Assembly (NCBI GenBank): GCA_030018495.1 | Contig: JASEFS010000019.1 | Coordinates: 1 to 64,000 of the forward strand | DNA: 64,000 nt | Direction of reading: 5' to 3' | Origin: Deltaproteobacteria bacterium | GTDB taxonomy: Bacteria > Desulfobacterota > Desulfobaccia > Desulfobaccales > 0-14-0-80-60-11 | In this document: in pieces, positions 1-64,000 of the stretch | Numbering within the stretch: the first letter of the stretch is position 1 | Layout: every line of letters begins with the position of its first letter | Program-made: the position numbers and the translations under genes | The notes under the pieces: model-generated | Told to the model about the DNA's origin: nothing | The model's database searches: none | The model's input: the letters and a program-made list of their open reading frames with translations, nothing else

Positions 1-9
1 CGCCCGCGG

Positions 10-1671
10 CTATGGCCGCCCCGGCAGCCGCGCCGCGGGCGCCAGACCGGTAATCACCGGCGCGCCCGAAGTGCACTCCACTTCGACCTCATAATATTGC
101 CCTTCAACAAAGACATTGAAGGTGCGCAGACCCGGCCCTTTTTCCGGAACCGGCTTATCCAGCCGGTCCAAGTAATCCTTGACCTGCTGGAAAAGATTTT
201 TCTGTTTAATGGTAAGGAAGACGTCATCCTCCAGCTTCACCTGCTCCAGACTCTTGGCCTTGACCTCTTCGGGGACGGGCTCCAGCCCGTACTTCCATTT
301 CAGGAAGCGCAGGCCCGTGGTGGGGTACAGGGCGTAAATCAGGATATCGCCGTCGTCCTTGGCCAATCCTTTGGTGGCTTCCACCGCCTTATCCCATTCG
401 GGCTCCAGGATCTCGCCGGGCCGCTTGGTGGTGGGCTTTTCCCCCCGTTCATAGCCCTTGAGGATGATTTTCTGCACTTTGGGGTCCATGGGCGCCGGGG
501 TTTTGCCGTAAAGGCCGTAAGCCAGGCCCTTCACCTCCGCGGGCACCATCTTGTAGCGGCCGAAGAGCACGTTCATCACCGCCTGAATGCCCACGATCTG
601 GCTGGTGGGGGTGACCAGGGGCGGATAGCCCAACTCTTTCCGGGTCTGGGGCAGGTCCGCCATAACCTCGTGGATGCGGTCCAGGGCGTTGGCCTCCTTG
701 AGCTGATTGACCAGGTTGGAGTACATGCCGCCGGGAATCTGGTGCAGCAGCACGCCCGTGTCGATTTGGGCCATTTTGCTGGTGTCCAGGAGATCCCGAT
801 ATTTCACCGCCACTTTCTCCAGGTCGTAGCCGATCTCAATGAGTTTGGCCAGGTCCATATCCGATTCCCGGTCCGTCTGTTCCACGGCCACCAGGATGGG
901 TTCGATGGCCGGCTGGGCAGTGCGAAGGGCAAAGGGCGACAGGCAGGTGTCCAGGATGTCCACTCCGGCTTCAATGGCCTTGAGATAGCTCATGGAGCCC
1001 TGGCCGGAAGTGTAATGGGTATGGAACTCCACCGGTATCTTGATGGTCTCTTTAATTGACTTGATGATATCGTAGGCGTCGTTGGGGGAGACCATGCCGG
1101 CCATGTCTTTCAGGACAAAGGAATCGGCGCCCATTTCTTCGCACTTCTTGGCAAAATCGACGTAATATTCCAGGTTGAAGATGGGGCCGCCCATGCGCCG
1201 CTGGGTGAGGCTGTAGCACACCGCGGCCTGGAAATGGGCCATGAGGCCTTCCTTCTTGGCGTCCATAAGGGCCTTGACCGAGACTTCCCAGTTGCGCATG
1301 TCGTTTAAGGCGTCAAAGACCCGGAAGATGTCCACCCCGGCCTCGGCCGCATAGCGCACGAACCGGTAGGTGACATCATCGGCATAGTTGCGGTAGCCCA
1401 CCAGGTTCTGGCCCCGGAGGAGCATCATGGTGGGGGTCTTCTTCAAGAGGCCCTTGATGGTGCGGATGCGGTCCCAGGGGTCGTCGCCCAGGAAGCGGTG
1501 GGTGGTGTCGAAGGTGGCACCCCCCCAAACTTCCAGAGCGAAATAGCCCATTTGATCCATGCGCTCCATGAAGGGGATGATGTCTTCCGTGCGCATGCGG
1601 GTGGCCAAGAGAGACTGGTGGCCATCCCGGAAGGTGGTGTCGGTAAATTTTATGGGGTTTTTTCCGGCCAT
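10..1671 (-). CDS. Pyruvate/oxaloacetate carboxyltransferase (transcarboxylase 5S / OadA / PycB-like), biotin end missing
   Basis: Carboxyltransferase that moves CO2 between a biotin carrier and pyruvate/oxaloacetate in the cytoplasm. The 553-residue product opens with the HMGL-like barrel signature DTTFRDGHQS (about residues 11-20), has the carbamylated-lysine context VLKDMAG and the metal-ligand pair HTHYTSG, followed by the PYC/OADA conserved domain (about 300-500). ATG start with AAGGAG upstream. It is the last gene of a minus-strand operon after a 12S-like subunit and a 68-residue subunit. Odd: the frame ends in an Ala/Pro linker (LAPAARLPGRP) just where OadA/PycB proteins run into a biotinyl domain; another minus frame at positions 2-28 continues as AAGAAIAAG. 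Either a one-base frameshift separates the biotin domain outside the window, or this is a 5S-type subunit using a separate biotin protein. Family call secure; exact enzyme identity not. Confidence 0.9.
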   Translation of the reverse strand: MAGKNPIKFTDTTFRDGHQSLLATRMRTEDIIPFMERMDQMGYFALEVWGGATFDTTHRFLGDDPWDRIRTIKGLLKKTPTMMLLRGQNLVGYRNYADDVTYRFVRYAAEAGVDIFRVFDALNDMRNWEVSVKALMDAKKEGLMAHFQAAVCYSLTQRRMGGPIFNLEYYVDFAKKCEEMGADSFVLKDMAGMVSPNDAYDIIKSIKETIKIPVEFHTHYTSGQGSMSYLKAIEAGVDILDTCLSPFALRTAQPAIEPILVAVEQTDRESDMDLAKLIEIGYDLEKVAVKYRDLLDTSKMAQIDTGVLLHQIPGGMYSNLVNQLKEANALDRIHEVMADLPQTRKELGYPPLVTPTSQIVGIQAVMNVLFGRYKMVPAEVKGLAYGLYGKTPAPMDPKVQKIILKGYERGEKPTTKRPGEILEPEWDKAVEATKGLAKDDGDILIYALYPTTGLRFLKWKYGLEPVPEEVKAKSLEQVKLEDDVFLTIKQKNLFQQVKDYLDRLDKPVPEKGPGLRTFNVFVEGQYYEVEVECTSGAPVITGLAPAARLPGRP

Positions 1672-1880
1672 TGATTGCTCCTTCGTTGTAAGCTATAGGC
1701 TATAAGCTTTAAGCTCTAAGCTTTAAAAACCATACGACCTGTCTGGTTTACGTTCCTTGGATAACCCTGTTACGGGACGGGGAACCCGGCCCCTGCACCT
1801 CAAAATATATATGTCTAAGAGAGTTGTCTAGCGTGGCTCTCTCTTTTTTAGCTTAAAGCTTTAAGCCCAACAGCTTAAAG
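1672..1880. repeat. Intergenic short-word repeats (AGCTTTAAGCT type)
   Basis: The spacer between the 5S-like gene and the small subunit holds two clusters of drifting repeats of the word AGCTTTAAGCT/AGCTTAAAGCT, near 1690-1725 and 1852-1890. A weak hairpin (AGAGAG...CTCTCT) followed by a T-run in plus orientation lies near 1815-1840. No gene is seen. Confidence 0.5.
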
Positions 1881-2087
1881 CTATCTCAAGCTGCGGCGCT
1901 GCATGAGCTGCCGTATCTGCATGGCGGCCTGGCGGCCTGACAAGCCCCAGAGGTTGGGGGGTGGACCCGCAGCCCGCGGGGCCATCTGAGCCATCTGGGC
2001 CGCGGCCAGGCAGGCTTCTTCATCCTGCATATAAGCCTGGATGGCACCGCTGATCGCAGCCACGATTTGTGGTTTGACTGGGCTCAT
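1881..2087 (-). CDS. Small accessory subunit of biotin-dependent decarboxylase/transcarboxylase (MmdE / OadG C-terminus-like)
   Basis: A 68-residue protein between the two large carboxyltransferase genes. Its N-terminal part resembles the IVAAISGAIQAY segment and its C-terminal part the W-x-L-S-GRQ...M...RR segment found at the C-terminus of OadG/MmdD-like chains and in the free epsilon-type subunit of methylmalonyl-CoA decarboxylase; in those enzymes it stabilises the carboxyltransferase complex. Start ATG preceded by CGGAGA. No membrane segment is present, so it is unlikely to be a full gamma subunit. Assignment rests on motif resemblance plus position in the operon. Confidence 0.7.
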   Translation of the reverse strand: MSPVKPQIVAAISGAIQAYMQDEEACLAAAQMAQMAPRAAGPPPNLWGLSGRQAAMQIRQLMQRRSLR

Positions 2088-2359
2088 GATTATTTCTCCG
2101 TTTTAAGGCCTGCCGCAAGTGCCGCTGACGGCGGCCGCGGGCCGCCCTATAACTGACTGCTGACTGCACCATGGCGGGATGCGCTCCGCTTTCCCGCCCT
2201 ACAGCTCTGACGGCGGCCACGGCCGCCCAATAACTGTAAAGGTGAGCAGTAAGCAGTAAGCAGGAAAATTTTCAAAACTTCATCACTCAACGGCTAATTC
2301 TAACCACTAACCACTAACCACTGGCCACTGGCCACTGACTGCTGACCGCTGGCTGCTCC
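2088..2359. repeat. Intergenic spacer with drifting heptamer/octamer repeats
   Basis: Between the small subunit and the 12S-like gene. It holds tandem degenerate words: GACTGCTGACTGC near 2153-2168, GCAGTAAGCAGTAAGCAG near 2245-2262, and CCACTAACCACTAACCACTGG followed by CCACTGGCCACTG near 2301-2340. The repeats look like slippage-derived filler and no ORF is convincing. Confidence 0.6.
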
Positions 2360-3913
2360 TTACACGGGGATATTGCCGTGCTTCTTGGCCGGCAGGGCCT
2401 CCCGTTTGGTGCACATGACTTCCAGGGCCTCAATGAGACGAGGCCTGGTCTCCCGGGGCACGATCACCTGGTCCACGAACCCGCGGGATGCGGCAATGTA
2501 TGGGTTATAAAGCAGGTTCTGGTAATCCGCGATGATTTCCTGGCGTTTTTTCTCAGGGTCCTCTGCGGCCTGAATATCCCGCCGGAAAATGACGTTGGCC
2601 GCGCCTTCGGCGCCCATAACGGCGATTTCCGCGGTGGGCCACGCCAAAACCATGTCCGCGCCCAGATCCCGGGAGCACATGGCGAGATAGCTGCCGCCGT
2701 AGTCCTTGCGGGTTATCAGGGTGATCTTGGGCACGGTGGCTTCGGAGTAGCACCATAAGAGCTTGGCCCCATGGCGGATGATGCCCCGGTGCTCCTGATC
2801 GCTGCCCGGCAGATAGCCCGGCACGTCGGCAATGGTCAGGAGCGGCACGTTGAACGCGTCGCAGAAGCGGATGAACCTGGTGGCCTTGTCCGCCGCGTCC
2901 ACATCCAGGCACCCGGCCAGGACTTTGGGCTGGTTGGCGATGATGCCGACGGGGCGGCCGTTCAGGCGAGCGAAGCCGGTGATTATGTTTTGGGCATAGA
3001 GGTGATGCGGTTCAAAGAAATCACCGTCATCCACGATGGCCCGGATGACATCGTGCATATCGTAAGAGGCCCGGGGATTGTCGGGCACTATGGCGTCCAG
3101 GGCGGGCTCCTCCCGGCTGGAGGGGTCGGAGCAGGGCGCCAGCGGCGGGTCTTCCATGTTGTTGTTGGGAAGGAAGGCGAGCAGACGCTTTATCTGCTCT
3201 ATGGCATCCTGGTCGGACTCGCAGGCGAAATGCGCCACGCCGCTTTTCATATTGTGGGCCAGGGCGCCGCCCAAATCCTCGAAGGAAATTTCCTCGCCGG
3301 TGACGCTCTTGATGACGTCCGGGCCGGTGATGAACATATAACTGGTATTTTTCACCATGAAGACAAAATCGGTCATGGCCGGGGAATACACCGCTCCTCC
3401 AGCGGTGGGCCCCATGATGGCGGAAATCTGGGGGATGACGCCGGATGAGATGGCGTTGCGGTAGAAAATCTGGCCGTAGGCGCTTAAGGAATCAACGCCT
3501 TCCTGGATGCGGGCCCCGCCGGAGTCGTTGAAGCCCACGAACGGCACCCCGGCTTTGAGGGCCAGGTCCATGACCTTGCAGATCTTTTTGGAGTGCATTT
3601 CCCCCAACGAGCCGGCCCGGCTGGTAAAATCCTGGGCAAAGGCGAACACCGGGCGGCCGTTTACCATGCCGAACCCGGTGATAACGCCGTCTGCGGGAAT
3701 CTCCACCTTTTCCATGCCGAAATTGACGCAACGATGCTTCACGAAAATATCGGTTTCCCGGAAGGTTCCCGCATCAAAGAAGAGATCCAGGCGCTCCCGG
3801 GCCGTCAGCTTGCCGCTCTTATGCTGCTTCTCAACGGCCTTGTCTCCGCCCATGGCCTTGATCTGAGCTTCTCTTTCTTTGAGCTCCCTAATCTTGTCGG
3901 CCACAGTTTTCAT
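2360..3913 (-). CDS. Acyl-CoA carboxyltransferase (methylmalonyl-CoA decarboxylase alpha / transcarboxylase 12S / PccB family)
   Basis: 517-residue biotin-dependent carboxyltransferase that transfers the carboxyl group between methylmalonyl-CoA (or propionyl-CoA) and a biotin carrier. It shows the crotonase-fold twin domains of the family: GKLTARERLD near the N-terminus, the glycine-rich acyl-CoA loop GGARIQEGVDSL, MGPTAGGAVYSPA in the N-half, and VPGYLPG plus AVMGAEGAANVIF in the C-half. Length matches 12S/MmdA (about 510-520). ATG start with AAGGAG. It is first in the operon with the small subunit and the 5S-like gene; this 12S plus 5S pairing favours methylmalonyl-CoA:pyruvate transcarboxylase or a methylmalonyl-CoA decarboxylase used in propionate metabolism. 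PccB cannot be excluded. Confidence 0.9.
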   Translation of the reverse strand: MKTVADKIRELKEREAQIKAMGGDKAVEKQHKSGKLTARERLDLFFDAGTFRETDIFVKHRCVNFGMEKVEIPADGVITGFGMVNGRPVFAFAQDFTSRAGSLGEMHSKKICKVMDLALKAGVPFVGFNDSGGARIQEGVDSLSAYGQIFYRNAISSGVIPQISAIMGPTAGGAVYSPAMTDFVFMVKNTSYMFITGPDVIKSVTGEEISFEDLGGALAHNMKSGVAHFACESDQDAIEQIKRLLAFLPNNNMEDPPLAPCSDPSSREEPALDAIVPDNPRASYDMHDVIRAIVDDGDFFEPHHLYAQNIITGFARLNGRPVGIIANQPKVLAGCLDVDAADKATRFIRFCDAFNVPLLTIADVPGYLPGSDQEHRGIIRHGAKLLWCYSEATVPKITLITRKDYGGSYLAMCSRDLGADMVLAWPTAEIAVMGAEGAANVIFRRDIQAAEDPEKKRQEIIADYQNLLYNPYIAASRGFVDQVIVPRETRPRLIEALEVMCTKREALPAKKHGNIPV

Positions 3914-4030
3914 ATAGCGACTCCTTTCCAGCCGTTTTCTAGCCCGGAAAGATTGGGTGCGACAGGGCGGGCGGGGCTAGAAATCTGAAAGATTCAACAC
4001 AGCGAAAGGTGAGTTTCGATGCAATAGATT

Positions 4031-4059
4031 AACCTATTTTCTTTTTCGGACAATGTCAA
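4031..4059 (-). promoter_or_regulatory. Sigma-70-like promoter for the carboxyltransferase operon
   Basis: On the minus strand a perfect -35 TTGACA (4054-4059) is followed after 17 bases by a weak -10 TAGGTT (4031-4036). It would give a leader of about 110 bases before the 12S-like start at 3913. Confidence 0.4.
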
Positions 4060-4083
4060 TCTTAATTTTGTGAAAACTTTCTC

Positions 4084-4115
4084 TTTATTATAGCCCGACA
4101 AGCTTTTATAATAAA
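4084..4115. promoter_or_regulatory. Palindrome containing back-to-back -10 elements
   Basis: Perfect inverted repeat TTTATTATA (4084-4092) and TATAATAAA (4107-4115) with a 14-base centre, in the divergent region between the carboxyltransferase operon (minus) and the thioesterase (plus). Each arm contains a TATAAT box reading outward, so the palindrome could be a shared operator/promoter. Confidence 0.4.
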
Positions 4116-4195
4116 CCCATTTATGAGCAAATGTCGATAATGGTTCGGAGAGGGCATTTAGGATAGTCAATTGAAGGGGAGTAAAGGAGAAGGGC

Positions 4196-4639
4196 ATGAG
4201 CACGCCGGCAGGCTCGCCGATTCAAGACGGGGTCCATCGCACCACGGTGCGGGTGCGTTTCGGCGATACCGACCCCTATGGCATCGTCTATTTTGTCAGT
4301 TATTTCCGCTATTGCCACCGGGCCATCGAAGAGTATCTCCGGGCCGCGGGTTTAAAGCCGGAAGGAACATTCAAAAATGTGGAGGAGAATTTCGGCCTGC
4401 CCATCGTGGAGGCCTGGGCCCGGTTTCGGCGGGCCTCCCGATATGGGGACCTGTTAAGAATCGAAACCAGGATTCAGGAAATCCGCGCCAAGGCCATCAT
4501 TTTCCGGTTTGAATTTTTCCCCGAACACGGGGACGAACTTCTGGCCGAGGGCACCGCCAATCTGCTGGCCATAGACCGCAACTGGCGGGTGCGGGATTTA
4601 CCGCAGAGGGTGAAAGAGGCTCTATTAATGGGTAAATAA
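4196..4639 (+). CDS. Acyl-CoA thioesterase, 4HBT/YbgC-type hotdog fold
   Basis: 147-residue single hotdog-domain protein. The signature RFGDTDPYGIVYF (about residues 22-34) matches the 4-hydroxybenzoyl-CoA thioesterase/YbgC active-site segment, with the catalytic Asp in DTDPYG, followed by the helix SYFRYCHRAIEEYL. It would hydrolyse short or aromatic acyl-CoA in the cytoplasm. Start ATG with AAAGGAG. It is divergent from the methylmalonyl-CoA carboxyltransferase operon, which suggests but does not prove a link to acyl-CoA metabolism. The substrate cannot be read from the sequence. Confidence 0.85.
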   Translation: MSTPAGSPIQDGVHRTTVRVRFGDTDPYGIVYFVSYFRYCHRAIEEYLRAAGLKPEGTFKNVEENFGLPIVEAWARFRRASRYGDLLRIETRIQEIRAKAIIFRFEFFPEHGDELLAEGTANLLAIDRNWRVRDLPQRVKEALLMGK

Positions 4640-4641
4640 AA

Positions 4642-4851
4642 TTATTTATTTTGGGAGGGAATCTTACCTCTTTGATTATTCCCATCGCCTTGAAACCGGC
4701 ACATGTATGACTGTTCATCAATAAATTCCGGGCAGTCCGGTTCCCACCAGGAGCCGCCGAAAAAACAACCATGCTTTGCGGCCACTCCGCCACCCGCCGC
4801 GCAGTCCACGAAATTGCACCTGATCTCTGGCTTAAGAGTCAGCCTCGCCAT
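4642..4851 (-). CDS. Small cysteine-containing protein of unknown function
   Basis: 69 residues, convergent with the thioesterase. The ATG at 4851 is chosen because AAAGGAGG lies four bases upstream on the minus strand. Five cysteines sit in short contexts (RCNFVDC, HGCFFGG, PDCPEF, YMCRF), suggesting metal binding or disulfides; Trp-Trp and Gly-rich stretches occur in the middle. I do not recognise the family. The strong ribosome site and ordered cysteine spacing argue for a real gene. Confidence 0.6.
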   Translation of the reverse strand: MARLTLKPEIRCNFVDCAAGGGVAAKHGCFFGGSWWEPDCPEFIDEQSYMCRFQGDGNNQRGKIPSQNK

Positions 4852-4917
4852 GGGACCTCCTTTAACAACAGGTGTTCGCCGATGCAAAGCAGTAGGATTG
4901 CCCGCAGGCCGGCTTAG

Positions 4918-5052
4918 CCAAGAGCCGGAGCAAAAACGGAACCACCTAGATATGTTATTGAAATTGTTAAGGAAAGTGCGTCAGAGTATGATGAAAGATG
5001 GGCGGGATTAAAACGCTTTCTTGAAGGACCTCGAAATATTCAGTGTTATTAA
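4918..5052 (+). pseudogene. Possible gene remnant, AT-richer than surroundings
   Basis: An open stretch of 44 codons between in-frame stops, with no ATG start, reads as a plausible protein tail (segment YDERWAGLKRFLEGPRN) followed by TAA. Base composition is lower in GC than the neighbouring genes. It may be the 3' end of a decayed gene; no family is recognised. Confidence 0.25.
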
Positions 5053-5169
5053 TTAATTAGCAATGTCGCGGAAAACAGCATTTGTTTTAATTTTGAAAAA
5101 GAAAAATTTAAAGAAAATGCTCGGATTTGAAACATAGACCTCCCCTGACCCCTGACTTGGCCCCTGCTT

Positions 5170-6009
5170 CTAATCCCGCCGCTTCACCACCAGCACCGGG
5201 CAGGGAGAGCTTCCGATAACCCGGGCTGCAATGCTGCCCATGAGCAGACGCTTGAGGCCGGTGCGGCCATGGCTGCCCACTATAATGAGATTCGCCTGTT
5301 TGTCATGCGCAATTTGCACGATAACGTCATCCGGCGCACCCACACTGACGTGGATCTCCATGGGGATGCCCTGGCGGTTGGCCCGCATGAGCATCTTCTG
5401 CACCACGGCCTCGGCTTCGGGCAATTCGCCTTCCTCCCGGGCCGCGCTGACGCCGATAAGCCGGGCATCCAAACGCCGGGTCATTTCCAGGGCCGCCTCC
5501 CAGGCCGCCTCGCTGTAAGGCGAGCCGTCGCTGGCGATGAGAACCCGTTCCCAGGGCAGGGGCGACTCCTGTGGGACAACCAGGACATTGGCCGGACTGA
5601 GGCCGATAACCCGCTCGGTGACGCTGCCCATCAGCAGGTAGCCAAGCCGGTGCTTGCCGTGTCGCCCCATGATGATCAAATGTATTCCCAGCTTCTGGGC
5701 TTCGTCCACAATCGCGGCATACGCGGCATCCGCCCGGCGGATGATACTTTTTACCGACACGCCCAGGTCTTGGGCCTCGGCTTCGATGCCGGCCAGGTCT
5801 GCTGCGACTTCCTGCTCCCATTGCAGCACCGCCTCAGGGGCCAGGCCGGTGTAGCCCAGGTTGTATTCCAGCACTTGCAGGAGATAAATGTGGCTGCGGC
5901 AGGTCCGGGCCAGGGCCAGGGCGGTGACGACCGCGCCTTTGCTGGCCGGGGAGCTGTCGGTGCAGACCAGGAGTTTTTCCATGGCGAGGGGGCAGGCGGG
6001 AAAGGTCAA
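5170..6009 (-). CDS. Tandem universal stress protein (two UspA domains)
   Basis: 279-residue cytoplasmic protein with two Usp domains (about 8-150 and 155-278). Each opens with a beta-strand/Asp motif (LLVCTDSS; VLIASDGS) and ends with the ATP-binding loop (GRHGKHRLGYLLMGSV; GSHGRTGLKRLLMGS). The TTG at 6009 is preferred because AGGAG lies eight bases upstream, whereas the internal ATG at codon 10 has no ribosome site. It lies 150 bp downstream of, and in the same direction as, a PEP-synthase-like gene. Usp domains bind ATP/AMP or respond to energy stress; the role here is unknown. Confidence 0.9.
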   Translation of the reverse strand: MTFPACPLAMEKLLVCTDSSPASKGAVVTALALARTCRSHIYLLQVLEYNLGYTGLAPEAVLQWEQEVAADLAGIEAEAQDLGVSVKSIIRRADAAYAAIVDEAQKLGIHLIIMGRHGKHRLGYLLMGSVTERVIGLSPANVLVVPQESPLPWERVLIASDGSPYSEAAWEAALEMTRRLDARLIGVSAAREEGELPEAEAVVQKMLMRANRQGIPMEIHVSVGAPDDVIVQIAHDKQANLIIVGSHGRTGLKRLLMGSIAARVIGSSPCPVLVVKRRD

Positions 6010-6158
6010 GGTCTCAATCTCCTAAATATAAAATTAAACGGCTATAATGGTGCGTTACATGACTTTGCTTAATTTTAAACAGCCAGCAGCCGGCGGTCTG
6101 CAATCAGCAGCCGCTGGCCGCTGTGTCTTCCAACTGCCAAAAAAATAAAAACGGAACC

Positions 6159-8756
6159 TTAGGCTTTTTCATCTTTTATCAATGATCCATTTTCTTCACC
6201 CGGGCGCTCGTAATGGCCGGCCAGAAAGCGCTCGGCCAGCAGATGAACCAGGTCCTCATTGGCCATGAGCATGTCCATTTGGCGCACGTAAGCCATGAGG
6301 CGGCCCAGCAGATCCAGCCTTTCTTCCATCTCCGGCTGAGGGCGCTTTCGGAAGCGGGCCCGGATAACGTCCAGGTGCCGCTCCACTTCAAAGCCCAGGC
6401 GCTCCAAAACCATGGCAATGAGTTGAGCCCGGCGGATGCGCCGGAGTTCATCCGCGGCGCCTCCCTTAAAATTGAAGTTCAGGTAATTTTCCCCCTGGGT
6501 AGGGCCGCAATAGCAATCCACGCTCTGAAAATGGTAGCCCAGGCGGCAGGCATAATTCACATAATTGGCCGCCACGATGGCATATGTCTTATCCCAGAAA
6601 TTCTCCGGCGGCCGGATGGCCGCTTGACCGAGAACGTGAAGGAAGCCGCCCATGTTCACCGGCACCGGGCCGGCCCAGGAGATGCCCGGGTGGCTGATGC
6701 CCTGCCACAAGGCCCGCATGGGGATAGAGAGGATGTCCTCGGGCGGCACCGGGCTCTTGTGGCTGGCCAGGCCGCCGCCCAGGTCCACCAGGTGCAGGTT
6801 TAGAGGGAGAGGCGTCTTCAATTTCAGGAGTCTAAGGGCCGGAACCTTGCCCAGAGATACCTGGTCCATGAGCCCGAACATCACCTGAATGCCTTTCTCG
6901 TGAGCAAAATAGGCGATGTCGTGGTAGGTGCGGCAATTTTCCGGGCGGAAAGAGGGATGCCGCGGGTCCACCAAGGTCAGCGGCACAATCAGGTCGGCCA
7001 CACTCTGCAGCTTCTCATAAAGGGGCGAACGCTCAAGCTGCGGCTGGCGGGACGGTTGGAAGCGCAGCAGCTCTTCCACCCGGCCGCGGTAAACCCTGAC
7101 GTTGAAGGCGTCGACCGTGACGGTTTCGCCCTCGGGCAACAGGGCCGTGGCATTAAAGGTGTCCACCAGAGCCGGAATGCCGTATTCCCGGGCGATGAGG
7201 GCCAGATGCCCGGTGGGTGACCCTACGTCCGTTACCAGGGCCGCGAGGCGCGGCACCACCGGGGCCAGGATGGGCTTGGTGCGCGGCGCCACCAGCACCG
7301 CGCCGGCAGGAATTTCGGCCAAATCCTGGTCGCCTTTGAGGAAGTGCACAGGTCCTGCGGCCACTCCCATGGAGGCGGGCAAGCCCTCTCTTAAAAGGAC
7401 TTCCGCGTCGGTCTCCACTCCAGCCAGGGCGCGGCACAGACGCGCCCGCACTTCGGTAAGGCGCAGAGGACGGCTCTGGACTATTACCAAATTTCCCTGC
7501 TCGTCTTTGAGCCATTCCACATCCTGGGGGTACCCGAAGTAATCTTCAAGAATTTGGGCCAAGCCTGACAGCTTACGGCAATCATCCCGGGAAAGAACCG
7601 GGGCCTCCGCCATATCAGGGTCGAGAGGTTCCTCCACCAGGAGACCCTCGCGGGGCACCAGACGATAGCTTTTCCAGCCGCGTCTTGCTTCCAGGACCTC
7701 GCCTTGTCGTTTGCCTACCAGATAGGCGTCCGGGCTGACTTTTCCACCGACCAGATCAGGGGCAAGCCCCCAGACGGCATTGATTATGAGGCGGTCAGGC
7801 AGGCAGCTTTCCGGATCCGTGGTGAACATAACGCCCGCAGCCTGAGCCGGAATCAGGGGTTGGATGAGGACGCTCATGGCCGAATCCTGGGGAGCGATGC
7901 CCTGGTCGTGATAATAGCTTAAGGCCCGCGCCGAAAACTGGGAAGCCGCCACTTCCCGCCAGCGCGCCGGCACCTCCTCTGCAGGCACACCGAGAAAACT
8001 GGCATAGAGACCGGCAAAGGTGGCAGCGGTATCCTCCAGCGCGCCGCTGGAACGCACCACCAGACTCCGGCCCGGTTCCGACGCCAACCTTCGGGCTTCT
8101 GCCAACAAAGCCCGGGCCAGCTCCTCAGGTACAGGCTGGGCCAGCATCAAGGCTTGCAGATCGTCGGCCGCGGCCTCTACTTCCCGCGGGTTGCCGTAAT
8201 CGAGCTTTGCCAGTCTGGCTTGCACGGCCTCCTGAAGCGTACCCGACTTCCCGTTCCGGCTAATTTTTTGTTCCACAAACAGGCGGTATGCCGAAAAGGT
8301 GGCCACCACTCCCGGTGGGACGGGAAGCTTCAGATCCATTATCAACCGGGCCAGATTGGCGGCCTTGCCGCCGAGGCTGGCCAAGTTATCCGGCGTTGCT
8401 TCTTCAAGACGTACCAATGGGGGCCCGGCAGGTAGTGGGGGATGAGCGGCCAAACGCTCGGATAAGGCTTCCTGGATTCTGCCGCGCACCTCATGCAGCT
8501 CCGGCCATCGCCCGCCCGACATCTTCAGCAGGGAAGCCACCAGATTGCGGATCTGCACATCAAGGGCGGCTACCGCGGCCCGCAGTGACTTGAGATCTAC
8601 GGCATGGCGGCCGGCCAGCTTTTCCTCCAAATCGCCCATCAGGGCCAGGGCTTCATTATTGGCGGCCAGGAGTTCCTGGAAGCCGTGAAATATTTCCCTG
8701 AGACCCGGAGCAGTACGGGGCAGCTTTTGGCGGCGGAAAAAATCAAGGAAGCCCAT
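6159..8756 (-). CDS. PEP-synthase-like ATP-grasp/phosphohistidine protein, paralogue A
   Basis: About 865 residues with four parts: an N-terminal helical region (1-105) shared with three paralogues in this window; a PPDK_N-type ATP-grasp (GGKAANL, VRSSGALED...FAG, NAVWGL, PQDVEW...QSRPLRL); a swivelling phosphohistidine domain with His517 in GSPTGHLALIARE; and an unrecognised C-terminal domain (about 575-850) with NCRTYHDI, DLGGGL, NYVNYACRLGYHF. The PEP/pyruvate-binding TIM barrel of PpsA/PPDK is absent. It should phosphorylate its own His from ATP, but the acceptor is unknown. ATG 8756 is chosen; a TTG six bases upstream is an alternative. Ribosome site is weak. Transcribed toward a tandem Usp gene and divergent from a TauE module. 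Confidence 0.88.
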   Translation of the reverse strand: MGFLDFFRRQKLPRTAPGLREIFHGFQELLAANNEALALMGDLEEKLAGRHAVDLKSLRAAVAALDVQIRNLVASLLKMSGGRWPELHEVRGRIQEALSERLAAHPPLPAGPPLVRLEEATPDNLASLGGKAANLARLIMDLKLPVPPGVVATFSAYRLFVEQKISRNGKSGTLQEAVQARLAKLDYGNPREVEAAADDLQALMLAQPVPEELARALLAEARRLASEPGRSLVVRSSGALEDTAATFAGLYASFLGVPAEEVPARWREVAASQFSARALSYYHDQGIAPQDSAMSVLIQPLIPAQAAGVMFTTDPESCLPDRLIINAVWGLAPDLVGGKVSPDAYLVGKRQGEVLEARRGWKSYRLVPREGLLVEEPLDPDMAEAPVLSRDDCRKLSGLAQILEDYFGYPQDVEWLKDEQGNLVIVQSRPLRLTEVRARLCRALAGVETDAEVLLREGLPASMGVAAGPVHFLKGDQDLAEIPAGAVLVAPRTKPILAPVVPRLAALVTDVGSPTGHLALIAREYGIPALVDTFNATALLPEGETVTVDAFNVRVYRGRVEELLRFQPSRQPQLERSPLYEKLQSVADLIVPLTLVDPRHPSFRPENCRTYHDIAYFAHEKGIQVMFGLMDQVSLGKVPALRLLKLKTPLPLNLHLVDLGGGLASHKSPVPPEDILSIPMRALWQGISHPGISWAGPVPVNMGGFLHVLGQAAIRPPENFWDKTYAIVAANYVNYACRLGYHFQSVDCYCGPTQGENYLNFNFKGGAADELRRIRRAQLIAMVLERLGFEVERHLDVIRARFRKRPQPEMEERLDLLGRLMAYVRQMDMLMANEDLVHLLAERFLAGHYERPGEENGSLIKDEKA

Positions 8757-8798
8757 AAGCAAATTTCATCAAAAATTTGGCATTCGGTCTTTACGAAA

Positions 8799-8804
8799 AT
8801 TATA
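8799..8804 (-). promoter_or_regulatory. Consensus -10 box upstream of PEPS-like paralogue A
   Basis: TATAAT on the minus strand, about 43 bases before the ATG; the -35 is not convincing. An inverted repeat GGGTA-N5-TACCC at 8871-8885 lies further upstream in the same divergent region and could be an operator. Confidence 0.4.
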
Positions 8805-9036
8805 CCCGATTTAAGGTTTACGACAGGGGTAAAGATCGGTCCGATTTGGTTCTTTTGCGGAAAGGAAATCGGGTACTTTTTACCCATGCTCATTTTAGAC
8901 TCAGGAACTTACAGCTTTTACAATGTGTAAAAATTCCTGACAGAATTTTTCCAGAAAGGGCAGGGAAAATTTTTTAAAGCAGGCGTATCCTCTTTGGTTC
9001 TCAATGCTTAAATTATTTCCAGCCTCGGATGGCAAT

Positions 9037-9052
9037 TGGCACGGGCATTGCC
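9037..9052 (+). promoter_or_regulatory. Sigma-54 (-24/-12) promoter
   Basis: TGGCAC (9037-9042), five bases, TTGCC (9048-9052). The diagnostic GG (9038-9039) and GC (9050-9051) are separated by exactly ten bases, as required by RpoN. It sits about 90 bases upstream of the small membrane protein/TauE/Usp operon. No enhancer-binding (AAA+) regulator is encoded in the window. Confidence 0.7.
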
Positions 9053-9143
9053 TAATTAAGGAAAAAAGTGCGGTTTACTCCGGCGAGCTCAACATAGGGG
9101 CCGCCGCTTGAAAATAGTCATTTTATCTCACGGAGGTATTTAA

Positions 9144-9437
9144 GTGAAAAAGTTTCCTGCTCTTATCCTAAATTTTCTCCTGCTCGCCCTGCCCGCCTTA
9201 GTCTGGGCTGCCGGTCCGGGAGAAAAAGCCCCGGATATGGCAACCCGCCAGGTAAAGGTGGAAGGCATCTCTTTTATCAATGCCTTTTTTGCCGGCTGGT
9301 ACAACGACAACAAGATGGTGTTCGCCATCATCGTCACGGTGATCATGGGCCTGGTTGGGGGCATCATCGCCTTTGTCACTGACATAATCCTGAAATTTAT
9401 CGGGATGGATGTCAGCAAAATCGAGCACCACGAATAG
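9144..9437 (+). CDS. Small membrane protein upstream of TauE permease
   Basis: 97 residues: a cleavable-looking signal (about 1-22, ending AWAA-like LVWAAG), a short extracytoplasmic stretch, and one transmembrane segment (about 57-83, FAIIVTVIMGLVGGIIAFV). GGAGG is positioned before the ATG. It is first in the operon behind the sigma-54 promoter and is followed by a TauE-type permease 22 bases downstream, so it may be an accessory subunit or chaperone of that permease. No named family recognised. Confidence 0.8.
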   Translation: MKKFPALILNFLLLALPALVWAAGPGEKAPDMATRQVKVEGISFINAFFAGWYNDNKMVFAIIVTVIMGLVGGIIAFVTDIILKFIGMDVSKIEHHE

Positions 9438-9459
9438 CTGGGATGGGAGGAATATAGGC

Positions 9460-10473
9460 ATGCTGGAAATGTTTAATGTGTACCTGCCAATAGCTGAGTT
9501 GCATTTCAACGCCTTCATCCTGGTGGCTATCGGCTTTTCCGTAGGGGTTTTGGGCGGCTTCTTCGGGGTAGGCGGTGCTTGGGTCGTCACCCCGGCTCTG
9601 AATATTTTCGGCTTCCCCATGGCTTACGCCATCGGTACGGATTTGGCTCATATTTTCGGGAAATCCATTGTGGCCACTGCCAAACACCGGAAGATGGGCA
9701 ATGTGGACATGAAATTGGGCTTTTTGTCCATAATCGGTTCCGTGATCGGCGTGGAGGCCGGCGCCCAGACCGTCATGTGGCTGACCGCCAAAGGTTTTGC
9801 CGGACCTGTGGTGCGTTATACTTACATGCTTCTCCTGTTCGGTTTGGGCATCTACATGCTCTATGACTATGCCACCAAAGACAAGCGGGCCGCAGCCAAG
9901 GCAGCCAAAACGGCTAATCCTGGTGCTGCCGTGATGGCGCCGCGCAAGGCCTGGAACTTGCCGCCCATGGTCCATTTTCCGGTTTCCGGCATTACCATTT
10001 CCTTTTGGACGGTCATGGGAGTGTTCTTTTTCACCGGCTATCTTTCCGGGTTTCTGGGGGTGGGCGGCGGCTTCATCCGCATGCCGGCCCTCATCTATCT
10101 GATCGGCTGTCCCACGGCCATTGCAGTGGGCACTGACCTGTTCTCGGTGCTCTTTTCCGGGGCTTACGGCTGTTGGACATACGGGGTGAAAGGCGCGGTG
10201 GACATTATCGCGGCTCTCTACATGCTTGTCGGCGCCTCCATCGGAGCACAGTTGGGCGTCACCGCGGTGAAATATATCCGGGGCTATGGCATTCGGCTCC
10301 TCTTTGCCATCATGATCATCCTGGCCGGGACCTCCGTGGCTTTAAAGCAATTCAATCTGACCACTGCGGCAGCCTGGTTGGTTATGAGCGCGGCGTTGGG
10401 CATGTGCGCCATTATTATGTTCAAGCTGTGGGTCGGCTTTAAGAAGGAAAAAGCCGAAAAGATGGGCCTTTAA
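9460..10473 (+). CDS. TauE/SafE-family anion permease
   Basis: 337-residue inner-membrane permease of the TauE/SafE (PF01925) family with about eight transmembrane helices in two repeats, each carrying the glycine motif (GGFFGVGGAWVVTPAL; SGFLGVGGGFIRMPAL) and a later G-T-D-L segment. ATG 9460 is chosen because GGGAGG lies nine bases upstream; longer in-frame starts overlap the previous gene. Family members export or import sulfite, sulfoacetate, sulfate or organic acids. Operon: small membrane protein, this gene, Usp. Substrate not determinable. Confidence 0.88.
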   Translation: MLEMFNVYLPIAELHFNAFILVAIGFSVGVLGGFFGVGGAWVVTPALNIFGFPMAYAIGTDLAHIFGKSIVATAKHRKMGNVDMKLGFLSIIGSVIGVEAGAQTVMWLTAKGFAGPVVRYTYMLLLFGLGIYMLYDYATKDKRAAAKAAKTANPGAAVMAPRKAWNLPPMVHFPVSGITISFWTVMGVFFFTGYLSGFLGVGGGFIRMPALIYLIGCPTAIAVGTDLFSVLFSGAYGCWTYGVKGAVDIIAALYMLVGASIGAQLGVTAVKYIRGYGIRLLFAIMIILAGTSVALKQFNLTTAAAWLVMSAALGMCAIIMFKLWVGFKKEKAEKMGL

Positions 10474-10493
10474 TCAAGAGAGGAGGATGACTT

Positions 10494-10913
10494 ATGAAAA
10501 TCTTGGTGCCTGTGGACGGTTCGGACTTCTCTCTAAAGGCCCTGGAAACCGCGTGCGATATGGCCAAGGCCCAGGCTCCGTCCTCCATGGTTCTGGTTTC
10601 CGTGAGCATGGTCCTGCCCGAGTTGGAAGAGGGAGCTTATATCGCGGAAAAAATGAAGGCCATTGCAGAGGCCGCTTTGGACAAGGCCAAAGGAGTGGCT
10701 TCAGCCAAAGGGATGACCCCCTCCTTGATTTTGGCCTCCGGGGTTTCGCCGGCGGATGAGATAGTTAAGGTAGCCAAGAATGAGAACGCCGACCTGATTG
10801 TGATGGGCAGCCGGGGCTTGGCCGGCAAAGGCAAGTATTTCCTGGGCAGCACCGCTTCCCAGGTGGTTACTCACTCCCATTGCTCCGTCCTGGTGGTGAA
10901 GACGCCGGAGTAA
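10494..10913 (+). CDS. Universal stress protein, single UspA domain
   Basis: 139 residues. It opens MKILVPVDGSDFS and ends with the nucleotide-binding loop GSRGLAGKGKYFLGSTA followed by HCSVLVVK, the standard ATP-binding Usp pattern. GAGGAGG-type ribosome site before the ATG. Last gene of the sigma-54-preceded TauE operon; a strong terminator follows 35 bases downstream. TauE-Usp pairing recurs at 27747-29957. Confidence 0.92.
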   Translation: MKILVPVDGSDFSLKALETACDMAKAQAPSSMVLVSVSMVLPELEEGAYIAEKMKAIAEAALDKAKGVASAKGMTPSLILASGVSPADEIVKVAKNENADLIVMGSRGLAGKGKYFLGSTASQVVTHSHCSVLVVKTPE

Positions 10914-10947
10914 TAGGGTCTATATAGCGGTTGTTGCTTTCCCCCTC

Positions 10948-10975
10948 AGGCGGCCCTCAGGGCCGCCTCCTTTTT
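10948..10975 (+). terminator. Rho-independent terminator
   Basis: Perfect 9-bp stem AGGCGGCCC / GGGCCGCCT with a TCA loop, then CC and five Ts. Ends the TauE-Usp operon. The group II intron remnant begins immediately at its T tail. Confidence 0.9.
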
Positions 10976-11235
10976 GTGCCGAGCATGCAACGCAGCTTGG
11001 AGGTGCAAGTCCTCTACCCAACCTGATGGAGGTGAAGGGTTAGCGAAGCGCAAGGGCGTCGCCGTGAGGCGGGGTCTGAAGGAAGCGTGGAGCAAAGCCG
11101 TGACCTGACGGACAGAAACCGGATACGAGGCAGATTTGGCCGGACGAGCGGACAAATGATCGCGAAGTTCATATCCATCAAGGGCCAAGGCTGCAAATTC
11201 GGCAGTGTGCGGTGAAGCGGCGGGCTTATTTATCA
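10976..11235 (+). mobile_element. Group II intron remnant (5' ribozyme half, no reverse transcriptase)
   Basis: Starts GTGCC directly after the terminator T-run and carries typical bacterial group II domain I text: GGAGGTGCAAGTCCTCTACC, GCGCAAGGGCG, CGTGAGGCGGGGTCTGAAGG, AGCGTGGAGCAAA, CCTGACGGACAGAAACCGG, ATACGAGGC. Similarity to intron-like sequence fades by about 11235. No reverse-transcriptase ORF and no domain V hairpin (GAGCC...GTACGGTTC type) is visible, so it is a dead fragment. Placement at a terminator hairpin recalls group IIC targeting, but class cannot be settled by eye. Confidence 0.7.
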
Positions 11236-11244
11236 CACCCTCAA

Positions 11245-11264
11245 GGGCGCAATAAATTGCGCCC
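11245..11264. repeat. Short palindromic repeat GGGCGCAA-TAAA-TTGCGCCC
   Basis: Perfect 8-bp stem with a 4-base loop, right after the intron remnant. It belongs to a cluster of palindromic and direct repeats filling 11240-11760. Confidence 0.6.
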
Positions 11265-11315
11265 CTACGATAAGCCGGCAGCTACAGTAGCTGGGTAAGC
11301 CTGAAGTGAGAACTG

Positions 11316-11669
11316 TTTATAACGGCGGGCAGTGCCCACCCTACACTTTGAAGTGAGAGTTTTTAGTTTTTAGTAAAAAGCGGTCCGGTCGGCATAAAAA
11401 TATGGAGATGCAAGGAGGCCTCGCAACCGCAGCAAACGCCAGGTGGCACAGGCGTCCGTCCTGTGCAGGGACAGGTTGCAAACCTGCGCCGCCGGGACTT
11501 TGCGGTTAATGGAAATCTTGCTTTTATTCAGGAGTCGACGCCCTGTTTTTAGGTCTTTCGCCGAAAACCGAAAACGAACTACCTTGAATTGCTCTATGGC
11601 AATAAGGCAGTTACGGCCGGCAATCGCCGGCAAGGGCGCTATTTATAACGGCGGGCAGTGCCCCCCCTT
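11316..11669. repeat. Paired direct repeats and GCACAGG palindromes in a gene-free island
   Basis: Copy 1 (11316-11343) and copy 2 (11642-11669) of a near-identical 28-base unit, TTTATAACGGCGGGCAGTGC followed by CC(A/C)CCCT. A palindrome GCACAGG-N7-CCTGTGC lies at 11446-11466, with a degenerate relative (GGCACAAGCG...CGCCCGTGC) just outside at 11687-11708. The 900-base stretch 10914-11814 holds no supportable gene beyond the terminators, intron remnant and these repeats. Confidence 0.6.
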
Positions 11670-11754
11670 ACTCCCGAGACTTAGATGGCACAAGCGTCTC
11701 GCCCGTGCATTTCCGCCCCTAACATTTTCCCTATTTCCGAGGACAGGTTGTAAT

Positions 11755-11790
11755 GCGAAAAAAGTAAGGGCGGTTGGTGAACCGCCCCTT
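11755..11790 (-). terminator. Terminator of the SLC13/ArsB-like operon
   Basis: On the minus strand, GGGCGGTT-CACC-AACCGCCC (11768-11787) followed by a T-rich tail. It lies 28 bases after the stop of the permease gene ending at 11815. Confidence 0.8.
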
Positions 11791-11814
11791 TTATCAAAAA
11801 GGATTATTTTAAAA

Positions 11815-13539
11815 TCAATAAAATAGCAGCAAATAGACCGAAGCCAGGGCCACGGTGATGAGCATGGGAATCATGCAGGCCTTCATATAATAAAGAAATG
11901 AGATGTGATAGCCCGCCTTTTCGGCCAGTCCCACAGTGACCACGTTGGCGGAGGCGCCGATCATGGTGCCGTTGCCGCCGAAGCAGGCCCCCAAGGCCAA
12001 TGCCCACCACAAGACGCCGCTTTCCGCGCCGGGGATGGTGGTGTTTAAATACGCAACAATGGGGAGCATGGTGGCGGTGAATGGAATATTGTCGATAGCC
12101 GCGGAGGCCAGGGCCGCCACCCAGACTATCAGCAGGATCGCCACCGGCAGCGACCCCCGGGACATGTTCGCCACCCATTCGGCGATGGCCTGGATCAGGC
12201 CTGTCTCTTCTGCGCCCGCCACCACAATGAACAATGCCATGAAAAAGACCAGGGTGGGCCATTCCACTTCATGCTCCAGCATTTCCACGATATTGCCCCG
12301 GGAGATGGTGAGCAGCACCATGGCTCCGGTCAGCGCGGCGATGGACGGCTCCATGTGCAGGACGCCGTGAATAATGAACAGAAAGATGGTGAAGGCCAGC
12401 ATCCCCAGAGACAGTATGAGCAGCTTTTTATTAGTGATCTTATATTCTTCCCTCAAATATTCGATGGTGCGGCCCACATCCTTGACTTCGGCTTCCAGGT
12501 AGGACTTCTTGTACCAATAAACGTAGTAAATCAGGGTGACCGCCATGCAGATGCCCACAATGCCGGTCAGGTTCATCACAAAATCCACAAAGGACAGCTT
12601 GGCATAGGAGCCGATGAGGATATTGGGAGGGTCGCCGATCAGGGTGGCGGTGCCGCCCACATTGGAGGCAAAGACCTCGGGAATCAAAAACGCGATGGGG
12701 TTGACCTTGAGGGTGACCGCGATCTCAATGGTCACCGGGATCATAAGGAGCATGGTGGTGACGTTGTCCAGGAAGGCGGATGCCACCGCGGTGACCACCA
12801 TCAAGATGCAGGACAGGACGAACACGTTGCCCCGGGCGATGGCGTAGGACTTGAAGGCCAGCCACTGGAACATGCCGGTTTTTTTCAGGACCCCCACAAT
12901 AATCATCATGCCCATGAGCAGGAAGATGACGTTCATGTCCATGGCCGCCATGGCGTCCTCAAAAGACAGGATAAAGTAGTTTTTGTCAAAGGTGCCCGCG
13001 GTATAGGATATGAAAAGTATTACTGCGGCCCCCAGGAGCGCGGCCAGGGTGCGGTGCATCAATTCCGCGGCAATGATCACATAGACCAAAATCAGGATGC
13101 CGGTGGCCAGCCAGAAAGCGGGCGTGATCTTGCGGAACATATTGAAGGTCTGGTTCGCCTGGAACAACCGGTTGCCGTGCTGGTCCACTCCGGCTTCCAG
13201 GACCTGGACCGGGCTGGGCTGAAGATCCCGCCAAGCGGGCTTGTGGGCCTTAACCTCCACCTTGGCGGCCGGCAGGGAGCCTGCGGGCAAAATTACCTCC
13301 GCCATAAAGGCTCCATGCTTGCCGGTGACGACCTCTTCCCCGTCCACGGTCTCCTGGTGCCGGCCGTTGACCAGCACTTCCACTTCCACCTCCTTGACGC
13401 CCTTGCCCTGGGGATTTTTGATGACTCCGGATACGGTCAGCCGGTCTCCCGGCTCCGGCACGGCCGCGAAGCCCCAGACAACGCTGCAAAACAGGATGGG
13501 CAAAAGGAACGCTCCTGTCAGACGGATGACTCTGAACAT
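11815..13539 (-). CDS. ArsB/NhaD-like (SLC13-superfamily) permease with N-terminal extracytoplasmic domain, paralogue 1
   Basis: 574 residues. A signal peptide (about 1-25) and an Ig-like/carboxypeptidase-regulatory-like domain (about 30-120; GDRLTVSGVIKNPQGKGVKE, VTGKHGAFMAEV) precede about eleven transmembrane helices. Transporter signatures occur twice, as in ion-transporter superfamily repeats: FLDNVTTMLLMIPVTIEIA with GDPPNILIGSYA, and AIDNIPFTATMLPIV with GNGTMIGASANVV. ATG with AAGGAG. Second gene of a minus operon, 54 bp after paralogue 2. Likely an anion or Na+/H+ antiport-type carrier; substrate unknown. The soluble domain on a permease is unusual. Confidence 0.85.
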   Translation of the reverse strand: MFRVIRLTGAFLLPILFCSVVWGFAAVPEPGDRLTVSGVIKNPQGKGVKEVEVEVLVNGRHQETVDGEEVVTGKHGAFMAEVILPAGSLPAAKVEVKAHKPAWRDLQPSPVQVLEAGVDQHGNRLFQANQTFNMFRKITPAFWLATGILILVYVIIAAELMHRTLAALLGAAVILFISYTAGTFDKNYFILSFEDAMAAMDMNVIFLLMGMMIIVGVLKKTGMFQWLAFKSYAIARGNVFVLSCILMVVTAVASAFLDNVTTMLLMIPVTIEIAVTLKVNPIAFLIPEVFASNVGGTATLIGDPPNILIGSYAKLSFVDFVMNLTGIVGICMAVTLIYYVYWYKKSYLEAEVKDVGRTIEYLREEYKITNKKLLILSLGMLAFTIFLFIIHGVLHMEPSIAALTGAMVLLTISRGNIVEMLEHEVEWPTLVFFMALFIVVAGAEETGLIQAIAEWVANMSRGSLPVAILLIVWVAALASAAIDNIPFTATMLPIVAYLNTTIPGAESGVLWWALALGACFGGNGTMIGASANVVTVGLAEKAGYHISFLYYMKACMIPMLITVALASVYLLLFY

Positions 13540-13593
13540 GATTTACTCCTTAGGGGTAATATGACCTTACGAGGCCTGACGGATAACCGGGCA

Positions 13594-15327
13594 TCAATAG
13601 ACAGTGATTAAATAAACCGTTGATAAAGCCAGGGTGACCAGCATGGGGATGAAACAGGCCTTGAGATATTCCCCGAAAGAAATGGAATATCCCGCCTTTT
13701 CGGCGAGGCCTACGGTCACTATATTGGCGGAGGCGCCGATCATGGTGCCGTTGCCGCCGAACGCGGCCCCGAGAGCCAAGGCCCACCACAGGGCGCCGCC
13801 TTGGGCCGCCGGCATGATACTGCTCAAGTGGGCGATAATAGGCAGCATGGCCGCGGTAAAAGCAGTGGTTTCAACCACGCAGGATGCCAAGGCTGAAATC
13901 CACAGGACCAGAAGCAGCGCCAAAATGAAATTGCCCCCCGCGGTTTGGTCCACCCAGTCCGCAATCATTTGAAGCAATCCGGTGGAGCGGACGCCGGCAA
14001 TAATGATGAAAAGAGCCATGAGAAAGAGCAGGGTGGGCCATTCCACCTCGTGTTCCAGCAAGCTGACGATGTCGACCCGGGAGATGATCACCAATAAAAT
14101 GGCGCCGCTGAGCGCGGCCACAGAAGGCGGCATGCCCAGGAGATGATGCACCAGAAACAGCAGCAGCATGCCGGCCAGAATAATCAGCGACCTCGCCAGC
14201 AGCCGCTTATCCCGGATGCGGTATTCCGTCTTAAAAAAATCGAGGGTGCGGGAAACATCCAGGTCGAACACCCGGCGATAAACCCGGCGATACCAGAAAA
14301 AGTAGTAGACTACCGCCACGACCACACAAATGAGTACTATGCCGCTCATATTGGCCAGAAAATCCACAAAGGAGAGCCTGGCATACGAGCCGATCATGAC
14401 ATTGGGAGGATCGCCGATCAGGGTGGCCGCTCCCCCGAGGTTGGCCGCGAAGACTTCGGGAATCAAAAAGGCCGTGGGGTTCACTTTCAAGGGCAAGGCG
14501 AGTTCAATGGTCACCGGGATCACCAGGAGCATGGTGGTGACGTTGTCGATAAGGGCTGAAACGGCCGCGGTGAACAGCATCAAAAAACAAACCAAAAACA
14601 GCACCCGGCCGCGCGCCAGTGCATAAGCCTGATAGGCCAGCCAGCGGAACAGGCCGGTTTTTCTTAAAACTCCGACAATGAACATCATCCCCAAAAGCAG
14701 GAACACGACGTTCATGTCAATAGCTTCCACGGCATCTTCAAAGGACAAGATGAAAAAGTCCTCATTAAAGGTGCCCACTGCATAAGTAATGAACAGCAGC
14801 AAGGCGGCTCCCAAGGTCGCGGCCAAAGTGCGATGCAGCCGCTCCATGGTAATGAGGGCAAATACGGCCAGAAGAACGCCCCCGGCAATCCAGGCTGCCG
14901 ACGTCAGGCGCCGCTTTAAGGTGATTTTTTGGACGGCCTGAAAAACGCGGCCGCCGGCCCGGTCCCGGGGAGCTTCTATAACAGGAACAGGGAGGGCGGC
15001 GGACCGAAACCCGGGTCTCTGAGCGCGGATTTCCACCCGGGCGGGTGGGAGCTTGCCGGCAGGCAGGGCAAACTCAGCCACAAAAACGCCATGCCGGTCG
15101 GTGGCCACCAGGGTTTCGCCCTCGATCGTCGGCAGCGGCTGGCCATCAACCTCGACCTGGACTTGCACGTCTCTCAGCTCCCTGCCCTGGGAGTCCCGGA
15201 CAACCCCTGATAGATTTAAGGTATCCCCCGGCGCCGGCGCGGCGGCAGCCAAGTTAAAAGGCCCCAGCAAGCAAGCCACGAGTGGGGGGAACAGGATTCT
15301 GAGGGCGCCTCGGAAAATGGGCAGCAT
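13594..15327 (-). CDS. ArsB/NhaD-like permease with N-terminal extracytoplasmic domain, paralogue 2 (altered second motif)
   Basis: 577 residues with the same architecture: signal segment, Ig-like domain with GDTLNLSGVVRDSQGRELRD, then multiple membrane helices with LIDNVTTMLLVIPVTIELA and GDPPNVMIGSYA. In the second repeat the motif that reads IDNIPFTATMLPIV in the two other paralogues is VETTAFTAAMLPII here, replacing the conserved Asp-Asn pair; GNGTMIGASANIV is kept. The change falls where charged residues sit in these carriers, so transport specificity may differ. ATG with AAAGG. First gene of the minus operon, divergent from the CBS gene. Confidence 0.83.
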   Translation of the reverse strand: MLPIFRGALRILFPPLVACLLGPFNLAAAAPAPGDTLNLSGVVRDSQGRELRDVQVQVEVDGQPLPTIEGETLVATDRHGVFVAEFALPAGKLPPARVEIRAQRPGFRSAALPVPVIEAPRDRAGGRVFQAVQKITLKRRLTSAAWIAGGVLLAVFALITMERLHRTLAATLGAALLLFITYAVGTFNEDFFILSFEDAVEAIDMNVVFLLLGMMFIVGVLRKTGLFRWLAYQAYALARGRVLFLVCFLMLFTAAVSALIDNVTTMLLVIPVTIELALPLKVNPTAFLIPEVFAANLGGAATLIGDPPNVMIGSYARLSFVDFLANMSGIVLICVVVAVVYYFFWYRRVYRRVFDLDVSRTLDFFKTEYRIRDKRLLARSLIILAGMLLLFLVHHLLGMPPSVAALSGAILLVIISRVDIVSLLEHEVEWPTLLFLMALFIIIAGVRSTGLLQMIADWVDQTAGGNFILALLLVLWISALASCVVETTAFTAAMLPIIAHLSSIMPAAQGGALWWALALGAAFGGNGTMIGASANIVTVGLAEKAGYSISFGEYLKACFIPMLVTLALSTVYLITVY

Positions 15328-15412
15328 TGCCTTTAAAACCCTTCAAAGCCATCAAGCATTGCTAAAAAGCTGTTGACTGCTTGGGCAAACTCAAAAATAA
15401 GCTGATAAAAAG

Positions 15413-15432
15413 TTTGTGCAAAATTACACAAA
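15413..15432. promoter_or_regulatory. CRP/FNR-type palindrome
   Basis: TTTGTG (15413-15418), eight bases, CACAAA (15427-15432): fits TGTG-N8-CACA, the core of CRP/FNR-superfamily operators. Located between the divergent permease (minus) and CBS gene (plus). No CRP/FNR regulator is encoded in the window. Confidence 0.45.
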
Positions 15433-15500
15433 TTTATGGTGGCTTGTCAAATAAAACCGGAGCTGCTTCTATTGCAATTTGCAACAATTCTTTTTTTAAC

Positions 15501-15529
15501 TTGACATCTTTTGAGCACTTCATTATTTA
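15501..15529 (+). promoter_or_regulatory. Sigma-70-like promoter for the CBS/DASS operon
   Basis: TTGACA (15501-15506), 17-base spacer, TATTTA (15524-15529), about 48 bases before the CBS-protein start. Confidence 0.5.
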
Positions 15530-15577
15530 CAAACAGATACTTTGTGAAAAATATAGCAAGGCAGGTGGGAGGGTCGC

Positions 15578-16084
15578 ATGCCTAACGCAACCAAAGTCAA
15601 GGATCTTATGATCCCTCTGGAGGATTATCCGCACATCCCGTACTGGTTCACCCTGCGCCAGGCCATGGCCATCGTCCGGGAGGCCTCCATTAAGTATGAA
15701 GGGTTTATGCCCAGGTCGGTTCTGGTTTTTGATGAAAAATATCAGCTCATGGGCATGTTGACCCTGCGGGACATCATAAAGGGCCTGGAACCTCAGTTTT
15801 TAAAAGAAACAGCCCTAATAAAGGTTGATCCCAGCCTCACCATACTCACCAAGGACCTGTTCGGCCCCGGTTTGAAGCAGGCTTCCCAAAAGCCGGTAAG
15901 CGAAGTCATGAGCCCCATCAAGGTGATGGTTAATGCTGATGATCCCATTGCCAAGGCCTTGTTCCTGATGATCAAGGAAAATGTGGGCATGATGCCGGTC
16001 ATGCAGGAAAAAAAGGTGGCGGGCATGATTCGCCTGAGCGACCTGTTCAAGGTCGTCTCGGATGCCGTGCTGGGTGATGAATAA
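15578..16084 (+). CDS. CBS-domain-pair protein
   Basis: 168 residues with two CBS motifs: VKDLMIPL...GMLTLRDIIKGL (about 5-70) and VSEVMSPIKVMV...VAGMIRLSDLFKVV (about 105-165). CBS pairs bind adenine nucleotides and often gate transporters or enzymes. Strong GGGAGG before the ATG. It is followed 76 bases later by a DASS-type permease and then an ArsB-like permease, so a regulatory role in anion transport is a reasonable inference. No other domain is present. Confidence 0.88.
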   Translation: MPNATKVKDLMIPLEDYPHIPYWFTLRQAMAIVREASIKYEGFMPRSVLVFDEKYQLMGMLTLRDIIKGLEPQFLKETALIKVDPSLTILTKDLFGPGLKQASQKPVSEVMSPIKVMVNADDPIAKALFLMIKENVGMMPVMQEKKVAGMIRLSDLFKVVSDAVLGDE

Positions 16085-16160
16085 TCTCCATTGCCGGAGA
16101 TTCCGCAGGGGCCGCTCTATTGCCACTTCCTAGCGCTCATTAGAGAAGGAGTCAGTCATT

Positions 16161-17693
16161 ATGGCTGAAGAACCCAGAAAAATGCCGGTAGGCGAAGGCC
16201 TGCCGGAAATGCCCGAAGAGATCGTCCTGGCTCCGGTGAAGCGGGTCATAGACTGGAAACGCGTGTTTTTCATCTTGTTGGGACTCGGCATATTCTTGCT
16301 CTTTTATCTGATTCCGGGCTTGCCCGACGCGGTGGACCCCAACGGCAAAGTTTTCACCTTGTCCTGGACCGGGAAAATGGCCCTGGGGCTGTTTCTTATG
16401 GCCGGCACCTGGTGGGTCTTTGAGGTCATGCCCATCGGCGGCACGGCCATCGCCATCGGCCTGTTTCAGACTTTATTTTACATCCGGCCCGCCAAAGAGG
16501 CCTTGCGGGACTTTCTTGACCCCTCCGTCTGGTTCATCTTCGGCTCTGTGGTCATCGGTCTGGCCTTCACCCGCTCCGGCTTGACCAAACGTATGGCTTA
16601 CAAAATGCTGAATGTGGTGGGGGAGCGCACCAACTTCATTTTGCTGGGGTCGTTTATAGTCACCGCGGCCATGACCCTGCTCATGGCCCACACCGCGGTG
16701 GCCGCCGCCATTTTTCCTCTGCTCCTGGCCATTCACAGCCTCTATAGCGATTCGGATGAGCCCACCCGGTTCGGCAAAGGCCTCTTTATCGGCATGGCCT
16801 GGGTGGCCGGCGCCGGCTCCATCATCACCTACTTGGGAGCCGCCCGGGGCGTGGCTGCGGCCGGGATGTTCAAAGAATTCACGGGCCATGATATCGGCTT
16901 CTTTCAACTCACCTGGTACATGTTCCCCATCGGCTTCCTCATGGTGTTCCTCATCTGGCTGATCATCATCATCTGCTTTCGGCCGGAGCGGCCGCGCATC
17001 GAAGGCTTGCGGGAGAAAGCCATCGAGCTGGCCAGGGAGCTGGGTCCCCTGAACCCCCGGGAAAAGTTTGTCATCTTCACCATGGTGGCCGTTATTGTGC
17101 TGTTCATGCTCAAGTCCTTCGCCCCGTATAAAGTCCTGCAAGACCTGGATCGGGCGGGCATTATGCTGACCGCCACCGTGGCCTTTTTTCTTACCCGGAC
17201 CCTCACGGTGGAAGACTTGGAGGCCATCCCCTGGAACATTATTCTGCTCTTCGGCGGGGCCATGAGCATCGGCTTTTGCCTGTGGCAGACCGGCGCGGCC
17301 CAGTGGCTGGCGGTGCACTGGCTTACCCTGTTCCTCAAGGCCAACTGGCTGGTGTTCGTGCTGGGCATCGCCTTCTTCGTCCTGGTAATGACCAATTTCA
17401 TCATGAACGTGGCCGCGATCGCCATTTCGCTCCCGGTGTCCCTGGTCATCGCCAATTATTTGGGGGTGGCGCCCCATGTGATTCTCTTCGCCTCCCTGGT
17501 GACCGCGGGGATGCCCTTCAACCTCTTGATCGGCGCGGCGCCCAATGCCATCGCGTATGAGAGCAAGCAGTTCACCACCGGCGAGTTCTTCGGCTACGGC
17601 ATGATTCCCAGCGCCGTGCTCATGGCGGTCCTGGCGGTCTTTGTTTATCTGATTTGGCCGCTCATGGGCATGCCGGTGGTCGTAGCTAAGTAG
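16161..17693 (+). CDS. DASS/SLC13-family divalent anion:Na+ symporter-like permease
   Basis: 510-residue permease with about twelve membrane helices; an N-terminal cytoplasmic tail (1-30) precedes the first helix. SLC13/CitT-type features include WWVFEVMPIGGTAIAIG, LLMAHTAVAAAIFPLL and the C-half TNFIMNVAAIAISLPVSL with GMPFNLLIGAAPNAIAYES, the clamshell-loop SNT/NAT-like positions. Family members carry sulfate, thiosulfate or di/tricarboxylates; sulfate is plausible in a sulfate reducer but is inference. ATG with AAGGAG. Likely cotranscribed with the CBS gene before it and the ArsB-like gene 45 bp after it. Confidence 0.87.
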   Translation: MAEEPRKMPVGEGLPEMPEEIVLAPVKRVIDWKRVFFILLGLGIFLLFYLIPGLPDAVDPNGKVFTLSWTGKMALGLFLMAGTWWVFEVMPIGGTAIAIGLFQTLFYIRPAKEALRDFLDPSVWFIFGSVVIGLAFTRSGLTKRMAYKMLNVVGERTNFILLGSFIVTAAMTLLMAHTAVAAAIFPLLLAIHSLYSDSDEPTRFGKGLFIGMAWVAGAGSIITYLGAARGVAAAGMFKEFTGHDIGFFQLTWYMFPIGFLMVFLIWLIIIICFRPERPRIEGLREKAIELARELGPLNPREKFVIFTMVAVIVLFMLKSFAPYKVLQDLDRAGIMLTATVAFFLTRTLTVEDLEAIPWNIILLFGGAMSIGFCLWQTGAAQWLAVHWLTLFLKANWLVFVLGIAFFVLVMTNFIMNVAAIAISLPVSLVIANYLGVAPHVILFASLVTAGMPFNLLIGAAPNAIAYESKQFTTGEFFGYGMIPSAVLMAVLAVFVYLIWPLMGMPVVVAK

Positions 17694-17738
17694 GGGTTTG
17701 AATTGAGTTGATAATCAAGGTCTGACAGAGGACTGACA

Positions 17739-19460
17739 ATGCGGAAAATCTTAGTCCGCGGCGCTTTTGCGCTACTCATGCTGTGTCTGATAGCCCCGGC
17801 TGCGTTGGCCCAGGTGGACGGCCCCGGTGACCGCCTCACTCTCTCTGGAGTAGTGAAGAACCCCCAGGGCAAAGGCGTCAAAGAGGTGGAGATAGAGGTC
17901 CTGGTCAACGGCCGGCATGTCAAGCCTCTGGGCGCGGATGAAGAGATCGTCACCGGCAGCAAAGGAAGTTTCGTGGAGGAGTTTCAGCTCCCTGCAGGGA
18001 CCCTTCCCGACGCCCGGATTGAGATCAAAGCCAGCAAGCCCAGTTGGCAAACCCTGACCGCTGCGGTGGACGCGGTGGCGCAGACAGGGACGGACGAGAA
18101 GGGGAACCGGCTTTTTCAGGCCACCCAAAATTTGCCTCTTAAGCGGGCCGTCGTCCCGGCCTTTTGGATCGCCACTTTGGTTCTCATGGCGACTTACGTG
18201 CTCATCGCCGCGGAGGTAATGCACCGCACCCTGGCGGCCCTTCTGGGCGCGGCGGTGATCCTCTTCATCACCTACACCGCCGGCACCTTCGACAAAAGCT
18301 ACTTTATTCTTTCCTTCGAGGACGCTATCGGGGCCATCGACATGAACGTCATCTTCCTGCTCATGGGCATGATGATCATTGTCGGGGTCCTCAAAAAGAC
18401 CGGGCTCTTTCAGTGGCTGGCATACAAGTCCTACGCCCTGGCCCGTGGCAATATTTTTATCCTGTCCTTCATCCTGCAGGTGGTCACCGCGGTGACTTCG
18501 GCCTTTCTGGACAACGTCACCACCATGCTGCTCCTGATCCCGGTGACCATTGAGATTGCCGTGACCCTGAAGGTGCACCCCTTGACCCTGCTGGTGCCCG
18601 AGGTGTTCGCCTCCAACGTGGGGGGCACCGCCACCTTGATCGGGGACCCGCCCAACATCCTCATCGGCTCCTACGCCAAGCTGACCTTCGCCCAGTTTGT
18701 CGTCAATCTCGCCTTGATCTGCGGCGTCTGCCTGGTGATCTCGTGCCTCTGGTACCTCTGGTGGTATAAGAAGGGCTATCTGGAAGCGGAGGTCAAGGAC
18801 GTGGACCGGACCATCGGCTACCTGAGGGAAGAGTACCGCATCACGGATAAGAAGCTGACGGTCATGGGTCTGGGGATTCTGGGTTTTGTCATCTTCCTGT
18901 TCGTCGTCCACGGGGTCCTGCACATGGAGCCCTCCATTGCCGCTCTCATCGGCGCCATGCTGCTGTTGACCATATCCAGGGTGGACATCGTGGAGATGTT
19001 GGAGCACGAAGTGGAGTGGCCCACCCTGGTGTTCTTCATCGCGCTGTTCATGGTCATCGCCGGGGCGGAAGAGACGGGGCTCATTCAGATGATCGCCGAA
19101 TGGGTGCTGAACGTCTCCCAGGGCAACCTGACCATCGCCATAATCATGATTCTGTGGGTTTCGGCCATCGCCAGCGCGTTTATCGACAATATTCCTTTCA
19201 CCGCCACCATGCTGCCCATCGTGCTATTTCTCAACGAAAGCATGGGCGTGACCAATAACGTGCTCTGGTGGTCCCTGGCCCTGGGGGCCTGCCTGGGCGG
19301 CAACGGCACCATGATCGGGGCCAGCGCCAATGTGGTGACGGTGGGCCTGGCCGAGAAGGCCGGCTATCACATTTCCTTTCTCGGCTACATGCGGGCCTGC
19401 TGGTGGCCCATGCTCCTAACCGTGGCCATTTGCATGGCCTATCTGCTGATTGCCTATTGA
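17739..19460 (+). CDS. ArsB/NhaD-like permease with N-terminal extracytoplasmic domain, paralogue 3
   Basis: 573 residues, closely similar to paralogue 1: signal peptide (about 1-25), Ig-like domain with GDRLTLSGVVKNPQGKGVKE, then membrane helices with FLDNVTTMLLLIPVTIEIA, GDPPNILIGSYA, FIDNIPFTATMLPIV and GNGTMIGASANVV. All second-repeat residues lost in paralogue 2 are intact here. AGAGGA ribosome site. Third gene of the CBS-DASS run; a 231-base spacer with palindromes separates it from the PEPS-like/HK/RR operon downstream. Confidence 0.85.
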   Translation: MRKILVRGAFALLMLCLIAPAALAQVDGPGDRLTLSGVVKNPQGKGVKEVEIEVLVNGRHVKPLGADEEIVTGSKGSFVEEFQLPAGTLPDARIEIKASKPSWQTLTAAVDAVAQTGTDEKGNRLFQATQNLPLKRAVVPAFWIATLVLMATYVLIAAEVMHRTLAALLGAAVILFITYTAGTFDKSYFILSFEDAIGAIDMNVIFLLMGMMIIVGVLKKTGLFQWLAYKSYALARGNIFILSFILQVVTAVTSAFLDNVTTMLLLIPVTIEIAVTLKVHPLTLLVPEVFASNVGGTATLIGDPPNILIGSYAKLTFAQFVVNLALICGVCLVISCLWYLWWYKKGYLEAEVKDVDRTIGYLREEYRITDKKLTVMGLGILGFVIFLFVVHGVLHMEPSIAALIGAMLLLTISRVDIVEMLEHEVEWPTLVFFIALFMVIAGAEETGLIQMIAEWVLNVSQGNLTIAIIMILWVSAIASAFIDNIPFTATMLPIVLFLNESMGVTNNVLWWSLALGACLGGNGTMIGASANVVTVGLAEKAGYHISFLGYMRACWWPMLLTVAICMAYLLIAY

Positions 19461-19589
19461 TCCCATGCCGGCGGGTCGTTTCCGGCGCTTTAAAACGCTG
19501 ACGCGGCCCGCCTTCACTTTTCGGATAAGCTGCCTGAGGACAGCCGGGTTTGCCTTAAGACTCGGTGCTCGAGACGTCCTGCTTTTCTT

Positions 19590-19621
19590 GCTAAATTCAG
19601 CTAAATTAGCTAAAATTTTAG
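19590..19621. promoter_or_regulatory. Overlapping palindromes upstream of PEPS-like paralogue B
   Basis: Three tandem GCTAAA-type units form two perfect palindromes: AGCTAA-A-TTAGCT (19599-19611) and CTAAAATTTTAG (19610-19621). AT-rich relative to flanks and 70 bases upstream of the operon start; candidate operator. Confidence 0.45.
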
Positions 19622-19691
19622 AAGAAATCAGGATGCAGATTTTCTTATTTGAGATTTTCATGAACGCCTTGGGGGAAGGACGACCGCGCTG

Positions 19692-22250
19692 ATGGTGACC
19701 TCTATCAGGAGGGCCTGGCAGCGCCTTGCCAAGGCCGGGCCGAAGCATAAGCCGCACCTGGAATTGTCCGAAAAGTATGCGCATTTCCAACGGCTTTTAT
19801 CGGCCAACAATCAGGTTTTGGCCCTGATGACGGATATGGAGGAGAAGTTGTCGGGCGATTACCTGTTTGATTTCCACTACATCCGCAGCACGGTGGACCG
19901 GATGCGCGCCGAAACCACGGCCCTGGTGGAGGCCTTGAACGGCATGTCCGGAAATCGTTACCAGGCGCTCTCCCGCGCTTCTGCCCAAATATTAGGCGAA
20001 GTCGAGGACATCCTTAAGCGGCGCCGGGAAATTCCGGTGGCGCCGCTGGTGATTCGGTTCGAAGATCTCAATGCAGAGATGGCGGAAATAGCGGGCGGCA
20101 AGGCCGCAAATTTGGGGGAGGTAAAAAACCGCGTCGGCCTGCCGGTGCCCCCCGGCTTTGCCATTTCCAGCTATGCGTATAAATGTTTTTTGGACTACAA
20201 TCAGCTCAGCGAGCGCCTCACCGCGCTCTTGAACCGCTGGAGCATGGCGGACCTGGACACTTTGTCCCAAGTCAGTCAAGAGCTTAAAGTCATGGTCCAC
20301 GCCGCCCGGGTGCCTCCCGACCTGGAGGAAGCCATGTGCCAGGGCTATGCCAGGCTGGCCGCGGAGACCGGGGGCCGCCCGCTTCTGGCCCTGCGGTCCA
20401 GCGCGGTGGGTGAGGACCTGACCTTTACCTTTGCAGGGCAGTATGCCACCTATTTGAATGTAACTCCTGAAGAGATGGCCAGCCGCTATAAGGACATCGC
20501 CGCCAGCCTCTTCACCCCGAGGGCTTTATTTTATTATAAAAACAAAGGATTTCGAGAAGAGGAAATGGCCATGGGCGTGGCGGTCATGCCCATGATTCAG
20601 GCCAAAGCCAGCGGGGTGCTGTTTACGCGGCACTCCGATCCCCGGCGCCAGGACGCCGCGCTCATCAATGCGGTTTGGGGTTTGGGCAAATATGCCGTCA
20701 CCGGCAAGGTCAGCCCCGATCAATATGTGGTTTCTTATGAGGAGCACGGCCGGGTTCTGGAAGAAGTCATTGCCGAAAAAAATGTCATGCTGGTAAGCCT
20801 GCCGGAGGGGGGGGTGGAGGAAAGGCCGGTGCCGCCGGAACTGGTTAAAGCCCCCTGCCTGGGAGCCCCGGAAATAACGGAACTCCTGCGGTGGGCCGAA
20901 ATCTTGGAGAGACACTACGGCCGGCCCCAGGACGTGGAATGGGCCCTGGACGAAGACGGGCGGCTGTGGCTTCTGCAAAGCCGGCCCCTTAAAGTGTCCG
21001 TCAAAAAAGCAGTGGAGCAGAAACCCCGGGTGTTCAAAGATTATCCGGTGCTTTTGGACAAAGGCACGGTAGCCTGCCGGGGAGTGGGCGCCGGGCCTGT
21101 GGTTATAGTGAAAAGCGAACAGGATTTGAAAAATTTCCCCCCCGGCGCGGTGCTGGTGGCCCGCCACACCTCCCCCAAATATGTCACGGTCATGGACCGG
21201 GCCGCCGCGGTCATCACGGACGCGGGCAGTCCCACCGGCCATATGGCACTTCTGGCCCGGGAGTTCAAAGTGCCGGCCATCCTGTGCACGGAGAACGCCA
21301 CCAGGGTTTTACGCCCCGGCCAGGTGGTTACGGTGGACGCCAACTTCAACAACGTCTATGAAGGGGTGGTGCAGGAGCTGTTGGATACTGAGAAGGAGAC
21401 GGGAAACGATTTGGCCGACACCCCGGTGTTTCAGACCCTGAAGGCGGTGGTGAAAAAAGTTGTCCCCTTGAATCTTCTGAATCCTCAGGACGAAAGTTTT
21501 GCCGCTGAAAATTGCCGCACTTTGCATGATGTGGTGAGGTTCGCCCACGAGCATTCCATGCGGGAGATGTTCAAACTCAGCGAAAACGACCTGGAGGGCG
21601 ACCTGGACCTGGTGGATTTGGAGACGGACCTGCCTCTGAAAGTGCGGCTTCTGGACCTGGGCGGCGGCTTAAAGCGGGGTTTCCGGCGCAAGGTCAAACC
21701 CCAGCAAATTCTCTCGCTGCCGTTCAAGGCCTTTTATCAGGGCCTCACCTCCATGCGCTGGCCGCAGGCCAAACCTGCCGGAGTGAAAAGCCTGGCCTCG
21801 GTTTTCGTGAGCACCGAAGAGGATGTGGCCCAGGGGGCCTCGCGCTGGCAGGATCAGAGTTATGTGGTCCTCTCCCAAAATTATATGAATTTCAGCATCC
21901 GTTTGGGCTATCATTTGTCCACCGTGGAAGCGTACTTAAGCGACCAGATCAATGACAACTATATAACCTTTCATTTCAAGGGGGGCGGCTCCACCCCCGA
22001 GCGGCGGGAACGGCGCACCCGCCTGATTGCCGAGATAATCAGTCACATTGATATCAACTGCCGGGTGAAAGGCGATTTCATTGAGGCCCGGGTGGCCAAA
22101 TATCCTCTGAAAGACATGGCCCGGCGGTTGACCCTGCTGGGAAAGCTCACGGTATATACCAAGCAGCTTGATATGGTGCTGTTCTCCGAAGGCATCGTCG
22201 ACTGGTACATCAAAGATTTCCTGCGGGAACACGTGGGAACGGGGAACTGA
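19692..22250 (+). CDS. PEP-synthase-like ATP-grasp/phosphohistidine protein, paralogue B
   Basis: 852 residues with the family layout: helical N-region (LLSANNQVLALMTDMEEK; GDYLFDFHYI), ATP-grasp (GGKAANLGE, LRSSAVGEDLTFTFAGQY, INAVWGLGK, PQDVEWALDEDG, QSRPLK), phosphohistidine domain with His517 in GSPTGHMALLAREFKVPAI, and the unrecognised C-terminal domain (NCRTLHDVVRFAHEH, LDLGGGL, NYMNFSIRLGYHL, DNYITFHFKGGG). No PEP-binding barrel. GGAAGGA lies upstream of the ATG. Its stop is one base before the histidine kinase start, implying translational coupling: PEPS-B, HK, RR, PEPS-C form one operon. Acceptor molecule unknown. Confidence 0.9.
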   Translation: MVTSIRRAWQRLAKAGPKHKPHLELSEKYAHFQRLLSANNQVLALMTDMEEKLSGDYLFDFHYIRSTVDRMRAETTALVEALNGMSGNRYQALSRASAQILGEVEDILKRRREIPVAPLVIRFEDLNAEMAEIAGGKAANLGEVKNRVGLPVPPGFAISSYAYKCFLDYNQLSERLTALLNRWSMADLDTLSQVSQELKVMVHAARVPPDLEEAMCQGYARLAAETGGRPLLALRSSAVGEDLTFTFAGQYATYLNVTPEEMASRYKDIAASLFTPRALFYYKNKGFREEEMAMGVAVMPMIQAKASGVLFTRHSDPRRQDAALINAVWGLGKYAVTGKVSPDQYVVSYEEHGRVLEEVIAEKNVMLVSLPEGGVEERPVPPELVKAPCLGAPEITELLRWAEILERHYGRPQDVEWALDEDGRLWLLQSRPLKVSVKKAVEQKPRVFKDYPVLLDKGTVACRGVGAGPVVIVKSEQDLKNFPPGAVLVARHTSPKYVTVMDRAAAVITDAGSPTGHMALLAREFKVPAILCTENATRVLRPGQVVTVDANFNNVYEGVVQELLDTEKETGNDLADTPVFQTLKAVVKKVVPLNLLNPQDESFAAENCRTLHDVVRFAHEHSMREMFKLSENDLEGDLDLVDLETDLPLKVRLLDLGGGLKRGFRRKVKPQQILSLPFKAFYQGLTSMRWPQAKPAGVKSLASVFVSTEEDVAQGASRWQDQSYVVLSQNYMNFSIRLGYHLSTVEAYLSDQINDNYITFHFKGGGSTPERRERRTRLIAEIISHIDINCRVKGDFIEARVAKYPLKDMARRLTLLGKLTVYTKQLDMVLFSEGIVDWYIKDFLREHVGTGN

Positions 22251-22251
22251 G

Positions 22252-24561
22252 ATGCGGCGCTTTGCCTCCCAGATTTCCAGATACGCCTTGCCCGTTTTGC
22301 TGGTGCTTAATCTTATTCTTCTGGGCGCCGGCATCTACCTGGGCTTCAAATCCGCCAGCCAGATGCAGGAGATCGTCCGGGAAGACTTCAACCAGCAGCA
22401 ACTGGTGCTGGCCCGGCACATCGCCAGCATGCTGGAGCAGGATGTCCAATTCCTGAAGCGGGAGTTGAACACGGCCAATCTGTCGCCGTCCGTCCAGTAT
22501 TTGGAACCCCTTACCTGGGCCAACCGCATGCGCTTCACGCTTTCCAGCGTCCGGGAAGAAGGGGTGGTGGAGATCTTCCGCATCAATAAGGAGGGGACCC
22601 GGAAGCACGTGGTGGATGAGCGCGGTCTGGATCATGTGTTCACCGGCTCCTTTAAGGAGGAGCCCTACCTGGAATGGGCCTCCCAGCCGGAAAATAAAGG
22701 GCGGATTTACATGGGGGAGGTGTCCACCCAGGTGCCCAACTATGTCGGCCGCCTCATTATCACCATGGTGGTCCCCACCTACGCGGTATCGGTGGATGAA
22801 AGCCATCCGCACCCTTCCGGGGAGTGGGCCGGGGTTATGGGCTTTTATATCGACGCCCATTATCTGGCCACCAAGTTCACCCAGGGCATCCGGAGCGGCA
22901 AGACCGGCTATGCCTGGATCATGAACAATCAGGGTATTTTCCTGAGCCACCCCGAACGGGATTTTATCGGGCAAAATGCCTTTACGGTGCGCAAGCAGCG
23001 GATGCCGGCCATTTCTTTTACGGCCATCAATGAGATTCAGCGGGAGAAGATGCTTGCCGGCCAGGAAGGCTGGGGCACTTACATTTCCGGCTGGCACCGA
23101 GGTCTGGCCGGAGAAATTCAAAAACTCATCGCTTATACTCCGGTGCAGATGGGCGAGCCGCGCTACGGCAACCCCGACAGTACCGCCCTGACGTGGTCGG
23201 TGGCGGTAGTGGCCCCGGAAGAAGAAGTCCTGGGGGTGGTACACTCTCTGTACACCCGACAATTTCTGCTCCAGGTGATTATCGGCTTCTTCGTCCTGTC
23301 CGGCACCATCGTCTTGCTGAACTTTCGGTATGAGCGCCAGTTTTCCGCGTCTCTGGAAGAGGAAGTCAACCGTATCCGGGATGAGCTGCAGAAGTCTGAG
23401 ACCCGGTACCAGGCCTTGGTGGAAAACGCCGCGGACCTTATTTACACGGTGGACGAGTCAGGTAAAATCCTGTCTCTCAATAAATTTGCCGCGGATTTCT
23501 TCGCCTACTCCTGGCCCTCCATGGCCCCCGGCGAAGCGCGGCCGGAAGATTTTGTGGGGCGCACCTTTTTCGATATTTTCTCCCGGGATTCGGCCATGTT
23601 TCACCTTGATTGGCTCAGAGAGGTGAGAGAGACAGGCCGGGTCAAACCCAAGCGCCATCAGGTTGCCATCGGGGAACACGAATTCTGGTTTTCCACCAGC
23701 ATCGTAGGGCTCAAAGACGAAAACGGTGATATTTACGCGTATGAGATTATTTCCCGCAACATCACCGGCCGCAAAGCCTTCGAAGAGCGCATGATAAATA
23801 TGGAGAAGCTGGCCGCGGTGGGCACCCTGGCGGCAGGTGTGGCTCATGAAATAAACAATCCCATCGCTGTTATCCTGGGATTCACCGAACATCTCCTGGA
23901 AAAGACCGATGACCGGCCGGACATCAAGGAGACCTTGCAGGTTATTGAAGAAGAAGGCTTGAAGTGCAAAAAGATCGTACAGAATCTCCTCACTTTTGCC
24001 AGGGCGCCGGAGCGGGCTGAAACCACCGCGGAAATAAATTCCATCATAGAGAAAATGCTGGCCGTGGTGAGCAATACCTTGCTCACCAAGAAAATCCGCC
24101 TGGAATCCAGCCTGTCTCCCGACCTCCCCCGAACGAAGGGCGACCCCCGGGAATTGCAGCAGGTTTTTATTAACATGGTGAATAATGCCATGGATTCCAT
24201 GAAGGGCGGCGGCGTCCTGAAAGTCAGCACCCGCATGGCTGCGGACGGCAAGCGGGTGGCCATTGAATTCAGCGACACCGGCACCGGTATCCCCAGGGAA
24301 GTGCAGCCCAAAATCTTCGAACCCTTCTTCACCACCAAAAAAACCGGAGAAGGCACCGGCCTGGGGCTGTCGGTGAGCTACGGCATTGTCACCAAATACG
24401 GCGGTAATATTATTTTCAGCAGTTATCATGCGAACGAATATCCGGAAAAGCACGGCACCACGTTCAGAATTTATCTCCCGGTGGCCACGAGAACGGAAGC
24501 TGAGGGCGAAGTCTCGGACGCCGCAATGGAAGAAGCAACCGCGCCTTTCAGCGCTTTGTGA
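22252..24561 (+). CDS. Membrane sensor histidine kinase (Cache-PAS-HisKA-HATPase)
   Basis: 769 residues. TM1 about 12-31, periplasmic double-Cache-like domain about 40-330 (SGKTGYAWIMNNQGIFLSHP), TM2 about 340-362, PAS about 385-510, HisKA with His532 in [16 protein letters not shown], and HATPase with N-box QQVFINMVNNAM, DTGTGIP and [13 protein letters not shown]. NtrB-like transmitter. ATG 22252 is chosen because it is one base after the PEPS-B stop; longer in-frame starts lie inside that gene. Cache domains commonly bind small carboxylates or amino acids. Cognate regulator is the receiver protein 22 bases downstream. Confidence 0.92.
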   Translation: MRRFASQISRYALPVLLVLNLILLGAGIYLGFKSASQMQEIVREDFNQQQLVLARHIASMLEQDVQFLKRELNTANLSPSVQYLEPLTWANRMRFTLSSVREEGVVEIFRINKEGTRKHVVDERGLDHVFTGSFKEEPYLEWASQPENKGRIYMGEVSTQVPNYVGRLIITMVVPTYAVSVDESHPHPSGEWAGVMGFYIDAHYLATKFTQGIRSGKTGYAWIMNNQGIFLSHPERDFIGQNAFTVRKQRMPAISFTAINEIQREKMLAGQEGWGTYISGWHRGLAGEIQKLIAYTPVQMGEPRYGNPDSTALTWSVAVVAPEEEVLGVVHSLYTRQFLLQVIIGFFVLSGTIVLLNFRYERQFSASLEEEVNRIRDELQKSETRYQALVENAADLIYTVDESGKILSLNKFAADFFAYSWPSMAPGEARPEDFVGRTFFDIFSRDSAMFHLDWLREVRETGRVKPKRHQVAIGEHEFWFSTSIVGLKDENGDIYAYEIISRNITGRKAFEERMINMEKLAAVGTLAAGVAHEINNPIAVILGFTEHLLEKTDDRPDIKETLQVIEEEGLKCKKIVQNLLTFARAPERAETTAEINSIIEKMLAVVSNTLLTKKIRLESSLSPDLPRTKGDPRELQQVFINMVNNAMDSMKGGGVLKVSTRMAADGKRVAIEFSDTGTGIPREVQPKIFEPFFTTKKTGEGTGLGLSVSYGIVTKYGGNIIFSSYHANEYPEKHGTTFRIYLPVATRTEAEGEVSDAAMEEATAPFSAL

Positions 24562-24583
24562 GGAATTCCCCCAGGAGGACCAG

Positions 24584-24994
24584 ATGGCCGAAAGACTGTT
24601 AGTTGTTGATGATGAGCCGAACATGTTGAGGCTTTTAAAGACTATCCTGATGGATAAAACCGGCTATGAAGTGGAAACCACCAACAACCCCCTTGAGGTG
24701 GAAAAGATGCTCAAGGAGCAGCCCTACGACCTGGTGGTGACCGACCTCAAAATGCCCTTGGTGGACGGCATTGATTTAATAGAAATCATCAAGAAAATCG
24801 ATTCCCAGATCCCCATTATTATCATTACGGCCTACGGCACCATGGAGACCGCCGAAGAGGCCATTCAGAAGGGCGCCTACGACTTCATCACCAAACCCTT
24901 CCGCAAAGAGAGCATCTTGATAACCATAAAGCGGGCCCTGGAGTGGAAAAGGATGCATCGCGAACTGGCCGCCTTGAAAACGCCGGGAGCCTGA
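24584..24994 (+). CDS. Receiver-only response regulator
   Basis: 136 residues, one REC domain: acidic pocket VVDDEP, phospho-acceptor Asp54 in VVTDLKMP, Thr switch in IIITAYGT, Lys in FITKPFRKES. NtrC-like receiver but with no AAA+ or DNA-binding domain; the C-terminal 20 residues are a short helix. CAGGAGGA precedes the ATG at 24584. Because output is missing, it probably acts by protein contact, perhaps on the flanking PEPS-like proteins (inference). Confidence 0.92.
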   Translation: MAERLLVVDDEPNMLRLLKTILMDKTGYEVETTNNPLEVEKMLKEQPYDLVVTDLKMPLVDGIDLIEIIKKIDSQIPIIIITAYGTMETAEEAIQKGAYDFITKPFRKESILITIKRALEWKRMHRELAALKTPGA

Positions 24995-25031
24995 TTTTCT
25001 CAAAAGGAGCTGAACTCCTCGACCAGCGGGC

Positions 25032-27596
25032 ATGTTTAAATTTCTGCGCCGGTTTTTGAGAGAAGAGCAAGACCCTCAGGTTCTGTTGCGGGAGAAGTTT
25101 CACCATTTTCGCATCCTTCTGGAAAGCAACAACCAGGTCCTCAGCCTCATGGCGGACATGGAGGAGAAGGCCTCCGGCGACTACCTCTTCGACGCCGGTT
25201 ATTTAAAGAGCCGGGTGGGCCAATTGGGCACCCAAGTGGCCCGCATCATCCAGGAACTCGGTCATCTCACCGACAACCGCTACCCGGAGCTGGTCCCCAT
25301 CCATCAGGAAATCCTGGCCGCCATCCTGGCCGAATTAGCTGCGACCCGGGAAATTCCTGCTACCCCGTGGGTGCTGCCGTTGGCACAATTGGCCAAAGAG
25401 TCGGCTCCTGCGGTCGGCGCCAAGATGGCCAATCTGGGGGAAATTCAAAACCGCTTGGGGATTCGGGTGCCCCGAGGTTTCGCGGTGACCGCCGCGGCCT
25501 ACCGGCATTTTCTGGAGGAATCCGGCCTGACCGCGCTCCTGGAGGAACGTTTGGACCAGGCGCGCATCGACGACTTGGAGTCCCTGGAGCAGATCAGCCG
25601 GGAAGTGCAGGAACTGGTGCGCCGGGCGCCGCTGCCGCCGGACCTGGAGGAGGCCCTCCGCCAGGCCGCGGCCACACTGGCCGGAGGCCGGCTGGCCGTG
25701 CGGTCCAGCGCGGTGGGCGAAGACACGGATTATTCCTTTGCCGGCCAGTTCCACACCCTGCTGAATGTGGACGCCGCGGACCTGCCGGTTCATTACAAGG
25801 AAGTGGTGGCCAGCAAGTTCCGGCCCCGGGCCGTATATTACTGGAAATATCGGCAGTTCTCCTTGGGCGAGGTGCCCATGGCGGTGGGCTGCCTGGTTAT
25901 GGTGCCGGCCCGGGTCAGCGGCATTATGTTCAGCCGCGACCCCCACGCACCGGAGGCGGACGTCGTGATCGTCAACGCGGTCTGGGGATTGGGGAAGTAC
26001 GCGGTGGACGGCACCATCACCCCGGATTTTTATAAGGTGGCCCGGAGCAAGCCGTTCGGCGTCTTGGAGCAGCGGGTAGTCGTCAAGCCGGTGGCTTTGA
26101 TTTGTGAAGCTGCCGGCGGGTGCCGCTCGGCAACGATGCCCCCCGAACAGGCGGCGTCCGCCTGCCTCACGCCGGCGCAGCTTGAGGCCCTGGCTGAGAT
26201 CGCGGTGAATCTGGAGGCTCATTTCGGGCGGCCCCAGGACATTGAGTGGGCCATCGACGAGCAGGGCGAAATCATTATCCTGCAAACCCGCCCCCTGCGC
26301 GTCAGCGCCCCGGCCTTCGGCGAGGCTGGCCGGGAGCCGGTTTTGGAGCTGCCGCCGCCTCTATTAAGCTGCGGCATCCGGGCCTCCGGCGGTGCGGCCG
26401 CAGGTCCGGTCTTTCACTTGGAGACTGAGGAAGACATCAAAGATATCCCGCCGGGGGCCGTGGTGGTGGCGCGTCAATCCAGCGCCCGCCTCGTCCTGGT
26501 CATGGACAAGATCAGCGCCATCGTCACCGAAATCGGCGGGCCCACGGACCACATGTCCATTCTGGCCCGGGAGTTCAAAGTGCCGGCTTTGGCGGAGGTC
26601 AAGGGCGCCATGCAAACCCTGAAGCCCGGCCTGGTGGTGACCGTGGACGCCGATACCGCCGAAATTTATCCGGGTGTGGTGCGTGACCTGTTGGAGCGCC
26701 GCCAACGAACCGACAAGATCATGCAGGACCATCCGGATCTGCAAAAGCTGACCGCAATCCTCAAAAAGACCGTCCCGCTTAACCTGGTGGACCCGAGCAG
26801 CCCCGAATTTCAGGCGAAAAACTGCCGCACCTTCCACGACATCACCCGGTTCAGCCACGAAAAGGCTATGGACGCCATGTTCTTTCTGGACGTGGAAGAA
26901 GCCGTGACCGCGGGCGGCGTTTGCCGCTTGAAGACGGAATTGCCCCTCAACATCTTCATTCTCGACCTGGGCGGCGGTTTGAGAGTGAGCGGTCAGGCTG
27001 CCGTAACCGAGGACGATATTTCCTCCCGGCCATTCCGGGCGCTCCTCCGGGGCTTTCACCACCCTGAGGTGCGCTGGGCCGGCCAGGTGGCCCCGGACCT
27101 CAAAGGCTTCATCTCGGTCTGGGCCAACACCATGTACGATATGGCCAAGCACGAGCGGGGTCTGGGCGGGAAAAGCTTCGCCATCATCACGGAGAACTAC
27201 CTCAATTTCAACTCCCGCCTGGGCTACCATTTCGGCTTGGTGGACGCTTATCTTTCCGAGGAACGCAACGACAACTATATCAGCTTCCAGTTCAAGGGCG
27301 GGGCGGCCAGCGTGGACCGCCGGGAGCGCCGGGCCCGGCTGCTGGAGAAAATCCTCAGCAGCCTGGGTTTCAAGGTCCAGATCACCGGCGACCTGGTCCA
27401 GGGACGTCTGGCCAAGTACTCGGCCGCGGACAGCGAAGAGATGCTGGAGATGACCGGGCTGGTCATGGCCTTTGCCCGGCAGTTGGACCTGGCTTTGTCT
27501 TCCGAAGCCGTGGTCGACCGCTGCCTGGCAGCCTTTAAGGCCAAGGATTACGGGTTAAGCTGCCTGCGCCCTGATGATGCGGCTCGTGGTAACTAA
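25032..27596 (+). CDS. PEP-synthase-like ATP-grasp/phosphohistidine protein, paralogue C
   Basis: 854 residues. N-region LLESNNQVLSLMADMEEK and GDYLFDAGYL; ATP-grasp (MANLGEIQNRLG, VRSSAVGEDTDYSFAGQF, NAVWGLGKYAV, PQDIEWAIDEQG, QTRPLR); phosphohistidine domain with His507 in GGPTDHMSILAREFKVPAL; C-domain with NCRTFHDITRFSHEKAM, LDLGGGL, NYLNFNSRLGYHF, DNYISFQFKGGA. The first Lys of the usual GGK motif reads VGAKMANLG, so the glycine loop is slightly altered. Fourth gene of the PEPS-HK-RR-PEPS operon, 37 bases after the regulator. Ribosome site weak. No PEP-binding barrel. Confidence 0.9.
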   Translation: MFKFLRRFLREEQDPQVLLREKFHHFRILLESNNQVLSLMADMEEKASGDYLFDAGYLKSRVGQLGTQVARIIQELGHLTDNRYPELVPIHQEILAAILAELAATREIPATPWVLPLAQLAKESAPAVGAKMANLGEIQNRLGIRVPRGFAVTAAAYRHFLEESGLTALLEERLDQARIDDLESLEQISREVQELVRRAPLPPDLEEALRQAAATLAGGRLAVRSSAVGEDTDYSFAGQFHTLLNVDAADLPVHYKEVVASKFRPRAVYYWKYRQFSLGEVPMAVGCLVMVPARVSGIMFSRDPHAPEADVVIVNAVWGLGKYAVDGTITPDFYKVARSKPFGVLEQRVVVKPVALICEAAGGCRSATMPPEQAASACLTPAQLEALAEIAVNLEAHFGRPQDIEWAIDEQGEIIILQTRPLRVSAPAFGEAGREPVLELPPPLLSCGIRASGGAAAGPVFHLETEEDIKDIPPGAVVVARQSSARLVLVMDKISAIVTEIGGPTDHMSILAREFKVPALAEVKGAMQTLKPGLVVTVDADTAEIYPGVVRDLLERRQRTDKIMQDHPDLQKLTAILKKTVPLNLVDPSSPEFQAKNCRTFHDITRFSHEKAMDAMFFLDVEEAVTAGGVCRLKTELPLNIFILDLGGGLRVSGQAAVTEDDISSRPFRALLRGFHHPEVRWAGQVAPDLKGFISVWANTMYDMAKHERGLGGKSFAIITENYLNFNSRLGYHFGLVDAYLSEERNDNYISFQFKGGAASVDRRERRARLLEKILSSLGFKVQITGDLVQGRLAKYSAADSEEMLEMTGLVMAFARQLDLALSSEAVVDRCLAAFKAKDYGLSCLRPDDAARGN

Positions 27597-27685
27597 CCGC
27601 TTGCAGTTCTCTTTTCTCTCATGTTTCAATCTCATTGCATGGGAAGATGTTGCAAAAAGTAACGGTAATTATTAATAAAAAGGGC

Positions 27686-27715
27686 TTGACAACTTCGTGA
27701 AAGATTTAACATACT
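27686..27715 (+). promoter_or_regulatory. Sigma-70-like promoter for the second TauE operon
   Basis: TTGACA (27686-27691), 18-base spacer, CATACT (27710-27715), about 31 bases before the TauE start. Confidence 0.5.
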
Positions 27716-27746
27716 AAGCGAATATTTTGGGTTGGGAGGAATGCGC

Positions 27747-28688
27747 ATGGAAATCTATCTTCCCATTGCCGGGATGAGTCTCAACTTTTTCCTTGTCATC
27801 GGCATTGGTGCGGTGGTGGGTTTTCTTTCGGGTCTATTCGGGGTGGGAGGCGGCTTTCTGCTAACGCCCTTGATGATGATGATCGGCATACCACCGGCGG
27901 TGGCTGCGGCCTCGGATTCCAATCAGATTGTGGCGGCGGCCAGTTCCGGGGCTTTCGCCCACTGGCGCCTGGGTAATGTGGATTTCAAGCTGGGCCTGAT
28001 CATTTTGGCGGGCGGCATCTTCGGCGGCACCATCGGCGTGCAGCTTGTGTATTATCTGCGTCAGGTCGGCAATTTTGAATTCGTTATGAAAGTAGTGTAT
28101 GTGCTCATGCTGGGGCTGGTGGGCGGCGCCATGTTCATGGAGAGCCTGCGCACCATCATGCGCAGCCGCAGGCCGGCGTCAGATCCGGTGGTGGTGGAAT
28201 CCGCCCAGCCAAAACTATCCAGGATGTTTGACAGGCTGCCCCTGAAAATGCACTTCCATCGCTCGGGCTTGCACACCTCGGCCATTTTTCCCTTTTCCAT
28301 CGGCACCACCGTGGGCATCATGGCGGCTCTGCTGGGCGTGGGCGGCGGGTTTATCATGGTGCCGGCCATGATCTACATCATCGGCATGCCCACCATCGTA
28401 GCCATCGGCACCGACTTGTTCCAGATTGTGCTCACTTCGGCCAACGTCACGCTTCAACAGGCGTTTGTCAATAAAACGGTGGACCTGCTCCTGGCGCTGG
28501 TGCTTCTTTTCGGCTCCACTATCGGCGCCCAGTTCGGGGCCATGGCGGGCAAGCGTCTAAAAGGCGAGCAGATCCGGATCCTCCTGGCAATCATCGTTTT
28601 GGCCATGACCGTGAAGCTCTTCCTGGATTTGGTCCTGACTCCGGAACATTTGGTCAGTCTGGCCCCTGCCAAGGGAGGAGGACACTGA
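27747..28688 (+). CDS. TauE/SafE-family anion permease, second copy
   Basis: 313 residues, about eight membrane helices in two repeats with SGLFGVGGGFLLTPLMMMIG and ALLGVGGGFIMVPAMIYIIG plus VAIGTDLFQIVLTSANVT. ATG 27747 is chosen over the ATG at 27741 because GGGAGGA ends at 27740, giving a six-base spacing. Followed immediately by a TIGR02186/PF09608 protein and a Usp gene. Same family as the permease at 9460, but with a different accessory partner. Sulfite or related oxyanion export is a plausible guess, not demonstrated. Confidence 0.9.
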   Translation: MEIYLPIAGMSLNFFLVIGIGAVVGFLSGLFGVGGGFLLTPLMMMIGIPPAVAAASDSNQIVAAASSGAFAHWRLGNVDFKLGLIILAGGIFGGTIGVQLVYYLRQVGNFEFVMKVVYVLMLGLVGGAMFMESLRTIMRSRRPASDPVVVESAQPKLSRMFDRLPLKMHFHRSGLHTSAIFPFSIGTTVGIMAALLGVGGGFIMVPAMIYIIGMPTIVAIGTDLFQIVLTSANVTLQQAFVNKTVDLLLALVLLFGSTIGAQFGAMAGKRLKGEQIRILLAIIVLAMTVKLFLDLVLTPEHLVSLAPAKGGGH

Positions 28689-28689
28689 G

Positions 28690-29487
28690 ATGAAACGGCT
28701 TGTCATAATCCTGGCTGCAGTCAGTCTCATGGGCCTGGTCGCCGGAAGGGCCTGGTCAATCAGCCCCGAAGCACAGAACAAAGTGGTCACCGCGGCTTCC
28801 AAGAACGTGATTCAGATCGGGCTTTCCTACCGGGGCGACGAAATTCACTTTTTCGGCGTCAACCCGGTGCCGGGGGCCGACGTGATTACCCGGCTGACCG
28901 CAGAAAAAGAAGAGGTGATCAAACTCTCCATGAAGGGGAAGGTGGGGCCTTTCTGGATGACGGTCAAACAGTACGAAGTCACCGGAGCCCCTTTTATTTA
29001 CAAGATTCACGCCAACAAACCCATCGGGGAAATAATCTCCGAGGAAACCGCCCGGGAACTGGAAATCGGCTATCCGGCCATTAAAAACAGGATGAAGATG
29101 CATTTGGTGCGCGGCCAGGCCGCGCCCGGCGATGCGGATAAGGTCTTCGAGGGCCTGGTCAACATCAAGGAATCGGATAATCTCTATAACATTGTGGAAG
29201 ATCCCCGGCGCCTGGAAATCGAGGAAGGCAAATTATTCAAACACTATTTCCGCTTTCCCCCTAAAGCCACCGAAGGCAGCTACCAGGTGGAAACCTTCGC
29301 TTTTCAAAACGGCGAACTGGTGGGTTACGGTAAGGATGTAATCGAGATCAAGAAAGTGGGGCTGGAGAGCTGGCTGACGAAAACCTCCCAGGAGTCCCCG
29401 GTGTTTTATGGCATCATGGCGGTGCTCATCGCCATGGGGGCCGGCTTGGGAGTGGGCATGATTTTCCGGAAGGGAGGGCACCATTAA
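28690..29487 (+). CDS. TIGR02186/PF09608-like membrane-anchored protein
   Basis: 265 residues: signal peptide (about 1-23), an extracytoplasmic beta-rich region (about 35-225), and a C-terminal membrane helix (about 240-260, FYGIMAVLIAMGAGLGVGMIF). The stretch ISYRGDEI-type IQIGLSYRGDEIHFFG, then VKGKVGPFWMT-like KGKVGPFWMTV and APFIYKIHANKPI, matches the pattern of the Alph_Pro_TM family, which usually neighbours TauE permeases. Starts one base after the TauE stop and overlaps the next ATG by one base. Probably a periplasmic partner of the permease; biochemical role unknown. Confidence 0.8.
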   Translation: MKRLVIILAAVSLMGLVAGRAWSISPEAQNKVVTAASKNVIQIGLSYRGDEIHFFGVNPVPGADVITRLTAEKEEVIKLSMKGKVGPFWMTVKQYEVTGAPFIYKIHANKPIGEIISEETARELEIGYPAIKNRMKMHLVRGQAAPGDADKVFEGLVNIKESDNLYNIVEDPRRLEIEEGKLFKHYFRFPPKATEGSYQVETFAFQNGELVGYGKDVIEIKKVGLESWLTKTSQESPVFYGIMAVLIAMGAGLGVGMIFRKGGHH

Positions 29488-29957
29488 TGGCTGCGGAACA
29501 TGGTAAGCATATCGTGGCGGCGGTGGATGGTTCGGCGCCCTCTTGGGAAGCTTTCGAAACCGCGGTGACGTTGGCGAAGTTGATGAACCGCCCGGTGGAC
29601 GTGCTTCACGTCATTCAACTGGTGAAGGCCGGGTACTTCGCGTTTATCGATCGGCATCTGCAGGAAGAGCATGAGGCTATGGCCCGCAAGATTTTGGATG
29701 AGGCAGTGGAGCGGGGCAAAAAAGCCGGGGTGGAAGTGAGCCCCCACATGCTGACCACCGAAAAGGACCCCAGCAGCGCCATCCTGGAATATCTGGAACA
29801 GGCCGGAGAGGTAAAGTTTCTGGTGATGGGCACTTTCGGCCACGGCTTCGTGGCCCGGCATCTCCTGGGCTCGGTGACCGAGCGGGTCATCCGCGAGGTG
29901 GCTCACCGGGGTCTCAAAGTGCCGGTGCTTATCGTGCCCGGAGAAGGGGCCGATTAG
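29487..29957 (+). CDS. Universal stress protein
   Basis: 156 residues with one Usp fold: IVAAVDGSAPSWEAF at the N-terminus and the C-terminal VMGTFGHGFVARHLLGSVTERV and VPVLIV. Start overlaps the TAA of the preceding gene (TAATG), indicating translational coupling within TauE-PF09608-Usp. A terminator follows 41 bases downstream. Confidence 0.9.
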   Translation: MAAEHGKHIVAAVDGSAPSWEAFETAVTLAKLMNRPVDVLHVIQLVKAGYFAFIDRHLQEEHEAMARKILDEAVERGKKAGVEVSPHMLTTEKDPSSAILEYLEQAGEVKFLVMGTFGHGFVARHLLGSVTERVIREVAHRGLKVPVLIVPGEGAD

Positions 29958-29998
29958 CCGGAAAACAGCCTGTCCGGCTTAGACACGCCTGATAAACG

Positions 29999-30033
29999 CT
30001 CCTCTCGCCCATGCGGTGAGGGGAGTTTTTTTT
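29999..30033 (+). terminator. Rho-independent terminator
   Basis: Eleven-base stem CTCCTCTCGCC / GGTGAGGGGAG (two G-U pairs), 5-base loop, then eight Ts. Ends the TauE/Usp operon, just before the convergent carbonic anhydrase gene. Confidence 0.85.
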
Positions 30034-30051
30034 GCCGGAAAAAGCAACCGT

Positions 30052-30669
30052 TTAAAAAGTCGAAGCGATTACTTCCACCCGGCCATCCTTCATGTGGTAT
30101 TTGCTTACCACCAGATGAAGGAGGTTGCGGGCCAGGGCCTCGTCAATGATGCTGCTTTCCCGCCGCAAGGTTTCTTGCAGGGACGCGATGAACTCAATGG
30201 TGGCCGTTTCCACCAGGTCGCGGCCGGTCTTGCCGGTAGCTCGCACCCGGTTCGCCGCCGGGGCGATCTGGCGCACAATCGCGGAAATATGGCCTTCGTC
30301 AAGGTCGGGATGCTCCACGGCTGCGGTCACCGCGCCGCAGCATTCGTGTCCCTTGATTACCAGCAGAGGCACATGCAGATGGGCTACCGCGTATTCCAGA
30401 CTGCCGATGGTGGTGGGATCCAGGGTCAAGCCGGCGCTCCGCACCACAAACAGGTCACCCAGGCTCTGGTCAAAGATGATTTCGGCCGGCACCCGGGAAT
30501 CGGAGCAGCACAGGACCGCTGCCATGGGCTTTTGTCCTCTGTGCAGACTGCGCCTTAGATCCAGAAGGTTCCGTCCCATGAAAAAACCCTGGGCAAAGCG
30601 CATGTTACCTTCGATAAGCCTTTGCCAAACCTGCTTTCCCTCCAAGGTCTGATTGATGGCGTGAGACAT
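30052..30669 (-). CDS. Beta-class carbonic anhydrase
   Basis: 205 residues. Zinc ligands in CSDSRVP (Cys and Asp/Arg dyad) and GHECCGAV (His and Cys), plus the strand LFVVRSAG, are the beta-CA hallmarks. It interconverts CO2 and bicarbonate in the cytoplasm. ATG 30669 is chosen since AGGAG sits eight bases upstream; an ATG six codons earlier lacks one. It follows the PEPS-HK-RR operon on the same strand after about 117 bases, so it may be its last member. Bicarbonate supply would fit biotin carboxylation or an anion-exchange role. Confidence 0.92.
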   Translation of the reverse strand: MSHAINQTLEGKQVWQRLIEGNMRFAQGFFMGRNLLDLRRSLHRGQKPMAAVLCCSDSRVPAEIIFDQSLGDLFVVRSAGLTLDPTTIGSLEYAVAHLHVPLLVIKGHECCGAVTAAVEHPDLDEGHISAIVRQIAPAANRVRATGKTGRDLVETATIEFIASLQETLRRESSIIDEALARNLLHLVVSKYHMKDGRVEVIASTF

Positions 30670-30786
30670 GTTTATAAACTCCTGCACCAGGGGAAGGGTG
30701 AAAGTTCATAGGGTAATTGCCAGCAGGCTTTAGCCTTGATCTGGCGAACGCGGCAAGTGCGGCTTGCACGAAGCCGAAGCTTACTT

Positions 30787-30852
30787 TCAGCAGCCTCCGG
30801 TGGCGATCACGAGGACCACCACGGCAAGCAGGATCAGAAATATCCACATCAT
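30787..30852 (-). CDS. 21-residue single-helix membrane peptide
   Basis: Tiny ORF directly downstream of the response regulator (17-base gap). It starts with two ATGs, has GAAGGAA eight bases upstream, and encodes an almost wholly hydrophobic helix (WIFLILLAVVVLVIATGG) ending in Cys before TGA. Small single-helix peptides often modulate sensor kinases or transporters; here that is only inference. Real expression is unproven. Confidence 0.5.
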   Translation of the reverse strand: MMWIFLILLAVVVLVIATGGC

Positions 30853-30868
30853 TGTCGGGTTCCTTCGG

Positions 30869-31288
30869 TTACGGAGTGGTGGCTTCCAACCTTTTTTTCA
30901 GCTCCTTGTTCTGGCGCACCATCTCCCGCCAGCGCATGGCCTTGTCGATGGCCAGCAGGATCTGCTCTTTGCGGAAAGGCTTGGTGATGAAGTCGAAAGC
31001 CCCTTTAGCCATGGCTTCTTCAGCCGACTCCAGGGAGCCGTAGGCGGTAATCACCATGACCAACAGGTCTTCATCTTTTTTCTTGGCCGCCTCCAGGAGC
31101 TCCATGCCGTCCATGCCGGGCATCTTGAGATCGGTGAGAACCAGGTCAAACTGCTCCTTGTCCAGCAGCTCCGAGGCTTCCATGGGGTTGTTGGTGATCG
31201 ATACCTGGTGGTCGGTGTAGCCTTCCACCATCATCTTAAGCAGGGTCAACATATCGAGTTCGTCGTCAACAGCCAGAATACGTCCCAT
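30869..31288 (-). CDS. Receiver-only response regulator, second copy
   Basis: 139 residues, one REC domain: LAVDDEL, phospho-acceptor Asp53 in VLTDLKMPGMDG, VITAYGS, FITKPFRKEQ. No output domain; a C-terminal basic helix (about 120-139). GGAGG nine bases before the ATG. Paralogue of the regulator at 24584 and, like it, directly follows a Cache-PAS histidine kinase gene (15-base gap). Confidence 0.92.
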   Translation of the reverse strand: MGRILAVDDELDMLTLLKMMVEGYTDHQVSITNNPMEASELLDKEQFDLVLTDLKMPGMDGMELLEAAKKKDEDLLVMVITAYGSLESAEEAMAKGAFDFITKPFRKEQILLAIDKAMRWREMVRQNKELKKRLEATTP

Positions 31289-31303
31289 GCTTGCAGGACC
31301 TCC

Positions 31304-33565
31304 TCAATTGGCAGCTCGCCGGCCGCTGGCCGCGGCCGGGATTTCAGTTGCCGGCGGCAGAGACACAAAAAAAGAGGTGCCGCTTTCGCCGGGGGCCTCT
31401 TTTTTCGTGCGGGTTTCGAAACGGATGCGGCCGCCGCATTTCTCAATGATGGCGTAACTCACGGAAAGGCCCAAACCAGTGCCTTCGCCCACCTTTTTGG
31501 TGGTGAAAAAAGGATCAAAAATCCGGTCCACATACTCTTTAGGAATACCTGTGCCGGTGTCGGCAACCATGGCCTCCACCATGCGGGTATCCGGATTGAT
31601 GCGGGTGCTGATGGTAAGTTTGCCGCCGTCGGGCATGGCGGCGATGGCGTTGGTGATGAGATTCAGGAAAACTTGTTGCATTTCTCCCGCATCGCCTCTC
31701 ACCTTGGGGAGTCCGGGGGTCAGGCGCAGGTCCAAGTCAATTTTTTTGGTCAACAAGGTGTTTTGCACCAACTTGAGAACGTTTTCCATTTCCTGATTCA
31801 GGTCGCAGAATTCATCATGCCGGGTAGGCTGGCGGGCAAAGGTCATCAGGTTTTCCACGATGCGCTTGCAGTTGAGGCCCTGCCGCTCGATGGTCTTCAA
31901 CATTTCATATTCTTTGCTGTCCGGAGGAGTGCGGTCCAGGAGCATCTCGGTGAAGCCCAGCATGATGCCCACCGGGTTATTGATTTCATGGGCCACACCC
32001 GCAGCCAGGGTGCCGATGGAGGCAAGCTTTTCCGTGCGCACCATTTGCTGTTCCATGCGCTGGCGCTCGGTCATATCCCGGGCGAATACCAGCACCCGCT
32101 CCACGGCGCGGCCGTCTTCCCCGTAAAGGGGGACCATATGGGTGGAGAGCCAATAGGTCCGTCCCCGTATGCGCACTTCGCCCCGGCTTTCGTGATTTCT
32201 GCCCGTGGTGACTACATAATTGACATTGTTAAGCATGGCCTCGGCGTCCTCGGGAGCCAGGAAATCCATAATGGATCTACCCCGAAGGGCTTGGGCCGGC
32301 ATGTTGAAAGCTCGGGCCGCGGCGGTGTTGGCCCGCATGATCCGCCCCTGATTGTCCAACAGCAGAATAAAATCCGGGGAGCGCTCCACCACGGAACGGT
32401 ACCGCTCCTCGCTGCGCTTGAGGTCCACGGTGGCCTTGTCCACGGCTTTCTGCAGCTCGTCCGTCCAGCGCCGCTCGTAATAAATAATGGCCATCCCCAT
32501 GAGCAGCAGGGCGAAGATGAGCAAGCCCTGAATCAGGAACTGGCGAATGTATAAGGAAGAGATGGTGCCTGCCACCTCATCGGTGGGGGCCACCACCGCC
32601 ACCGGCCAGATCCTTACATTCGGCAGGTCTTCATGATGAAGGTCCCGGGGGCCTTGCTGTTCTACATGAGCGTGGCTGTAAGCCAGAAATTTTTCCATGC
32701 GCTGGATGACTCCCCGGTGCCATCCCGAATAGTATCTGGCCGTGCCCTCATACCCGGCAAGCATGCGGGTTTTCTGGATTTCATTAATCTTATCAAAGCT
32801 GATGGCCGGGTTGCGCTTGCCCCGGGCGGTGAAGGCGTCCTCGCCGATAAATTCCCGTTCCGGGTGGTAGAGAAAAATGCCCTGCTGATTGATGATCCAA
32901 CAGTACCCGCTCCGGCCGGAGCGGATTTCCCGGGCATAGTGGCCGGTAAAGGCGCTGACGTCCACCTTGAAAAAGAGCACGCCGTCAAACCCGCCGGGAG
33001 GCTTGGGATGCGATTCGTCCACGCTCTCCAGATATATCGGCGTAGCGATGGTCATAAAAGGAATTTTAACTGTGCCCTTGGGTTCAACCTGTATCTTTGA
33101 CTGATATATCTGGCCCTTATTGACAGGGTTATGGGCCCAGACAACTTCGGGCATTTGAGAGAAGCTCTCATCTGTATACACATGGGGCCCGCTGGCATCC
33201 AAAAGGTAAGCCACATGACCATCGTGGCGGATGCGGACGATGGCGGTCACGCCCAGGCGGGAGAGCTCGCCGAAGCTGACCTGCATGCGGTTGGACCAAG
33301 CCACTTCCTCCAAATACTGAACGGCAGGAGAATAGGCGAGAATCTTCAGCTCCCGGCGCAGAAAAGCCAGGCCGTCCTCGATTTGCCGGGCCGCGGTCCG
33401 GGCCAGGATAAGCTGCTGCTGCTGAAAGTCGTCGGCTACAATGTCCTGGGTGCGCTTCAGCGACCAAAAGCCCAGGATAAAGGCCACCGCTAACAGGACC
33501 ACCACCAGGAGCCCCAGAAGCTTGATGACCCGGTTGAAGCCGATTTTTTCAATAGGGTTGATCAT
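31304..33565 (-). CDS. Membrane sensor histidine kinase (Cache-PAS-HisKA-HATPase), second copy
   Basis: 753 residues with the same plan as the kinase at 22252: TM1 about 14-34, Cache-type periplasmic domain ([20 protein letters not shown]), TM2 about 340-360, PAS about 385-500, His526 in [16 protein letters not shown], HATPase with [32 protein letters not shown]. The two kinases also share the N-terminal segment D(F)QQQ-LILAR. Start lies six bases after the PEPS-D stop, so translation is probably coupled. Ligand unknown. Confidence 0.92.
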
Positions 33566-33571
33566 ATTATT

Positions 33572-36097
33572 TCAAATATTCAAATTATATCCTGATGTGA
33601 TGAATTCGTGATAATACTGCTCGACCATGGCGTCGTCCTGCATGGTTACGTCCAGTTGTTTGCTCACCATGATCAGGCGCCCCAGCACCTCCAGCTTCTC
33701 CTCCAGGACGTGAACCGGAAAACCGTCCAGGCGGGCCGTGATGGAATCGCCCTTGAGCTCCACCCGGAAGTCCAGGTGCTGCAGTACCTTGGCCAGAAAA
33801 AGCACCCGCCGCGCCCGCCGGGTAAGGTCAGCCCCTCCCCCATAAAACACCAGGGTGACGTAGCTTTCCTCCGGCGCGCCCAGGTACGCGTCGATGGTGG
33901 TGAAGTGGTAGCCCAAACGGCTGGAGAAATTCATATAATCCCGGGCGATGATGGCGAAGTTGTCTTCCTGGAGGCGGTCCTGGGCGCCGGCGTCCGAGGC
34001 CGCACCCATGACCACGGAAATGAAGCTGGTCAAATCCAGGGGCTTGGGACCCTTCCAGCCGATGGCCGCCACCCCTCGCCAATACGCCAGCATGGGCCGG
34101 GAGCGCAGGTCTTCGGGAGTGATGATGGGGGATTCCCGGGCTTCGGGCCTCAGGCCGCCGCCCACATCTATGACATAAATCTCCAGCGGCAAATCGCTCT
34201 GCAAGCTCCGGGCGTACTCCCTGGACATCGCTCCCCGGGAGACCTTGAAAAGCTCGGTCATGGCCTTTTCATGGGCAAAGCGGGTGATGTCGTGATAGGT
34301 CTCACAGGCCTCGGGGCGGAAGCGCTCGCTTCTGGGATCCAGGAGGTTGAGAGGAGTAATGTGCTTTAAGGCCCGCTCCAGGGTCCGCCAGGCACGGCTC
34401 TGGTGCAGAATGGCGTCCTCCGGGGGCGCCACGAGAAGTTCTTCCTGCCGCCCGGCGTAGACGTTGCCGTAATAGGCGTCAACGGTCACCAGGTCCCCCT
34501 GGTGCAGGCGGCTGGCCGCGTCTTTGGCCCCGAACAGGGCGGGCACGCCCGCCTCCCGGAGGACCGTGGCCAGGTGCGTGGTGGCGCTCCCCATCTCGCA
34601 GATGACCGCGGCCACCCGGCCCACAGCCAGGCCGTATTCCGGCAGGGCTTGGCGGATCACCAGCACCGACCCCGCAGGGATTTCCTGGATGTCCTGGTCC
34701 CGAAGGATGTGCACCGGGCCGGCCCCGGCCCCCCGGGAGGCGATGACGCCGTTCTCCAGGAGTACCGGAACACCCTTGAGCCGCGGCGGCACGTAGCCGG
34801 CCTTGGCTTTGCGGCTCAGACGCAAGGGGCGGGCCTGGAGGATGACCAATTTGCCAGCCTGGTCCAGGGCCCATTCAATATCCTGGGGGACGCCGAAGTG
34901 CCGGGCCACGGCTTCGGCAACGCGGGCCAGCTCCATTGCCTGCTCCGGCGTCAGGCAAGGGCCGGCAAGCTCAGCAACGGCGTATTCCTCAAGGATGCCG
35001 CCGGTCGGCGCCAAGCGGTGTATCCGGGTCTTGGCCCCGATATCCTGGGAGACCAGGCGGCCTTTCTCCACCCGGTAGACGTCGGGTTCGGCCTGTCCGC
35101 CCACCGCGGTGGAGCCCAAGCCCCACACCGCGTTGATGATGACAACATCCTCACCCGTGCGGGGATCGGCAGTATAGAGCACCCCGGCGGCCCTGGCGTT
35201 CACCATTTCCATGACGAGCACGCCCATGGCCAGCTCCTGGTATGAATAGCCGCTGGCATGGCAATAGTAGAGGGCCTGGGGGGTGAACTGGCTGGCAATG
35301 ACCTGCTTGTAACGCTCCGCCACCATATCCGCAGGAACGTTCAGGATGCTTTCGAACTGTCCGGCAAAACTGATGAGGCCGTCTTCCTGGAGTGCGGAGC
35401 TGCGCACGGACACCCGGTCAACCCCCAGACGATCCATTTCCTGCGCCAGAGCTTCCGCAAGCGCCTGGGGCAGCGGGCTGGCCAGAAGGCGCCGCTTGAT
35501 GGCTTCCCCGGCCTGCCGCAAACTGTCCAGCTGCCGGATGTTGGCCTTGCTGATGGCCTCCCGGATAAAGGCTTCCAAACCGGCTTCCTCAAAAAACAGT
35601 TTTTGGGCATAGGCGCTTACTGCAAAGCCGCGGGGCACCGGAAACCCCTGGCCCAACAACTCTCCCAGTTTGGCGGCTTTGCCGCCGAAGTAGTGCTGAT
35701 CAACGGCCTGGCTTAAAGGCAGGGTCAGAGGACCGGGCTTGAGCTCCGGAGTGGCCAGCTCGGCCTTAAGGCGCGCCGTAATCCTTTGGCGGGCTGCCTC
35801 CAAGCCGCGGTAACGTCCTCCGGCCAGAGCGATGAGAGCTTCCACGAGAATCTCCACTTCCCGGGAAAGCCGGTCGACCGCGCCCCGGACATAGGACATG
35901 TCAAACAGATATCCTTCATTGCGCTTGGTCTGGAGATCGGCCAGGATGGCCAGGATGGCGCTGTTGGCGTGCAGCAGGCGCTTGTAATGGCGATAGCGTT
36001 CCAAAAGCGGCGCAGGAGGCCCTGCAGAAATCGGAGGACGGTCCGGCTTCCTTTTTTTTGTGAGCCATTGTTTTAACTTGTCCAGGGCCTCAGCCAC
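33572..36097 (-). CDS. PEP-synthase-like ATP-grasp/phosphohistidine protein, paralogue D
   Basis: 841 residues. Helical N-region (LLHANSAILAILADLQTK, EGYLFDMSYV); ATP-grasp (FGGKAAKLGELLG, VRSSALQEDGLISFAGQF, INAVWGLGS, PQDIEWALDQAG, QARPLRL); phosphohistidine domain with His508 in GSATTHLATVLREAGVPAL; C-domain with ACETYHDITRFAHEKAM, IDVGGGL, DYMNFSSRLGYHF. The C-domain motif differs slightly (ACET for NCRT). GTG start. First gene of PEPS-HK-RR-peptide-(CA) on the minus strand, mirroring the order at 19692-24994. No PEP-binding barrel. Confidence 0.9.
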   Translation of the reverse strand: MAEALDKLKQWLTKKRKPDRPPISAGPPAPLLERYRHYKRLLHANSAILAILADLQTKRNEGYLFDMSYVRGAVDRLSREVEILVEALIALAGGRYRGLEAARQRITARLKAELATPELKPGPLTLPLSQAVDQHYFGGKAAKLGELLGQGFPVPRGFAVSAYAQKLFFEEAGLEAFIREAISKANIRQLDSLRQAGEAIKRRLLASPLPQALAEALAQEMDRLGVDRVSVRSSALQEDGLISFAGQFESILNVPADMVAERYKQVIASQFTPQALYYCHASGYSYQELAMGVLVMEMVNARAAGVLYTADPRTGEDVVIINAVWGLGSTAVGGQAEPDVYRVEKGRLVSQDIGAKTRIHRLAPTGGILEEYAVAELAGPCLTPEQAMELARVAEAVARHFGVPQDIEWALDQAGKLVILQARPLRLSRKAKAGYVPPRLKGVPVLLENGVIASRGAGAGPVHILRDQDIQEIPAGSVLVIRQALPEYGLAVGRVAAVICEMGSATTHLATVLREAGVPALFGAKDAASRLHQGDLVTVDAYYGNVYAGRQEELLVAPPEDAILHQSRAWRTLERALKHITPLNLLDPRSERFRPEACETYHDITRFAHEKAMTELFKVSRGAMSREYARSLQSDLPLEIYVIDVGGGLRPEARESPIITPEDLRSRPMLAYWRGVAAIGWKGPKPLDLTSFISVVMGAASDAGAQDRLQEDNFAIIARDYMNFSSRLGYHFTTIDAYLGAPEESYVTLVFYGGGADLTRRARRVLFLAKVLQHLDFRVELKGDSITARLDGFPVHVLEEKLEVLGRLIMVSKQLDVTMQDDAMVEQYYHEFITSGYNLNI

Positions 36098-36283
36098 TTC
36101 GTAAATTCCCGCAAACGTGATATATACCTATTTTAAATAACAATCGGGCAAAAAGCCACTTTTACGGTTTTCGCCTTACGGTTTTCGGTTTTCGTTGAAA
36201 TGGTTAGATTGTGTGCTCAAAACCCAAATCATGCTTCTGGTTTTTATGCTTAAACCTGGAAATATGAAATAAGAGAACAGCCC

Positions 36284-36901
36284 ATGACCATGATAGCTGA
36301 TCCGGAGCAGTATTTCAGGAACTTCATTCCCCCCCGGGATGAGATCCTGCGGGAATTGGAGCAAGAGGCGAAAGACGAAAGGATTCCCATTGTGGGGCCG
36401 GTGGTGGGCGAGCTGCTCTTTATCTTGGCCCGGGCGGTCCGGGCTCAAAGAATCCTGGAGCTGGGGACCGCCATCGGCTACTCCGCCATTTACCTGGCCC
36501 ACGGCTGCGAGCCCGCCAAAGGACGGGTCATAACTTTGGAATGGGATGAGGGTATGGCGGCCCGGGCCAGGAGCAATATTGCCAAGGCCGGGTTGAGCCA
36601 TCTGGTTGAAGTCCAGGTGGGAGACGCTCAAAAGCTGATGGCGGACATGACCGGGGGTACTTTTGACCTGGTTTTCCTGGACATCGACAAGGAAGGATAT
36701 TTGCCGGCCCTGGCGCACTGCCACCGCCTTCTGAAAACCGGCGGCCTGCTGATCGCCGACAACGTCGGATTTGCCGGGGCTGATCCCTTCAACCAGGGGA
36801 TTATGGCGGACCGGCGCTGGCGCGCCGTCTCTCTGCTCTGCTTCCTGCCGAACCACTCCCCCGAAAAAGACGGCCTGGCTTTCGCAGTGAAGGTGGCCTG
36901 A
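36284..36901 (+). CDS. SAM-dependent O-methyltransferase (CCoAOMT/COMT-like family 3)
   Basis: 205 residues. SAM-binding motif ILELGTAIGYSAIYLA (about 60-75), acidic loop VITLEWDEG, GDAQKL, and metal/catalytic segment LVFLDIDKEGY, then GGLLIADNVGFAG, all characteristic of cation-dependent O-methyltransferase family 3. Substrate not deducible. Upstream 36098-36283 holds drifting TTACGGTTTTCG repeats (36162-36187). A GGCCGG/CCGGCC hairpin without a T-run follows the stop. Confidence 0.88.
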   Translation: MTMIADPEQYFRNFIPPRDEILRELEQEAKDERIPIVGPVVGELLFILARAVRAQRILELGTAIGYSAIYLAHGCEPAKGRVITLEWDEGMAARARSNIAKAGLSHLVEVQVGDAQKLMADMTGGTFDLVFLDIDKEGYLPALAHCHRLLKTGGLLIADNVGFAGADPFNQGIMADRRWRAVSLLCFLPNHSPEKDGLAFAVKVA

Positions 36902-36938
36902 CGGGGCGGCCGGTCAAGCCGGCCACCCGCAAAAGCTG

Positions 36939-38339
36939 TTACAGACAGCGCATAAACGCGGTTAAGGCTTGCTTTTCTTTCGGAGTGAGATTCAAACGGG
37001 TCACCAGATTAAAGAATTCCACCGTATCCTCCAGGGTTAAGCAGCGGCCGTCGTGCAGGTACGGCGGGGAGTCTTTAATGCCTCTCAGCGTGAAGGTTTT
37101 AATGGGACCGTCCGCCGCGATGTACTGACCGTTGATCATCTGGGGCTTGTAAAAGCGTTCCACTTTCAGGTCGTGCATCTTGTCGTCCAAATAAAACGGC
37201 GCAGGATGGCACTCGGCGCACTTGCCTTTGCCGAAAAAAATCTCCTGACCCAGCATTTCTTCCTCAGTGGCCTTTTCCGGGTCAAGCCTGCCGAATTCGT
37301 TGAGCTTCGGAGCCGGCGGAAAATCAAAGATATTTTGCATCTGGGCCATCATTACCACCTGGCTGGCCCGGTCCGGCAGATTGACGCCCTTCTTGGCCGC
37401 GATGACGTGGTCGCCGTCAAAATATGCAGTGCGCTGCTCAAATTCGGTAAAGTCTTCTATGGACCGCAAAGACCGCTTGGAGCCGTGAATCTGCTGGTTG
37501 AACATGCCCCGGAGGCTGACGGTGTCGAGGCGGAACCGCAGGGCCTGGGGGCGGGTGTCCGGGTTCAGGTGAAAGGCCCCGTTGGTATGGCCGTTGGCAT
37601 GGCAGTCCAGGCACGACACCCCCAAGCTGGGCTCTTCCACCTTCCGGTCCTCCGTCTGGTTGAACTGCTGCTGGGGGAAGGGAGTAAGCAGCAGGCGCAG
37701 GCCCTCCATTTGGACCGGGGTCAGGATGCCGTGCATAATTTCATAATAATTTTTAATGGAAAGAAGCTTTCCCTGAGAGACATCTCCCAGGTCAGGCCGG
37801 GTGGTCAGAAAAATGGGGGGCGGAAACTCCGGCAAAAAATGTTCCGGCAGATCGAATTCCACGTCGAAGCGCTCCAGGGAGCGTTGCTCAAGCTTGCGGA
37901 TTTCGTCAATCTGATTTTTGGGAAAGACCTGGCCGCCCACCGGGTGTTTAACGTGAGGCAGGGGCAGGAAACCCTTGGGGAAAAGGTCTTTTTCCCGGAT
38001 CACCCCCGGGGGCGTCTGGGCCAGCTTTTCCCAAGTCATATCAGCGGGAAGCTTGACGCGCACGCCTTCCTGGACGGGCTTGCGGCCGCCGGACATCATC
38101 ACCCCCTTGGCCGGGCGATTGCTTAAATCGTAGCGCTCCTGGAGCAGGGCTTGCTGGGTTTTCATGACCTTGGGTTTATCCGCCACGTCCTGTTTCATGA
38201 TGGCGGCAAAATCCTTTTTGATTACTACGGGCAGGTAGGTTTCTTTCTCATAATCCTGGGCATGTCCGGCAACCAACAAACCAACGATCGCGGCCCCAAC
38301 CAGGCCCGCAAGGAGCCATTGGTGTTTTCTGTGCCTCAT
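36939..38339 (-). CDS. Dihaem cytochrome c, MauG/cytochrome c peroxidase-like
   Basis: 466 residues exported via an N-terminal signal (about 10-28). Two haem-c motifs, CLDCH (about 245) and CAECH (about 375), separated by about 130 residues as in CcpA/MauG-type dihaem enzymes, and a C-terminal segment TLRGIKDSPPYLHDGRCLTLEDTVEFFN typical of that fold. Periplasmic redox enzyme; peroxidase or other oxidation activity cannot be told apart. ATG with AAGGAG. Confidence 0.85.
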   Translation of the reverse strand: MRHRKHQWLLAGLVGAAIVGLLVAGHAQDYEKETYLPVVIKKDFAAIMKQDVADKPKVMKTQQALLQERYDLSNRPAKGVMMSGGRKPVQEGVRVKLPADMTWEKLAQTPPGVIREKDLFPKGFLPLPHVKHPVGGQVFPKNQIDEIRKLEQRSLERFDVEFDLPEHFLPEFPPPIFLTTRPDLGDVSQGKLLSIKNYYEIMHGILTPVQMEGLRLLLTPFPQQQFNQTEDRKVEEPSLGVSCLDCHANGHTNGAFHLNPDTRPQALRFRLDTVSLRGMFNQQIHGSKRSLRSIEDFTEFEQRTAYFDGDHVIAAKKGVNLPDRASQVVMMAQMQNIFDFPPAPKLNEFGRLDPEKATEEEMLGQEIFFGKGKCAECHPAPFYLDDKMHDLKVERFYKPQMINGQYIAADGPIKTFTLRGIKDSPPYLHDGRCLTLEDTVEFFNLVTRLNLTPKEKQALTAFMRCL

Positions 38340-38440
38340 GACATCTCCTTTCTGATTAACCCATGGTTTTGCAGAAAATCAGCATGGAAATTGCTGTGGT
38401 AATCGGCAGTGCCCTTTATTTTTTACTAATCAGCCTGTAA

Positions 38441-38632
38441 GGCGGGGTCAAGTTAGACGCGTTAAAACAACAGACCGTTTCAGCCGATTCCGGCAGCCCA
38501 GGAGGATTCGGCCGCCGAGTGGCAGAATTTACGCAAAAACTGGTAAAGTCAGGCTGTGTTCACCTCATGGCCAGTGATGCCCATACGCCAGACATAGGCC
38601 GCCCCTGCTGTCGCCGGCCCCGAAGAAGCTGA
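38441..38632 (+). pseudogene. Remnant of a CpsB/YwqE-type PHP-domain tyrosine phosphatase
   Basis: Plus-strand frame without a start reads QQTVSADSGSPGGFGRRV, then AEFTQKLVKSGCVHLMASDAH. It resembles the C-terminal part of manganese-dependent protein tyrosine phosphatases of the PHP family, where QITAxSLLGxFG and VHFIASDAH are conserved. The upstream part is missing and the frame ends in a stop, so this is a decayed gene 3' end in the 418-base gap 38340-38757. The rest of that gap shows nothing recognisable. Confidence 0.6.
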
Positions 38633-38757
38633 CCGGACCGGCAGGGGAAAGCCAAGCCTGGGGTATGGTCTTTACGCTGCCGAAAAGATAGTGCGGGGAG
38701 AACATCCCTGAAGGCAGGAGAAGTAACCCCAAACAACCCGCCGCCATCCCTTCGGGT

Positions 38758-39045
38758 TTATTGTTTTCCTGGCAGCGGGCGAGCGATCTGCTCCAAATTG
38801 CCTTCCATGTCGGTTATGATCAAACGGCCGGAGGGGAGGCGAAAAGCCCTGGCGCCGATCTCGCCCTGAGCATACTCCGGCGGCACTTTTACTTCCGGCA
38901 AATTGGTTTCCACTCCGAAAAGCTCGTAAGAGCCGGTGCCTAATTCCCTCACGCTCTGGAGATCCCGCACCTGGTGGGTCACCCCTTCTTCGGTCAAAAC
39001 TTCCATGAGCTCCCGACGATCCGCATCCGTGCAAATAAACCTCAT
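38758..39045 (-). CDS. Conserved-looking small protein of unknown function
   Basis: 95 residues, soluble, mixed alpha/beta prediction (MRFICTDADRRELMEVL start; GARAFRLPSGRLIITDMEGN near the C-terminus). GGAGGAGG upstream of the ATG is a strong ribosome site. No membrane segments, two Cys-free halves except one Cys near the start. Family not recognised. Stands alone on the minus strand. Confidence 0.65.
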   Translation of the reverse strand: MRFICTDADRRELMEVLTEEGVTHQVRDLQSVRELGTGSYELFGVETNLPEVKVPPEYAQGEIGARAFRLPSGRLIITDMEGNLEQIARPLPGKQ

Positions 39046-39270
39046 TTTTAGCCCTCCTCCGGCCGCTTCTTAGATACTGTGGTAAGGTCGACCTTATAGT
39101 TTCTGCCTCTATTTTAGAGTTAATCATCACATTTCTTTCAGGCAACACCGCGGCGTGTTTAAGAAAAATGGCACGAGCCTGGAGGATGGGGGCCGAGGGA
39201 GGGTTTTATGGGAATTAGGAGGAGGGGCGGGGGGTGCGGGGCTTGCGGCTAATGAAGCCGAATTCCGGTG

Positions 39271-39312
39271 AAAAAAGGGGAACAGGCGCGCCAGCGCTCA
39301 TTCCCCCTTTTC
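39271..39312 (-). terminator. Terminator after the HpnN/HpnM-like operon
   Basis: On the minus strand, AAAAGGGGGAA ... TTCCCCTTTTTT forms a hairpin with a T-run, about 35 bases after the stop at 39348. The remaining spacer 39046-39270 is G-rich and holds no visible gene. Confidence 0.7.
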
Positions 39313-39347
39313 AGGAATTGCATATGACCAAGAAGCGGTTTGCCCGG

Positions 39348-39938
39348 CTACTGGATGGAGCGGTATTGCGTCCGCAATCTATCCATCAGGTAATCAAAGG
39401 AATTAGTGCTCATGACCCTGGCGAACTGCCGCTTGTAATTGTCCAGAATGCTGACGCCGTCCACTATGACATCATACAGGACCCATCCGGCGCTTTTCCG
39501 GGCCATGAGATAATCCACCGGGATTTTCTCATTCGTGCGAATTAGGGTGGTATCCACGCTGGCTTGGTTGCCCTGGACTTGCTCCTTATGATATTGGACG
39601 GTTTCCTGCTTGAGAAAGTTCAGCACCAGCCGGGTGTAGGAATCCGTGAACAAAGCACTGAAAATATCCTGGAATTCCTTTCGTTGGGAGGCATTCAGGC
39701 TGTTGTAGGCGTTACCCAGCGAGTCCTTGGACATCCGGTCGAAATCGAAATTCTTGCGAATAATGTTTCGAATGGCTTCCTTCCGGGCTTGCTGAGATAG
39801 GCCGGGATTGTTCTGAATGCCCATTACCTCGTTCAGGATGTCCTTCACATAGGAAGTGGGAGTGGCGGCAAGGGCTGCAGCGGTGAAGGCCGTCAAAATG
39901 GCCGGGATGACAAGAGTTATCCAAAATTTAGATTTCAT
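39348..39938 (-). CDS. MlaC/Ttg2D-family periplasmic lipid-binding protein (HpnM-like)
   Basis: 196 residues with a signal peptide (about 1-24) and the single MlaC/toluene-tolerance (Tol_Tol_Ttg2) domain; helices with RNIIRKNFDFDRMSK and FSALFTDSYTRLVLN followed by YDVIVDGVSILDNYKRQF are typical. MlaC proteins ferry phospholipids across the periplasm; HpnM homologues accompany hopanoid RND exporters. Located five bases downstream of an HpnN-like RND gene, supporting HpnM-like function. Hopanoid synthesis genes themselves are not in the window. Confidence 0.85.
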   Translation of the reverse strand: MKSKFWITLVIPAILTAFTAAALAATPTSYVKDILNEVMGIQNNPGLSQQARKEAIRNIIRKNFDFDRMSKDSLGNAYNSLNASQRKEFQDIFSALFTDSYTRLVLNFLKQETVQYHKEQVQGNQASVDTTLIRTNEKIPVDYLMARKSAGWVLYDVIVDGVSILDNYKRQFARVMSTNSFDYLMDRLRTQYRSIQ

Positions 39939-39942
39939 AAAC

Positions 39943-42723
39943 CTACCCTCTCAGGATTTGATCCAGCCAGCGCCTGACCCCGACTACAGAAGCAAGCGCG
40001 GGTTGGGGTGGTGCTTCCTCCCGGTAAACCAGACGGAGGAAGGCAGGCAGAACAATTAAAGCCGCCAGGAGGACGCTCAGGGCGCCCACCGTGGATAGCA
40101 GACCCAAACTGAAGGTGCCCCGATGGCCGGAAATCATCATGCTGCCGAAGCCGAAGGCCGTGGTCAGGGCAGCCAGGGCCACGCCCTTGGCGGTGCTGGC
40201 CGGCAGGGTGATGGCCCGGGCGGACTCCTCCAATTGCCAGCGAACCAGAATAACTATACCATACTCGATTCCCTCCCCCAATATGAGGGGCACAAAGAGA
40301 ACATTGGCCTGGTTAAAGGGAATTCCCAGCAGCCACATCAATATCAGGGTCAGGGCGGTGCCGACGAAAAGGGGGATCAGGGCCAGAATGGTCATTGTGA
40401 CGGAGCGCAGGAGAAGCCACAACATCACGGCAATGGCCAGTATCGCCACGCCCGCGGCCCACAGGATGGAATTTCTGAACGCGAAATTGAAATGGTAAAG
40501 CAGCACCGGATCGCCTGCCACGTTAGGGTCCACGGTGCGGAGATCGTTGACGAATCGCCCCAGGGGTTCGGTTTCCCAAATATCGATGGAGGAAAAGACC
40601 CGGATGAGATAAGTGTCTTGGGCACTGATGAAACGTTCCCGCACACTATAAGGCAAATCTTCAATTTGAGGGGTGGATTTGGAGGCCACATTGGCCTTGA
40701 GCAAATCCCATTTTTCCCTGAGATCGTCGAAGAACCGGACTTCAAAGGCTCGCAGCCGGGAGGACACCTCGGGGGCGCCGGGATTCAGGCGCGGAATCAC
40801 CTGGGAGAGCAGAAGGTTGGCTTCGTCCAGTTGCTCCTGGGTGGGCTTGCTCTCCGGCTGCCAATCGCTTTCCTTGGCTTCGGACAACTTGAAGCGGATG
40901 CGTCCCAGGATTTCGGCGAGTTCCCCGGGTTTTGTGGGCGAATTGGGATTGGAGGCAAACTCTATGCGGCGGACAACCGGTGCCAACTCCTGAATTATGG
41001 CCTGCTTGGCCGGCACATTCTCGGGCAGAAAAGACAGGATGGACTCACAGTGCGACACCGTGGGCAAGGCTTTCAGGGCCTTCACCTTGGTCGGAAGATC
41101 CTCCAGGTCGACGGCCACCATGGTGCCGTAAGCACTGGAATACCGGGACTCCTTTAAAATTTTTAATTCCCATATAACCGATTCGGTTTCTTGATTCTGC
41201 AAGTGCAGCGGGTTCAGATCAAAAGGCACAAACTTCAAGGCGACGCCGCCCAGGATCAGGATGACCACTCCGGCGGCCACGATAAAGCCGGGCCGCCGCC
41301 ATTGCAAGGACATAAAGGGGCGCGGCTCAGCCGGTTTATAATCATAATTGTTCACTTCGGCATCCGGCTGACACTTTTCAGTGACCAGCGCCAAAGCCGG
41401 CAGCAGCACAATGGAGCCGAAGATCATGACGCCGATGCCCATGGCCACGATCAGGCCCAGCTCCGCCAAGCCTTTGAAGCCGGTAAACACCAAGGGCAGT
41501 ATGGAGAGGATGGCGACCAGGGCGGCATAAAAGTTTCCCGGGGTGGCGCCGATCATGGTGCGGGTAAAAATACCCTCGGTGCAATAAGGCCGGCCGCCTT
41601 CCTCCTCTTCCAGTCGGGAGTACCAGTGGATGCCGAAATCCACGGTAATTCCCAGCAATAACGGAGCGAAAACGATGGACAGGATGTTGAGGCTCCCAAC
41701 CACCAGGGTGGCCAGTCCCATGCTCCAACAAAGGCCCAGTAACAGGACCAGACCTTGCACCAGCGGACGCTTGATGCTCCAAAAAAATATAACCATGATA
41801 AGCGTCTGCGCAAACAGCGAAAGCCAGGAGGCCAAATTGATATCCGCCATGGCGCCGGTCATTTCATCGTCAGACAAGGCTGCGGGTCCGGTTACTCCCA
41901 CCGATATGCCAGGAAAGCGGGTTTTCACCTGGTCCACTATTTGCCGCAATAATTCCAAGGCCTTGGCCGAAGTGATGTAGCCGTCTTCATGGGTGGTGAC
42001 CAGAAACAAAAGGTATTTCTTGTTATCCGTGAAGAAATAGCCCTCTTGGGCGAAGTCGCCGAAATCACCGGGGAAAACTCTGTTCAAAGGGGAGACGTAG
42101 GAAGTCTCGCCGGCCAGATACCGGTTGAGCTGCTCCAAGGTGCCGTTCAGCAAGGAGAGATCCGGGATCGGCTCTTTTTCTTCGTCCTCCTTCAAGAAGG
42201 AGGTGAAGAGCTCGCCGATCATGGCCCGGGTGATTTCCTGGTTCACCACCTGAAAAAATCGGGCCAGGCTGGGTTCCGCGGCAATGGAGGCGAGGATCTG
42301 GCGGTGCTCCAGGAGTTTGGACTTGAGCTCCTGCAGCTCGTCTACATCCGGATAGAGAAGAGCCCATTTCTTGAAAGGCTCCGGGTCAACCCGGTAAAAC
42401 AACTGGGGGAAGTGGCCGGGATGTTTGCGCAACTCCTGGGCCAGGGCTTCGGCAAACCTGATGGACCGGGCCGGCTTGCCGTTTTCCACGACTACTACAA
42501 ATTGATCGCGATCTCCGAACTGGCGCTCATACTCTTGGCTGAGACGCATGAGGCGCTGGTCGCTGCCTACCAGTTCGCTGCGGCTGGTGGAGAAGCGCAG
42601 ATTTTTATAGGAATAAAAGACCGACAGGGCTGCGGTCAAAAGACTAAAGATTATGATGGGCCAAGCGGCCCGCCTCATGATGCGGAACAGAAGCGGGCTC
42701 TTACGGAGCTTGTCAATATCCAA
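39943..42723 (-). CDS. MMPL/RND-family exporter, HpnN-like
   Basis: 926 residues with the RND tandem layout: TM1 (about 20-37), large periplasmic loop, six-helix block (about 300-440; TVDFGIHWYSRLEEE), second TM/loop, and a second six-helix block (about 740-905; GEGIEYGIVILVRW). Such proteins move hydrophobic lipids such as hopanoids to the outer membrane. TTG start with AGGA upstream. Coupled to the MlaC/HpnM-like gene. Hopanoid specificity is inferred from this pairing; other lipids are possible. Confidence 0.85.
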   Translation of the reverse strand: MDIDKLRKSPLLFRIMRRAAWPIIIFSLLTAALSVFYSYKNLRFSTSRSELVGSDQRLMRLSQEYERQFGDRDQFVVVVENGKPARSIRFAEALAQELRKHPGHFPQLFYRVDPEPFKKWALLYPDVDELQELKSKLLEHRQILASIAAEPSLARFFQVVNQEITRAMIGELFTSFLKEDEEKEPIPDLSLLNGTLEQLNRYLAGETSYVSPLNRVFPGDFGDFAQEGYFFTDNKKYLLFLVTTHEDGYITSAKALELLRQIVDQVKTRFPGISVGVTGPAALSDDEMTGAMADINLASWLSLFAQTLIMVIFFWSIKRPLVQGLVLLLGLCWSMGLATLVVGSLNILSIVFAPLLLGITVDFGIHWYSRLEEEEGGRPYCTEGIFTRTMIGATPGNFYAALVAILSILPLVFTGFKGLAELGLIVAMGIGVMIFGSIVLLPALALVTEKCQPDAEVNNYDYKPAEPRPFMSLQWRRPGFIVAAGVVILILGGVALKFVPFDLNPLHLQNQETESVIWELKILKESRYSSAYGTMVAVDLEDLPTKVKALKALPTVSHCESILSFLPENVPAKQAIIQELAPVVRRIEFASNPNSPTKPGELAEILGRIRFKLSEAKESDWQPESKPTQEQLDEANLLLSQVIPRLNPGAPEVSSRLRAFEVRFFDDLREKWDLLKANVASKSTPQIEDLPYSVRERFISAQDTYLIRVFSSIDIWETEPLGRFVNDLRTVDPNVAGDPVLLYHFNFAFRNSILWAAGVAILAIAVMLWLLLRSVTMTILALIPLFVGTALTLILMWLLGIPFNQANVLFVPLILGEGIEYGIVILVRWQLEESARAITLPASTAKGVALAALTTAFGFGSMMISGHRGTFSLGLLSTVGALSVLLAALIVLPAFLRLVYREEAPPQPALASVVGVRRWLDQILRG

Positions 42724-43028
42724 CCGGTTAGGTCCTGATCCTTGGAGTTAGAAAAATTTTGGTGCGCCCCAAATCCTTGGGCACCGCCACCCATACCGGG
42801 GTGAGCCTCATCCCCTGACCTTGCCCTCTTGCTTGAGACGTTTTTGAGGGTTGTCATTTCTTTAGAGGCTAAAAGATTTTATTTTATTTAAAAAATTAAG
42901 ATGGTCAAGGATGATCGGCAAGTGGGGCTGTTTCTCATACCTCTTCATGTATCGGCTAGATTCCCCCTGATCCTCAATGATTAGCTGCCGGCAGAAAAAA
43001 TTTGAGGTCTGCCTTGCCTTTCCGACCT

Positions 43029-43060
43029 GAGTAATTATTCTTAAAAAATAAGCATTACTC
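43029..43060. promoter_or_regulatory. Palindrome upstream of the Cys-rich gene pair
   Basis: Inverted repeat GAGTAAT (43029-43035) / ATTACTC (43054-43060), extended inward by A/T pairing, about 20 bases before the ATG at 43081 and overlapping the leader. Candidate operator or leader hairpin. The rest of 42724-43080 is AT-rich spacer with no gene I would support. Confidence 0.45.
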
Positions 43061-43080
43061 AAGTCTCGAGGAGGGATTTC

Positions 43081-43425
43081 ATGCCCCAGATAGAAAAAAT
43101 TCCCGGCGGCTTCGGAATCGAAGGCCTGGAACTGCGCAAGGGCAAATGCGGCTGCAGCGGTATGGGCGGTGACTGCTGCTTTACCTATTCCAAGGTGAAG
43201 AAGGACGGCAATACGCTGATTTATGAAGGCAAGGCCACCGCGCCTTCCACTGTCAACAATTATGAATGGGGCTACCGGGTGCGCAAAGGAGACGTGGCGG
43301 TGGAAGTCAAGATGGAGGACACCCGGGACAACAAGGACTTTTTCTCGGGCTGCTACCCGCCCTCCCTTCAGGATTGGAAGGACCGGGGCTGGGAAGTGGA
43401 AAGCGAATACGAACGCCCCCTTTGA
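43081..43425 (+). CDS. Small soluble protein with CGCSGMGGDCC cluster, unknown function
   Basis: 114 residues. The N-terminal third has a compact Cys cluster (KCGCSGMGGDCC, four cysteines) and a further Cys in SGCYPPS; the rest is acidic beta-like sequence. GAGGAGGG before the ATG. Together with the 51-residue Cys-rich gene 53 bases downstream it probably forms a metal- or redox-related pair. Family not recognised. Confidence 0.75.
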   Translation: MPQIEKIPGGFGIEGLELRKGKCGCSGMGGDCCFTYSKVKKDGNTLIYEGKATAPSTVNNYEWGYRVRKGDVAVEVKMEDTRDNKDFFSGCYPPSLQDWKDRGWEVESEYERPL

Positions 43426-43478
43426 TTAAGGCAAGCCGGCACGGCTGCCTCAAATAAAATCAACTAAGGAGATTGGTT

Positions 43479-43634
43479 ATGTGCAATTGTGCGTGTCAAA
43501 CCCAAAAAAATCCCCAACCGGAGCAGCAGGACAATAAAACGTATGTCTGTATTCAATGCAATACCTTCAAGTCTGTGGCCCCGGATAATCCCGTTCCTGA
43601 GTGTTGCGGCAAAAAAATGAACGAGATGGATTAG
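43479..43634 (+). CDS. 51-residue Cys-rich zinc-ribbon-like protein
   Basis: Short gene with TAAGGAG before the ATG. Cysteines in MCNCAC, VCIQC and ECCGKKM contexts suggest a small zinc ribbon or iron-sulfur/rubredoxin-like knuckle (C-x2-C ... C-C). Glu/Gln-rich linker between them. It follows the 114-residue Cys-cluster gene and is ended by a strong terminator. Function unknown. Confidence 0.7.
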   Translation: MCNCACQTQKNPQPEQQDNKTYVCIQCNTFKSVAPDNPVPECCGKKMNEMD

Positions 43635-43663
43635 CCCGCAACCTGAACCTTCAACCGATTTGC

Positions 43664-43704
43664 AAAAAAAACAGGCCTGGTTTTTTAGCCAGGCCTGTTT
43701 TTTT
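43664..43704. terminator. Bidirectional rho-independent terminator
   Basis: Perfect 10-bp stem ACAGGCCTGG / CCAGGCCTGT with A-run before and T-run after, so it can stop both the plus-strand Cys-rich genes and the convergent CMD-family gene. Confidence 0.9.
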
Positions 43705-43725
43705 GCCTGAGAAGCCGACTTGCTG

Positions 43726-44052
43726 TCAGGTTTCATGCTTCAAGACATCATGGACCCAGCTCAAGGCTGCAGAGGTGGTGGGAAAACCGATGGTGCTGGT
43801 CAATAAAATAATGGCGTGATAGATCTCTTCCGGTTTGGCTCCCGCCTTGACCGCCCGTCTCACATGACTGTGCACCGAGCCTTCGGAGCGGATGGCTGCG
43901 GCTGCGGCCAACTGAATCAGGTGCGAGGTCTTGTCATCCAGCGGCCCTTCCTGACGCACCGATTCGCCGAGCTGCTCCAGGGCGTCCATAAATTTGCCGT
44001 GGTGTGATTTGATAAAGGTGTACCATCCCGGATAGATTTTTTCCTCGGCCAT
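43726..44052 (-). CDS. Carboxymuconolactone decarboxylase/AhpD-family protein lacking the catalytic cysteines
   Basis: 108 residues with the CMD helical core (LIQLAAAAAIRSEGSVHSHVRRAVKAGAKPEEI). AhpD-type enzymes use E-x2-C-x2-C-x3-H; here the segment reads SEGSVHSHV, with no cysteine anywhere in the protein, so disulfide reductase activity is not expected. GGGAGG before the ATG. Last gene of the cytochrome operon, 34 bases after the cytochrome b gene. Possibly a non-redox CMD relative. Confidence 0.8.
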   Translation of the reverse strand: MAEEKIYPGWYTFIKSHHGKFMDALEQLGESVRQEGPLDDKTSHLIQLAAAAAIRSEGSVHSHVRRAVKAGAKPEEIYHAIILLTSTIGFPTTSAALSWVHDVLKHET

Positions 44053-44086
44053 AGCTGCCTCCCGCGGCCCAGAGAGTTTGCTTTTC

Positions 44087-44917
44087 TCAGTGCCACTCGA
44101 TGTAGTTACGGTAATTTATAATAACAATAAGAAGATAAATACCTACGGTCAATACAGCATAGCCGAAGACGAAATACATCACTCTGTACCAGGTCGGCGG
44201 CCCTGGAACCATGACCTCCTCCAACCTGCCGTCCTCCTGAAGGCGGGCGATCCAAGCCGGCTTTTCCTTGAGTTCTTTCTCCAATTCCACGCTTCCGGCG
44301 AACATGCACTCGTTCATGGGGAACATGCCCCGGCGCAAATGGCCGATGGAAAAATGAATGATGAAGATGTAGAGCATGGCCAAGAGAGCTTCGGCCCGAT
44401 GCAGCAAAAGCATGACATTAAGACTCCAGCCGGGCATGTACCGCGACGCCCCTACAGGGTACATGAGCACCAGACCGGTCACCCCCAATAGCGGCAGGCC
44501 CCAAAACACCGCCCAGTAATCGAATTTTTCCCAATATGTCCACCGGTCGAATTGGGGGGGTGGTCCCAAGCCTAAGAACCAGCGTATTTTCTGGCCCAGG
44601 TGCACTACATCCTGAAAGCGCGGCACCAGCGAATCAGGATGAAACAGCCTTTTGCCCGGGGTCCTCCATTCAACTTTGAAGAGCACATAGACAATGTGCA
44701 CTGCAAAGGCGATCATCATGAGAATTCCCACGGTGTTATGAATGGCGGTGGCCGTTTCGTAGCTGCCGAAAAGGCCGACAACCCATTTGCCCCAGGTGGT
44801 GGCATACAAAAGCCGCCCCATCCCTGTTACAGCCTGAATCAGAAAAGTCACCATGATGAACAGGTGAAAGAGGCGGTCGAAAACACTAAAGCGCAGAATT
44901 CTGGTCTTTTCTCTCAT
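44087..44917 (-). CDS. Membrane cytochrome b (b561/NiFe-hydrogenase b-type family)
   Basis: 276 residues, about five membrane helices. Haem-ligand-type histidines appear in FDRLFHLF, AIHNTVGILMM, AVHIVYV, LLLHRAEALLAML and FIIHFSIGHL. C-terminal helix near 245-268. The pattern fits the PF01292-type cytochromes b that pass electrons between quinones and periplasmic multihaem partners. It overlaps the upstream trihaem cytochrome gene by 32 bases. Direction of electron flow unknown. Confidence 0.85.
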   Translation of the reverse strand: MREKTRILRFSVFDRLFHLFIMVTFLIQAVTGMGRLLYATTWGKWVVGLFGSYETATAIHNTVGILMMIAFAVHIVYVLFKVEWRTPGKRLFHPDSLVPRFQDVVHLGQKIRWFLGLGPPPQFDRWTYWEKFDYWAVFWGLPLLGVTGLVLMYPVGASRYMPGWSLNVMLLLHRAEALLAMLYIFIIHFSIGHLRRGMFPMNECMFAGSVELEKELKEKPAWIARLQEDGRLEEVMVPGPPTWYRVMYFVFGYAVLTVGIYLLIVIINYRNYIEWH

Positions 44918-45593
44918 CTTCGGGCTTCCGCTTCTTTTCCATCACTTGATGGTAAAATTCCTTGGAGATCCATACCAGGCTGTGCAGGATAAAAAACCCC
45001 ATAACTCCCACAATAAGGAGGTACATGAACCAGTTGGTGTAATAGAGGGAAGGAAAGGTCTTGCGGGTAGCGGCCGCGGCAGCCGGCGGTTCGTGCACCA
45101 TGAAGGTGGCGAAAGAGGCGTTCGCGCCCTCATGGCACTTGGCGCACACATAGGCGTGGCGCCGGATGGGATTTAAGGGGGAGAAATAGTGGTTGATGCT
45201 GGCGATGGGCTCGCCGCCGTGGCATTGGCGGCAGGTAACGTTGCCCCTTACCGTATGGCTGTGTTTGGCCTCCGCCACGTGGCAGTCTTCGCAGCGGCGC
45301 ATTGCGTAGAATTCGAGGCCGCGGTGGGAATCGGCCAGATAAGTGCGAGTCCTGATTTCAGCGGCCCCCGGGCTGTAAGGGAAGGGTTTGCGCCCGACGC
45401 CGGGCACCCCCACAAAGGGACGAACTCGCCTGGGCTTGACTTCATATTCTTCGTAATAACCCGTGCTGGCCTCCCGTTCCCGGTAACGCCGGATGGAGGA
45501 GGTGACTTCCTCCTGGGCCGGGGCCGGCACAGCTACCAGAAGACTTAAACACAATAGGGCTAGACTAAAAATTACCCGCCCCTTGGCGCTCAT
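44886..45593 (-). CDS. Trihaem cytochrome c with C-terminal membrane anchor
   Basis: 235 residues: signal peptide (about 1-26), three CxxCH motifs (CEDCH, CRQCH, CAKCH; about 102-155), and a C-terminal membrane helix (about 188-210). Likely relays electrons between the cytochrome b and the octahaem lipoprotein encoded on either side. ATG preceded by GGAG eight bases upstream. Its end overlaps the cytochrome b start. Confidence 0.87.
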   Translation of the reverse strand: MSAKGRVIFSLALLCLSLLVAVPAPAQEEVTSSIRRYREREASTGYYEEYEVKPRRVRPFVGVPGVGRKPFPYSPGAAEIRTRTYLADSHRGLEFYAMRRCEDCHVAEAKHSHTVRGNVTCRQCHGGEPIASINHYFSPLNPIRRHAYVCAKCHEGANASFATFMVHEPPAAAAATRKTFPSLYYTNWFMYLLIVGVMGFFILHSLVWISKEFYHQVMEKKRKPEDERKDQNSAL

Positions 45594-45605
45594 AATGAGT
45601 ACTCC

Positions 45606-46934
45606 TTATCTCTGGGCGGGTTTTTGGGGAGACTCTTTTTTTTCAGCCGGCTTTGGGCTTTCTTTCTTCGGTTCATGTAGATGAATCGGTTGAATCGACG
45701 GCCCCACGGGTTTGGGAAGTACCGCCAGAGCGTCATACTCGGCCTGAAGTTGCTTTAGATCCTGATCCTTATGCTTATGACAGGTTTGGCAGGAATTGGG
45801 GATGACCGGGTTGGCCAGGGTGTCTTTGGGCAGCAAGGCCACAAAGACGTGGCTGTGAATATCCCCTGATTCCGCACTTTCGGCGATTCTCGGCATATGG
45901 CAGCCCACACAATTGCCGAAAGAGTGGATGGAATGGGCCAGGTTATTATTAATCATGTCGTGACAGATAAGGCATTGCTTGGAGCCGGCGCCCACCGTCT
46001 GGGAGCGCGTGGGCGGCATGCCAACCTGGTGCACAAAATGGCAGGAAGTGCAGGTCACGCCCTCTTTGGCGTGCTTGGACATGGACCAGTCAATATATTG
46101 CTGATGATGGCCCTTGGAAAATTCGTTGGCATAGACGTGCTTTACATCACCGGCTTCAAAGGAGGTGGATTTGTAAAAGGCTTCCAGGGCCTTGCCGGGC
46201 TCGTAGCCTACCGGCCAGCCCGCGCCCTTCACCTTGGTGGATTTACCCCGGTTATGGCAGGAGCCGCAGATCTGCACCGCCACCCCCATGGTGAGCTTGG
46301 CCGGATTGACGATGGTGGCCCGTTTTTCGAAGACTTCGGTCTTCGGCAGGGCCGCGTGCCAGGAGCCCTTGCCGTGGCAGGCTTCGCAGGCCACCCCGGG
46401 CTCCACAAAAGTATTCTTCTCCAAATCAGCCCCGGTGGCGTGGCAGCCGCCGCAGCCCATGATCCAGGGCCTCTTGTCCCAATCGGCCTCATGGTAATTG
46501 ACCCAGCGGTGGGTGTCCAGGTTGTACTGCACCGGAGCGATGTAAAGCTTGCCGTCTTTCTCAACCAGGTAGCGCTGCTTCCACTGGCTGCCGATGGTGT
46601 ATTTGATCTCTTCTATTTTCGGGACGTAAATCTTATCCGCCGGGACTTTGAGCTTATCCCCCAGCTTGGCCAGGTCAGCCCGGATTTCCTTTTCGTTGAT
46701 CTCCGTGACAATGGCGTCCCGGTTTTTCTGGGCGTCCTGGAGCATGCGGGAATGGAGCGTCATCTTCCAGGAGTCGAAGTGCTCCAGATGGCACATTTTG
46801 CAGGTATCCGAACCGACATATTCTTTCGGTTTGCTTTTGAGGGCCTGCACGTCGATGGGCTGCTCGCCGCAGGCGAGAATAGTCAGAATGGCAAATCCCG
46901 TTGACAAGAACCGTACCAGCTCAATGCCCCTCAT
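45606..46934 (-). CDS. Octahaem cytochrome c lipoprotein
   Basis: 442 residues. N-terminal lipobox-like LAC (TILACGEQ) marks a lipoprotein. Eight CxxCH motifs are countable: CKMCH, CGGCH, CEACH, CGSCH, CTSCH, CLICH, CVGCH, CQTCH. The C-terminus is a Pro/Lys/Glu-rich tail. Central segment with WIMGCGGCHATGADL and GVACEACHGKGS resembles cytochrome c554/octahaem-reductase-type modules, but no catalytic signature is certain. First gene of the operon with trihaem cytochrome, cytochrome b and CMD protein; AAAGGA ribosome site. Function: periplasmic electron conduit or reductase (undetermined). Confidence 0.88.
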   Translation of the reverse strand: MRGIELVRFLSTGFAILTILACGEQPIDVQALKSKPKEYVGSDTCKMCHLEHFDSWKMTLHSRMLQDAQKNRDAIVTEINEKEIRADLAKLGDKLKVPADKIYVPKIEEIKYTIGSQWKQRYLVEKDGKLYIAPVQYNLDTHRWVNYHEADWDKRPWIMGCGGCHATGADLEKNTFVEPGVACEACHGKGSWHAALPKTEVFEKRATIVNPAKLTMGVAVQICGSCHNRGKSTKVKGAGWPVGYEPGKALEAFYKSTSFEAGDVKHVYANEFSKGHHQQYIDWSMSKHAKEGVTCTSCHFVHQVGMPPTRSQTVGAGSKQCLICHDMINNNLAHSIHSFGNCVGCHMPRIAESAESGDIHSHVFVALLPKDTLANPVIPNSCQTCHKHKDQDLKQLQAEYDALAVLPKPVGPSIQPIHLHEPKKESPKPAEKKESPQKPAQR

Positions 46935-47089
46935 GCTCTATCCTTTCTTCCCATGAAAATTTGGAACTTGCAATGACGCCCGTAAAGTGCTTCAGGAGGC
47001 TTAGTGTTATTCTACCAAAAGACTATATAATAAAAAGATAATTTTTGTAAACAAAATTTTGCCTATATCTTTCACAACTTCACATCATA

Positions 47090-47163
47090 TTGGCCATAAT
47101 GGGTAATTACCCTAACCGTGGTTGTCAATGCCCAAAATGTTTCCATTTTGCTATAATGGCCAA
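47090..47163. promoter_or_regulatory. Nested palindromes and extended -10 promoter before the cyclase gene
   Basis: GGGTAATTACCC (47101-47112) is a perfect 12-base palindrome. TTGGCCATAAT (47090-47100) and ATAATGGCCAA (47153-47163) form a flanking near-perfect inverted repeat, and AAAATG-TTTC-CATTTT sits between. TGCTATAAT (extended -10; TATAAT 47152-47157) would start transcription about 17 bases before the GTG start. Confidence 0.5.
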
Positions 47164-47180
47164 AAATTCAGGGCGGGTCA

Positions 47181-49325
47181 GTGGATTTTCCGGTTTATTC
47201 GGCCAAAAGCAAAATCAAAGCCTGGGCTCTTTTAACAGGGGTCATCCTGCTTTTCGCTATAATCCTCAAAATTGCCGGGATCATGGAGCCGTATTCCATG
47301 AAGACCCTGGACATCCTTTTCCGCCTGGCGCCTCTGCCGCCGGCCAGCCCCCAGGTGGTTATGGTAACCGTGGACCAACCCGATGTGGACTTCTTCAAGG
47401 AGCAAGGCATCAACTGGCCCTGGCCCCGGCAGCTTTACGCCCCCATCATCGAGTTTTGCCAGCGGGGCGGCGCCCGCGCCGTCATCTTCGACCTTCTTTA
47501 TACCGAGCCATCTTTCTATGGGCCGGAGGATGACCAGCAATTGGCCAAGGCTGCGGCAGGTGCCGGGAATGTGGTATTTGCCTGCTTCCTTACCCGGGAG
47601 GAGAAGGGGGCCAATCCCCAGGAAGCCGAGCTTCTGGCCAAGGCCGGCCTGACCATCAGCGGCCCCCCGCCCCAAGGGTTTCCGGACTACCGTGCGGTCA
47701 TTGCGCCCGTGGCCCCGCTGGTGCAGGCGGCCAACACCCTGGGCAACGTGGAGTGCGGCCCCGACCCCGACGGCATCTACCGCCGCCTGCCATTGGCCGT
47801 CCCCTTCAAGGGCCGCTGGCTGCCCCTCCTGGGCTTTTCCGCCTTCCAGCGTTCGGCGGCGCCGGGAGAGTGGCGCTTTGACCACAAAGCGTTGGTGCAT
47901 GGGGCTTATCGCCTTCCTTTGGACTCCCAGGGCCGGTTTCTGTTGAAGTTTCGGGGCCCGGCCCGCAGCCATAAGCGCTTCAGCGCCGCCAATGTCATTC
48001 AATCCGAAATCCGCCTGCGCCACAACCAGCCGCCTCTTTATCCAGCCGACGCGTTTAAGGACAAGTGGGTTTTCGTGGGCCTCACCGCGCCGGGCCTTTT
48101 TGATTTGAAAGCCTCGCCGGTAAGCCCCATTTATCCCGGCGTGGAACTGCACGCCACCCTGCTGGACAACCTTATTCAAGGGGACTTTCTTTGCCCCGCC
48201 CCCGTCTGGTTTCAGTGGCTGCTGACCGGCGTCCTGGCCGCCGGGTTGTCCCTGGCCGTGCTCTTTACCTCCGGCCTGTGGGCCCCGCTGCTGGCACTGG
48301 GAACTGCAGTAGTAGGTTTTCTGGGGCTGACGGTGTTGCTTTTTTGGGCCAGTTGGTGGAGCGATCCGGTTCTGCCCGGCGTCGCCCTGGCTTCGAGCTT
48401 CGCCCTGGCCTCGGTTTACAGTTATGCCACCGAGGGCCGCCAAAAGCAGGCCATCCGCCGCATGTTCGCCCAATACATGTCGGAGACGGTGATCAACCAC
48501 TTGCTGGCGCATCCGGAAAAACTCAAGCTGGGAGGCGAGCGCCGCCGGGTCACCCTGTTTTTCTCGGACCTGGCCGGCTTCACCACCCTGAGCGAACGCC
48601 TGCAGCCGGAAGCCGTGGTGGCGCTTCTCAACGAGTATCTGTCCCGCATGACCGAGATTATTCTGGAGGAAATGGGCACGGTGGACAAGTTCGAGGGGGA
48701 CGCCATCATGGCTTTCTGGGGCGCGCCCCTGGACCAGGAGGATCAGGCGGTGCGGGCCTGTCGCACCGCCTTGCGCCAGCAGGCGGCTCTGATCGACCTC
48801 AACCGGCACCTGAGCGGGCAGGGGTTGCCCGCGCTCAGTATGCGCATCGGCCTGCACACCGGCGAGGCCATCGTGGGGAATTTGGGTTCCCAGAGCCGCT
48901 TCGACTACACCGTGATCGGCGACAACGTTAACCTGGCCAGCCGCCTCGAAGGCTTGAACAAGTTTTACGGCACCGGCATTCTGGCCAGCGAGGCAACCGT
49001 GGCTGAGAGCAGCGACGGCATCGAATTTTGGGAACTGGACCGGGTGGCGGTGAAAGGGCGGGAAGCCCCGGTGACTGTTTTTAATGTGATGGCTTTGCGG
49101 GGCGGGCTGTCTCCGGCCCAGGCTGCGGCCCGGGAGGAATACGCCCGGGGCCTGGAATGTTTCCGCCGGCGCCTCTTTGAAGAGGCGGAGCGGCATTTTT
49201 TAGCCGCTTTGGAAAAATGGCCCGGCGCCACGGCTGCTTCTGTGTTCTTAGGGCGTTGCCGCGCCTTGCAGAAAAACCCGCCGCCGCCGGCCTGGGATGC
49301 GGTCTTCCGGCCGGATAAAAAATAG
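47181..49325 (+). CDS. CHASE2-domain class III adenylate/guanylate cyclase
   Basis: 714 residues. TM1 (about 10-32), extracytoplasmic CHASE2-type sensor (about 35-330), about three membrane helices (340-410), catalytic domain (about 455-635) with metal-binding Asp in FFSDLAGFT and EGDAIMAFWG, substrate Lys in VDKFEGD and VIGDNVNLASRLEG, and a C-terminal TPR-like tail (about 645-705). Makes cAMP or cGMP; the purine cannot be fixed by eye. GTG start, short leader behind an extended -10. A very long antisense frame over this gene is a GC shadow. Confidence 0.92.
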   Translation: MDFPVYSAKSKIKAWALLTGVILLFAIILKIAGIMEPYSMKTLDILFRLAPLPPASPQVVMVTVDQPDVDFFKEQGINWPWPRQLYAPIIEFCQRGGARAVIFDLLYTEPSFYGPEDDQQLAKAAAGAGNVVFACFLTREEKGANPQEAELLAKAGLTISGPPPQGFPDYRAVIAPVAPLVQAANTLGNVECGPDPDGIYRRLPLAVPFKGRWLPLLGFSAFQRSAAPGEWRFDHKALVHGAYRLPLDSQGRFLLKFRGPARSHKRFSAANVIQSEIRLRHNQPPLYPADAFKDKWVFVGLTAPGLFDLKASPVSPIYPGVELHATLLDNLIQGDFLCPAPVWFQWLLTGVLAAGLSLAVLFTSGLWAPLLALGTAVVGFLGLTVLLFWASWWSDPVLPGVALASSFALASVYSYATEGRQKQAIRRMFAQYMSETVINHLLAHPEKLKLGGERRRVTLFFSDLAGFTTLSERLQPEAVVALLNEYLSRMTEIILEEMGTVDKFEGDAIMAFWGAPLDQEDQAVRACRTALRQQAALIDLNRHLSGQGLPALSMRIGLHTGEAIVGNLGSQSRFDYTVIGDNVNLASRLEGLNKFYGTGILASEATVAESSDGIEFWELDRVAVKGREAPVTVFNVMALRGGLSPAQAAAREEYARGLECFRRRLFEEAERHFLAALEKWPGATAASVFLGRCRALQKNPPPPAWDAVFRPDKK

Positions 49326-49469
49326 TGTCAATAGAAGCAGTTTTCTCTCAAGCCAAAAATATTCTTGAACCGGAAGAGCTCTTTAACCGTTTTTAAAAGG
49401 TCAAGTTGCAGATGTGGAGAGCCGGCAGAGCGCCGCTCATTCTAAAGTTCATATAATTTTTGAAATTGG

Positions 49470-49484
49470 TATAATGCATGCATT
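49470..49484 (+). promoter_or_regulatory. Extended -10 promoter and AATGCATGCATT palindrome
   Basis: TGGTATAAT (TATAAT 49470-49475) overlaps the 12-base palindrome AATGCATGCATT (49473-49484), about 90 bases before the SH3-protein start. Gap 49326-49566 otherwise holds nothing recognisable. Confidence 0.45.
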
Positions 49485-49566
49485 TTGAACAGGATTGACC
49501 GGAACCCTTTAAAAAGGAAAAATACCGACCTGGCACGGGAAGAACCAGGAGGAAGAAGGAGGCCGT

Positions 49567-50067
49567 GTGAGACGATTCATGAAGCTTTCCAGAAAGACCT
49601 TAGGGCTGCTCATAATCGTAATGATGCTGCTCTTGAGCGGCGGACCGGGTTGGGCCCGCACCCTGACTGTCAGCCAGCCCAACCAGCAGATCTACCAGGA
49701 GGCCAATTTTGCCAGCACGCCTTTGGGCGCAGTGCCTCAAGGAGCCAAAGTGAACCTCATCCGGCAGGAAGGGGAGTGGTACAAGGTGGATTACCAGGGC
49801 ACCATAGGCTGGCTGCACCGGCAGGCGGTTCCCGAAGCCGCGCCGGCCAAAATGGACCTTTCCAAAATGCTCTTCGGCGGCCCGGTAAAGGAGACCGGTT
49901 CGGATGAAGTGGCCTTGGCCGGCAAGGGCTTCACGCCGGAGGTGGAAGCCGGCTTTCGCCAGAAAAATCCGGGGCTGGCCTACGCCCAGGTGGATAAAGT
50001 GGAGACCTTCGGGGTGGACCAGGCGCAGCTTCAGAAATTTGTCTCGGAAGGAGGTCTGAACCCATGA
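49567..50067 (+). CDS. Secreted bacterial SH3-domain protein
   Basis: 166 residues: signal peptide (about 1-30, ending WARTL), then one SH3_3-type domain (about 35-90; variable residues typical of GAKVNLIRQEGEWYKVDYQG and IGWLH), then a hydrophilic tail (95-166). Starts GTG with AGGAGG upstream. Its stop overlaps the start of the M48 metalloprotease (ATGA), so they are translationally coupled; SH3 domains of this type bind peptidoglycan or peptides and may guide the protease. Confidence 0.85.
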   Translation: MRRFMKLSRKTLGLLIIVMMLLLSGGPGWARTLTVSQPNQQIYQEANFASTPLGAVPQGAKVNLIRQEGEWYKVDYQGTIGWLHRQAVPEAAPAKMDLSKMLFGGPVKETGSDEVALAGKGFTPEVEAGFRQKNPGLAYAQVDKVETFGVDQAQLQKFVSEGGLNP

Positions 50068-50936
50068 GAGCGACATCATTCGGACCAACCGCGCTTCTGC
50101 TCATGGCGTGCCTTTTATGGGGCTGCAGCGGCGTTTCTTTGGACCTGCCTTCCTCTGTACAGCCGGCCGCGCAAATCGCCGCCAAGACCGGTGCCAAGGC
50201 GATCCATGCCTCCCGCCCCATCAGTGATTCCGAAGAATACTATGTGGGCCGGGCCGTAGGCGCCCGCATACTGGCGAAATACCCCCTCTACCAGGACCAG
50301 GAAGTCACCCGGTATGTAAACAAGGTGGGCTTGACGGTGGCCCGCAAATCGTCCCGGCCTAACCCCTACCGGGGCTACCATTTCGCGGTCCTGGACACGC
50401 CGGAGCCCAACGCCTTCGCCTGTCCCGGCGGCACCATCCTGATTACCCGGGGGCTTTTGAAGAACTGCGCCACCGAGGACGAACTGGCCGCGGTGCTGGC
50501 CCATGAAGTGGCCCATATCGCCAACAAGGACGGCATCAAATCCATCAGCCAGGCCCGTTGGACCGAGGTGGCCACCACCCTGGGCACCGAAACCGCCAAA
50601 CAGTACGGCGGCAGCGCCGGACAGATGGTGACCCTGTTTGAAGGCTCCATCGACGACGTCTTCAAAACCATCGTGGTGAACGGCTACAGCCGCTCGGCTG
50701 AAGAAAGCGCGGACCGGGAAGCCGTAAGCATTTTGCGTAAAGCCGGCTACAACCCGGGGGCCCTGGCCGCGGTGCTCACTAAAATGAGCGGCAAGGAAGG
50801 GGCCGGCGGGATCTACCGGACCCATCCACCCACCAGCGAGCGACTGGCCAAGGTGCAGTCCCTGGCCCCGGCTTCTTCTGCGTCCAGCGAAAAAGAAGCC
50901 GTCCGCACTGCCAGATTCCAGCAGCTAAAAATTTAG
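50064..50936 (+). CDS. M48-family metalloprotease, lipoprotein
   Basis: 290 residues. Lipobox-like LLWGC (signal about 1-20), zinc motif HEVAHIANKDG (about 147-157, HExxH) and a downstream Glu-containing SAEESADREAVSIL, plus the YRTHPPTSERL C-terminal loop typical of BepA/LoiP-type peptidases. Likely an outer-membrane-facing periplasmic protease for protein quality control. Overlaps the SH3 gene by four bases. Confidence 0.92.
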   Translation: MRATSFGPTALLLMACLLWGCSGVSLDLPSSVQPAAQIAAKTGAKAIHASRPISDSEEYYVGRAVGARILAKYPLYQDQEVTRYVNKVGLTVARKSSRPNPYRGYHFAVLDTPEPNAFACPGGTILITRGLLKNCATEDELAAVLAHEVAHIANKDGIKSISQARWTEVATTLGTETAKQYGGSAGQMVTLFEGSIDDVFKTIVVNGYSRSAEESADREAVSILRKAGYNPGALAAVLTKMSGKEGAGGIYRTHPPTSERLAKVQSLAPASSASSEKEAVRTARFQQLKI

Positions 50937-51193
50937 CGTCCGCCAGGGGGAGGACGGTTTGCGTCCTCCCCTTTCTACGCTTGAAACACTTCTATATTCC
51001 TGTTGCGAAGTTCATCAGGCGGCCTCTTCCGGAAACTCTTTAAGGAGAATTGCGCAAGGAGCCGTTTCTCGGTTTCTCAGGGACATTTGTGAAAAAACTC
51101 TTTATAGGCTGGAACCTGCGCCTCCTCTTGATTCCGCCCGGGCGCCATCTCATATTATGTGTAAAATATTACGCCAGGGAAAGGAGGCCGACC

Positions 51194-51805
51194 ATGGTTA
51201 CTGTTGCCGGCGAGGATCTGTTCACTCCCATATTCAACAAGCTGGAAGGATTAGTAAGTGCGGGCCGGAATGCCTTTAACCGACATAGCCGTCAGGATCT
51301 GGAGCAACTCAAGGCACTTCACCGGGAAATTGTTCTCGATATTGCCGATGCCATCAAAAAGATTGAAGGGACTCTGGCCAAAAAACAGGCGGGGGAACGG
51401 GCTGAGGCCCTCAAAGAGCAGAGCCTCCTGACCCGCTTGCAGCTTATCGCTGAAAAATTGGGCGGCCTCACTGAGCCTATCGACAAAAAAATCAAGGATG
51501 GGGTGCTTTTTTCCGAGAAAGCAGTATCCCAAACCAATTATCTCTTCGACCATCAGGCGGGAATCCTGCGCTCCCTTTTGGACATCCTCAAGACCGATAA
51601 CGCCATGCTCAAGCGTTTCGTCCAGGAGGAAGGCCAGAAGCTGGTTCAGGATTGCATTAATTTCGCCACCGAGCATGAAGACCGCCTGATTGAAGGTCTC
51701 TGCCTGCCCCAGGCCGCGCCGCTTTTCTTGTCGATTCTGGACAACATGCGCACGGCCGCGCAGCATGAAGTGGACATCGCTCAGATGCTGGCCAAGAAAA
51801 ACTGA
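51194..51805 (+). CDS. All-helical protein of unknown function (PhoU/DUF47-like shape)
   Basis: 203 residues, nearly all predicted alpha-helix with heptad patterns (IADAIKKIEGTLAKKQ; LLTRLQLIAEKLGG; MLKRFVQEEGQKLVQD). No signal or membrane segment. ATG 51194 is chosen because AAAGGAGG lies six bases upstream. The helical-bundle look recalls PhoU-type or phasin-like proteins, but no diagnostic motif is present. Stands alone between the M48 gene and photolyase. Confidence 0.65.
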   Translation: MVTVAGEDLFTPIFNKLEGLVSAGRNAFNRHSRQDLEQLKALHREIVLDIADAIKKIEGTLAKKQAGERAEALKEQSLLTRLQLIAEKLGGLTEPIDKKIKDGVLFSEKAVSQTNYLFDHQAGILRSLLDILKTDNAMLKRFVQEEGQKLVQDCINFATEHEDRLIEGLCLPQAAPLFLSILDNMRTAAQHEVDIAQMLAKKN

Positions 51806-51822
51806 AAGGGGGTTGACCGTCG

Positions 51823-51842
51823 AACCGGAGTCCGGTTTTTTC
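51823..51842 (+). terminator. Rho-independent terminator
   Basis: AACCGG-AGT-CCGGTT followed by Ts, 18 bases after the helical-protein stop. Confidence 0.65.
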
Positions 51843-51852
51843 CCTTTTCACC

Positions 51853-53214
51853 TTATGGTTTGAGGACGGGAAATTTTTGGAGATAGACTTCCAGGGAAAA
51901 TTTGTCTTTCAGGCCGCTTAAGCTCATATAGCGGATCTTGCCGAAAACCTGGCGCTCCTTCCAGGCCCGGTCATGGACTCCGCCGATGCTCCAGGCGATG
52001 CCGGTGTAGCCGTTGGGGTCGCGGCCGTCCAGTTCGTAGCGGTCATTAAGATAAATAGCGGTCTGCAGGGCGTCTTCGGGGGAGGCGGTCCATTCCAGTA
52101 TTTTTTTGGCCCAATACATGCGCATGTAGCCGTGCATTTTGCCGGTGAGCACCATTTCCCGCTGGGCCGCATTCCAGGCTTCATCGTGGGTGCGGGCCTG
52201 CTCAAATTCCTCCGGAGAATATAAAAATTGCCGTTTATCCCGGCGGTGGGCGTCGAGGGTGGCCTGCGCCCAAGCGGGAAAGGCCTTGAAGTCGTCGTAG
52301 TCCTCATTATAAAAACAAAAATTATCGGAGAGCTCCCGCCTGACGATAAGCTCTTCCAGGAAATCTCGCTTGGCCTCCCGGGGAGCTTCTGCCCGGCGCA
52401 CCTCCAAAGCCACCCGCTGTGCCGCGAGGTGCCCGAAGTGCAGGTAAGGCGAGAGGTTGGATTGGCCTTCTTTGGTGGGGTCGTTGCGGTTGAGGTTGTA
52501 ATGAGCCAGTTTCTCTTCGAGAAAATACTCGAGTTGTTGACGGGCCGCCGCTTCCCCCGGCGCCAGCCAATCAACTTCGGGCACGGTGCGGTCGGCGGGA
52601 TGATTGTGCAAAATATATTGCCAGGGAATCTGGTCTCCGGACTTCTCCAATTTATAGGGGTGTTCCTGAAGCTCGGGAATTTCGGTGAGAAAATCGGGCA
52701 AGACCCGATGAATCTTTGGTCTGAAGGTATAGGCGCCGTATTCCTGCTTGGGTGAGGCCAGCCAGCAGGGGACGATATTGTGGGCGTCCACTTCGTAAAT
52801 AGGGATGTCGAGCTTTTTGGCAACCTCCTGCTTCCAGGCCCGCTTGAGCCGCAGCGGGTCAAAATCGGTGACCAGTAAAGAGGTCTTAAGATTTTTGGCC
52901 AGTTTGGGGACTTCCCGGCCCGGCTCGCCGGTTAGCAGGAAGAACGGCACCGAATGGGCGGCCAGCCCTTTTTCCACTTCGGCCAGACCGCGTATCATAA
53001 AGGCGAACTGCCGGAACGCGGCGTTGAGGAACTCCGGCACCAGGCAAAAGCAGACCGCCAGGGGGGCTTGCTGCGCCACGGCCGACTCCTGGGCGTGGAG
53101 CAAAGCCCAATTGTCCCGGACGCGCTGGTCGCGGCTCATCCAATAAAGGACCGGGCCCCGCTTTTGCGGACCATCTTTTATGATTCTAATCCTGCTCGCA
53201 TTCATGAGATTCAC
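51853..53214 (-). CDS. phrB: Class II CPD photolyase
   Basis: 453 residues. Class II photolyase signatures: VLYWMSRDQRVRDNWALLHAQ near the N-terminus (shown here as YWMSRDQR...DNWAL), NLSPYLHFGHLAAQR for FAD/DNA binding, MRMYWAKKILEW, and the C-terminal DGRDPNGYTGIAWSIGG followed by HDRAWKER and VFGKIRYMS. Light-driven repair of cyclobutane pyrimidine dimers using FAD. Length is standard. Start ATG; an in-frame ATG three codons later is an alternative. An antisense or alternate frame over it is a shadow. Confidence 0.93.
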   Translation of the reverse strand: MNLMNASRIRIIKDGPQKRGPVLYWMSRDQRVRDNWALLHAQESAVAQQAPLAVCFCLVPEFLNAAFRQFAFMIRGLAEVEKGLAAHSVPFFLLTGEPGREVPKLAKNLKTSLLVTDFDPLRLKRAWKQEVAKKLDIPIYEVDAHNIVPCWLASPKQEYGAYTFRPKIHRVLPDFLTEIPELQEHPYKLEKSGDQIPWQYILHNHPADRTVPEVDWLAPGEAAARQQLEYFLEEKLAHYNLNRNDPTKEGQSNLSPYLHFGHLAAQRVALEVRRAEAPREAKRDFLEELIVRRELSDNFCFYNEDYDDFKAFPAWAQATLDAHRRDKRQFLYSPEEFEQARTHDEAWNAAQREMVLTGKMHGYMRMYWAKKILEWTASPEDALQTAIYLNDRYELDGRDPNGYTGIAWSIGGVHDRAWKERQVFGKIRYMSLSGLKDKFSLEVYLQKFPVLKP

Positions 53215-53351
53215 TGTCCATTTTGCCCTGAATTTTTTATTTATATCATTACCGTTTCACATTGACAGGGTTTATCCTTTTACTGGAATCTTTATATATG
53301 GAATTATGTTAAAATATTAAGCCAATAATCATCTTAGGCGGAGTCTGGAAC

Positions 53352-55664
53352 TTGCAGTTGAAAGCTACTCCGGAGCCAGGAACCTTGGCCAGAAAGCGGG
53401 TGCATGTAGCCGGGCTGGTCCAGGGCGTGGGTTTCCGCCCGTTTGTCTACCGGCTGGCCAAAAGTTTGCATCTCACCGGATGGGTGCGCAACACTTCCCA
53501 GGGGGTGGATATCGAGGCTCAAGGGGCTCCCGCGTTGCTGGAGAGTTTTATTCAAGACCTGGCAAGGCAAGCGCCTCCCCTGGCCCGGGTTGAGTCGGTG
53601 AAGGTTGCCGACATTGAGCCTGCGGGTGACGCGGCGTTTGCCATTTTGGAGAGCAAGACCTCCAGGGGCGTTGAGGCCGTGATCCCTCCGGATGTGGGGC
53701 TTTGCCGGGATTGCGCCGCCGAGATCCTCGACCCGCGGGACCGGCGTTATCACTATCCCTTCACCAATTGCACCAACTGCGGTCCTCGTTTTACCATCAT
53801 CCGGCAGGTGCCTTACGACCGGCCCCGGACCACCATGAGCGCTTTTGCCATGTGCGCCGCCTGCGAACGGGAATACCAGGACCCGGCAGACCGGCGGTTT
53901 CATGCCGAACCTACGGCCTGTCCGGCCTGCGGCCCCAAGTTATGGCTGGAGGTGGGGAACAGCCGCGTTGATAATGACGTCCTGGAAACCGCCGGGCGGC
54001 TGCTTCGAGAGGGCAGGGTGGTGGCGGTCAAGGGCCTGGGCGGCTTCCACCTGGCCTGCGACGCCAAGAACGACGCGGCGGTTCAAACCCTGCGTCAACG
54101 CAAGGGGCGCGTGGCCAAGCCTTTTGCCGTGATGGTCCGGGATCTGAAGGAAGCCGAGCGCCTCTGCTGTCTGGATGCGGAGGCCCGCAAGCTGCTTCTC
54201 TCACCCCGGAATCCGGTGGTGCTGGCCCGCAAAAAGCCGGAGAGCGGCGTGTCCGCAAAAGTGGCCCCCGGCAATAATTACCTCGGCCTCCTGCTGCCCT
54301 ATACGCCCCTGCACCTGCTGCTCTTTGAACATGCCCCTGCCGCGTTGGTGATGACCAGCGGGAATCTGAGCGAAGAGCCGCTGGCGTTCACCAATGAAGA
54401 GGCCAGGACCAGGCTGGCCGGGCTGGCCGACGCCCTGCTCTTGCACAACCGGGATATCCACGTGCCTTGCGATGATTCGGTGGTGCGGCCGACACCCGGC
54501 GGCATGGTGATTCCTCTGCGCCGGGCCCGGGGCTATGTGCCCCAGACGGTGCCGCTGCCGCTGGCGTCCCCTGAAATTTTGGGGGTGGGCGCGGAACAGA
54601 AGAACACCTTCTGCCTGGCCTGGAACCACACCGCGCTGCTGAGCCAGCACATCGGCGACCTGGATACGATGGAGGCCTTTGAATTCTACCGGCGGGCCGT
54701 GAACCATTTCAAAGACCTGGCCCGGAAAGACCCGCAGATAATCGCCCATGACCTTCATCCCCGGTATCTCAGCACCCGGTATGCCTTATCCCAGAAGGAA
54801 AAGCGGCTTATCGGGGTGCAGCATCACCACGCGCACATCGCCGCCTGCCTGGCGGAAAACGGCCGGCAGGAAAAGTGCCTCGGTCTGGCTCTGGACGGCA
54901 CGGGCTATGGCCCGGATGGCAGCATCTGGGGCGGGGAGATTTTGGTGGCCGATCTGGCCGAATTTTCGAGAACCGGGCACCTGGCCCAAGTCAGGCTGCC
55001 TGCCGGGGAAGGCGCGGTGCGGCAGCCTGCCAAGATGGCGGTGTCTTATCTTCACGCCGCCTATGGTGAGGCCTATGAGCAGGTGGCCCGGGACCTGGGT
55101 TTGGAATTTTCTCCCCTGGAGTGGCGCGTCTTGGGGCGCCAGTTGGCAACCGGCCTCAATGCCCCCCTTACATCCAGTGCCGGGCGCCTGTTCGACGCCG
55201 TGGCCGCAGCTCTGGGGATTTGCCGGGAGCGTACCTATGAGGGTCAGCCTGCGGTGGAATTGGAAATGGCGGCGGACCCCCAGGAGAGCGGCTTTTATCA
55301 AGTGCCGCTGCGAAAGGACGCTGAACCCTTCATCGTGGATACTGTCAGCCTTTTCCGCCAGACTGTTAAAGATCGCCTGTCGGGTACTGATCATGCTATA
55401 GTAGCCGCGAGATTTCACAATTCGCTGGTAAAAGGCCTGGCCGCGGCCTGCGTGGCGGGGCGCGAGAGGACCGGGCTTAATCTGGTGGCCCTCTCCGGCG
55501 GGGTTTTTCAGAACGCCCTGATGGCGGTGAGCCTCAAGGACCGCCTGGAGCAAGCGGGCTTCGAAGTCCTGGCCCACAGGCTGGTGCCCCCCAATGACGG
55601 CGGCATCTCCCTGGGACAGGTGGCCGTGGCCGCAGCCAAAATCAACCGCAAAACTGAAAACTGA
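53352..55664 (+). CDS. hypF: HypF carbamoyltransferase (NiFe-hydrogenase maturation)
   Basis: 770 residues. Acylphosphatase domain (VQGVGFRPFVYRLA, about 22-35), two zinc fingers (CRDCAAEILDPRDRRYHYPF, NCTNCGPRF; CAACEREYQ, ACPACGPK), YrdC-like domain (about 215-400) and Kae1-like domain with HHHAHIAACLAEN and ALDGTGYGPDGSIWGGE. Makes the carbamoyl group that becomes the CN ligands of the NiFe site, passing it to HypE. TTG 53352 follows GGAG. The 3' end runs into an AAAACTG tandem repeat. Followed by hypC, hypD and hypE. Confidence 0.95.
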   Translation: MQLKATPEPGTLARKRVHVAGLVQGVGFRPFVYRLAKSLHLTGWVRNTSQGVDIEAQGAPALLESFIQDLARQAPPLARVESVKVADIEPAGDAAFAILESKTSRGVEAVIPPDVGLCRDCAAEILDPRDRRYHYPFTNCTNCGPRFTIIRQVPYDRPRTTMSAFAMCAACEREYQDPADRRFHAEPTACPACGPKLWLEVGNSRVDNDVLETAGRLLREGRVVAVKGLGGFHLACDAKNDAAVQTLRQRKGRVAKPFAVMVRDLKEAERLCCLDAEARKLLLSPRNPVVLARKKPESGVSAKVAPGNNYLGLLLPYTPLHLLLFEHAPAALVMTSGNLSEEPLAFTNEEARTRLAGLADALLLHNRDIHVPCDDSVVRPTPGGMVIPLRRARGYVPQTVPLPLASPEILGVGAEQKNTFCLAWNHTALLSQHIGDLDTMEAFEFYRRAVNHFKDLARKDPQIIAHDLHPRYLSTRYALSQKEKRLIGVQHHHAHIAACLAENGRQEKCLGLALDGTGYGPDGSIWGGEILVADLAEFSRTGHLAQVRLPAGEGAVRQPAKMAVSYLHAAYGEAYEQVARDLGLEFSPLEWRVLGRQLATGLNAPLTSSAGRLFDAVAAALGICRERTYEGQPAVELEMAADPQESGFYQVPLRKDAEPFIVDTVSLFRQTVKDRLSGTDHAIVAARFHNSLVKGLAAACVAGRERTGLNLVALSGGVFQNALMAVSLKDRLEQAGFEVLAHRLVPPNDGGISLGQVAVAAAKINRKTEN

Positions 55665-55674
55665 AAACTTTCCC

Positions 55675-55896
55675 ATGTGTCTTGCCATACCCATGAAAAT
55701 TATCGAGGTTGACGGCGTCACCGCGGTCACCGAAGTGGACGGGGTGAAACGCCGGGCCCGCCTGGACCTCCTGCCCGAAGCCGGCGTAGGGGATTATGTC
55801 CTGGTGCACGCCGGCTTGGCCATTGCCAAGGTGGACGCCGCCGCGGCCCGAGAAACCCTGGATGTTTTGCGGAAACTGGCCGATGAAGTTCAGTGA
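55675..55896 (+). CDS. hypC: HypC/HybG hydrogenase assembly chaperone
   Basis: 73 residues beginning MCLAIPMKI, the invariant HypC start whose Cys2 binds the iron complex and HypD, followed by GVKRRARLDLL and GDYVLVHAGLAI. ATG 55675 is fixed by this motif; earlier in-frame starts lie in hypF. Overlaps the hypD start by 14 bases. Confidence 0.95.
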   Translation: MCLAIPMKIIEVDGVTAVTEVDGVKRRARLDLLPEAGVGDYVLVHAGLAIAKVDAAAARETLDVLRKLADEVQ

Positions 55897-56971
55897 GGAG
55901 TTCCGGGACCAGGCTTTGGTGAAAGAGGCGGTTCGGCGTCTGGGCCGGCTGAGCGACGGCCCGGCCGTGATCATGGAGGTGTGCGGCACTCACACCATGA
56001 GCGTGGCCCGCTTCGGCTTGAAGTCCCTGCTGCCCGCCGGCGTCCGGCTGGTTTCGGGGCCGGGCTGCCCGGTTTGCGTCACCGCCCAGGAAGACATCGA
56101 CGCGTTCCTGGCGTTGGGTGAGCGGCCCAATACCATCCTTGCAACTTTCGGTGATATGATGCGGGTGCCGGGCAGCGCCGCCTCCCTGGAGCGCCGCCGG
56201 GCCGAAGGCGTGGATGCCCGAGTGGTTTACGCCCCCCTGGATGCAGTGGACATCGCCCGGCAAAACCCGAATAAGGATGTGATTTTTTTCGGGGTCGGCT
56301 TTGAGACCACCATGCCTGCAACGGCCCTGGCCATTGAGGCTGCAGCCCGGGAACAGGTCGGGAATTTCTCGGTCTTCTGCGTTCACAAAACCATGCCCAG
56401 GGCGCTGCGGGCGCTGCTGGCCAGCGGGTCAGTCAATGTTTCCGGGCTGCTCCTGCCCGGCCATGTCACCGCCATAATCGGGGCCGAAGCGTATACCTTT
56501 ATTTCCGAAGAATTCCGGATTCCCAGCGCGGTTACCGGTTTCGAGCCCCTGGATATTTTGTGGGGGATTGAGTCGATTTTGCGACAACTGCGGGAAAAGC
56601 GGGCCGTTATTGATAATGCCTACAGTCGTGCGGTAAAAAATTCTGCCAACCCCCTGGCCTCGCGGCTGCTCGAGAAGGTGTTTGAGCCGACGGAGGCAAA
56701 TTGGCGCGGTCTGGGAGTTATCCCGGAAAGCGGGGTGAAGCTCCGGGAAGAATTTTCTCAAGCCGACGCCTCGGTCCGCTTTCGGGAGATCGTTGCCGCG
56801 GTGCCTCCGGCCCGGCCCAGCGCGTGCCGCTGCGGCGAAGTGTTGCGGGGGGTTCTGACGCCCTCCGAATGCCGGCTTTTCGCTAAGGCCTGCACGCCTT
56901 CCCAGCCGCTGGGCCCGTGCATGGTGTCCAGCGAAGGGGCCTGCGCCGCGGCGTTTCGTTTCGAACTATAA
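55883..56971 (+). CDS. hypD: HypD iron-sulfur scaffold for NiFe-hydrogenase maturation
   Basis: 362 residues, the usual length. Motifs MEVCGTHTMSVARFG, SGPGCPVCVT, GFETTMPATA and C-terminal Cys cluster (ACRCGEVLRG...CTPSQPLGPCMVSSEGACAA) that bind the 4Fe-4S cluster and help insert Fe(CN)2CO. ATG 55883 overlaps hypC; longer frames run through hypC. Confidence 0.95.
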   Translation: MKFSEEFRDQALVKEAVRRLGRLSDGPAVIMEVCGTHTMSVARFGLKSLLPAGVRLVSGPGCPVCVTAQEDIDAFLALGERPNTILATFGDMMRVPGSAASLERRRAEGVDARVVYAPLDAVDIARQNPNKDVIFFGVGFETTMPATALAIEAAAREQVGNFSVFCVHKTMPRALRALLASGSVNVSGLLLPGHVTAIIGAEAYTFISEEFRIPSAVTGFEPLDILWGIESILRQLREKRAVIDNAYSRAVKNSANPLASRLLEKVFEPTEANWRGLGVIPESGVKLREEFSQADASVRFREIVAAVPPARPSACRCGEVLRGVLTPSECRLFAKACTPSQPLGPCMVSSEGACAAAFRFEL

Positions 56972-57040
56972 AGTGAGGGAAGTAAAAGGGCAGGGCATTA
57001 GGTGCCGGGCCTTTTCCTCATTATTCTGGTTTAAGGTATT

Positions 57041-58039
57041 ATGGAACGCGTCCTTCTCAGTCACGGGGCCGGCGGGCCGGAAATGGCGGAGTTGATCGAC
57101 CGGGTGTTTCTGACCTGCTACGCCGCTGACGATTATGTCCGCGACGACAGCTTTGCTTTGACCCTGGACGGCCGGCATATCGCGTTCACCACGGACTCCT
57201 TCGTGGTGGACCCGATTTTCTTCCCTGGCGGCGATATCGGGCGGCTGGCGGTGGCCGGCACGGTGAACGATCTCCTGACAGCCGGGGCGCGCCCCCTGGT
57301 GCTCTCCGCGTCTTTTATTCTGGAGGAGGGCCTGCCGGTGGAGACGCTCACCCGCATAGCCGCGTCCATGGCCCGGACGGCAAAGGAGAGCAACGTCGCC
57401 ATTGTGACCGGCGATACCAAGGTGGTGCCCAAGGGTTCGGCGGACAAAATATTTATAACCACCTCAGGAGTTGGGCAAATCATTCGGCCCGGAGTTTCCG
57501 GGGCCGCGCTCCAAGCGGGCGATCGCCTAATTCTCACCGGTTCTATAGGTGACCACGGCGCCGCGGTCATGCTGGCCCGGGAGGGGCTGTTGGATGGGGA
57601 GAACATTTTAAGCGATGCAGCCCCTCTAACCGAGTTGGTGCTGCGCCTGTTGGAAGCGGGCCTGGAAATTCATGCCATGCGGGACCCGACGAGGGGCGGG
57701 ATCGCCGCGGCTTTAAACGAAATGGCCCGGCAATCCGGGGTTTGCGTGGAAATCGTCGAATCTCAGGTTCCCGTGAAGCCGCCGGTCGCGGCGGCCTGCG
57801 AAGCCCTGGGGTTGGATGTGTTCCAGGTGGCCAACGAAGGCAAGATGCTCATTGCGGTGGCTTCTGAAGACGCGGACGCGGCCCTGGCTTTGGTGCGATC
57901 CTGCTGCTACGGCGCTGAGGCCCGGATCATCGGCCAGGTAAAGCCGGGGCCGGCCGGGCGGGTGCAGCTCAAGACGCTGATCGACACGACCAGGCTGATC
58001 GAGCCGCCCAGAGGCGAATTGCTGCCTCGCATTTGCTGA
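57041..58039 (+). CDS. hypE: HypE carbamoyl dehydratase
   Basis: 332 residues. HGAGG near the start, AVAGTVNDLLTAGARPL and GDTKVVPKG in the ATP-binding AIRS-fold, and the conserved C-terminal LLPRIC whose terminal Cys is thiocarbamoylated by HypF and dehydrated to thiocyanate. Starts 69 bases after hypD. The structural hydrogenase is not in the window. Confidence 0.95.
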   Translation: MERVLLSHGAGGPEMAELIDRVFLTCYAADDYVRDDSFALTLDGRHIAFTTDSFVVDPIFFPGGDIGRLAVAGTVNDLLTAGARPLVLSASFILEEGLPVETLTRIAASMARTAKESNVAIVTGDTKVVPKGSADKIFITTSGVGQIIRPGVSGAALQAGDRLILTGSIGDHGAAVMLAREGLLDGENILSDAAPLTELVLRLLEAGLEIHAMRDPTRGGIAAALNEMARQSGVCVEIVESQVPVKPPVAAACEALGLDVFQVANEGKMLIAVASEDADAALALVRSCCYGAEARIIGQVKPGPAGRVQLKTLIDTTRLIEPPRGELLPRIC

Positions 58040-58105
58040 GGCTTAAACGCGTATAGAAGTCTTGGCCCTTGCAAAAACCTGGAGTAATGATTAAAATAGT
58101 TTTGA

Positions 58106-58455
58106 GGGGGCGAAACGGCTTCGACGTAGATAGGGAACTTTAAGTTGCATGCCGAGGTCCTGTCCGCTCGTAAAACGGGTGGGAAAACCAATAAGTGCCG
58201 ACAATTACGGCTACGCTCTAGCCGCTTAAGGCTGGCATCCGGGAAGTCCTTGCCGGAAGGGAGCCCCGGGTGACGGAATTCCGGCAAAGCTGCCACGCAG
58301 GCCCATGGCTTGGCAGACTAAAACTTAAGGTGGGCTAGTCTTAGGGAATTCCGCCGGTGGAAGTCCTTACAGGCGAAGGCAATACGCCGGCTAAGCATGT
58401 AGAAGCTTAAAGGGAATATTTGCGGACGCGGGTTCGACTCCCGCCGCCTCCACCA
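58106..58455 (+). ncRNA. ssrA: Transfer-messenger RNA (tmRNA, SsrA)
   Basis: The 5' end GGGGGCG (58106-58112) pairs with the 3' acceptor CGCCTCC (58445-58451) with one G-U pair, and the genome encodes ACCA (58452-58455). The classic GGGGGCGAAACGGCTTCGAC start and the T-arm GGGTTCGACTCCCGCC are present. The tag frame runs from the resume codon at 58197 to TAA at 58227-58229 and reads ADNYGYALAA. Rescues stalled ribosomes. The 3' end is a common phage attachment site, and phage-like genes follow. Confidence 0.95.
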
Positions 58456-58475
58456 TTAAAGTTGTTGATATTATT

Positions 58476-58507
58476 AGCCGCGCTTTAGTGAAGTGCGGCT
58501 TTTTTTG
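58476..58507 (+). terminator. tmRNA terminator
   Basis: AGCCGCGCTT / AAGTGCGGCT stem (one G-U), 5-base loop, then seven Ts, 20 bases after the tmRNA 3' end. Confidence 0.85.
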
Positions 58508-58789
58508 CGTCCGTACACCGTCCGTAAACCTTCTCATAAGGATCCCTGTTCAGGTCAATCCTGGGCGGGGATTTTTTTCTTTTCCACTGCTTCTTCGCGG
58601 GCCTCATTACCTCCCGGGGGCGCCCCTCCCCGATAGAGTAACTCCACCGGAGGCCCGGCGAGGCCATCCTGCCTGCGGGGGTTCAACCCTACCTTCCACT
58701 TCCCCGGCCTCGTCCATTTTACGGCGGAGCGAAGAACGGGCCGGTTTCCCATGGCCAGCCCGCGGTCTGACCGGGGGCGATGTGGGACG

Positions 58790-58835
58790 CACCCCTCTTC
58801 CAGCACGGGGGACGGCTGGGGGAGGGGTGTTTTTT
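58790..58835 (+). terminator. Hairpin with T-run at the start of the phage-like region
   Basis: CACCCCTC (58790-58797) / GAGGGGTG (58822-58829) followed by TTTTTT. The loop is long (24 bases), so it may be an attenuator or phage regulatory hairpin. The preceding stretch 58508-58789 is very GC-rich; several frames are open but none has convincing coding features. Confidence 0.45.
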
Positions 58836-59007
58836 GTTGCCCCTTTTGCGGCTGAAAGGAGACGGCGATGCGGCGGATATTACGGGGTCTGCTGACGGCG
58901 GCGGGGGCCTGCTGCTGGTGCCCGCGCTGCTGGCGGAGGGAACAGCCAAGCTGTTCTGGTTTGGCATCCTGGGCCTGGATCGTCTCTACACCCTTTTGGA
59001 GGAGTGA
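58834..59007 (+). CDS. Possible small hydrophobic phage protein
   Basis: A frame ending at 59007 with sequence LLLVPALLAEGTAKLFWFGILGL and a TTG start after GGAGGGG gives about 57 residues with one membrane-like segment. It stops one base before the next gene's ATG, and GGAGGAG inside its last codons serves that gene. A competing ATG at 58868 in another frame has a good AAAGGAG but yields an implausible Cys/Trp-rich product. Start and reality are uncertain. Confidence 0.35.
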   Translation: MLPLLRLKGDGDAADITGSADGGGGLLLVPALLAEGTAKLFWFGILGLDRLYTLLEE

Positions 59008-59008
59008 A

Positions 59009-59098
59009 ATGGCTTACCTCAAGTTTTACGGCTTGTGGCTGGGCTTGACCGTCGCCCTCACGGCGGTGACGTCGTGGCTCATGAGGAAGTGCAGATGA
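59009..59098 (+). CDS. 29-residue single-helix membrane peptide
   Basis: Starts one base after the previous frame, with GGAGGAG upstream. Contains one hydrophobic helix (LWLGLTVALTAVTSWL) and a basic tail. Overlaps the next gene by ATGA. Typical of tiny coupled genes in phage early operons; function unknown. Confidence 0.45.
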   Translation: MAYLKFYGLWLGLTVALTAVTSWLMRKCR

Positions 59099-59298
59099 GG
59101 TGCAAGGAGGTGAGACTGGTGAAGGTCTGGAACGAGGAAGGGCAAAGGGAACAGCGGGAACTGCCCCCGCAGCGGATTTGCGCCTGGTGCGGCTGCCGCC
59201 TGCCGGACAGGGGCAGGCCCGAGCTCCCCCCGGGCAAGGTGTCCCACGGCATTTGCCAGCCCTGCGTCGGGGAAAACTTCAAAGACCTGGAGGGATAA
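59095..59298 (+). CDS. Small phage protein with CxxC zinc knuckles
   Basis: 67 residues from ATG 59095 (overlaps previous stop). ICAWCGCRL and HGICQPC form a C-x2-C ... C-x2-C pair suggestive of a zinc ribbon. Basic and soluble. Found at the head of a closely packed plus-strand run of probable phage genes. No specific family assigned. Confidence 0.65.
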   Translation: MRCKEVRLVKVWNEEGQREQRELPPQRICAWCGCRLPDRGRPELPPGKVSHGICQPCVGENFKDLEG

Positions 59299-59299
59299 G

Positions 59300-59911
59300 A
59301 TGGAAGTCCGTTTTGAGCGTAAGCGGGGCTGCGGCTTCCGCAAGCCCGGCGGCCTGTACCTGGTGGCCCCGGGCGACGCAGAGCCTTGCTGCAAGCTCCC
59401 CCTGAAACTGGACGTGTGCCCCACCTGCCACGCCGGCGTCAAGCCCACCCGGGGGTGGACCTGGGTGGACGGGGACGCCCTGCTGGGGCATATCACCTGC
59501 CAAGACGATTACAAGGACGGCAGGTGCCCCGCCTCCCGACCCATGGGCCGGGTGGGGCTCCTATGGGTAGGGGAGAAGTTTTACCCCACCCCCGCCGACT
59601 TCAACCGGGAGGCTGCCGACCTGGGCATCTCCCGGCGCATTCCGGCCCTCCCCAAAGGCTTCAGTCTCGGGGAGACCTGGGTCTTCCTGGCCCACCGCAA
59701 GGCCGTCTACTTGGGCCATTCCGGCCTTGCCTCCGAGTATGGCGGGCCGGAAGAACATTTCTATGCCCCCGCCATCTTCCGCATCTTCAAACCCGCCGCA
59801 GTTGAGTACGTTGTCCGGGGGGATGAGACCCCGGAGCAACTCCAAAGGCTCATCGACCGGGGCATCACCCCGGTCAAGGTGGTTCCCGCCGAAGAGGCGG
59901 AGGCCGCATAA
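59300..59911 (+). CDS. Phage protein of unknown function
   Basis: 203 residues, soluble. Cys-containing N-terminal half (PCCKLPLKLDVCPTCHAGVK, CQDDYKDGRC) and a C-terminal half with mixed alpha/beta prediction. ATG one base after the previous stop; AGGGAT-type ribosome site (GGAGGGATAAG). I do not recognise it. The tight spacing, plus-strand packing and higher GC match the flanking phage-like genes. Confidence 0.75.
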   Translation: MEVRFERKRGCGFRKPGGLYLVAPGDAEPCCKLPLKLDVCPTCHAGVKPTRGWTWVDGDALLGHITCQDDYKDGRCPASRPMGRVGLLWVGEKFYPTPADFNREAADLGISRRIPALPKGFSLGETWVFLAHRKAVYLGHSGLASEYGGPEEHFYAPAIFRIFKPAAVEYVVRGDETPEQLQRLIDRGITPVKVVPAEEAEAA

Positions 59912-59932
59912 CCCATCACAGGAGGATATTCC

Positions 59933-60112
59933 ATGCCCGACTTTGCCGTTGAAGTCAAATTTAAGAGCATCTACGGCCCCTTCACTTACCCCGACCCCGC
60001 CATGTTGAAGCAGGACTTCCTGGCCGGCAAGCTCCCCCTGACCCCGGCAAACGCCATCATCGAGGACAACCTGACGGGCATCACCGTCAAGGAAGTGAAG
60101 CCGGAAAAGTAA
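59933..60112 (+). CDS. 59-residue phage protein of unknown function
   Basis: Strong AGGAGG before ATG 59933. Soluble, no Cys; segment IYGPFTYPDPAMLKQDFLAG then TPANAIIEDNLTGITVKEV. Lies between the 203-residue gene and the nuclease gene. No family recognised. Confidence 0.7.
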   Translation: MPDFAVEVKFKSIYGPFTYPDPAMLKQDFLAGKLPLTPANAIIEDNLTGITVKEVKPEK

Positions 60113-60116
60113 GACC

Positions 60117-60659
60117 TTGAATTATCCGAGCGTGACCCAGGTCCTTAAACCTTTTGCCGACTTCTCCCCGGTTCCGCCCGAGGTCCTGGACGCGGCCGCG
60201 GAGCGGGGCCAGGAGGTCCACCGCCTTTGCCACCTGCACGCCAAGGGGCTGTGGGTGGACGAGGTGGCGCCGGAGTGCGCCGGCTATTTCGCGTCGTTCC
60301 AGGGCTGGTTCGACGCGTACGTGGAAAGGGTCTGGCTGGTGGAGGAACGGCTGGTGTGCGAAGTCCTGGGATTCACCGGCGAGCCGGACCTGGTGGTCAC
60401 GCTCCGGGGGGACGCCCGGCCGTCGGTCTGGGACCTGAAGACTCCCCGGGCCAGCGCCCCGACGTGGCGGGTGCAGGTGTCGGCTTACCGGTACCTTGCC
60501 CGCAAAGCCGGATACGACATCCTCCGGATGGGGTGCTTAAGGCTGTCGCCGACCGGGGGGGCGCCCATTCTGGAGGAATACACGCAAACCGTGGAGAGGG
60601 ACTTTGCCGTGTTTCTCTCCGCCCTGAATTGCTGGAGGTTTTTCCATGATCGAGATTGA
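60117..60659 (+). CDS. PD-(D/E)XK-family exonuclease-like protein
   Basis: 180 residues. Core GEPDLVV (about 88-94), VWDLKTP (D-x-K at about 106-108) and QVSAYRYLARKAG match the RecB/Cas4-type nuclease fold, with EVHRLCH near the N-terminus as the first-helix His/Glu site. Likely the 5'-3' exonuclease partner of the annealase encoded downstream. TTG start, overlapping the next gene by 14 bases. GC content higher than the host genes. Confidence 0.75.
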   Translation: MNYPSVTQVLKPFADFSPVPPEVLDAAAERGQEVHRLCHLHAKGLWVDEVAPECAGYFASFQGWFDAYVERVWLVEERLVCEVLGFTGEPDLVVTLRGDARPSVWDLKTPRASAPTWRVQVSAYRYLARKAGYDILRMGCLRLSPTGGAPILEEYTQTVERDFAVFLSALNCWRFFHDRD

Positions 60660-61377
60660 TTTCGCCGCGGCCCTGGAACCGCAGCCCCAGGAGCTGGATA
60701 TCGTGGAGCCGGACCTGCCGGAGGCGGCAGAGTTCGACACGCAGCGGGCATTGGCCCACGTCCTGCGGTTTGAGCAGGAGATCAAGCTGCTGGTGGCCAG
60801 GTCCAAGACCCTGACCGTGATCCAGAACGACGAAGCGCGGGACCTGGCCGCGGAATGGGGAGCCCAGGCCAAGAAACTATACAAGCGGCTGGAGGAGCTG
60901 CGCCACCACTACGTCGACCCCCACAACAAGTATCTGCGGGAGGTCAACAACTTTTTCAAGAAGTTCACCGACCCCCTGCAGGCCATTGAAAAGAGCATGG
61001 GGCGGCTGCTGGCGGCCTACCGGAAACTCCAGGAGAACGAGCGCCGGCGCAAAGCGGCGGAGCAGGAGGCGGAGGCCCGAAGGCTCCAGGAGCAGTTGGA
61101 AGCCGAGGCCCAGGCGGCGGCAGCCGAAGGCAAGCCTTACGAACCGGTGACGGTGGTCGCGCCGCTGGTGACCGAGGTGCCGAAAGTCACCCGGACCGCG
61201 GAGGGCAGCGCCCAGCAGCGGAAGCGCTGGGTGGGGCGCATCGTCAACCCCGAACTCGTGCCCCGGGAATACTGCGAGCCGAGCCAGAAGCTGATCAACC
61301 AGGCGGTCAGGGCCGGCGTGCGGGAGATTCCGGGCTGCGTCATCGAAGAGGAATACGAAACCGGATTCCGAGTATAG
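60646..61377 (+). CDS. Coiled-coil phage protein associated with recombination genes
   Basis: 243 residues. Central long coiled coil (about 95-170; Glu/Arg/Ala-rich KLQENERRRKAAEQEAEARR) and a C-terminal REYCEPSQKLINQAVRAGVR segment with a terminal hydrophobic strand, a pattern seen in phage proteins beside RecT-type annealases. Overlaps the nuclease gene. Function unknown. Confidence 0.7.
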   Translation: MIEIDFAAALEPQPQELDIVEPDLPEAAEFDTQRALAHVLRFEQEIKLLVARSKTLTVIQNDEARDLAAEWGAQAKKLYKRLEELRHHYVDPHNKYLREVNNFFKKFTDPLQAIEKSMGRLLAAYRKLQENERRRKAAEQEAEARRLQEQLEAEAQAAAAEGKPYEPVTVVAPLVTEVPKVTRTAEGSAQQRKRWVGRIVNPELVPREYCEPSQKLINQAVRAGVREIPGCVIEEEYETGFRV

Positions 61378-61386
61378 GAGGGAATT

Positions 61387-62553
61387 ATGAGCAGCAATCT
61401 GCCGCAACAGCCGCAGCACAAGATGGTGGTCTACAAGGCCAAGGACGGCCAGGAGGTCCAGCTTTCCATCGACATCGTGCGCAACTACCTGGTGACCGGC
61501 AGAAAAGAGCTGGTCACCGTGCAGGAGTTCGTCTACTTCATGGGGATTTGCAAGAGCCGGGGGCTGAACCCCTTTGCCAGGGACTGCTACCTGATCAAGT
61601 ACACCGAAAGCGACCCCGCGGCCATCGTCACGTCCATCGACTTTTACCGCTCCCGGGCCCGGGCCCAGGCCGACTGCACCGGATGGGAAAAGGGCGTGGT
61701 CTGCCGCAACGAAAAAACCGGCGAGCTGCGCTATTCCAAGGGCCTGGTGCTCCCCGATGAGAAGCTGGTGGGCGGCTGGTTCAGGGCCACGCCCAAAGGC
61801 TGGGACGTGCCCTTCGAGCTGGAAGTCAACCTGGAGGGCTACATCAAGCGGACCAGGGACGGCAAAATCACCCAGTTCTGGACCGAAGCCAAACAGCCCA
61901 CCATGATCGCCAAGGTGGCGGAGTCCCAGGGTTTGCGGACGCTCTGGCCGGACGAGTTCCGGGGCACCATCACCGCAGAGGAGGCCAGCCTGCAGCTGGA
62001 CAACTTTGAGACCATTGACGTCGAGACCCTCAAGGCGGGGGAGGCGCCGGAGCCGCCGCCGGACACCTCAGAGTTCGACCTGCTGGTGGAGGAGATGAAT
62101 CTCTCGCCGGAGCGCCTGGACCGCCTGGTGAGGTTCGTGGCGGAGTGCGCCGCGGCCAACAGCCGGAAGTCGATGGCTGCCGTAACCCCGGCGGACATCA
62201 AGGTGCGGGCGGCGGCCAATTTCGGGGCCTTCTGGCAGGCCTTCGAAGCCTGGGAGAAGCGCGGGGAAGGGCTACAAAGCCCTGCGCCGGAAGAAGAGCC
62301 GACGGCGAAGCAGGCCCCGCCTGAGGCCGGCCAGGAAGAATCAGCGCCCCCGGAAGCTCCTTCACCCGAGGAGCTGAAGGCGAAGCTCAAGGCCGTTTAC
62401 GACCTGGCGGTGAAGAAGCAGATCGTGGGCCAGGTCATGGAGCAGTTCAGGATGAACCAGTGGGACGACTTCCTGGCCTTCCCGGAGATGCTGCCCACGC
62501 TGGAGGCTTTTGTGCACCAGTATGAAGCGCCAAAGGGCAAGGGCAAGAGATAG
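61387..62553 (+). CDS. Bet/RecT-family single-strand annealing protein
   Basis: 388 residues. Bet/RecT core about 25-200: VQEFVYFMGICKSRGLNPFARDCY, VTSIDFYRSRA, and the TEAKQPTMIAKVAESQGLR segment are typical of the phage recombination protein Bet family. The C-terminal third is acidic/Pro-rich linker plus a tail helix and may bind SSB-type partners. AGGAGG before ATG. Works with the PD-(D/E)XK nuclease for phage recombination. Confidence 0.88.
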   Translation: MSSNLPQQPQHKMVVYKAKDGQEVQLSIDIVRNYLVTGRKELVTVQEFVYFMGICKSRGLNPFARDCYLIKYTESDPAAIVTSIDFYRSRARAQADCTGWEKGVVCRNEKTGELRYSKGLVLPDEKLVGGWFRATPKGWDVPFELEVNLEGYIKRTRDGKITQFWTEAKQPTMIAKVAESQGLRTLWPDEFRGTITAEEASLQLDNFETIDVETLKAGEAPEPPPDTSEFDLLVEEMNLSPERLDRLVRFVAECAAANSRKSMAAVTPADIKVRAAANFGAFWQAFEAWEKRGEGLQSPAPEEEPTAKQAPPEAGQEESAPPEAPSPEELKAKLKAVYDLAVKKQIVGQVMEQFRMNQWDDFLAFPEMLPTLEAFVHQYEAPKGKGKR

Positions 62554-62562
62554 GGGGGGAGG

Positions 62563-62727
62563 ATGCCTGTCTGTCCGTTTGTCGACCGCAACTGCACGGC
62601 AGCCTGCAAGGCTTACCTAGCCAGGGACGGCCGGGATTTATGCGGGGTGATTTCCGCCATCCTGCACCTCGGGAAACAGCTGCGCGAACTCACCCAGGCG
62701 TACCTGTGCAATTCGAAGGAAAGCTGA
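62563..62727 (+). CDS. 54-residue Cys-containing phage protein
   Basis: GGGGGAGG before ATG 62563. Cysteines in VCPF, NCTAACKAY, LCGVI and LCNS. Soluble. Sits in a run of small overlapping plus genes. No family recognised. Confidence 0.6.
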   Translation: MPVCPFVDRNCTAACKAYLARDGRDLCGVISAILHLGKQLRELTQAYLCNSKES

Positions 62728-62728
62728 C

Positions 62729-62950
62729 ATGACTCTGACCAAGGTTTACGGCCCTGACGGCGAGAAGGTTGTCTCGGAGCAACCGATAGCGCTGGCGTCC
62801 CTGCCCCTGCTGGACGCGGAGCGGGCCAACGCCGTGCTCCAGGAGGCGGCGGAGCTGGCGGGGAACTGCGGCAGCGGCTGCGCCAAGTGCCCGGTGCGGT
62901 CGCTGTTGGAGTCCCTGGACCTCAGGTTCGAACAAAGGGTGCCGGCATGA
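62729..62950 (+). CDS. 73-residue phage protein with Cys cluster
   Basis: GAAGGA ribosome site. NCGSGCAKCPV gives a C-x3-C-x2-C cluster near residue 47. Starts one base after the previous stop and overlaps the next ATG by four bases. Function unknown. Confidence 0.6.
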   Translation: MTLTKVYGPDGEKVVSEQPIALASLPLLDAERANAVLQEAAELAGNCGSGCAKCPVRSLLESLDLRFEQRVPA

Positions 62951-63240
62951 GGCGGCTGGTTCTCGCGGCCCTGGTCATGCTGGTGCTGATGCCGTCCCTT
63001 CGGACGGCGGCGGAAACGCTCAGGCCTTTGACCCGGGGGGACTGCCAGGTAATGGAAGAGCACCTGCGGAGCCGGGGCCATGAGGTGCGGGTGGAGACCG
63101 GCGAGCTGGCGGCGGCGGAAGGGGTCCTCTGGGCCGTGCTCGTCTGCCGCACCCGCGAGGGCGCGGTTTTCACCTGGGCCTACCCCCTGGGGCCGCTGGA
63201 GGGCAACTTCCTGACGGGCCCTGGCAAGAGGTCGAAATGA
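62947..63240 (+). CDS. Small secreted phage-region protein
   Basis: 97 residues. Hydrophobic signal (about 1-22), then a soluble part with two cysteines (DCQVMEEH, VCRTREG). ATGA overlap with the previous gene. Could be an envelope-acting prophage product; function unknown. Confidence 0.6.
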   Translation: MRRLVLAALVMLVLMPSLRTAAETLRPLTRGDCQVMEEHLRSRGHEVRVETGELAAAEGVLWAVLVCRTREGAVFTWAYPLGPLEGNFLTGPGKRSK

Positions 63241-63374
63241 CCTGGGTCTGGATATTGGCGGCTTTGTTTGCGGGCGCGGCCATGGGAATGCTGGCGGTTT
63301 GCCTGGTGCGAAGCGGTTGCAAAATCGAAGCTCCGAAGAAATCAATGTTCAAAGGGGAGGGGCAGAATGGGTAG
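63237..63374 (+). CDS. 45-residue membrane protein
   Basis: ATGA overlap with the preceding stop. One membrane helix (VWILAALFAGAAMGMLAVCL) then a short basic tail; overlaps the next gene's start by eight bases. Unknown function. Confidence 0.55.
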   Translation: MTWVWILAALFAGAAMGMLAVCLVRSGCKIEAPKKSMFKGEGQNG

Positions 63375-64000
63375 AGCCTGGGGGAGGCTGTACACGGGCA
63401 CGCGTCATCATCGGAAAATTCGTGTCCTCCGGCAAAGATGTCCCGATTCCTGGTGGATATTATACCCGCTTTTGGAGATGGCCTTTGAGACGGACGACGA
63501 AGGCTTGGTTTACCTGGACCAGGACCTGCCCTATACGCCGCAGGAGTTGGCTGAAGAAGTCGGAATGGCCGACGTCGAACTGCTCAGTAGGACCCTGCAG
63601 GTGATGGCCGACCTGAAGCTCCTGAGTTTGGAGGACGGTTTTGTCCGATTTCTGTCCTACAATGAGCGCCAATACAAGTCAGACGCTTCCGGTCTGACCG
63701 ACCGGGTGGAGCGTTGTCGTCAGAAACAAGTTGGTAACGGTTCGGAAACGATGTTGAAACGGGTTGGTAACGGTTCGGTAACACCAGATACAGAAACAGA
63801 AACAGAAACAGAAACAGATACTAGTACCTCCCTACGGGAGGTAGTCGTCGGACAAGCCGACGACCCCCTTTTGCCAGAGGTTCTTAGTGATAACGGCAAA
63901 GGCAAAAGAAGGCGCAAGCCAGCATCTTTCACGCCGAACGACCTTGGCAGGCTCTGGAACGAGGTGGCCCACCCAGCCATGCCCCGGGTCATCCTGCCCT
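63367..64000 (+). CDS. Phage replication initiation/replisome organiser protein, partial
   Basis: Open from ATG 63367 (GGGGAGGGG upstream) through the window end, at least 211 residues with no stop. N-terminal winged-helix-type region (SWWILYPLLEMAFETDDEG; TPQELAEEVGMADVELLSR), then a Thr/Glu-rich linker made by ACAGAA repeats (63790-63819), then PASFTPNDLGRLWNEVAHPAMP. Phage replication organisers commonly have this layout. Direct repeats inside the gene (63730-63778) could be iterons. The 3' end is outside the window. Confidence 0.7.
   Translation, partial: MGRAWGRLYTGTRHHRKIRVLRQRCPDSWWILYPLLEMAFETDDEGLVYLDQDLPYTPQELAEEVGMADVELLSRTLQVMADLKLLSLEDGFVRFLSYNERQYKSDASGLTDRVERCRQKQVGNGSETMLKRVGNGSVTPDTETETETETDTSTSLREVVVGQADDPLLPEVLSDNGKGKRRRKPASFTPNDLGRLWNEVAHPAMPRVILP
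63730..63778. repeat. Two direct repeats GTTGGTAACGGTTCGG in the replication gene
   Basis: Copies at 63730-63745 and 63763-63778, starts 33 bases apart (in phase with codons). In lambda-type phages the replication origin lies in the initiator gene as iterons; these may be that, or just coding-sequence duplication. Hexamer ACAGAA repeats follow. Confidence 0.4.

Follow-up and report, generated by a model that had tools for sequence, protein, structure and literature searches.

What has taken the place of the PEP-binding barrel in a multi-copy group of PEP synthase-like (PEPS-like) proteins, and what might it do there? The question is raised by a 64,000-nt stretch of DNA (the window), which encodes four of the nine PEPS-like proteins of its host genome, named A, B, C, and D. 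All four end in a common region of ~280 residues, here called the CTD, at the position of the barrel in PEP synthase. Little is known about how sulfate reducers select, import, and regulate sulfur oxyanions; in a genome survey (PMC5840216) most candidate transporters, TSUP/TauE included, have no assigned function and the PEPS-like/CTD family is unmentioned. In the reading we prefer, at roughly even confidence, a regulator derived from a dikinase controls sulfur-oxyanion transport in dsr-carrying microbes, and the CTD serves as its specificity head.

An unrecognized domain in place of the PEP barrel

Protein A (6159..8762, reverse strand, 867 aa) consists of an N-terminal helical region (residues ~1-115), a PPDK_N ATP-grasp domain (129-436), a phosphohistidine mobile domain (485-553), and the CTD (~575-867). 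The CTD of A corresponds to the last 293 residues of the protein (575-867), encoded at 6159..7040 on the reverse strand. The other three proteins are B (19692..22250, forward strand, CTD at 21375-22238), C (25032..27596, forward strand, CTD at 26688-27560), and D (33572..36097, reverse strand, CTD at 33578-34432). A sequence-only reading of the window had described a motif-sharing stretch at the end of all four, and this description holds: the translated CTD of A contains NCRTYHDIAYFAHEK, VDLGGGL, NYVNYACRLGYHF, and ENYLNFNFKGG, and equivalents with conservative variation are found at the ends of B, C, and D (e.g., HDV..FAHEH in B and ESYVTLVFYGG in D). With the CTD of B as the query, all nine genomic copies were recovered, the other eight at E-values of 1e-65 to 1e-39, and with a profile built from four CTD sequences over 50 homologues were found outside this genome, at E-values down to 1e-116. 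The likeness among A-D is therefore due to homology and not to chance.

Pfam assigns PPDK_N (E-values of 1e-69 to 1e-92) and the PEP-utilizers mobile domain to A-D and leaves the C-terminal ~290 residues without an assignment. The two assigned domains occur in the same order as in PpsA (pyruvate, water dikinase; TIGR01418), but the PEPS-like proteins have the CTD instead of the PEP-utilizers_C barrel, as the sequence-only reading had also claimed, and carry an extra N-terminal helical region of ~115 residues. Scores of A-D were 275-379 bits against TIGR01418 (cut-off 739.75) and 292-393 bits against NF005057 (cut-off 598). A role as the PEP synthase of the cell is unlikely, as the host genome has an 814-aa open frame with a barrel; three separate barrel-bearing proteins, distinct from the PEPS-like proteins, are encoded in this genome. 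PTS enzyme I and PpdK share the phosphohistidine swivel domain and, unlike the PEPS-like proteins, both end in a PEP barrel. Rifampin phosphotransferase (RPH) is similar in that an ATP-grasp domain and a His swivel domain are combined with a non-barrel acceptor domain, and the full-length PEPS-like model matches RPH structures 5hv1-5hv3 overall by Foldseek, whereas the CTD-only model does not. The domain order also differs, being ATP-RIF-His in RPH and ATP-His-CTD in the PEPS-like proteins, and A-D scored 193-234 bits against the NCBIfam RPH model, for which the cut-off is 999. Residues 1-115 of A-D, which precede the part matching canonical PEP synthase, form a common three-helix region with no Pfam match; this region is a candidate receiver-binding or dimerization part.

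The CTD was compared with known domains by sequence and by structure. In Pfam, nothing above noise was found for the CTD in any of 56 members; matches to magnetochrome, SoxZ, and MbnP were seen in one or two members each at E-values above 0.01 and were rejected as noise. No NCBIfam model covered the CTD, the PEP synthase models being limited to the front part, and a PDB sequence search with a profile of the four full-length proteins returned matches to the ATP-grasp and His domains only. The CTD was modeled confidently by AlphaFold2 from an alignment of 56 sequences (pLDDT 85.2, pTM 0.76), and the model is not a barrel: a long helix with the HDIxxFxHE motif is followed by two short strands, helices, four strands, a helix, two strands, and a long helix. 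Foldseek searches with this model against the PDB and the viral models of BFVD gave nothing at E ≤ 0.001. The best match, to a T3SS-chaperone or YbjN-like fold (E-value 0.033, TM-score 0.22 by query length), was rejected, as were weak matches to 2plg, C-Ala/DHHA1, arginine kinase, and ExsC (TM-score by query length under 0.25 in each case). For the full-length model (pLDDT 87.8), matches to PEP synthase, RPH, and PPDK were obtained, as expected from the front part.

Two hidden relationships were considered and rejected. A divergent PEP barrel is at odds with the absence of PEP-utilizers_C in Pfam, with the non-barrel model, and with an hhalign probability of 0.2% against 43 barrels. The HD helix, DxGGG, and N-Y-x-N motifs of the CTD resemble the H-, G1-, and N-boxes of histidine kinases; hhalign against 59 kinase cores (HisKA + HATPase_c) also gave 0.2%, and the histidine-kinase ATPase fold was absent among the Foldseek matches listed for the CTD model. 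As a positive control, two halves of the CTD family aligned at 100%. A confident match to a characterized domain was thus looked for in these libraries and not found, and the domain stays unrecognized, as first proposed. The front two domains are known, the libraries searched contain no description of the CTD or of the N-terminal helical region, and the literature found contains no paper treating the PEPS-like/CTD family as such. The CTD constitutes a C-terminal module new to the phosphohistidine dikinase superfamily.

Conserved residues and degenerate paralogues

Conservation was assessed in an alignment of 84 full-length relatives, with residues numbered as in A. D615, H621, H744, R778, and D830 are invariant in all 84, H614 is present in 83, and C610 is present in 98%; the invariant or nearly invariant set of the CTD comprises H614, D615, H621, G688, H744, G767/G768, R778, and D830. 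On the reverse strand, the near-invariant helix motif HDIAYFAH, from H614-D615 to H621, is encoded at 6900..6923, and the codons of H744 (in RLGYHF), R778, and D830 lie at 6531..6533, 6429..6431, and 6273..6275, respectively. The sequence-only reading took invariant His, Arg, and Gly runs as catalytic or ligand-binding. The His/Asp/Arg set is as would be expected of an active or ligand site, but the GGG of DLGGGL varies, with G662 found in 55 of the 84 relatives. In the front part, the equivalent of the phosphocarrier His (H519 of A, in GSPTGH, codon at 7206..7208 on the reverse strand) is present in A-D and in 77/84 relatives.

The key ATP-grasp residues are kept in about 72-82 of the 84 relatives, and the catalytic module as a whole (key ATP-grasp and His residues) is intact in 73. 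Ten relatives are clearly degenerate, having lost ATP-grasp residues, the phosphocarrier His, or both. These proteins need two origins on the CTD tree, and the CTD residues are retained in both lineages. The pseudo-enzyme paralogues are L033:4211-6793, L122, L120, L123, L126, L130, L109, L026:11986-14475, L043:8702-11206, and L137:8798-11359. Where their surroundings are visible, degenerate copies sit with an intact paralogue, as in the three-gene runs of L026, L043, and L137; those in L033 and L135 adjoin a kinase and a receiver. Because degenerate copies keep the CTD residues and sit with an intact paralogue, the CTD can do its job without phosphotransfer by the same chain, at least in a complex. 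A short relative outside the 84 (L031, 608 aa) is without the ATP-grasp domain and the His, and its CTD is eroded.

These data bear on the suggestion, made from the sequence, that the CTD is the phosphoacceptor-binding domain. As a small-molecule dikinase, the protein would pass the ATP beta-phosphate via H519 to a substrate bound by the CTD, and the product would feed sulfur metabolism. PEP synthase has the same order of ATP-grasp, His domain, and C-terminal acceptor domain, the intact module in most relatives and the invariant His/Arg/Asp set are consistent with such an enzyme, and related enzymes are reported to phosphorylate rifampin (RPH, PMC4844700) and hydroxyphenylethanones (PMC12167813). 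The suggestion is weakened by the two independent lineages that lost catalytic residues and kept those of the CTD. Genomes carry 1-12 CTD copies, tandem copies occur, and histidine kinase and response regulator genes lie nearby, which is unusual for a metabolic enzyme, and recognizable pathway genes were not seen around the PEPS-like genes. We regard a phosphoacceptor role as unlikely.

Gene neighborhoods and distribution

The surroundings of the PEPS-like genes are those of transport and two-component signaling. In the window, gene A has a tandem universal stress protein (Usp) downstream (5170..6009, reverse strand) and is divergent from a TauE/TSUP anion transporter (9409..10473, forward strand). 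Gene B begins a co-directional run with small gaps on the forward strand, in which it is followed by a dCache-PAS histidine kinase (22252..24561, its ATG 1 base past the B stop), a receiver-only response regulator of 136 aa (24584..24994), C, a TauE/TSUP transporter (27732..28688), an Alph_Pro_TM membrane protein (28690..29487), and a Usp (29487..29957). On the reverse strand, D is likewise co-directional, with small gaps, with a dCache-PAS histidine kinase directly downstream (31304..33565, 6-base gap) and then a receiver-only response regulator of 139 aa (30869..31288), clearly homologous to the Response_reg protein encoded at 24584-24994. Between A and B lie a CitMHS/DASS-type transporter (11815..13539, reverse strand), its CitMHS-type paralogue (13594..15327, reverse strand), a CBS-domain protein (15578..16084, forward strand), a DASS (sodium:sulfate symporter family) transporter (16161..17693, forward strand), and a further CitMHS-type transporter (17739..19460, forward strand). 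The three CitMHS-type transporters have a common N-terminal extension of ~140 residues (PGDRL.LSGVVKNPQGKGVKEVEVEVLVNG...), which is probably periplasmic and seems unusual for the family; L016, L021, and L038 contain similar clusters in which DASS and CBS genes are present.

Two-component and transporter neighbors, together with multiple copies, also distinguish the PEPS-like proteins from PpsA across genomes. Within 6 kb of 36 CTD loci, a response regulator was found at 28, a histidine kinase at 25, TauE at 21, CBS at 10, DASS/CitMHS at 8, and Alph_Pro_TM at 6, compared to 3 and 4 for response regulators and histidine kinases and 0 for each of the other four at 44 canonical PEP-synthase loci, a contrast that partly reflects lineage since the control loci are mostly archaeal; the CTD loci come from many phyla. 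In same-strand gene chains of 65 CTD genes, a response regulator occurred with 34, a histidine kinase with 24, and TauE with 17. Among the nearby same-strand receiver ORFs, 24/36 are at most 180 aa and probably have no output domain. In L046, a single 1138-aa frame joins a homologue of the Alph_Pro_TM protein to PPDK_N, PEP-utilizers, and the CTD (the last by profile), and a TauE gene lies 10 bases upstream; this arrangement directly hints that the PEPS-like protein acts at the membrane next to a transporter.

A phenotype has been published for a cluster of this kind. Korte et al. 2014 (PMC4001038) described a "nitrate cluster" in D. vulgaris, in which transposon insertions in DVU0251 (TauE), DVU0250 (hypothetical), DVU0247 (receiver), or DVU0246 (dikinase-like) left the cells indifferent to nitrate at 100 mM; this shared nitrate resistance may be a polar effect along one operon. 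The same cluster was observed in D. alaskensis pools, and D. alaskensis cluster mutants were mildly sick on thiosulfate, cited there as unpublished data; with these data, the authors hypothesized a leaky thiosulfate transporter. They annotated only the ATP-grasp and His domains of the dikinase-like protein (DVU0246/Dde_0604) and proposed no specific role for it. In L136, from the Nitratidesulfovibrio genus, the genes for DUF169, TauE, Phosphonate-bd (PtxB), a HAMP-PAS kinase, a 119-aa receiver, a PEPS-like protein with the CTD, and a DSP phosphatase match the order of DVU0251-DVU0245/Dde_0597-0605 (Table 3 in PMC4001038), the receiver corresponding to DVU0247 at 360 bp. By its length of 744 aa (2235 bp), DVU0246 would fit a core plus CTD lacking the N-terminal helices. 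By synteny with this congeneric genome, the PEPS-like proteins of the window would be homologues of a gene with a phenotype; the synteny holds for the L136 relative, while the clusters of the window differ in gene content, with other kinases (dCache-PAS) and more transporters. That one phenotype follows from loss of the gene for the transporter, for the receiver, or for the dikinase-like protein is consistent with a positive role in transport. In the literature found, DVU0246/DVU0251 are named only in PMC4001038 and in one paper on biofilms; they are absent from Price et al. 2014 (PMC4215793).

The same neighborhoods raise the possibility of a protein-phosphotransfer hub, in which the CTD would dock and phosphorylate a partner (a transporter loop, Usp, CBS protein, or receiver) as an enzyme I-like branch into two-component signaling. 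Histidine kinase, receiver, CBS, and transporter genes are frequent nearby, Usp genes occur in the host genome's own clusters, tandem intact and degenerate copies suggest heteromeric complexes, and in the nitrate cluster a DSP-type phosphatase gene (DVU0245, PMC4001038) lies 3' of the PEPS-like gene. An isolated DVU0245 mutant did not, however, show the nitrate-resistant phenotype (PMC4001038), and no HPr-like or EII-like partner was noticed. We consider such a hub improbable. The genomic setting, of kinase, receiver, and transporter genes in dsrA-carrying genomes, points to regulation of anion transport, as in the specificity-head reading, rather than to a stand-alone phosphotransferase.

Sulfate or sulfite respiration has dsrA as its key gene, and the presence of this gene was scored in 148 genomes of the host phylum that were at least 90% complete, a score that does not tell reductive from oxidative or disproportionating use. 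dsrA was above the cut-off in 58/58 genomes with the CTD and in 21/90 without it, and the CTD was found in 0/69 dsrA-negative genomes (Fisher p of 1e-23, which is not a chance probability as the genomes are related, falling in 28 families). The 21 genomes with dsrA and no CTD are G014, G028, G033, G035, G039, G047, G070, G075, G085, G095, G100, G108, G119, G121, G124, G125, G132, G135, G144, G147, and G157; in many of them the dsrA match is shorter and stops near model position 387-397, possibly the sign of another dsr type (oxidative or disproportionating). Eleven CTD-carrying genomes were reached via other loci, mostly in other phyla (Nitrospirota, Acidobacteriota, Latescibacterota, Myxococcales, Thermoleophilia, Zixibacteria, Poribacteria, and one "Proteobacteria" bin); dsrA was over the cut-off in 10, and in the remaining one fragments of dsrA lie at the ends of contigs. 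The CTD was present in 27 of 100 Nitrospirota genomes, with a full dsrA in 22 of these, a split dsrA in one, a dsrB-like match only in two, and no dsr in two. In the Moorella phylum, 33 of 199 genomes have dsrA and none has the CTD. Given these dsrA-positive genomes and the Nitrospirota exceptions, sulfate reduction as such does not require the CTD system; in some lineages the family is linked to the dsr pathway, without being a universal part of it. Because the family is nearly restricted to dsrA carriers and adjoins anion transporter and two-component genes, it probably aids control of sulfur-compound uptake.

Proposed mechanism and other genes of the window

The PEPS-like protein is most likely a two-component-linked, ATP-using regulator that acts on sulfur-oxyanion uptake, with the CTD predicted to act as a ligand- or partner-binding head. 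This proposal starts from direct observations of architecture, barrel absence, conservation, neighborhood, fusion, dsrA co-occurrence, and nitrate-cluster synteny with published phenotypes; from these, we infer receiver binding, the ATP chemistry of the family, a ligand, and a direct effect on the transporter. A membrane histidine kinase would sense an outside or redox signal and phosphorylate the response regulator, which is mostly receiver-only; phosphotransfer from kinase to receiver is the established chemistry of both families. Since the receiver has no DNA-binding output, we propose that it acts by binding the PEPS-like protein, a step suggested by the receiver-only proteins in the same gene chains. 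The ATP-grasp and swiveling phosphohistidine domains would then convert ATP to AMP + Pi, with phosphohistidine formation from ATP predicted from the intact residues, and the PEPS-like protein would change state. Conversion of ATP to AMP + Pi might also let the protein gauge the adenylate pool, which sulfate activation drains. The putative site of the CTD (H614/D615/H621/H744/R778/D830) would bind either a partner or a ligand such as a sulfur oxyanion or a metal, and this binding would switch on the neighboring TauE or DASS transporter, with Alph_Pro_TM as a possible membrane anchor in some lineages.

In its fullest form, the proposal describes an undescribed signaling family, nearly confined to dsr bacteria of several phyla, in which a receiver-driven ATP-to-AMP phosphohistidine machine uses the CTD to sense a sulfur oxyanion and gate TauE/DASS transport, with pseudo-enzyme partners in the same operons. 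We advance this version tentatively, as possible rather than probable; if true, it would represent a dedicated control layer of sulfur-oxyanion respiration. Quite unlikely, in our view, is a CTD that is a metal- or redox-sensing domain (candidate ligands C610, H614, D615, H621, E622, H744, and D830) tuning the dikinase core to redox with an indirect link to transport, as R778 would make an unusual metal ligand, although the high conservation of C610, the essentially invariant H614/H621/H744 and D615/D830, and the dsr-carrying, mostly anaerobic host lineages are compatible with it.

The CTD family comes close to being a marker of dsrA genomes in the phylum of the host and in the Nitrospirota. 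It offers a genetic handle and links specific transporters to specific kinases. It is also a molecular candidate for the unexplained nitrate-resistance cluster of Desulfovibrio, a point relevant to the use of nitrate against oil-field souring.

Three other genes or gene groups of the window were noted. Directly upstream of the D operon, 36939-38339 (reverse strand) encodes a 466-aa protein with CxxCH motifs and a weak cytochrome c7 match, likely a c-type cytochrome by its motifs. An MlaC protein followed by a large protein resembling an RND/MMPL-type exporter is encoded at 39348-42723 (reverse strand), and a CHASE2-adenylate/guanylate cyclase with TPR is encoded at 47181-49325 (forward strand).
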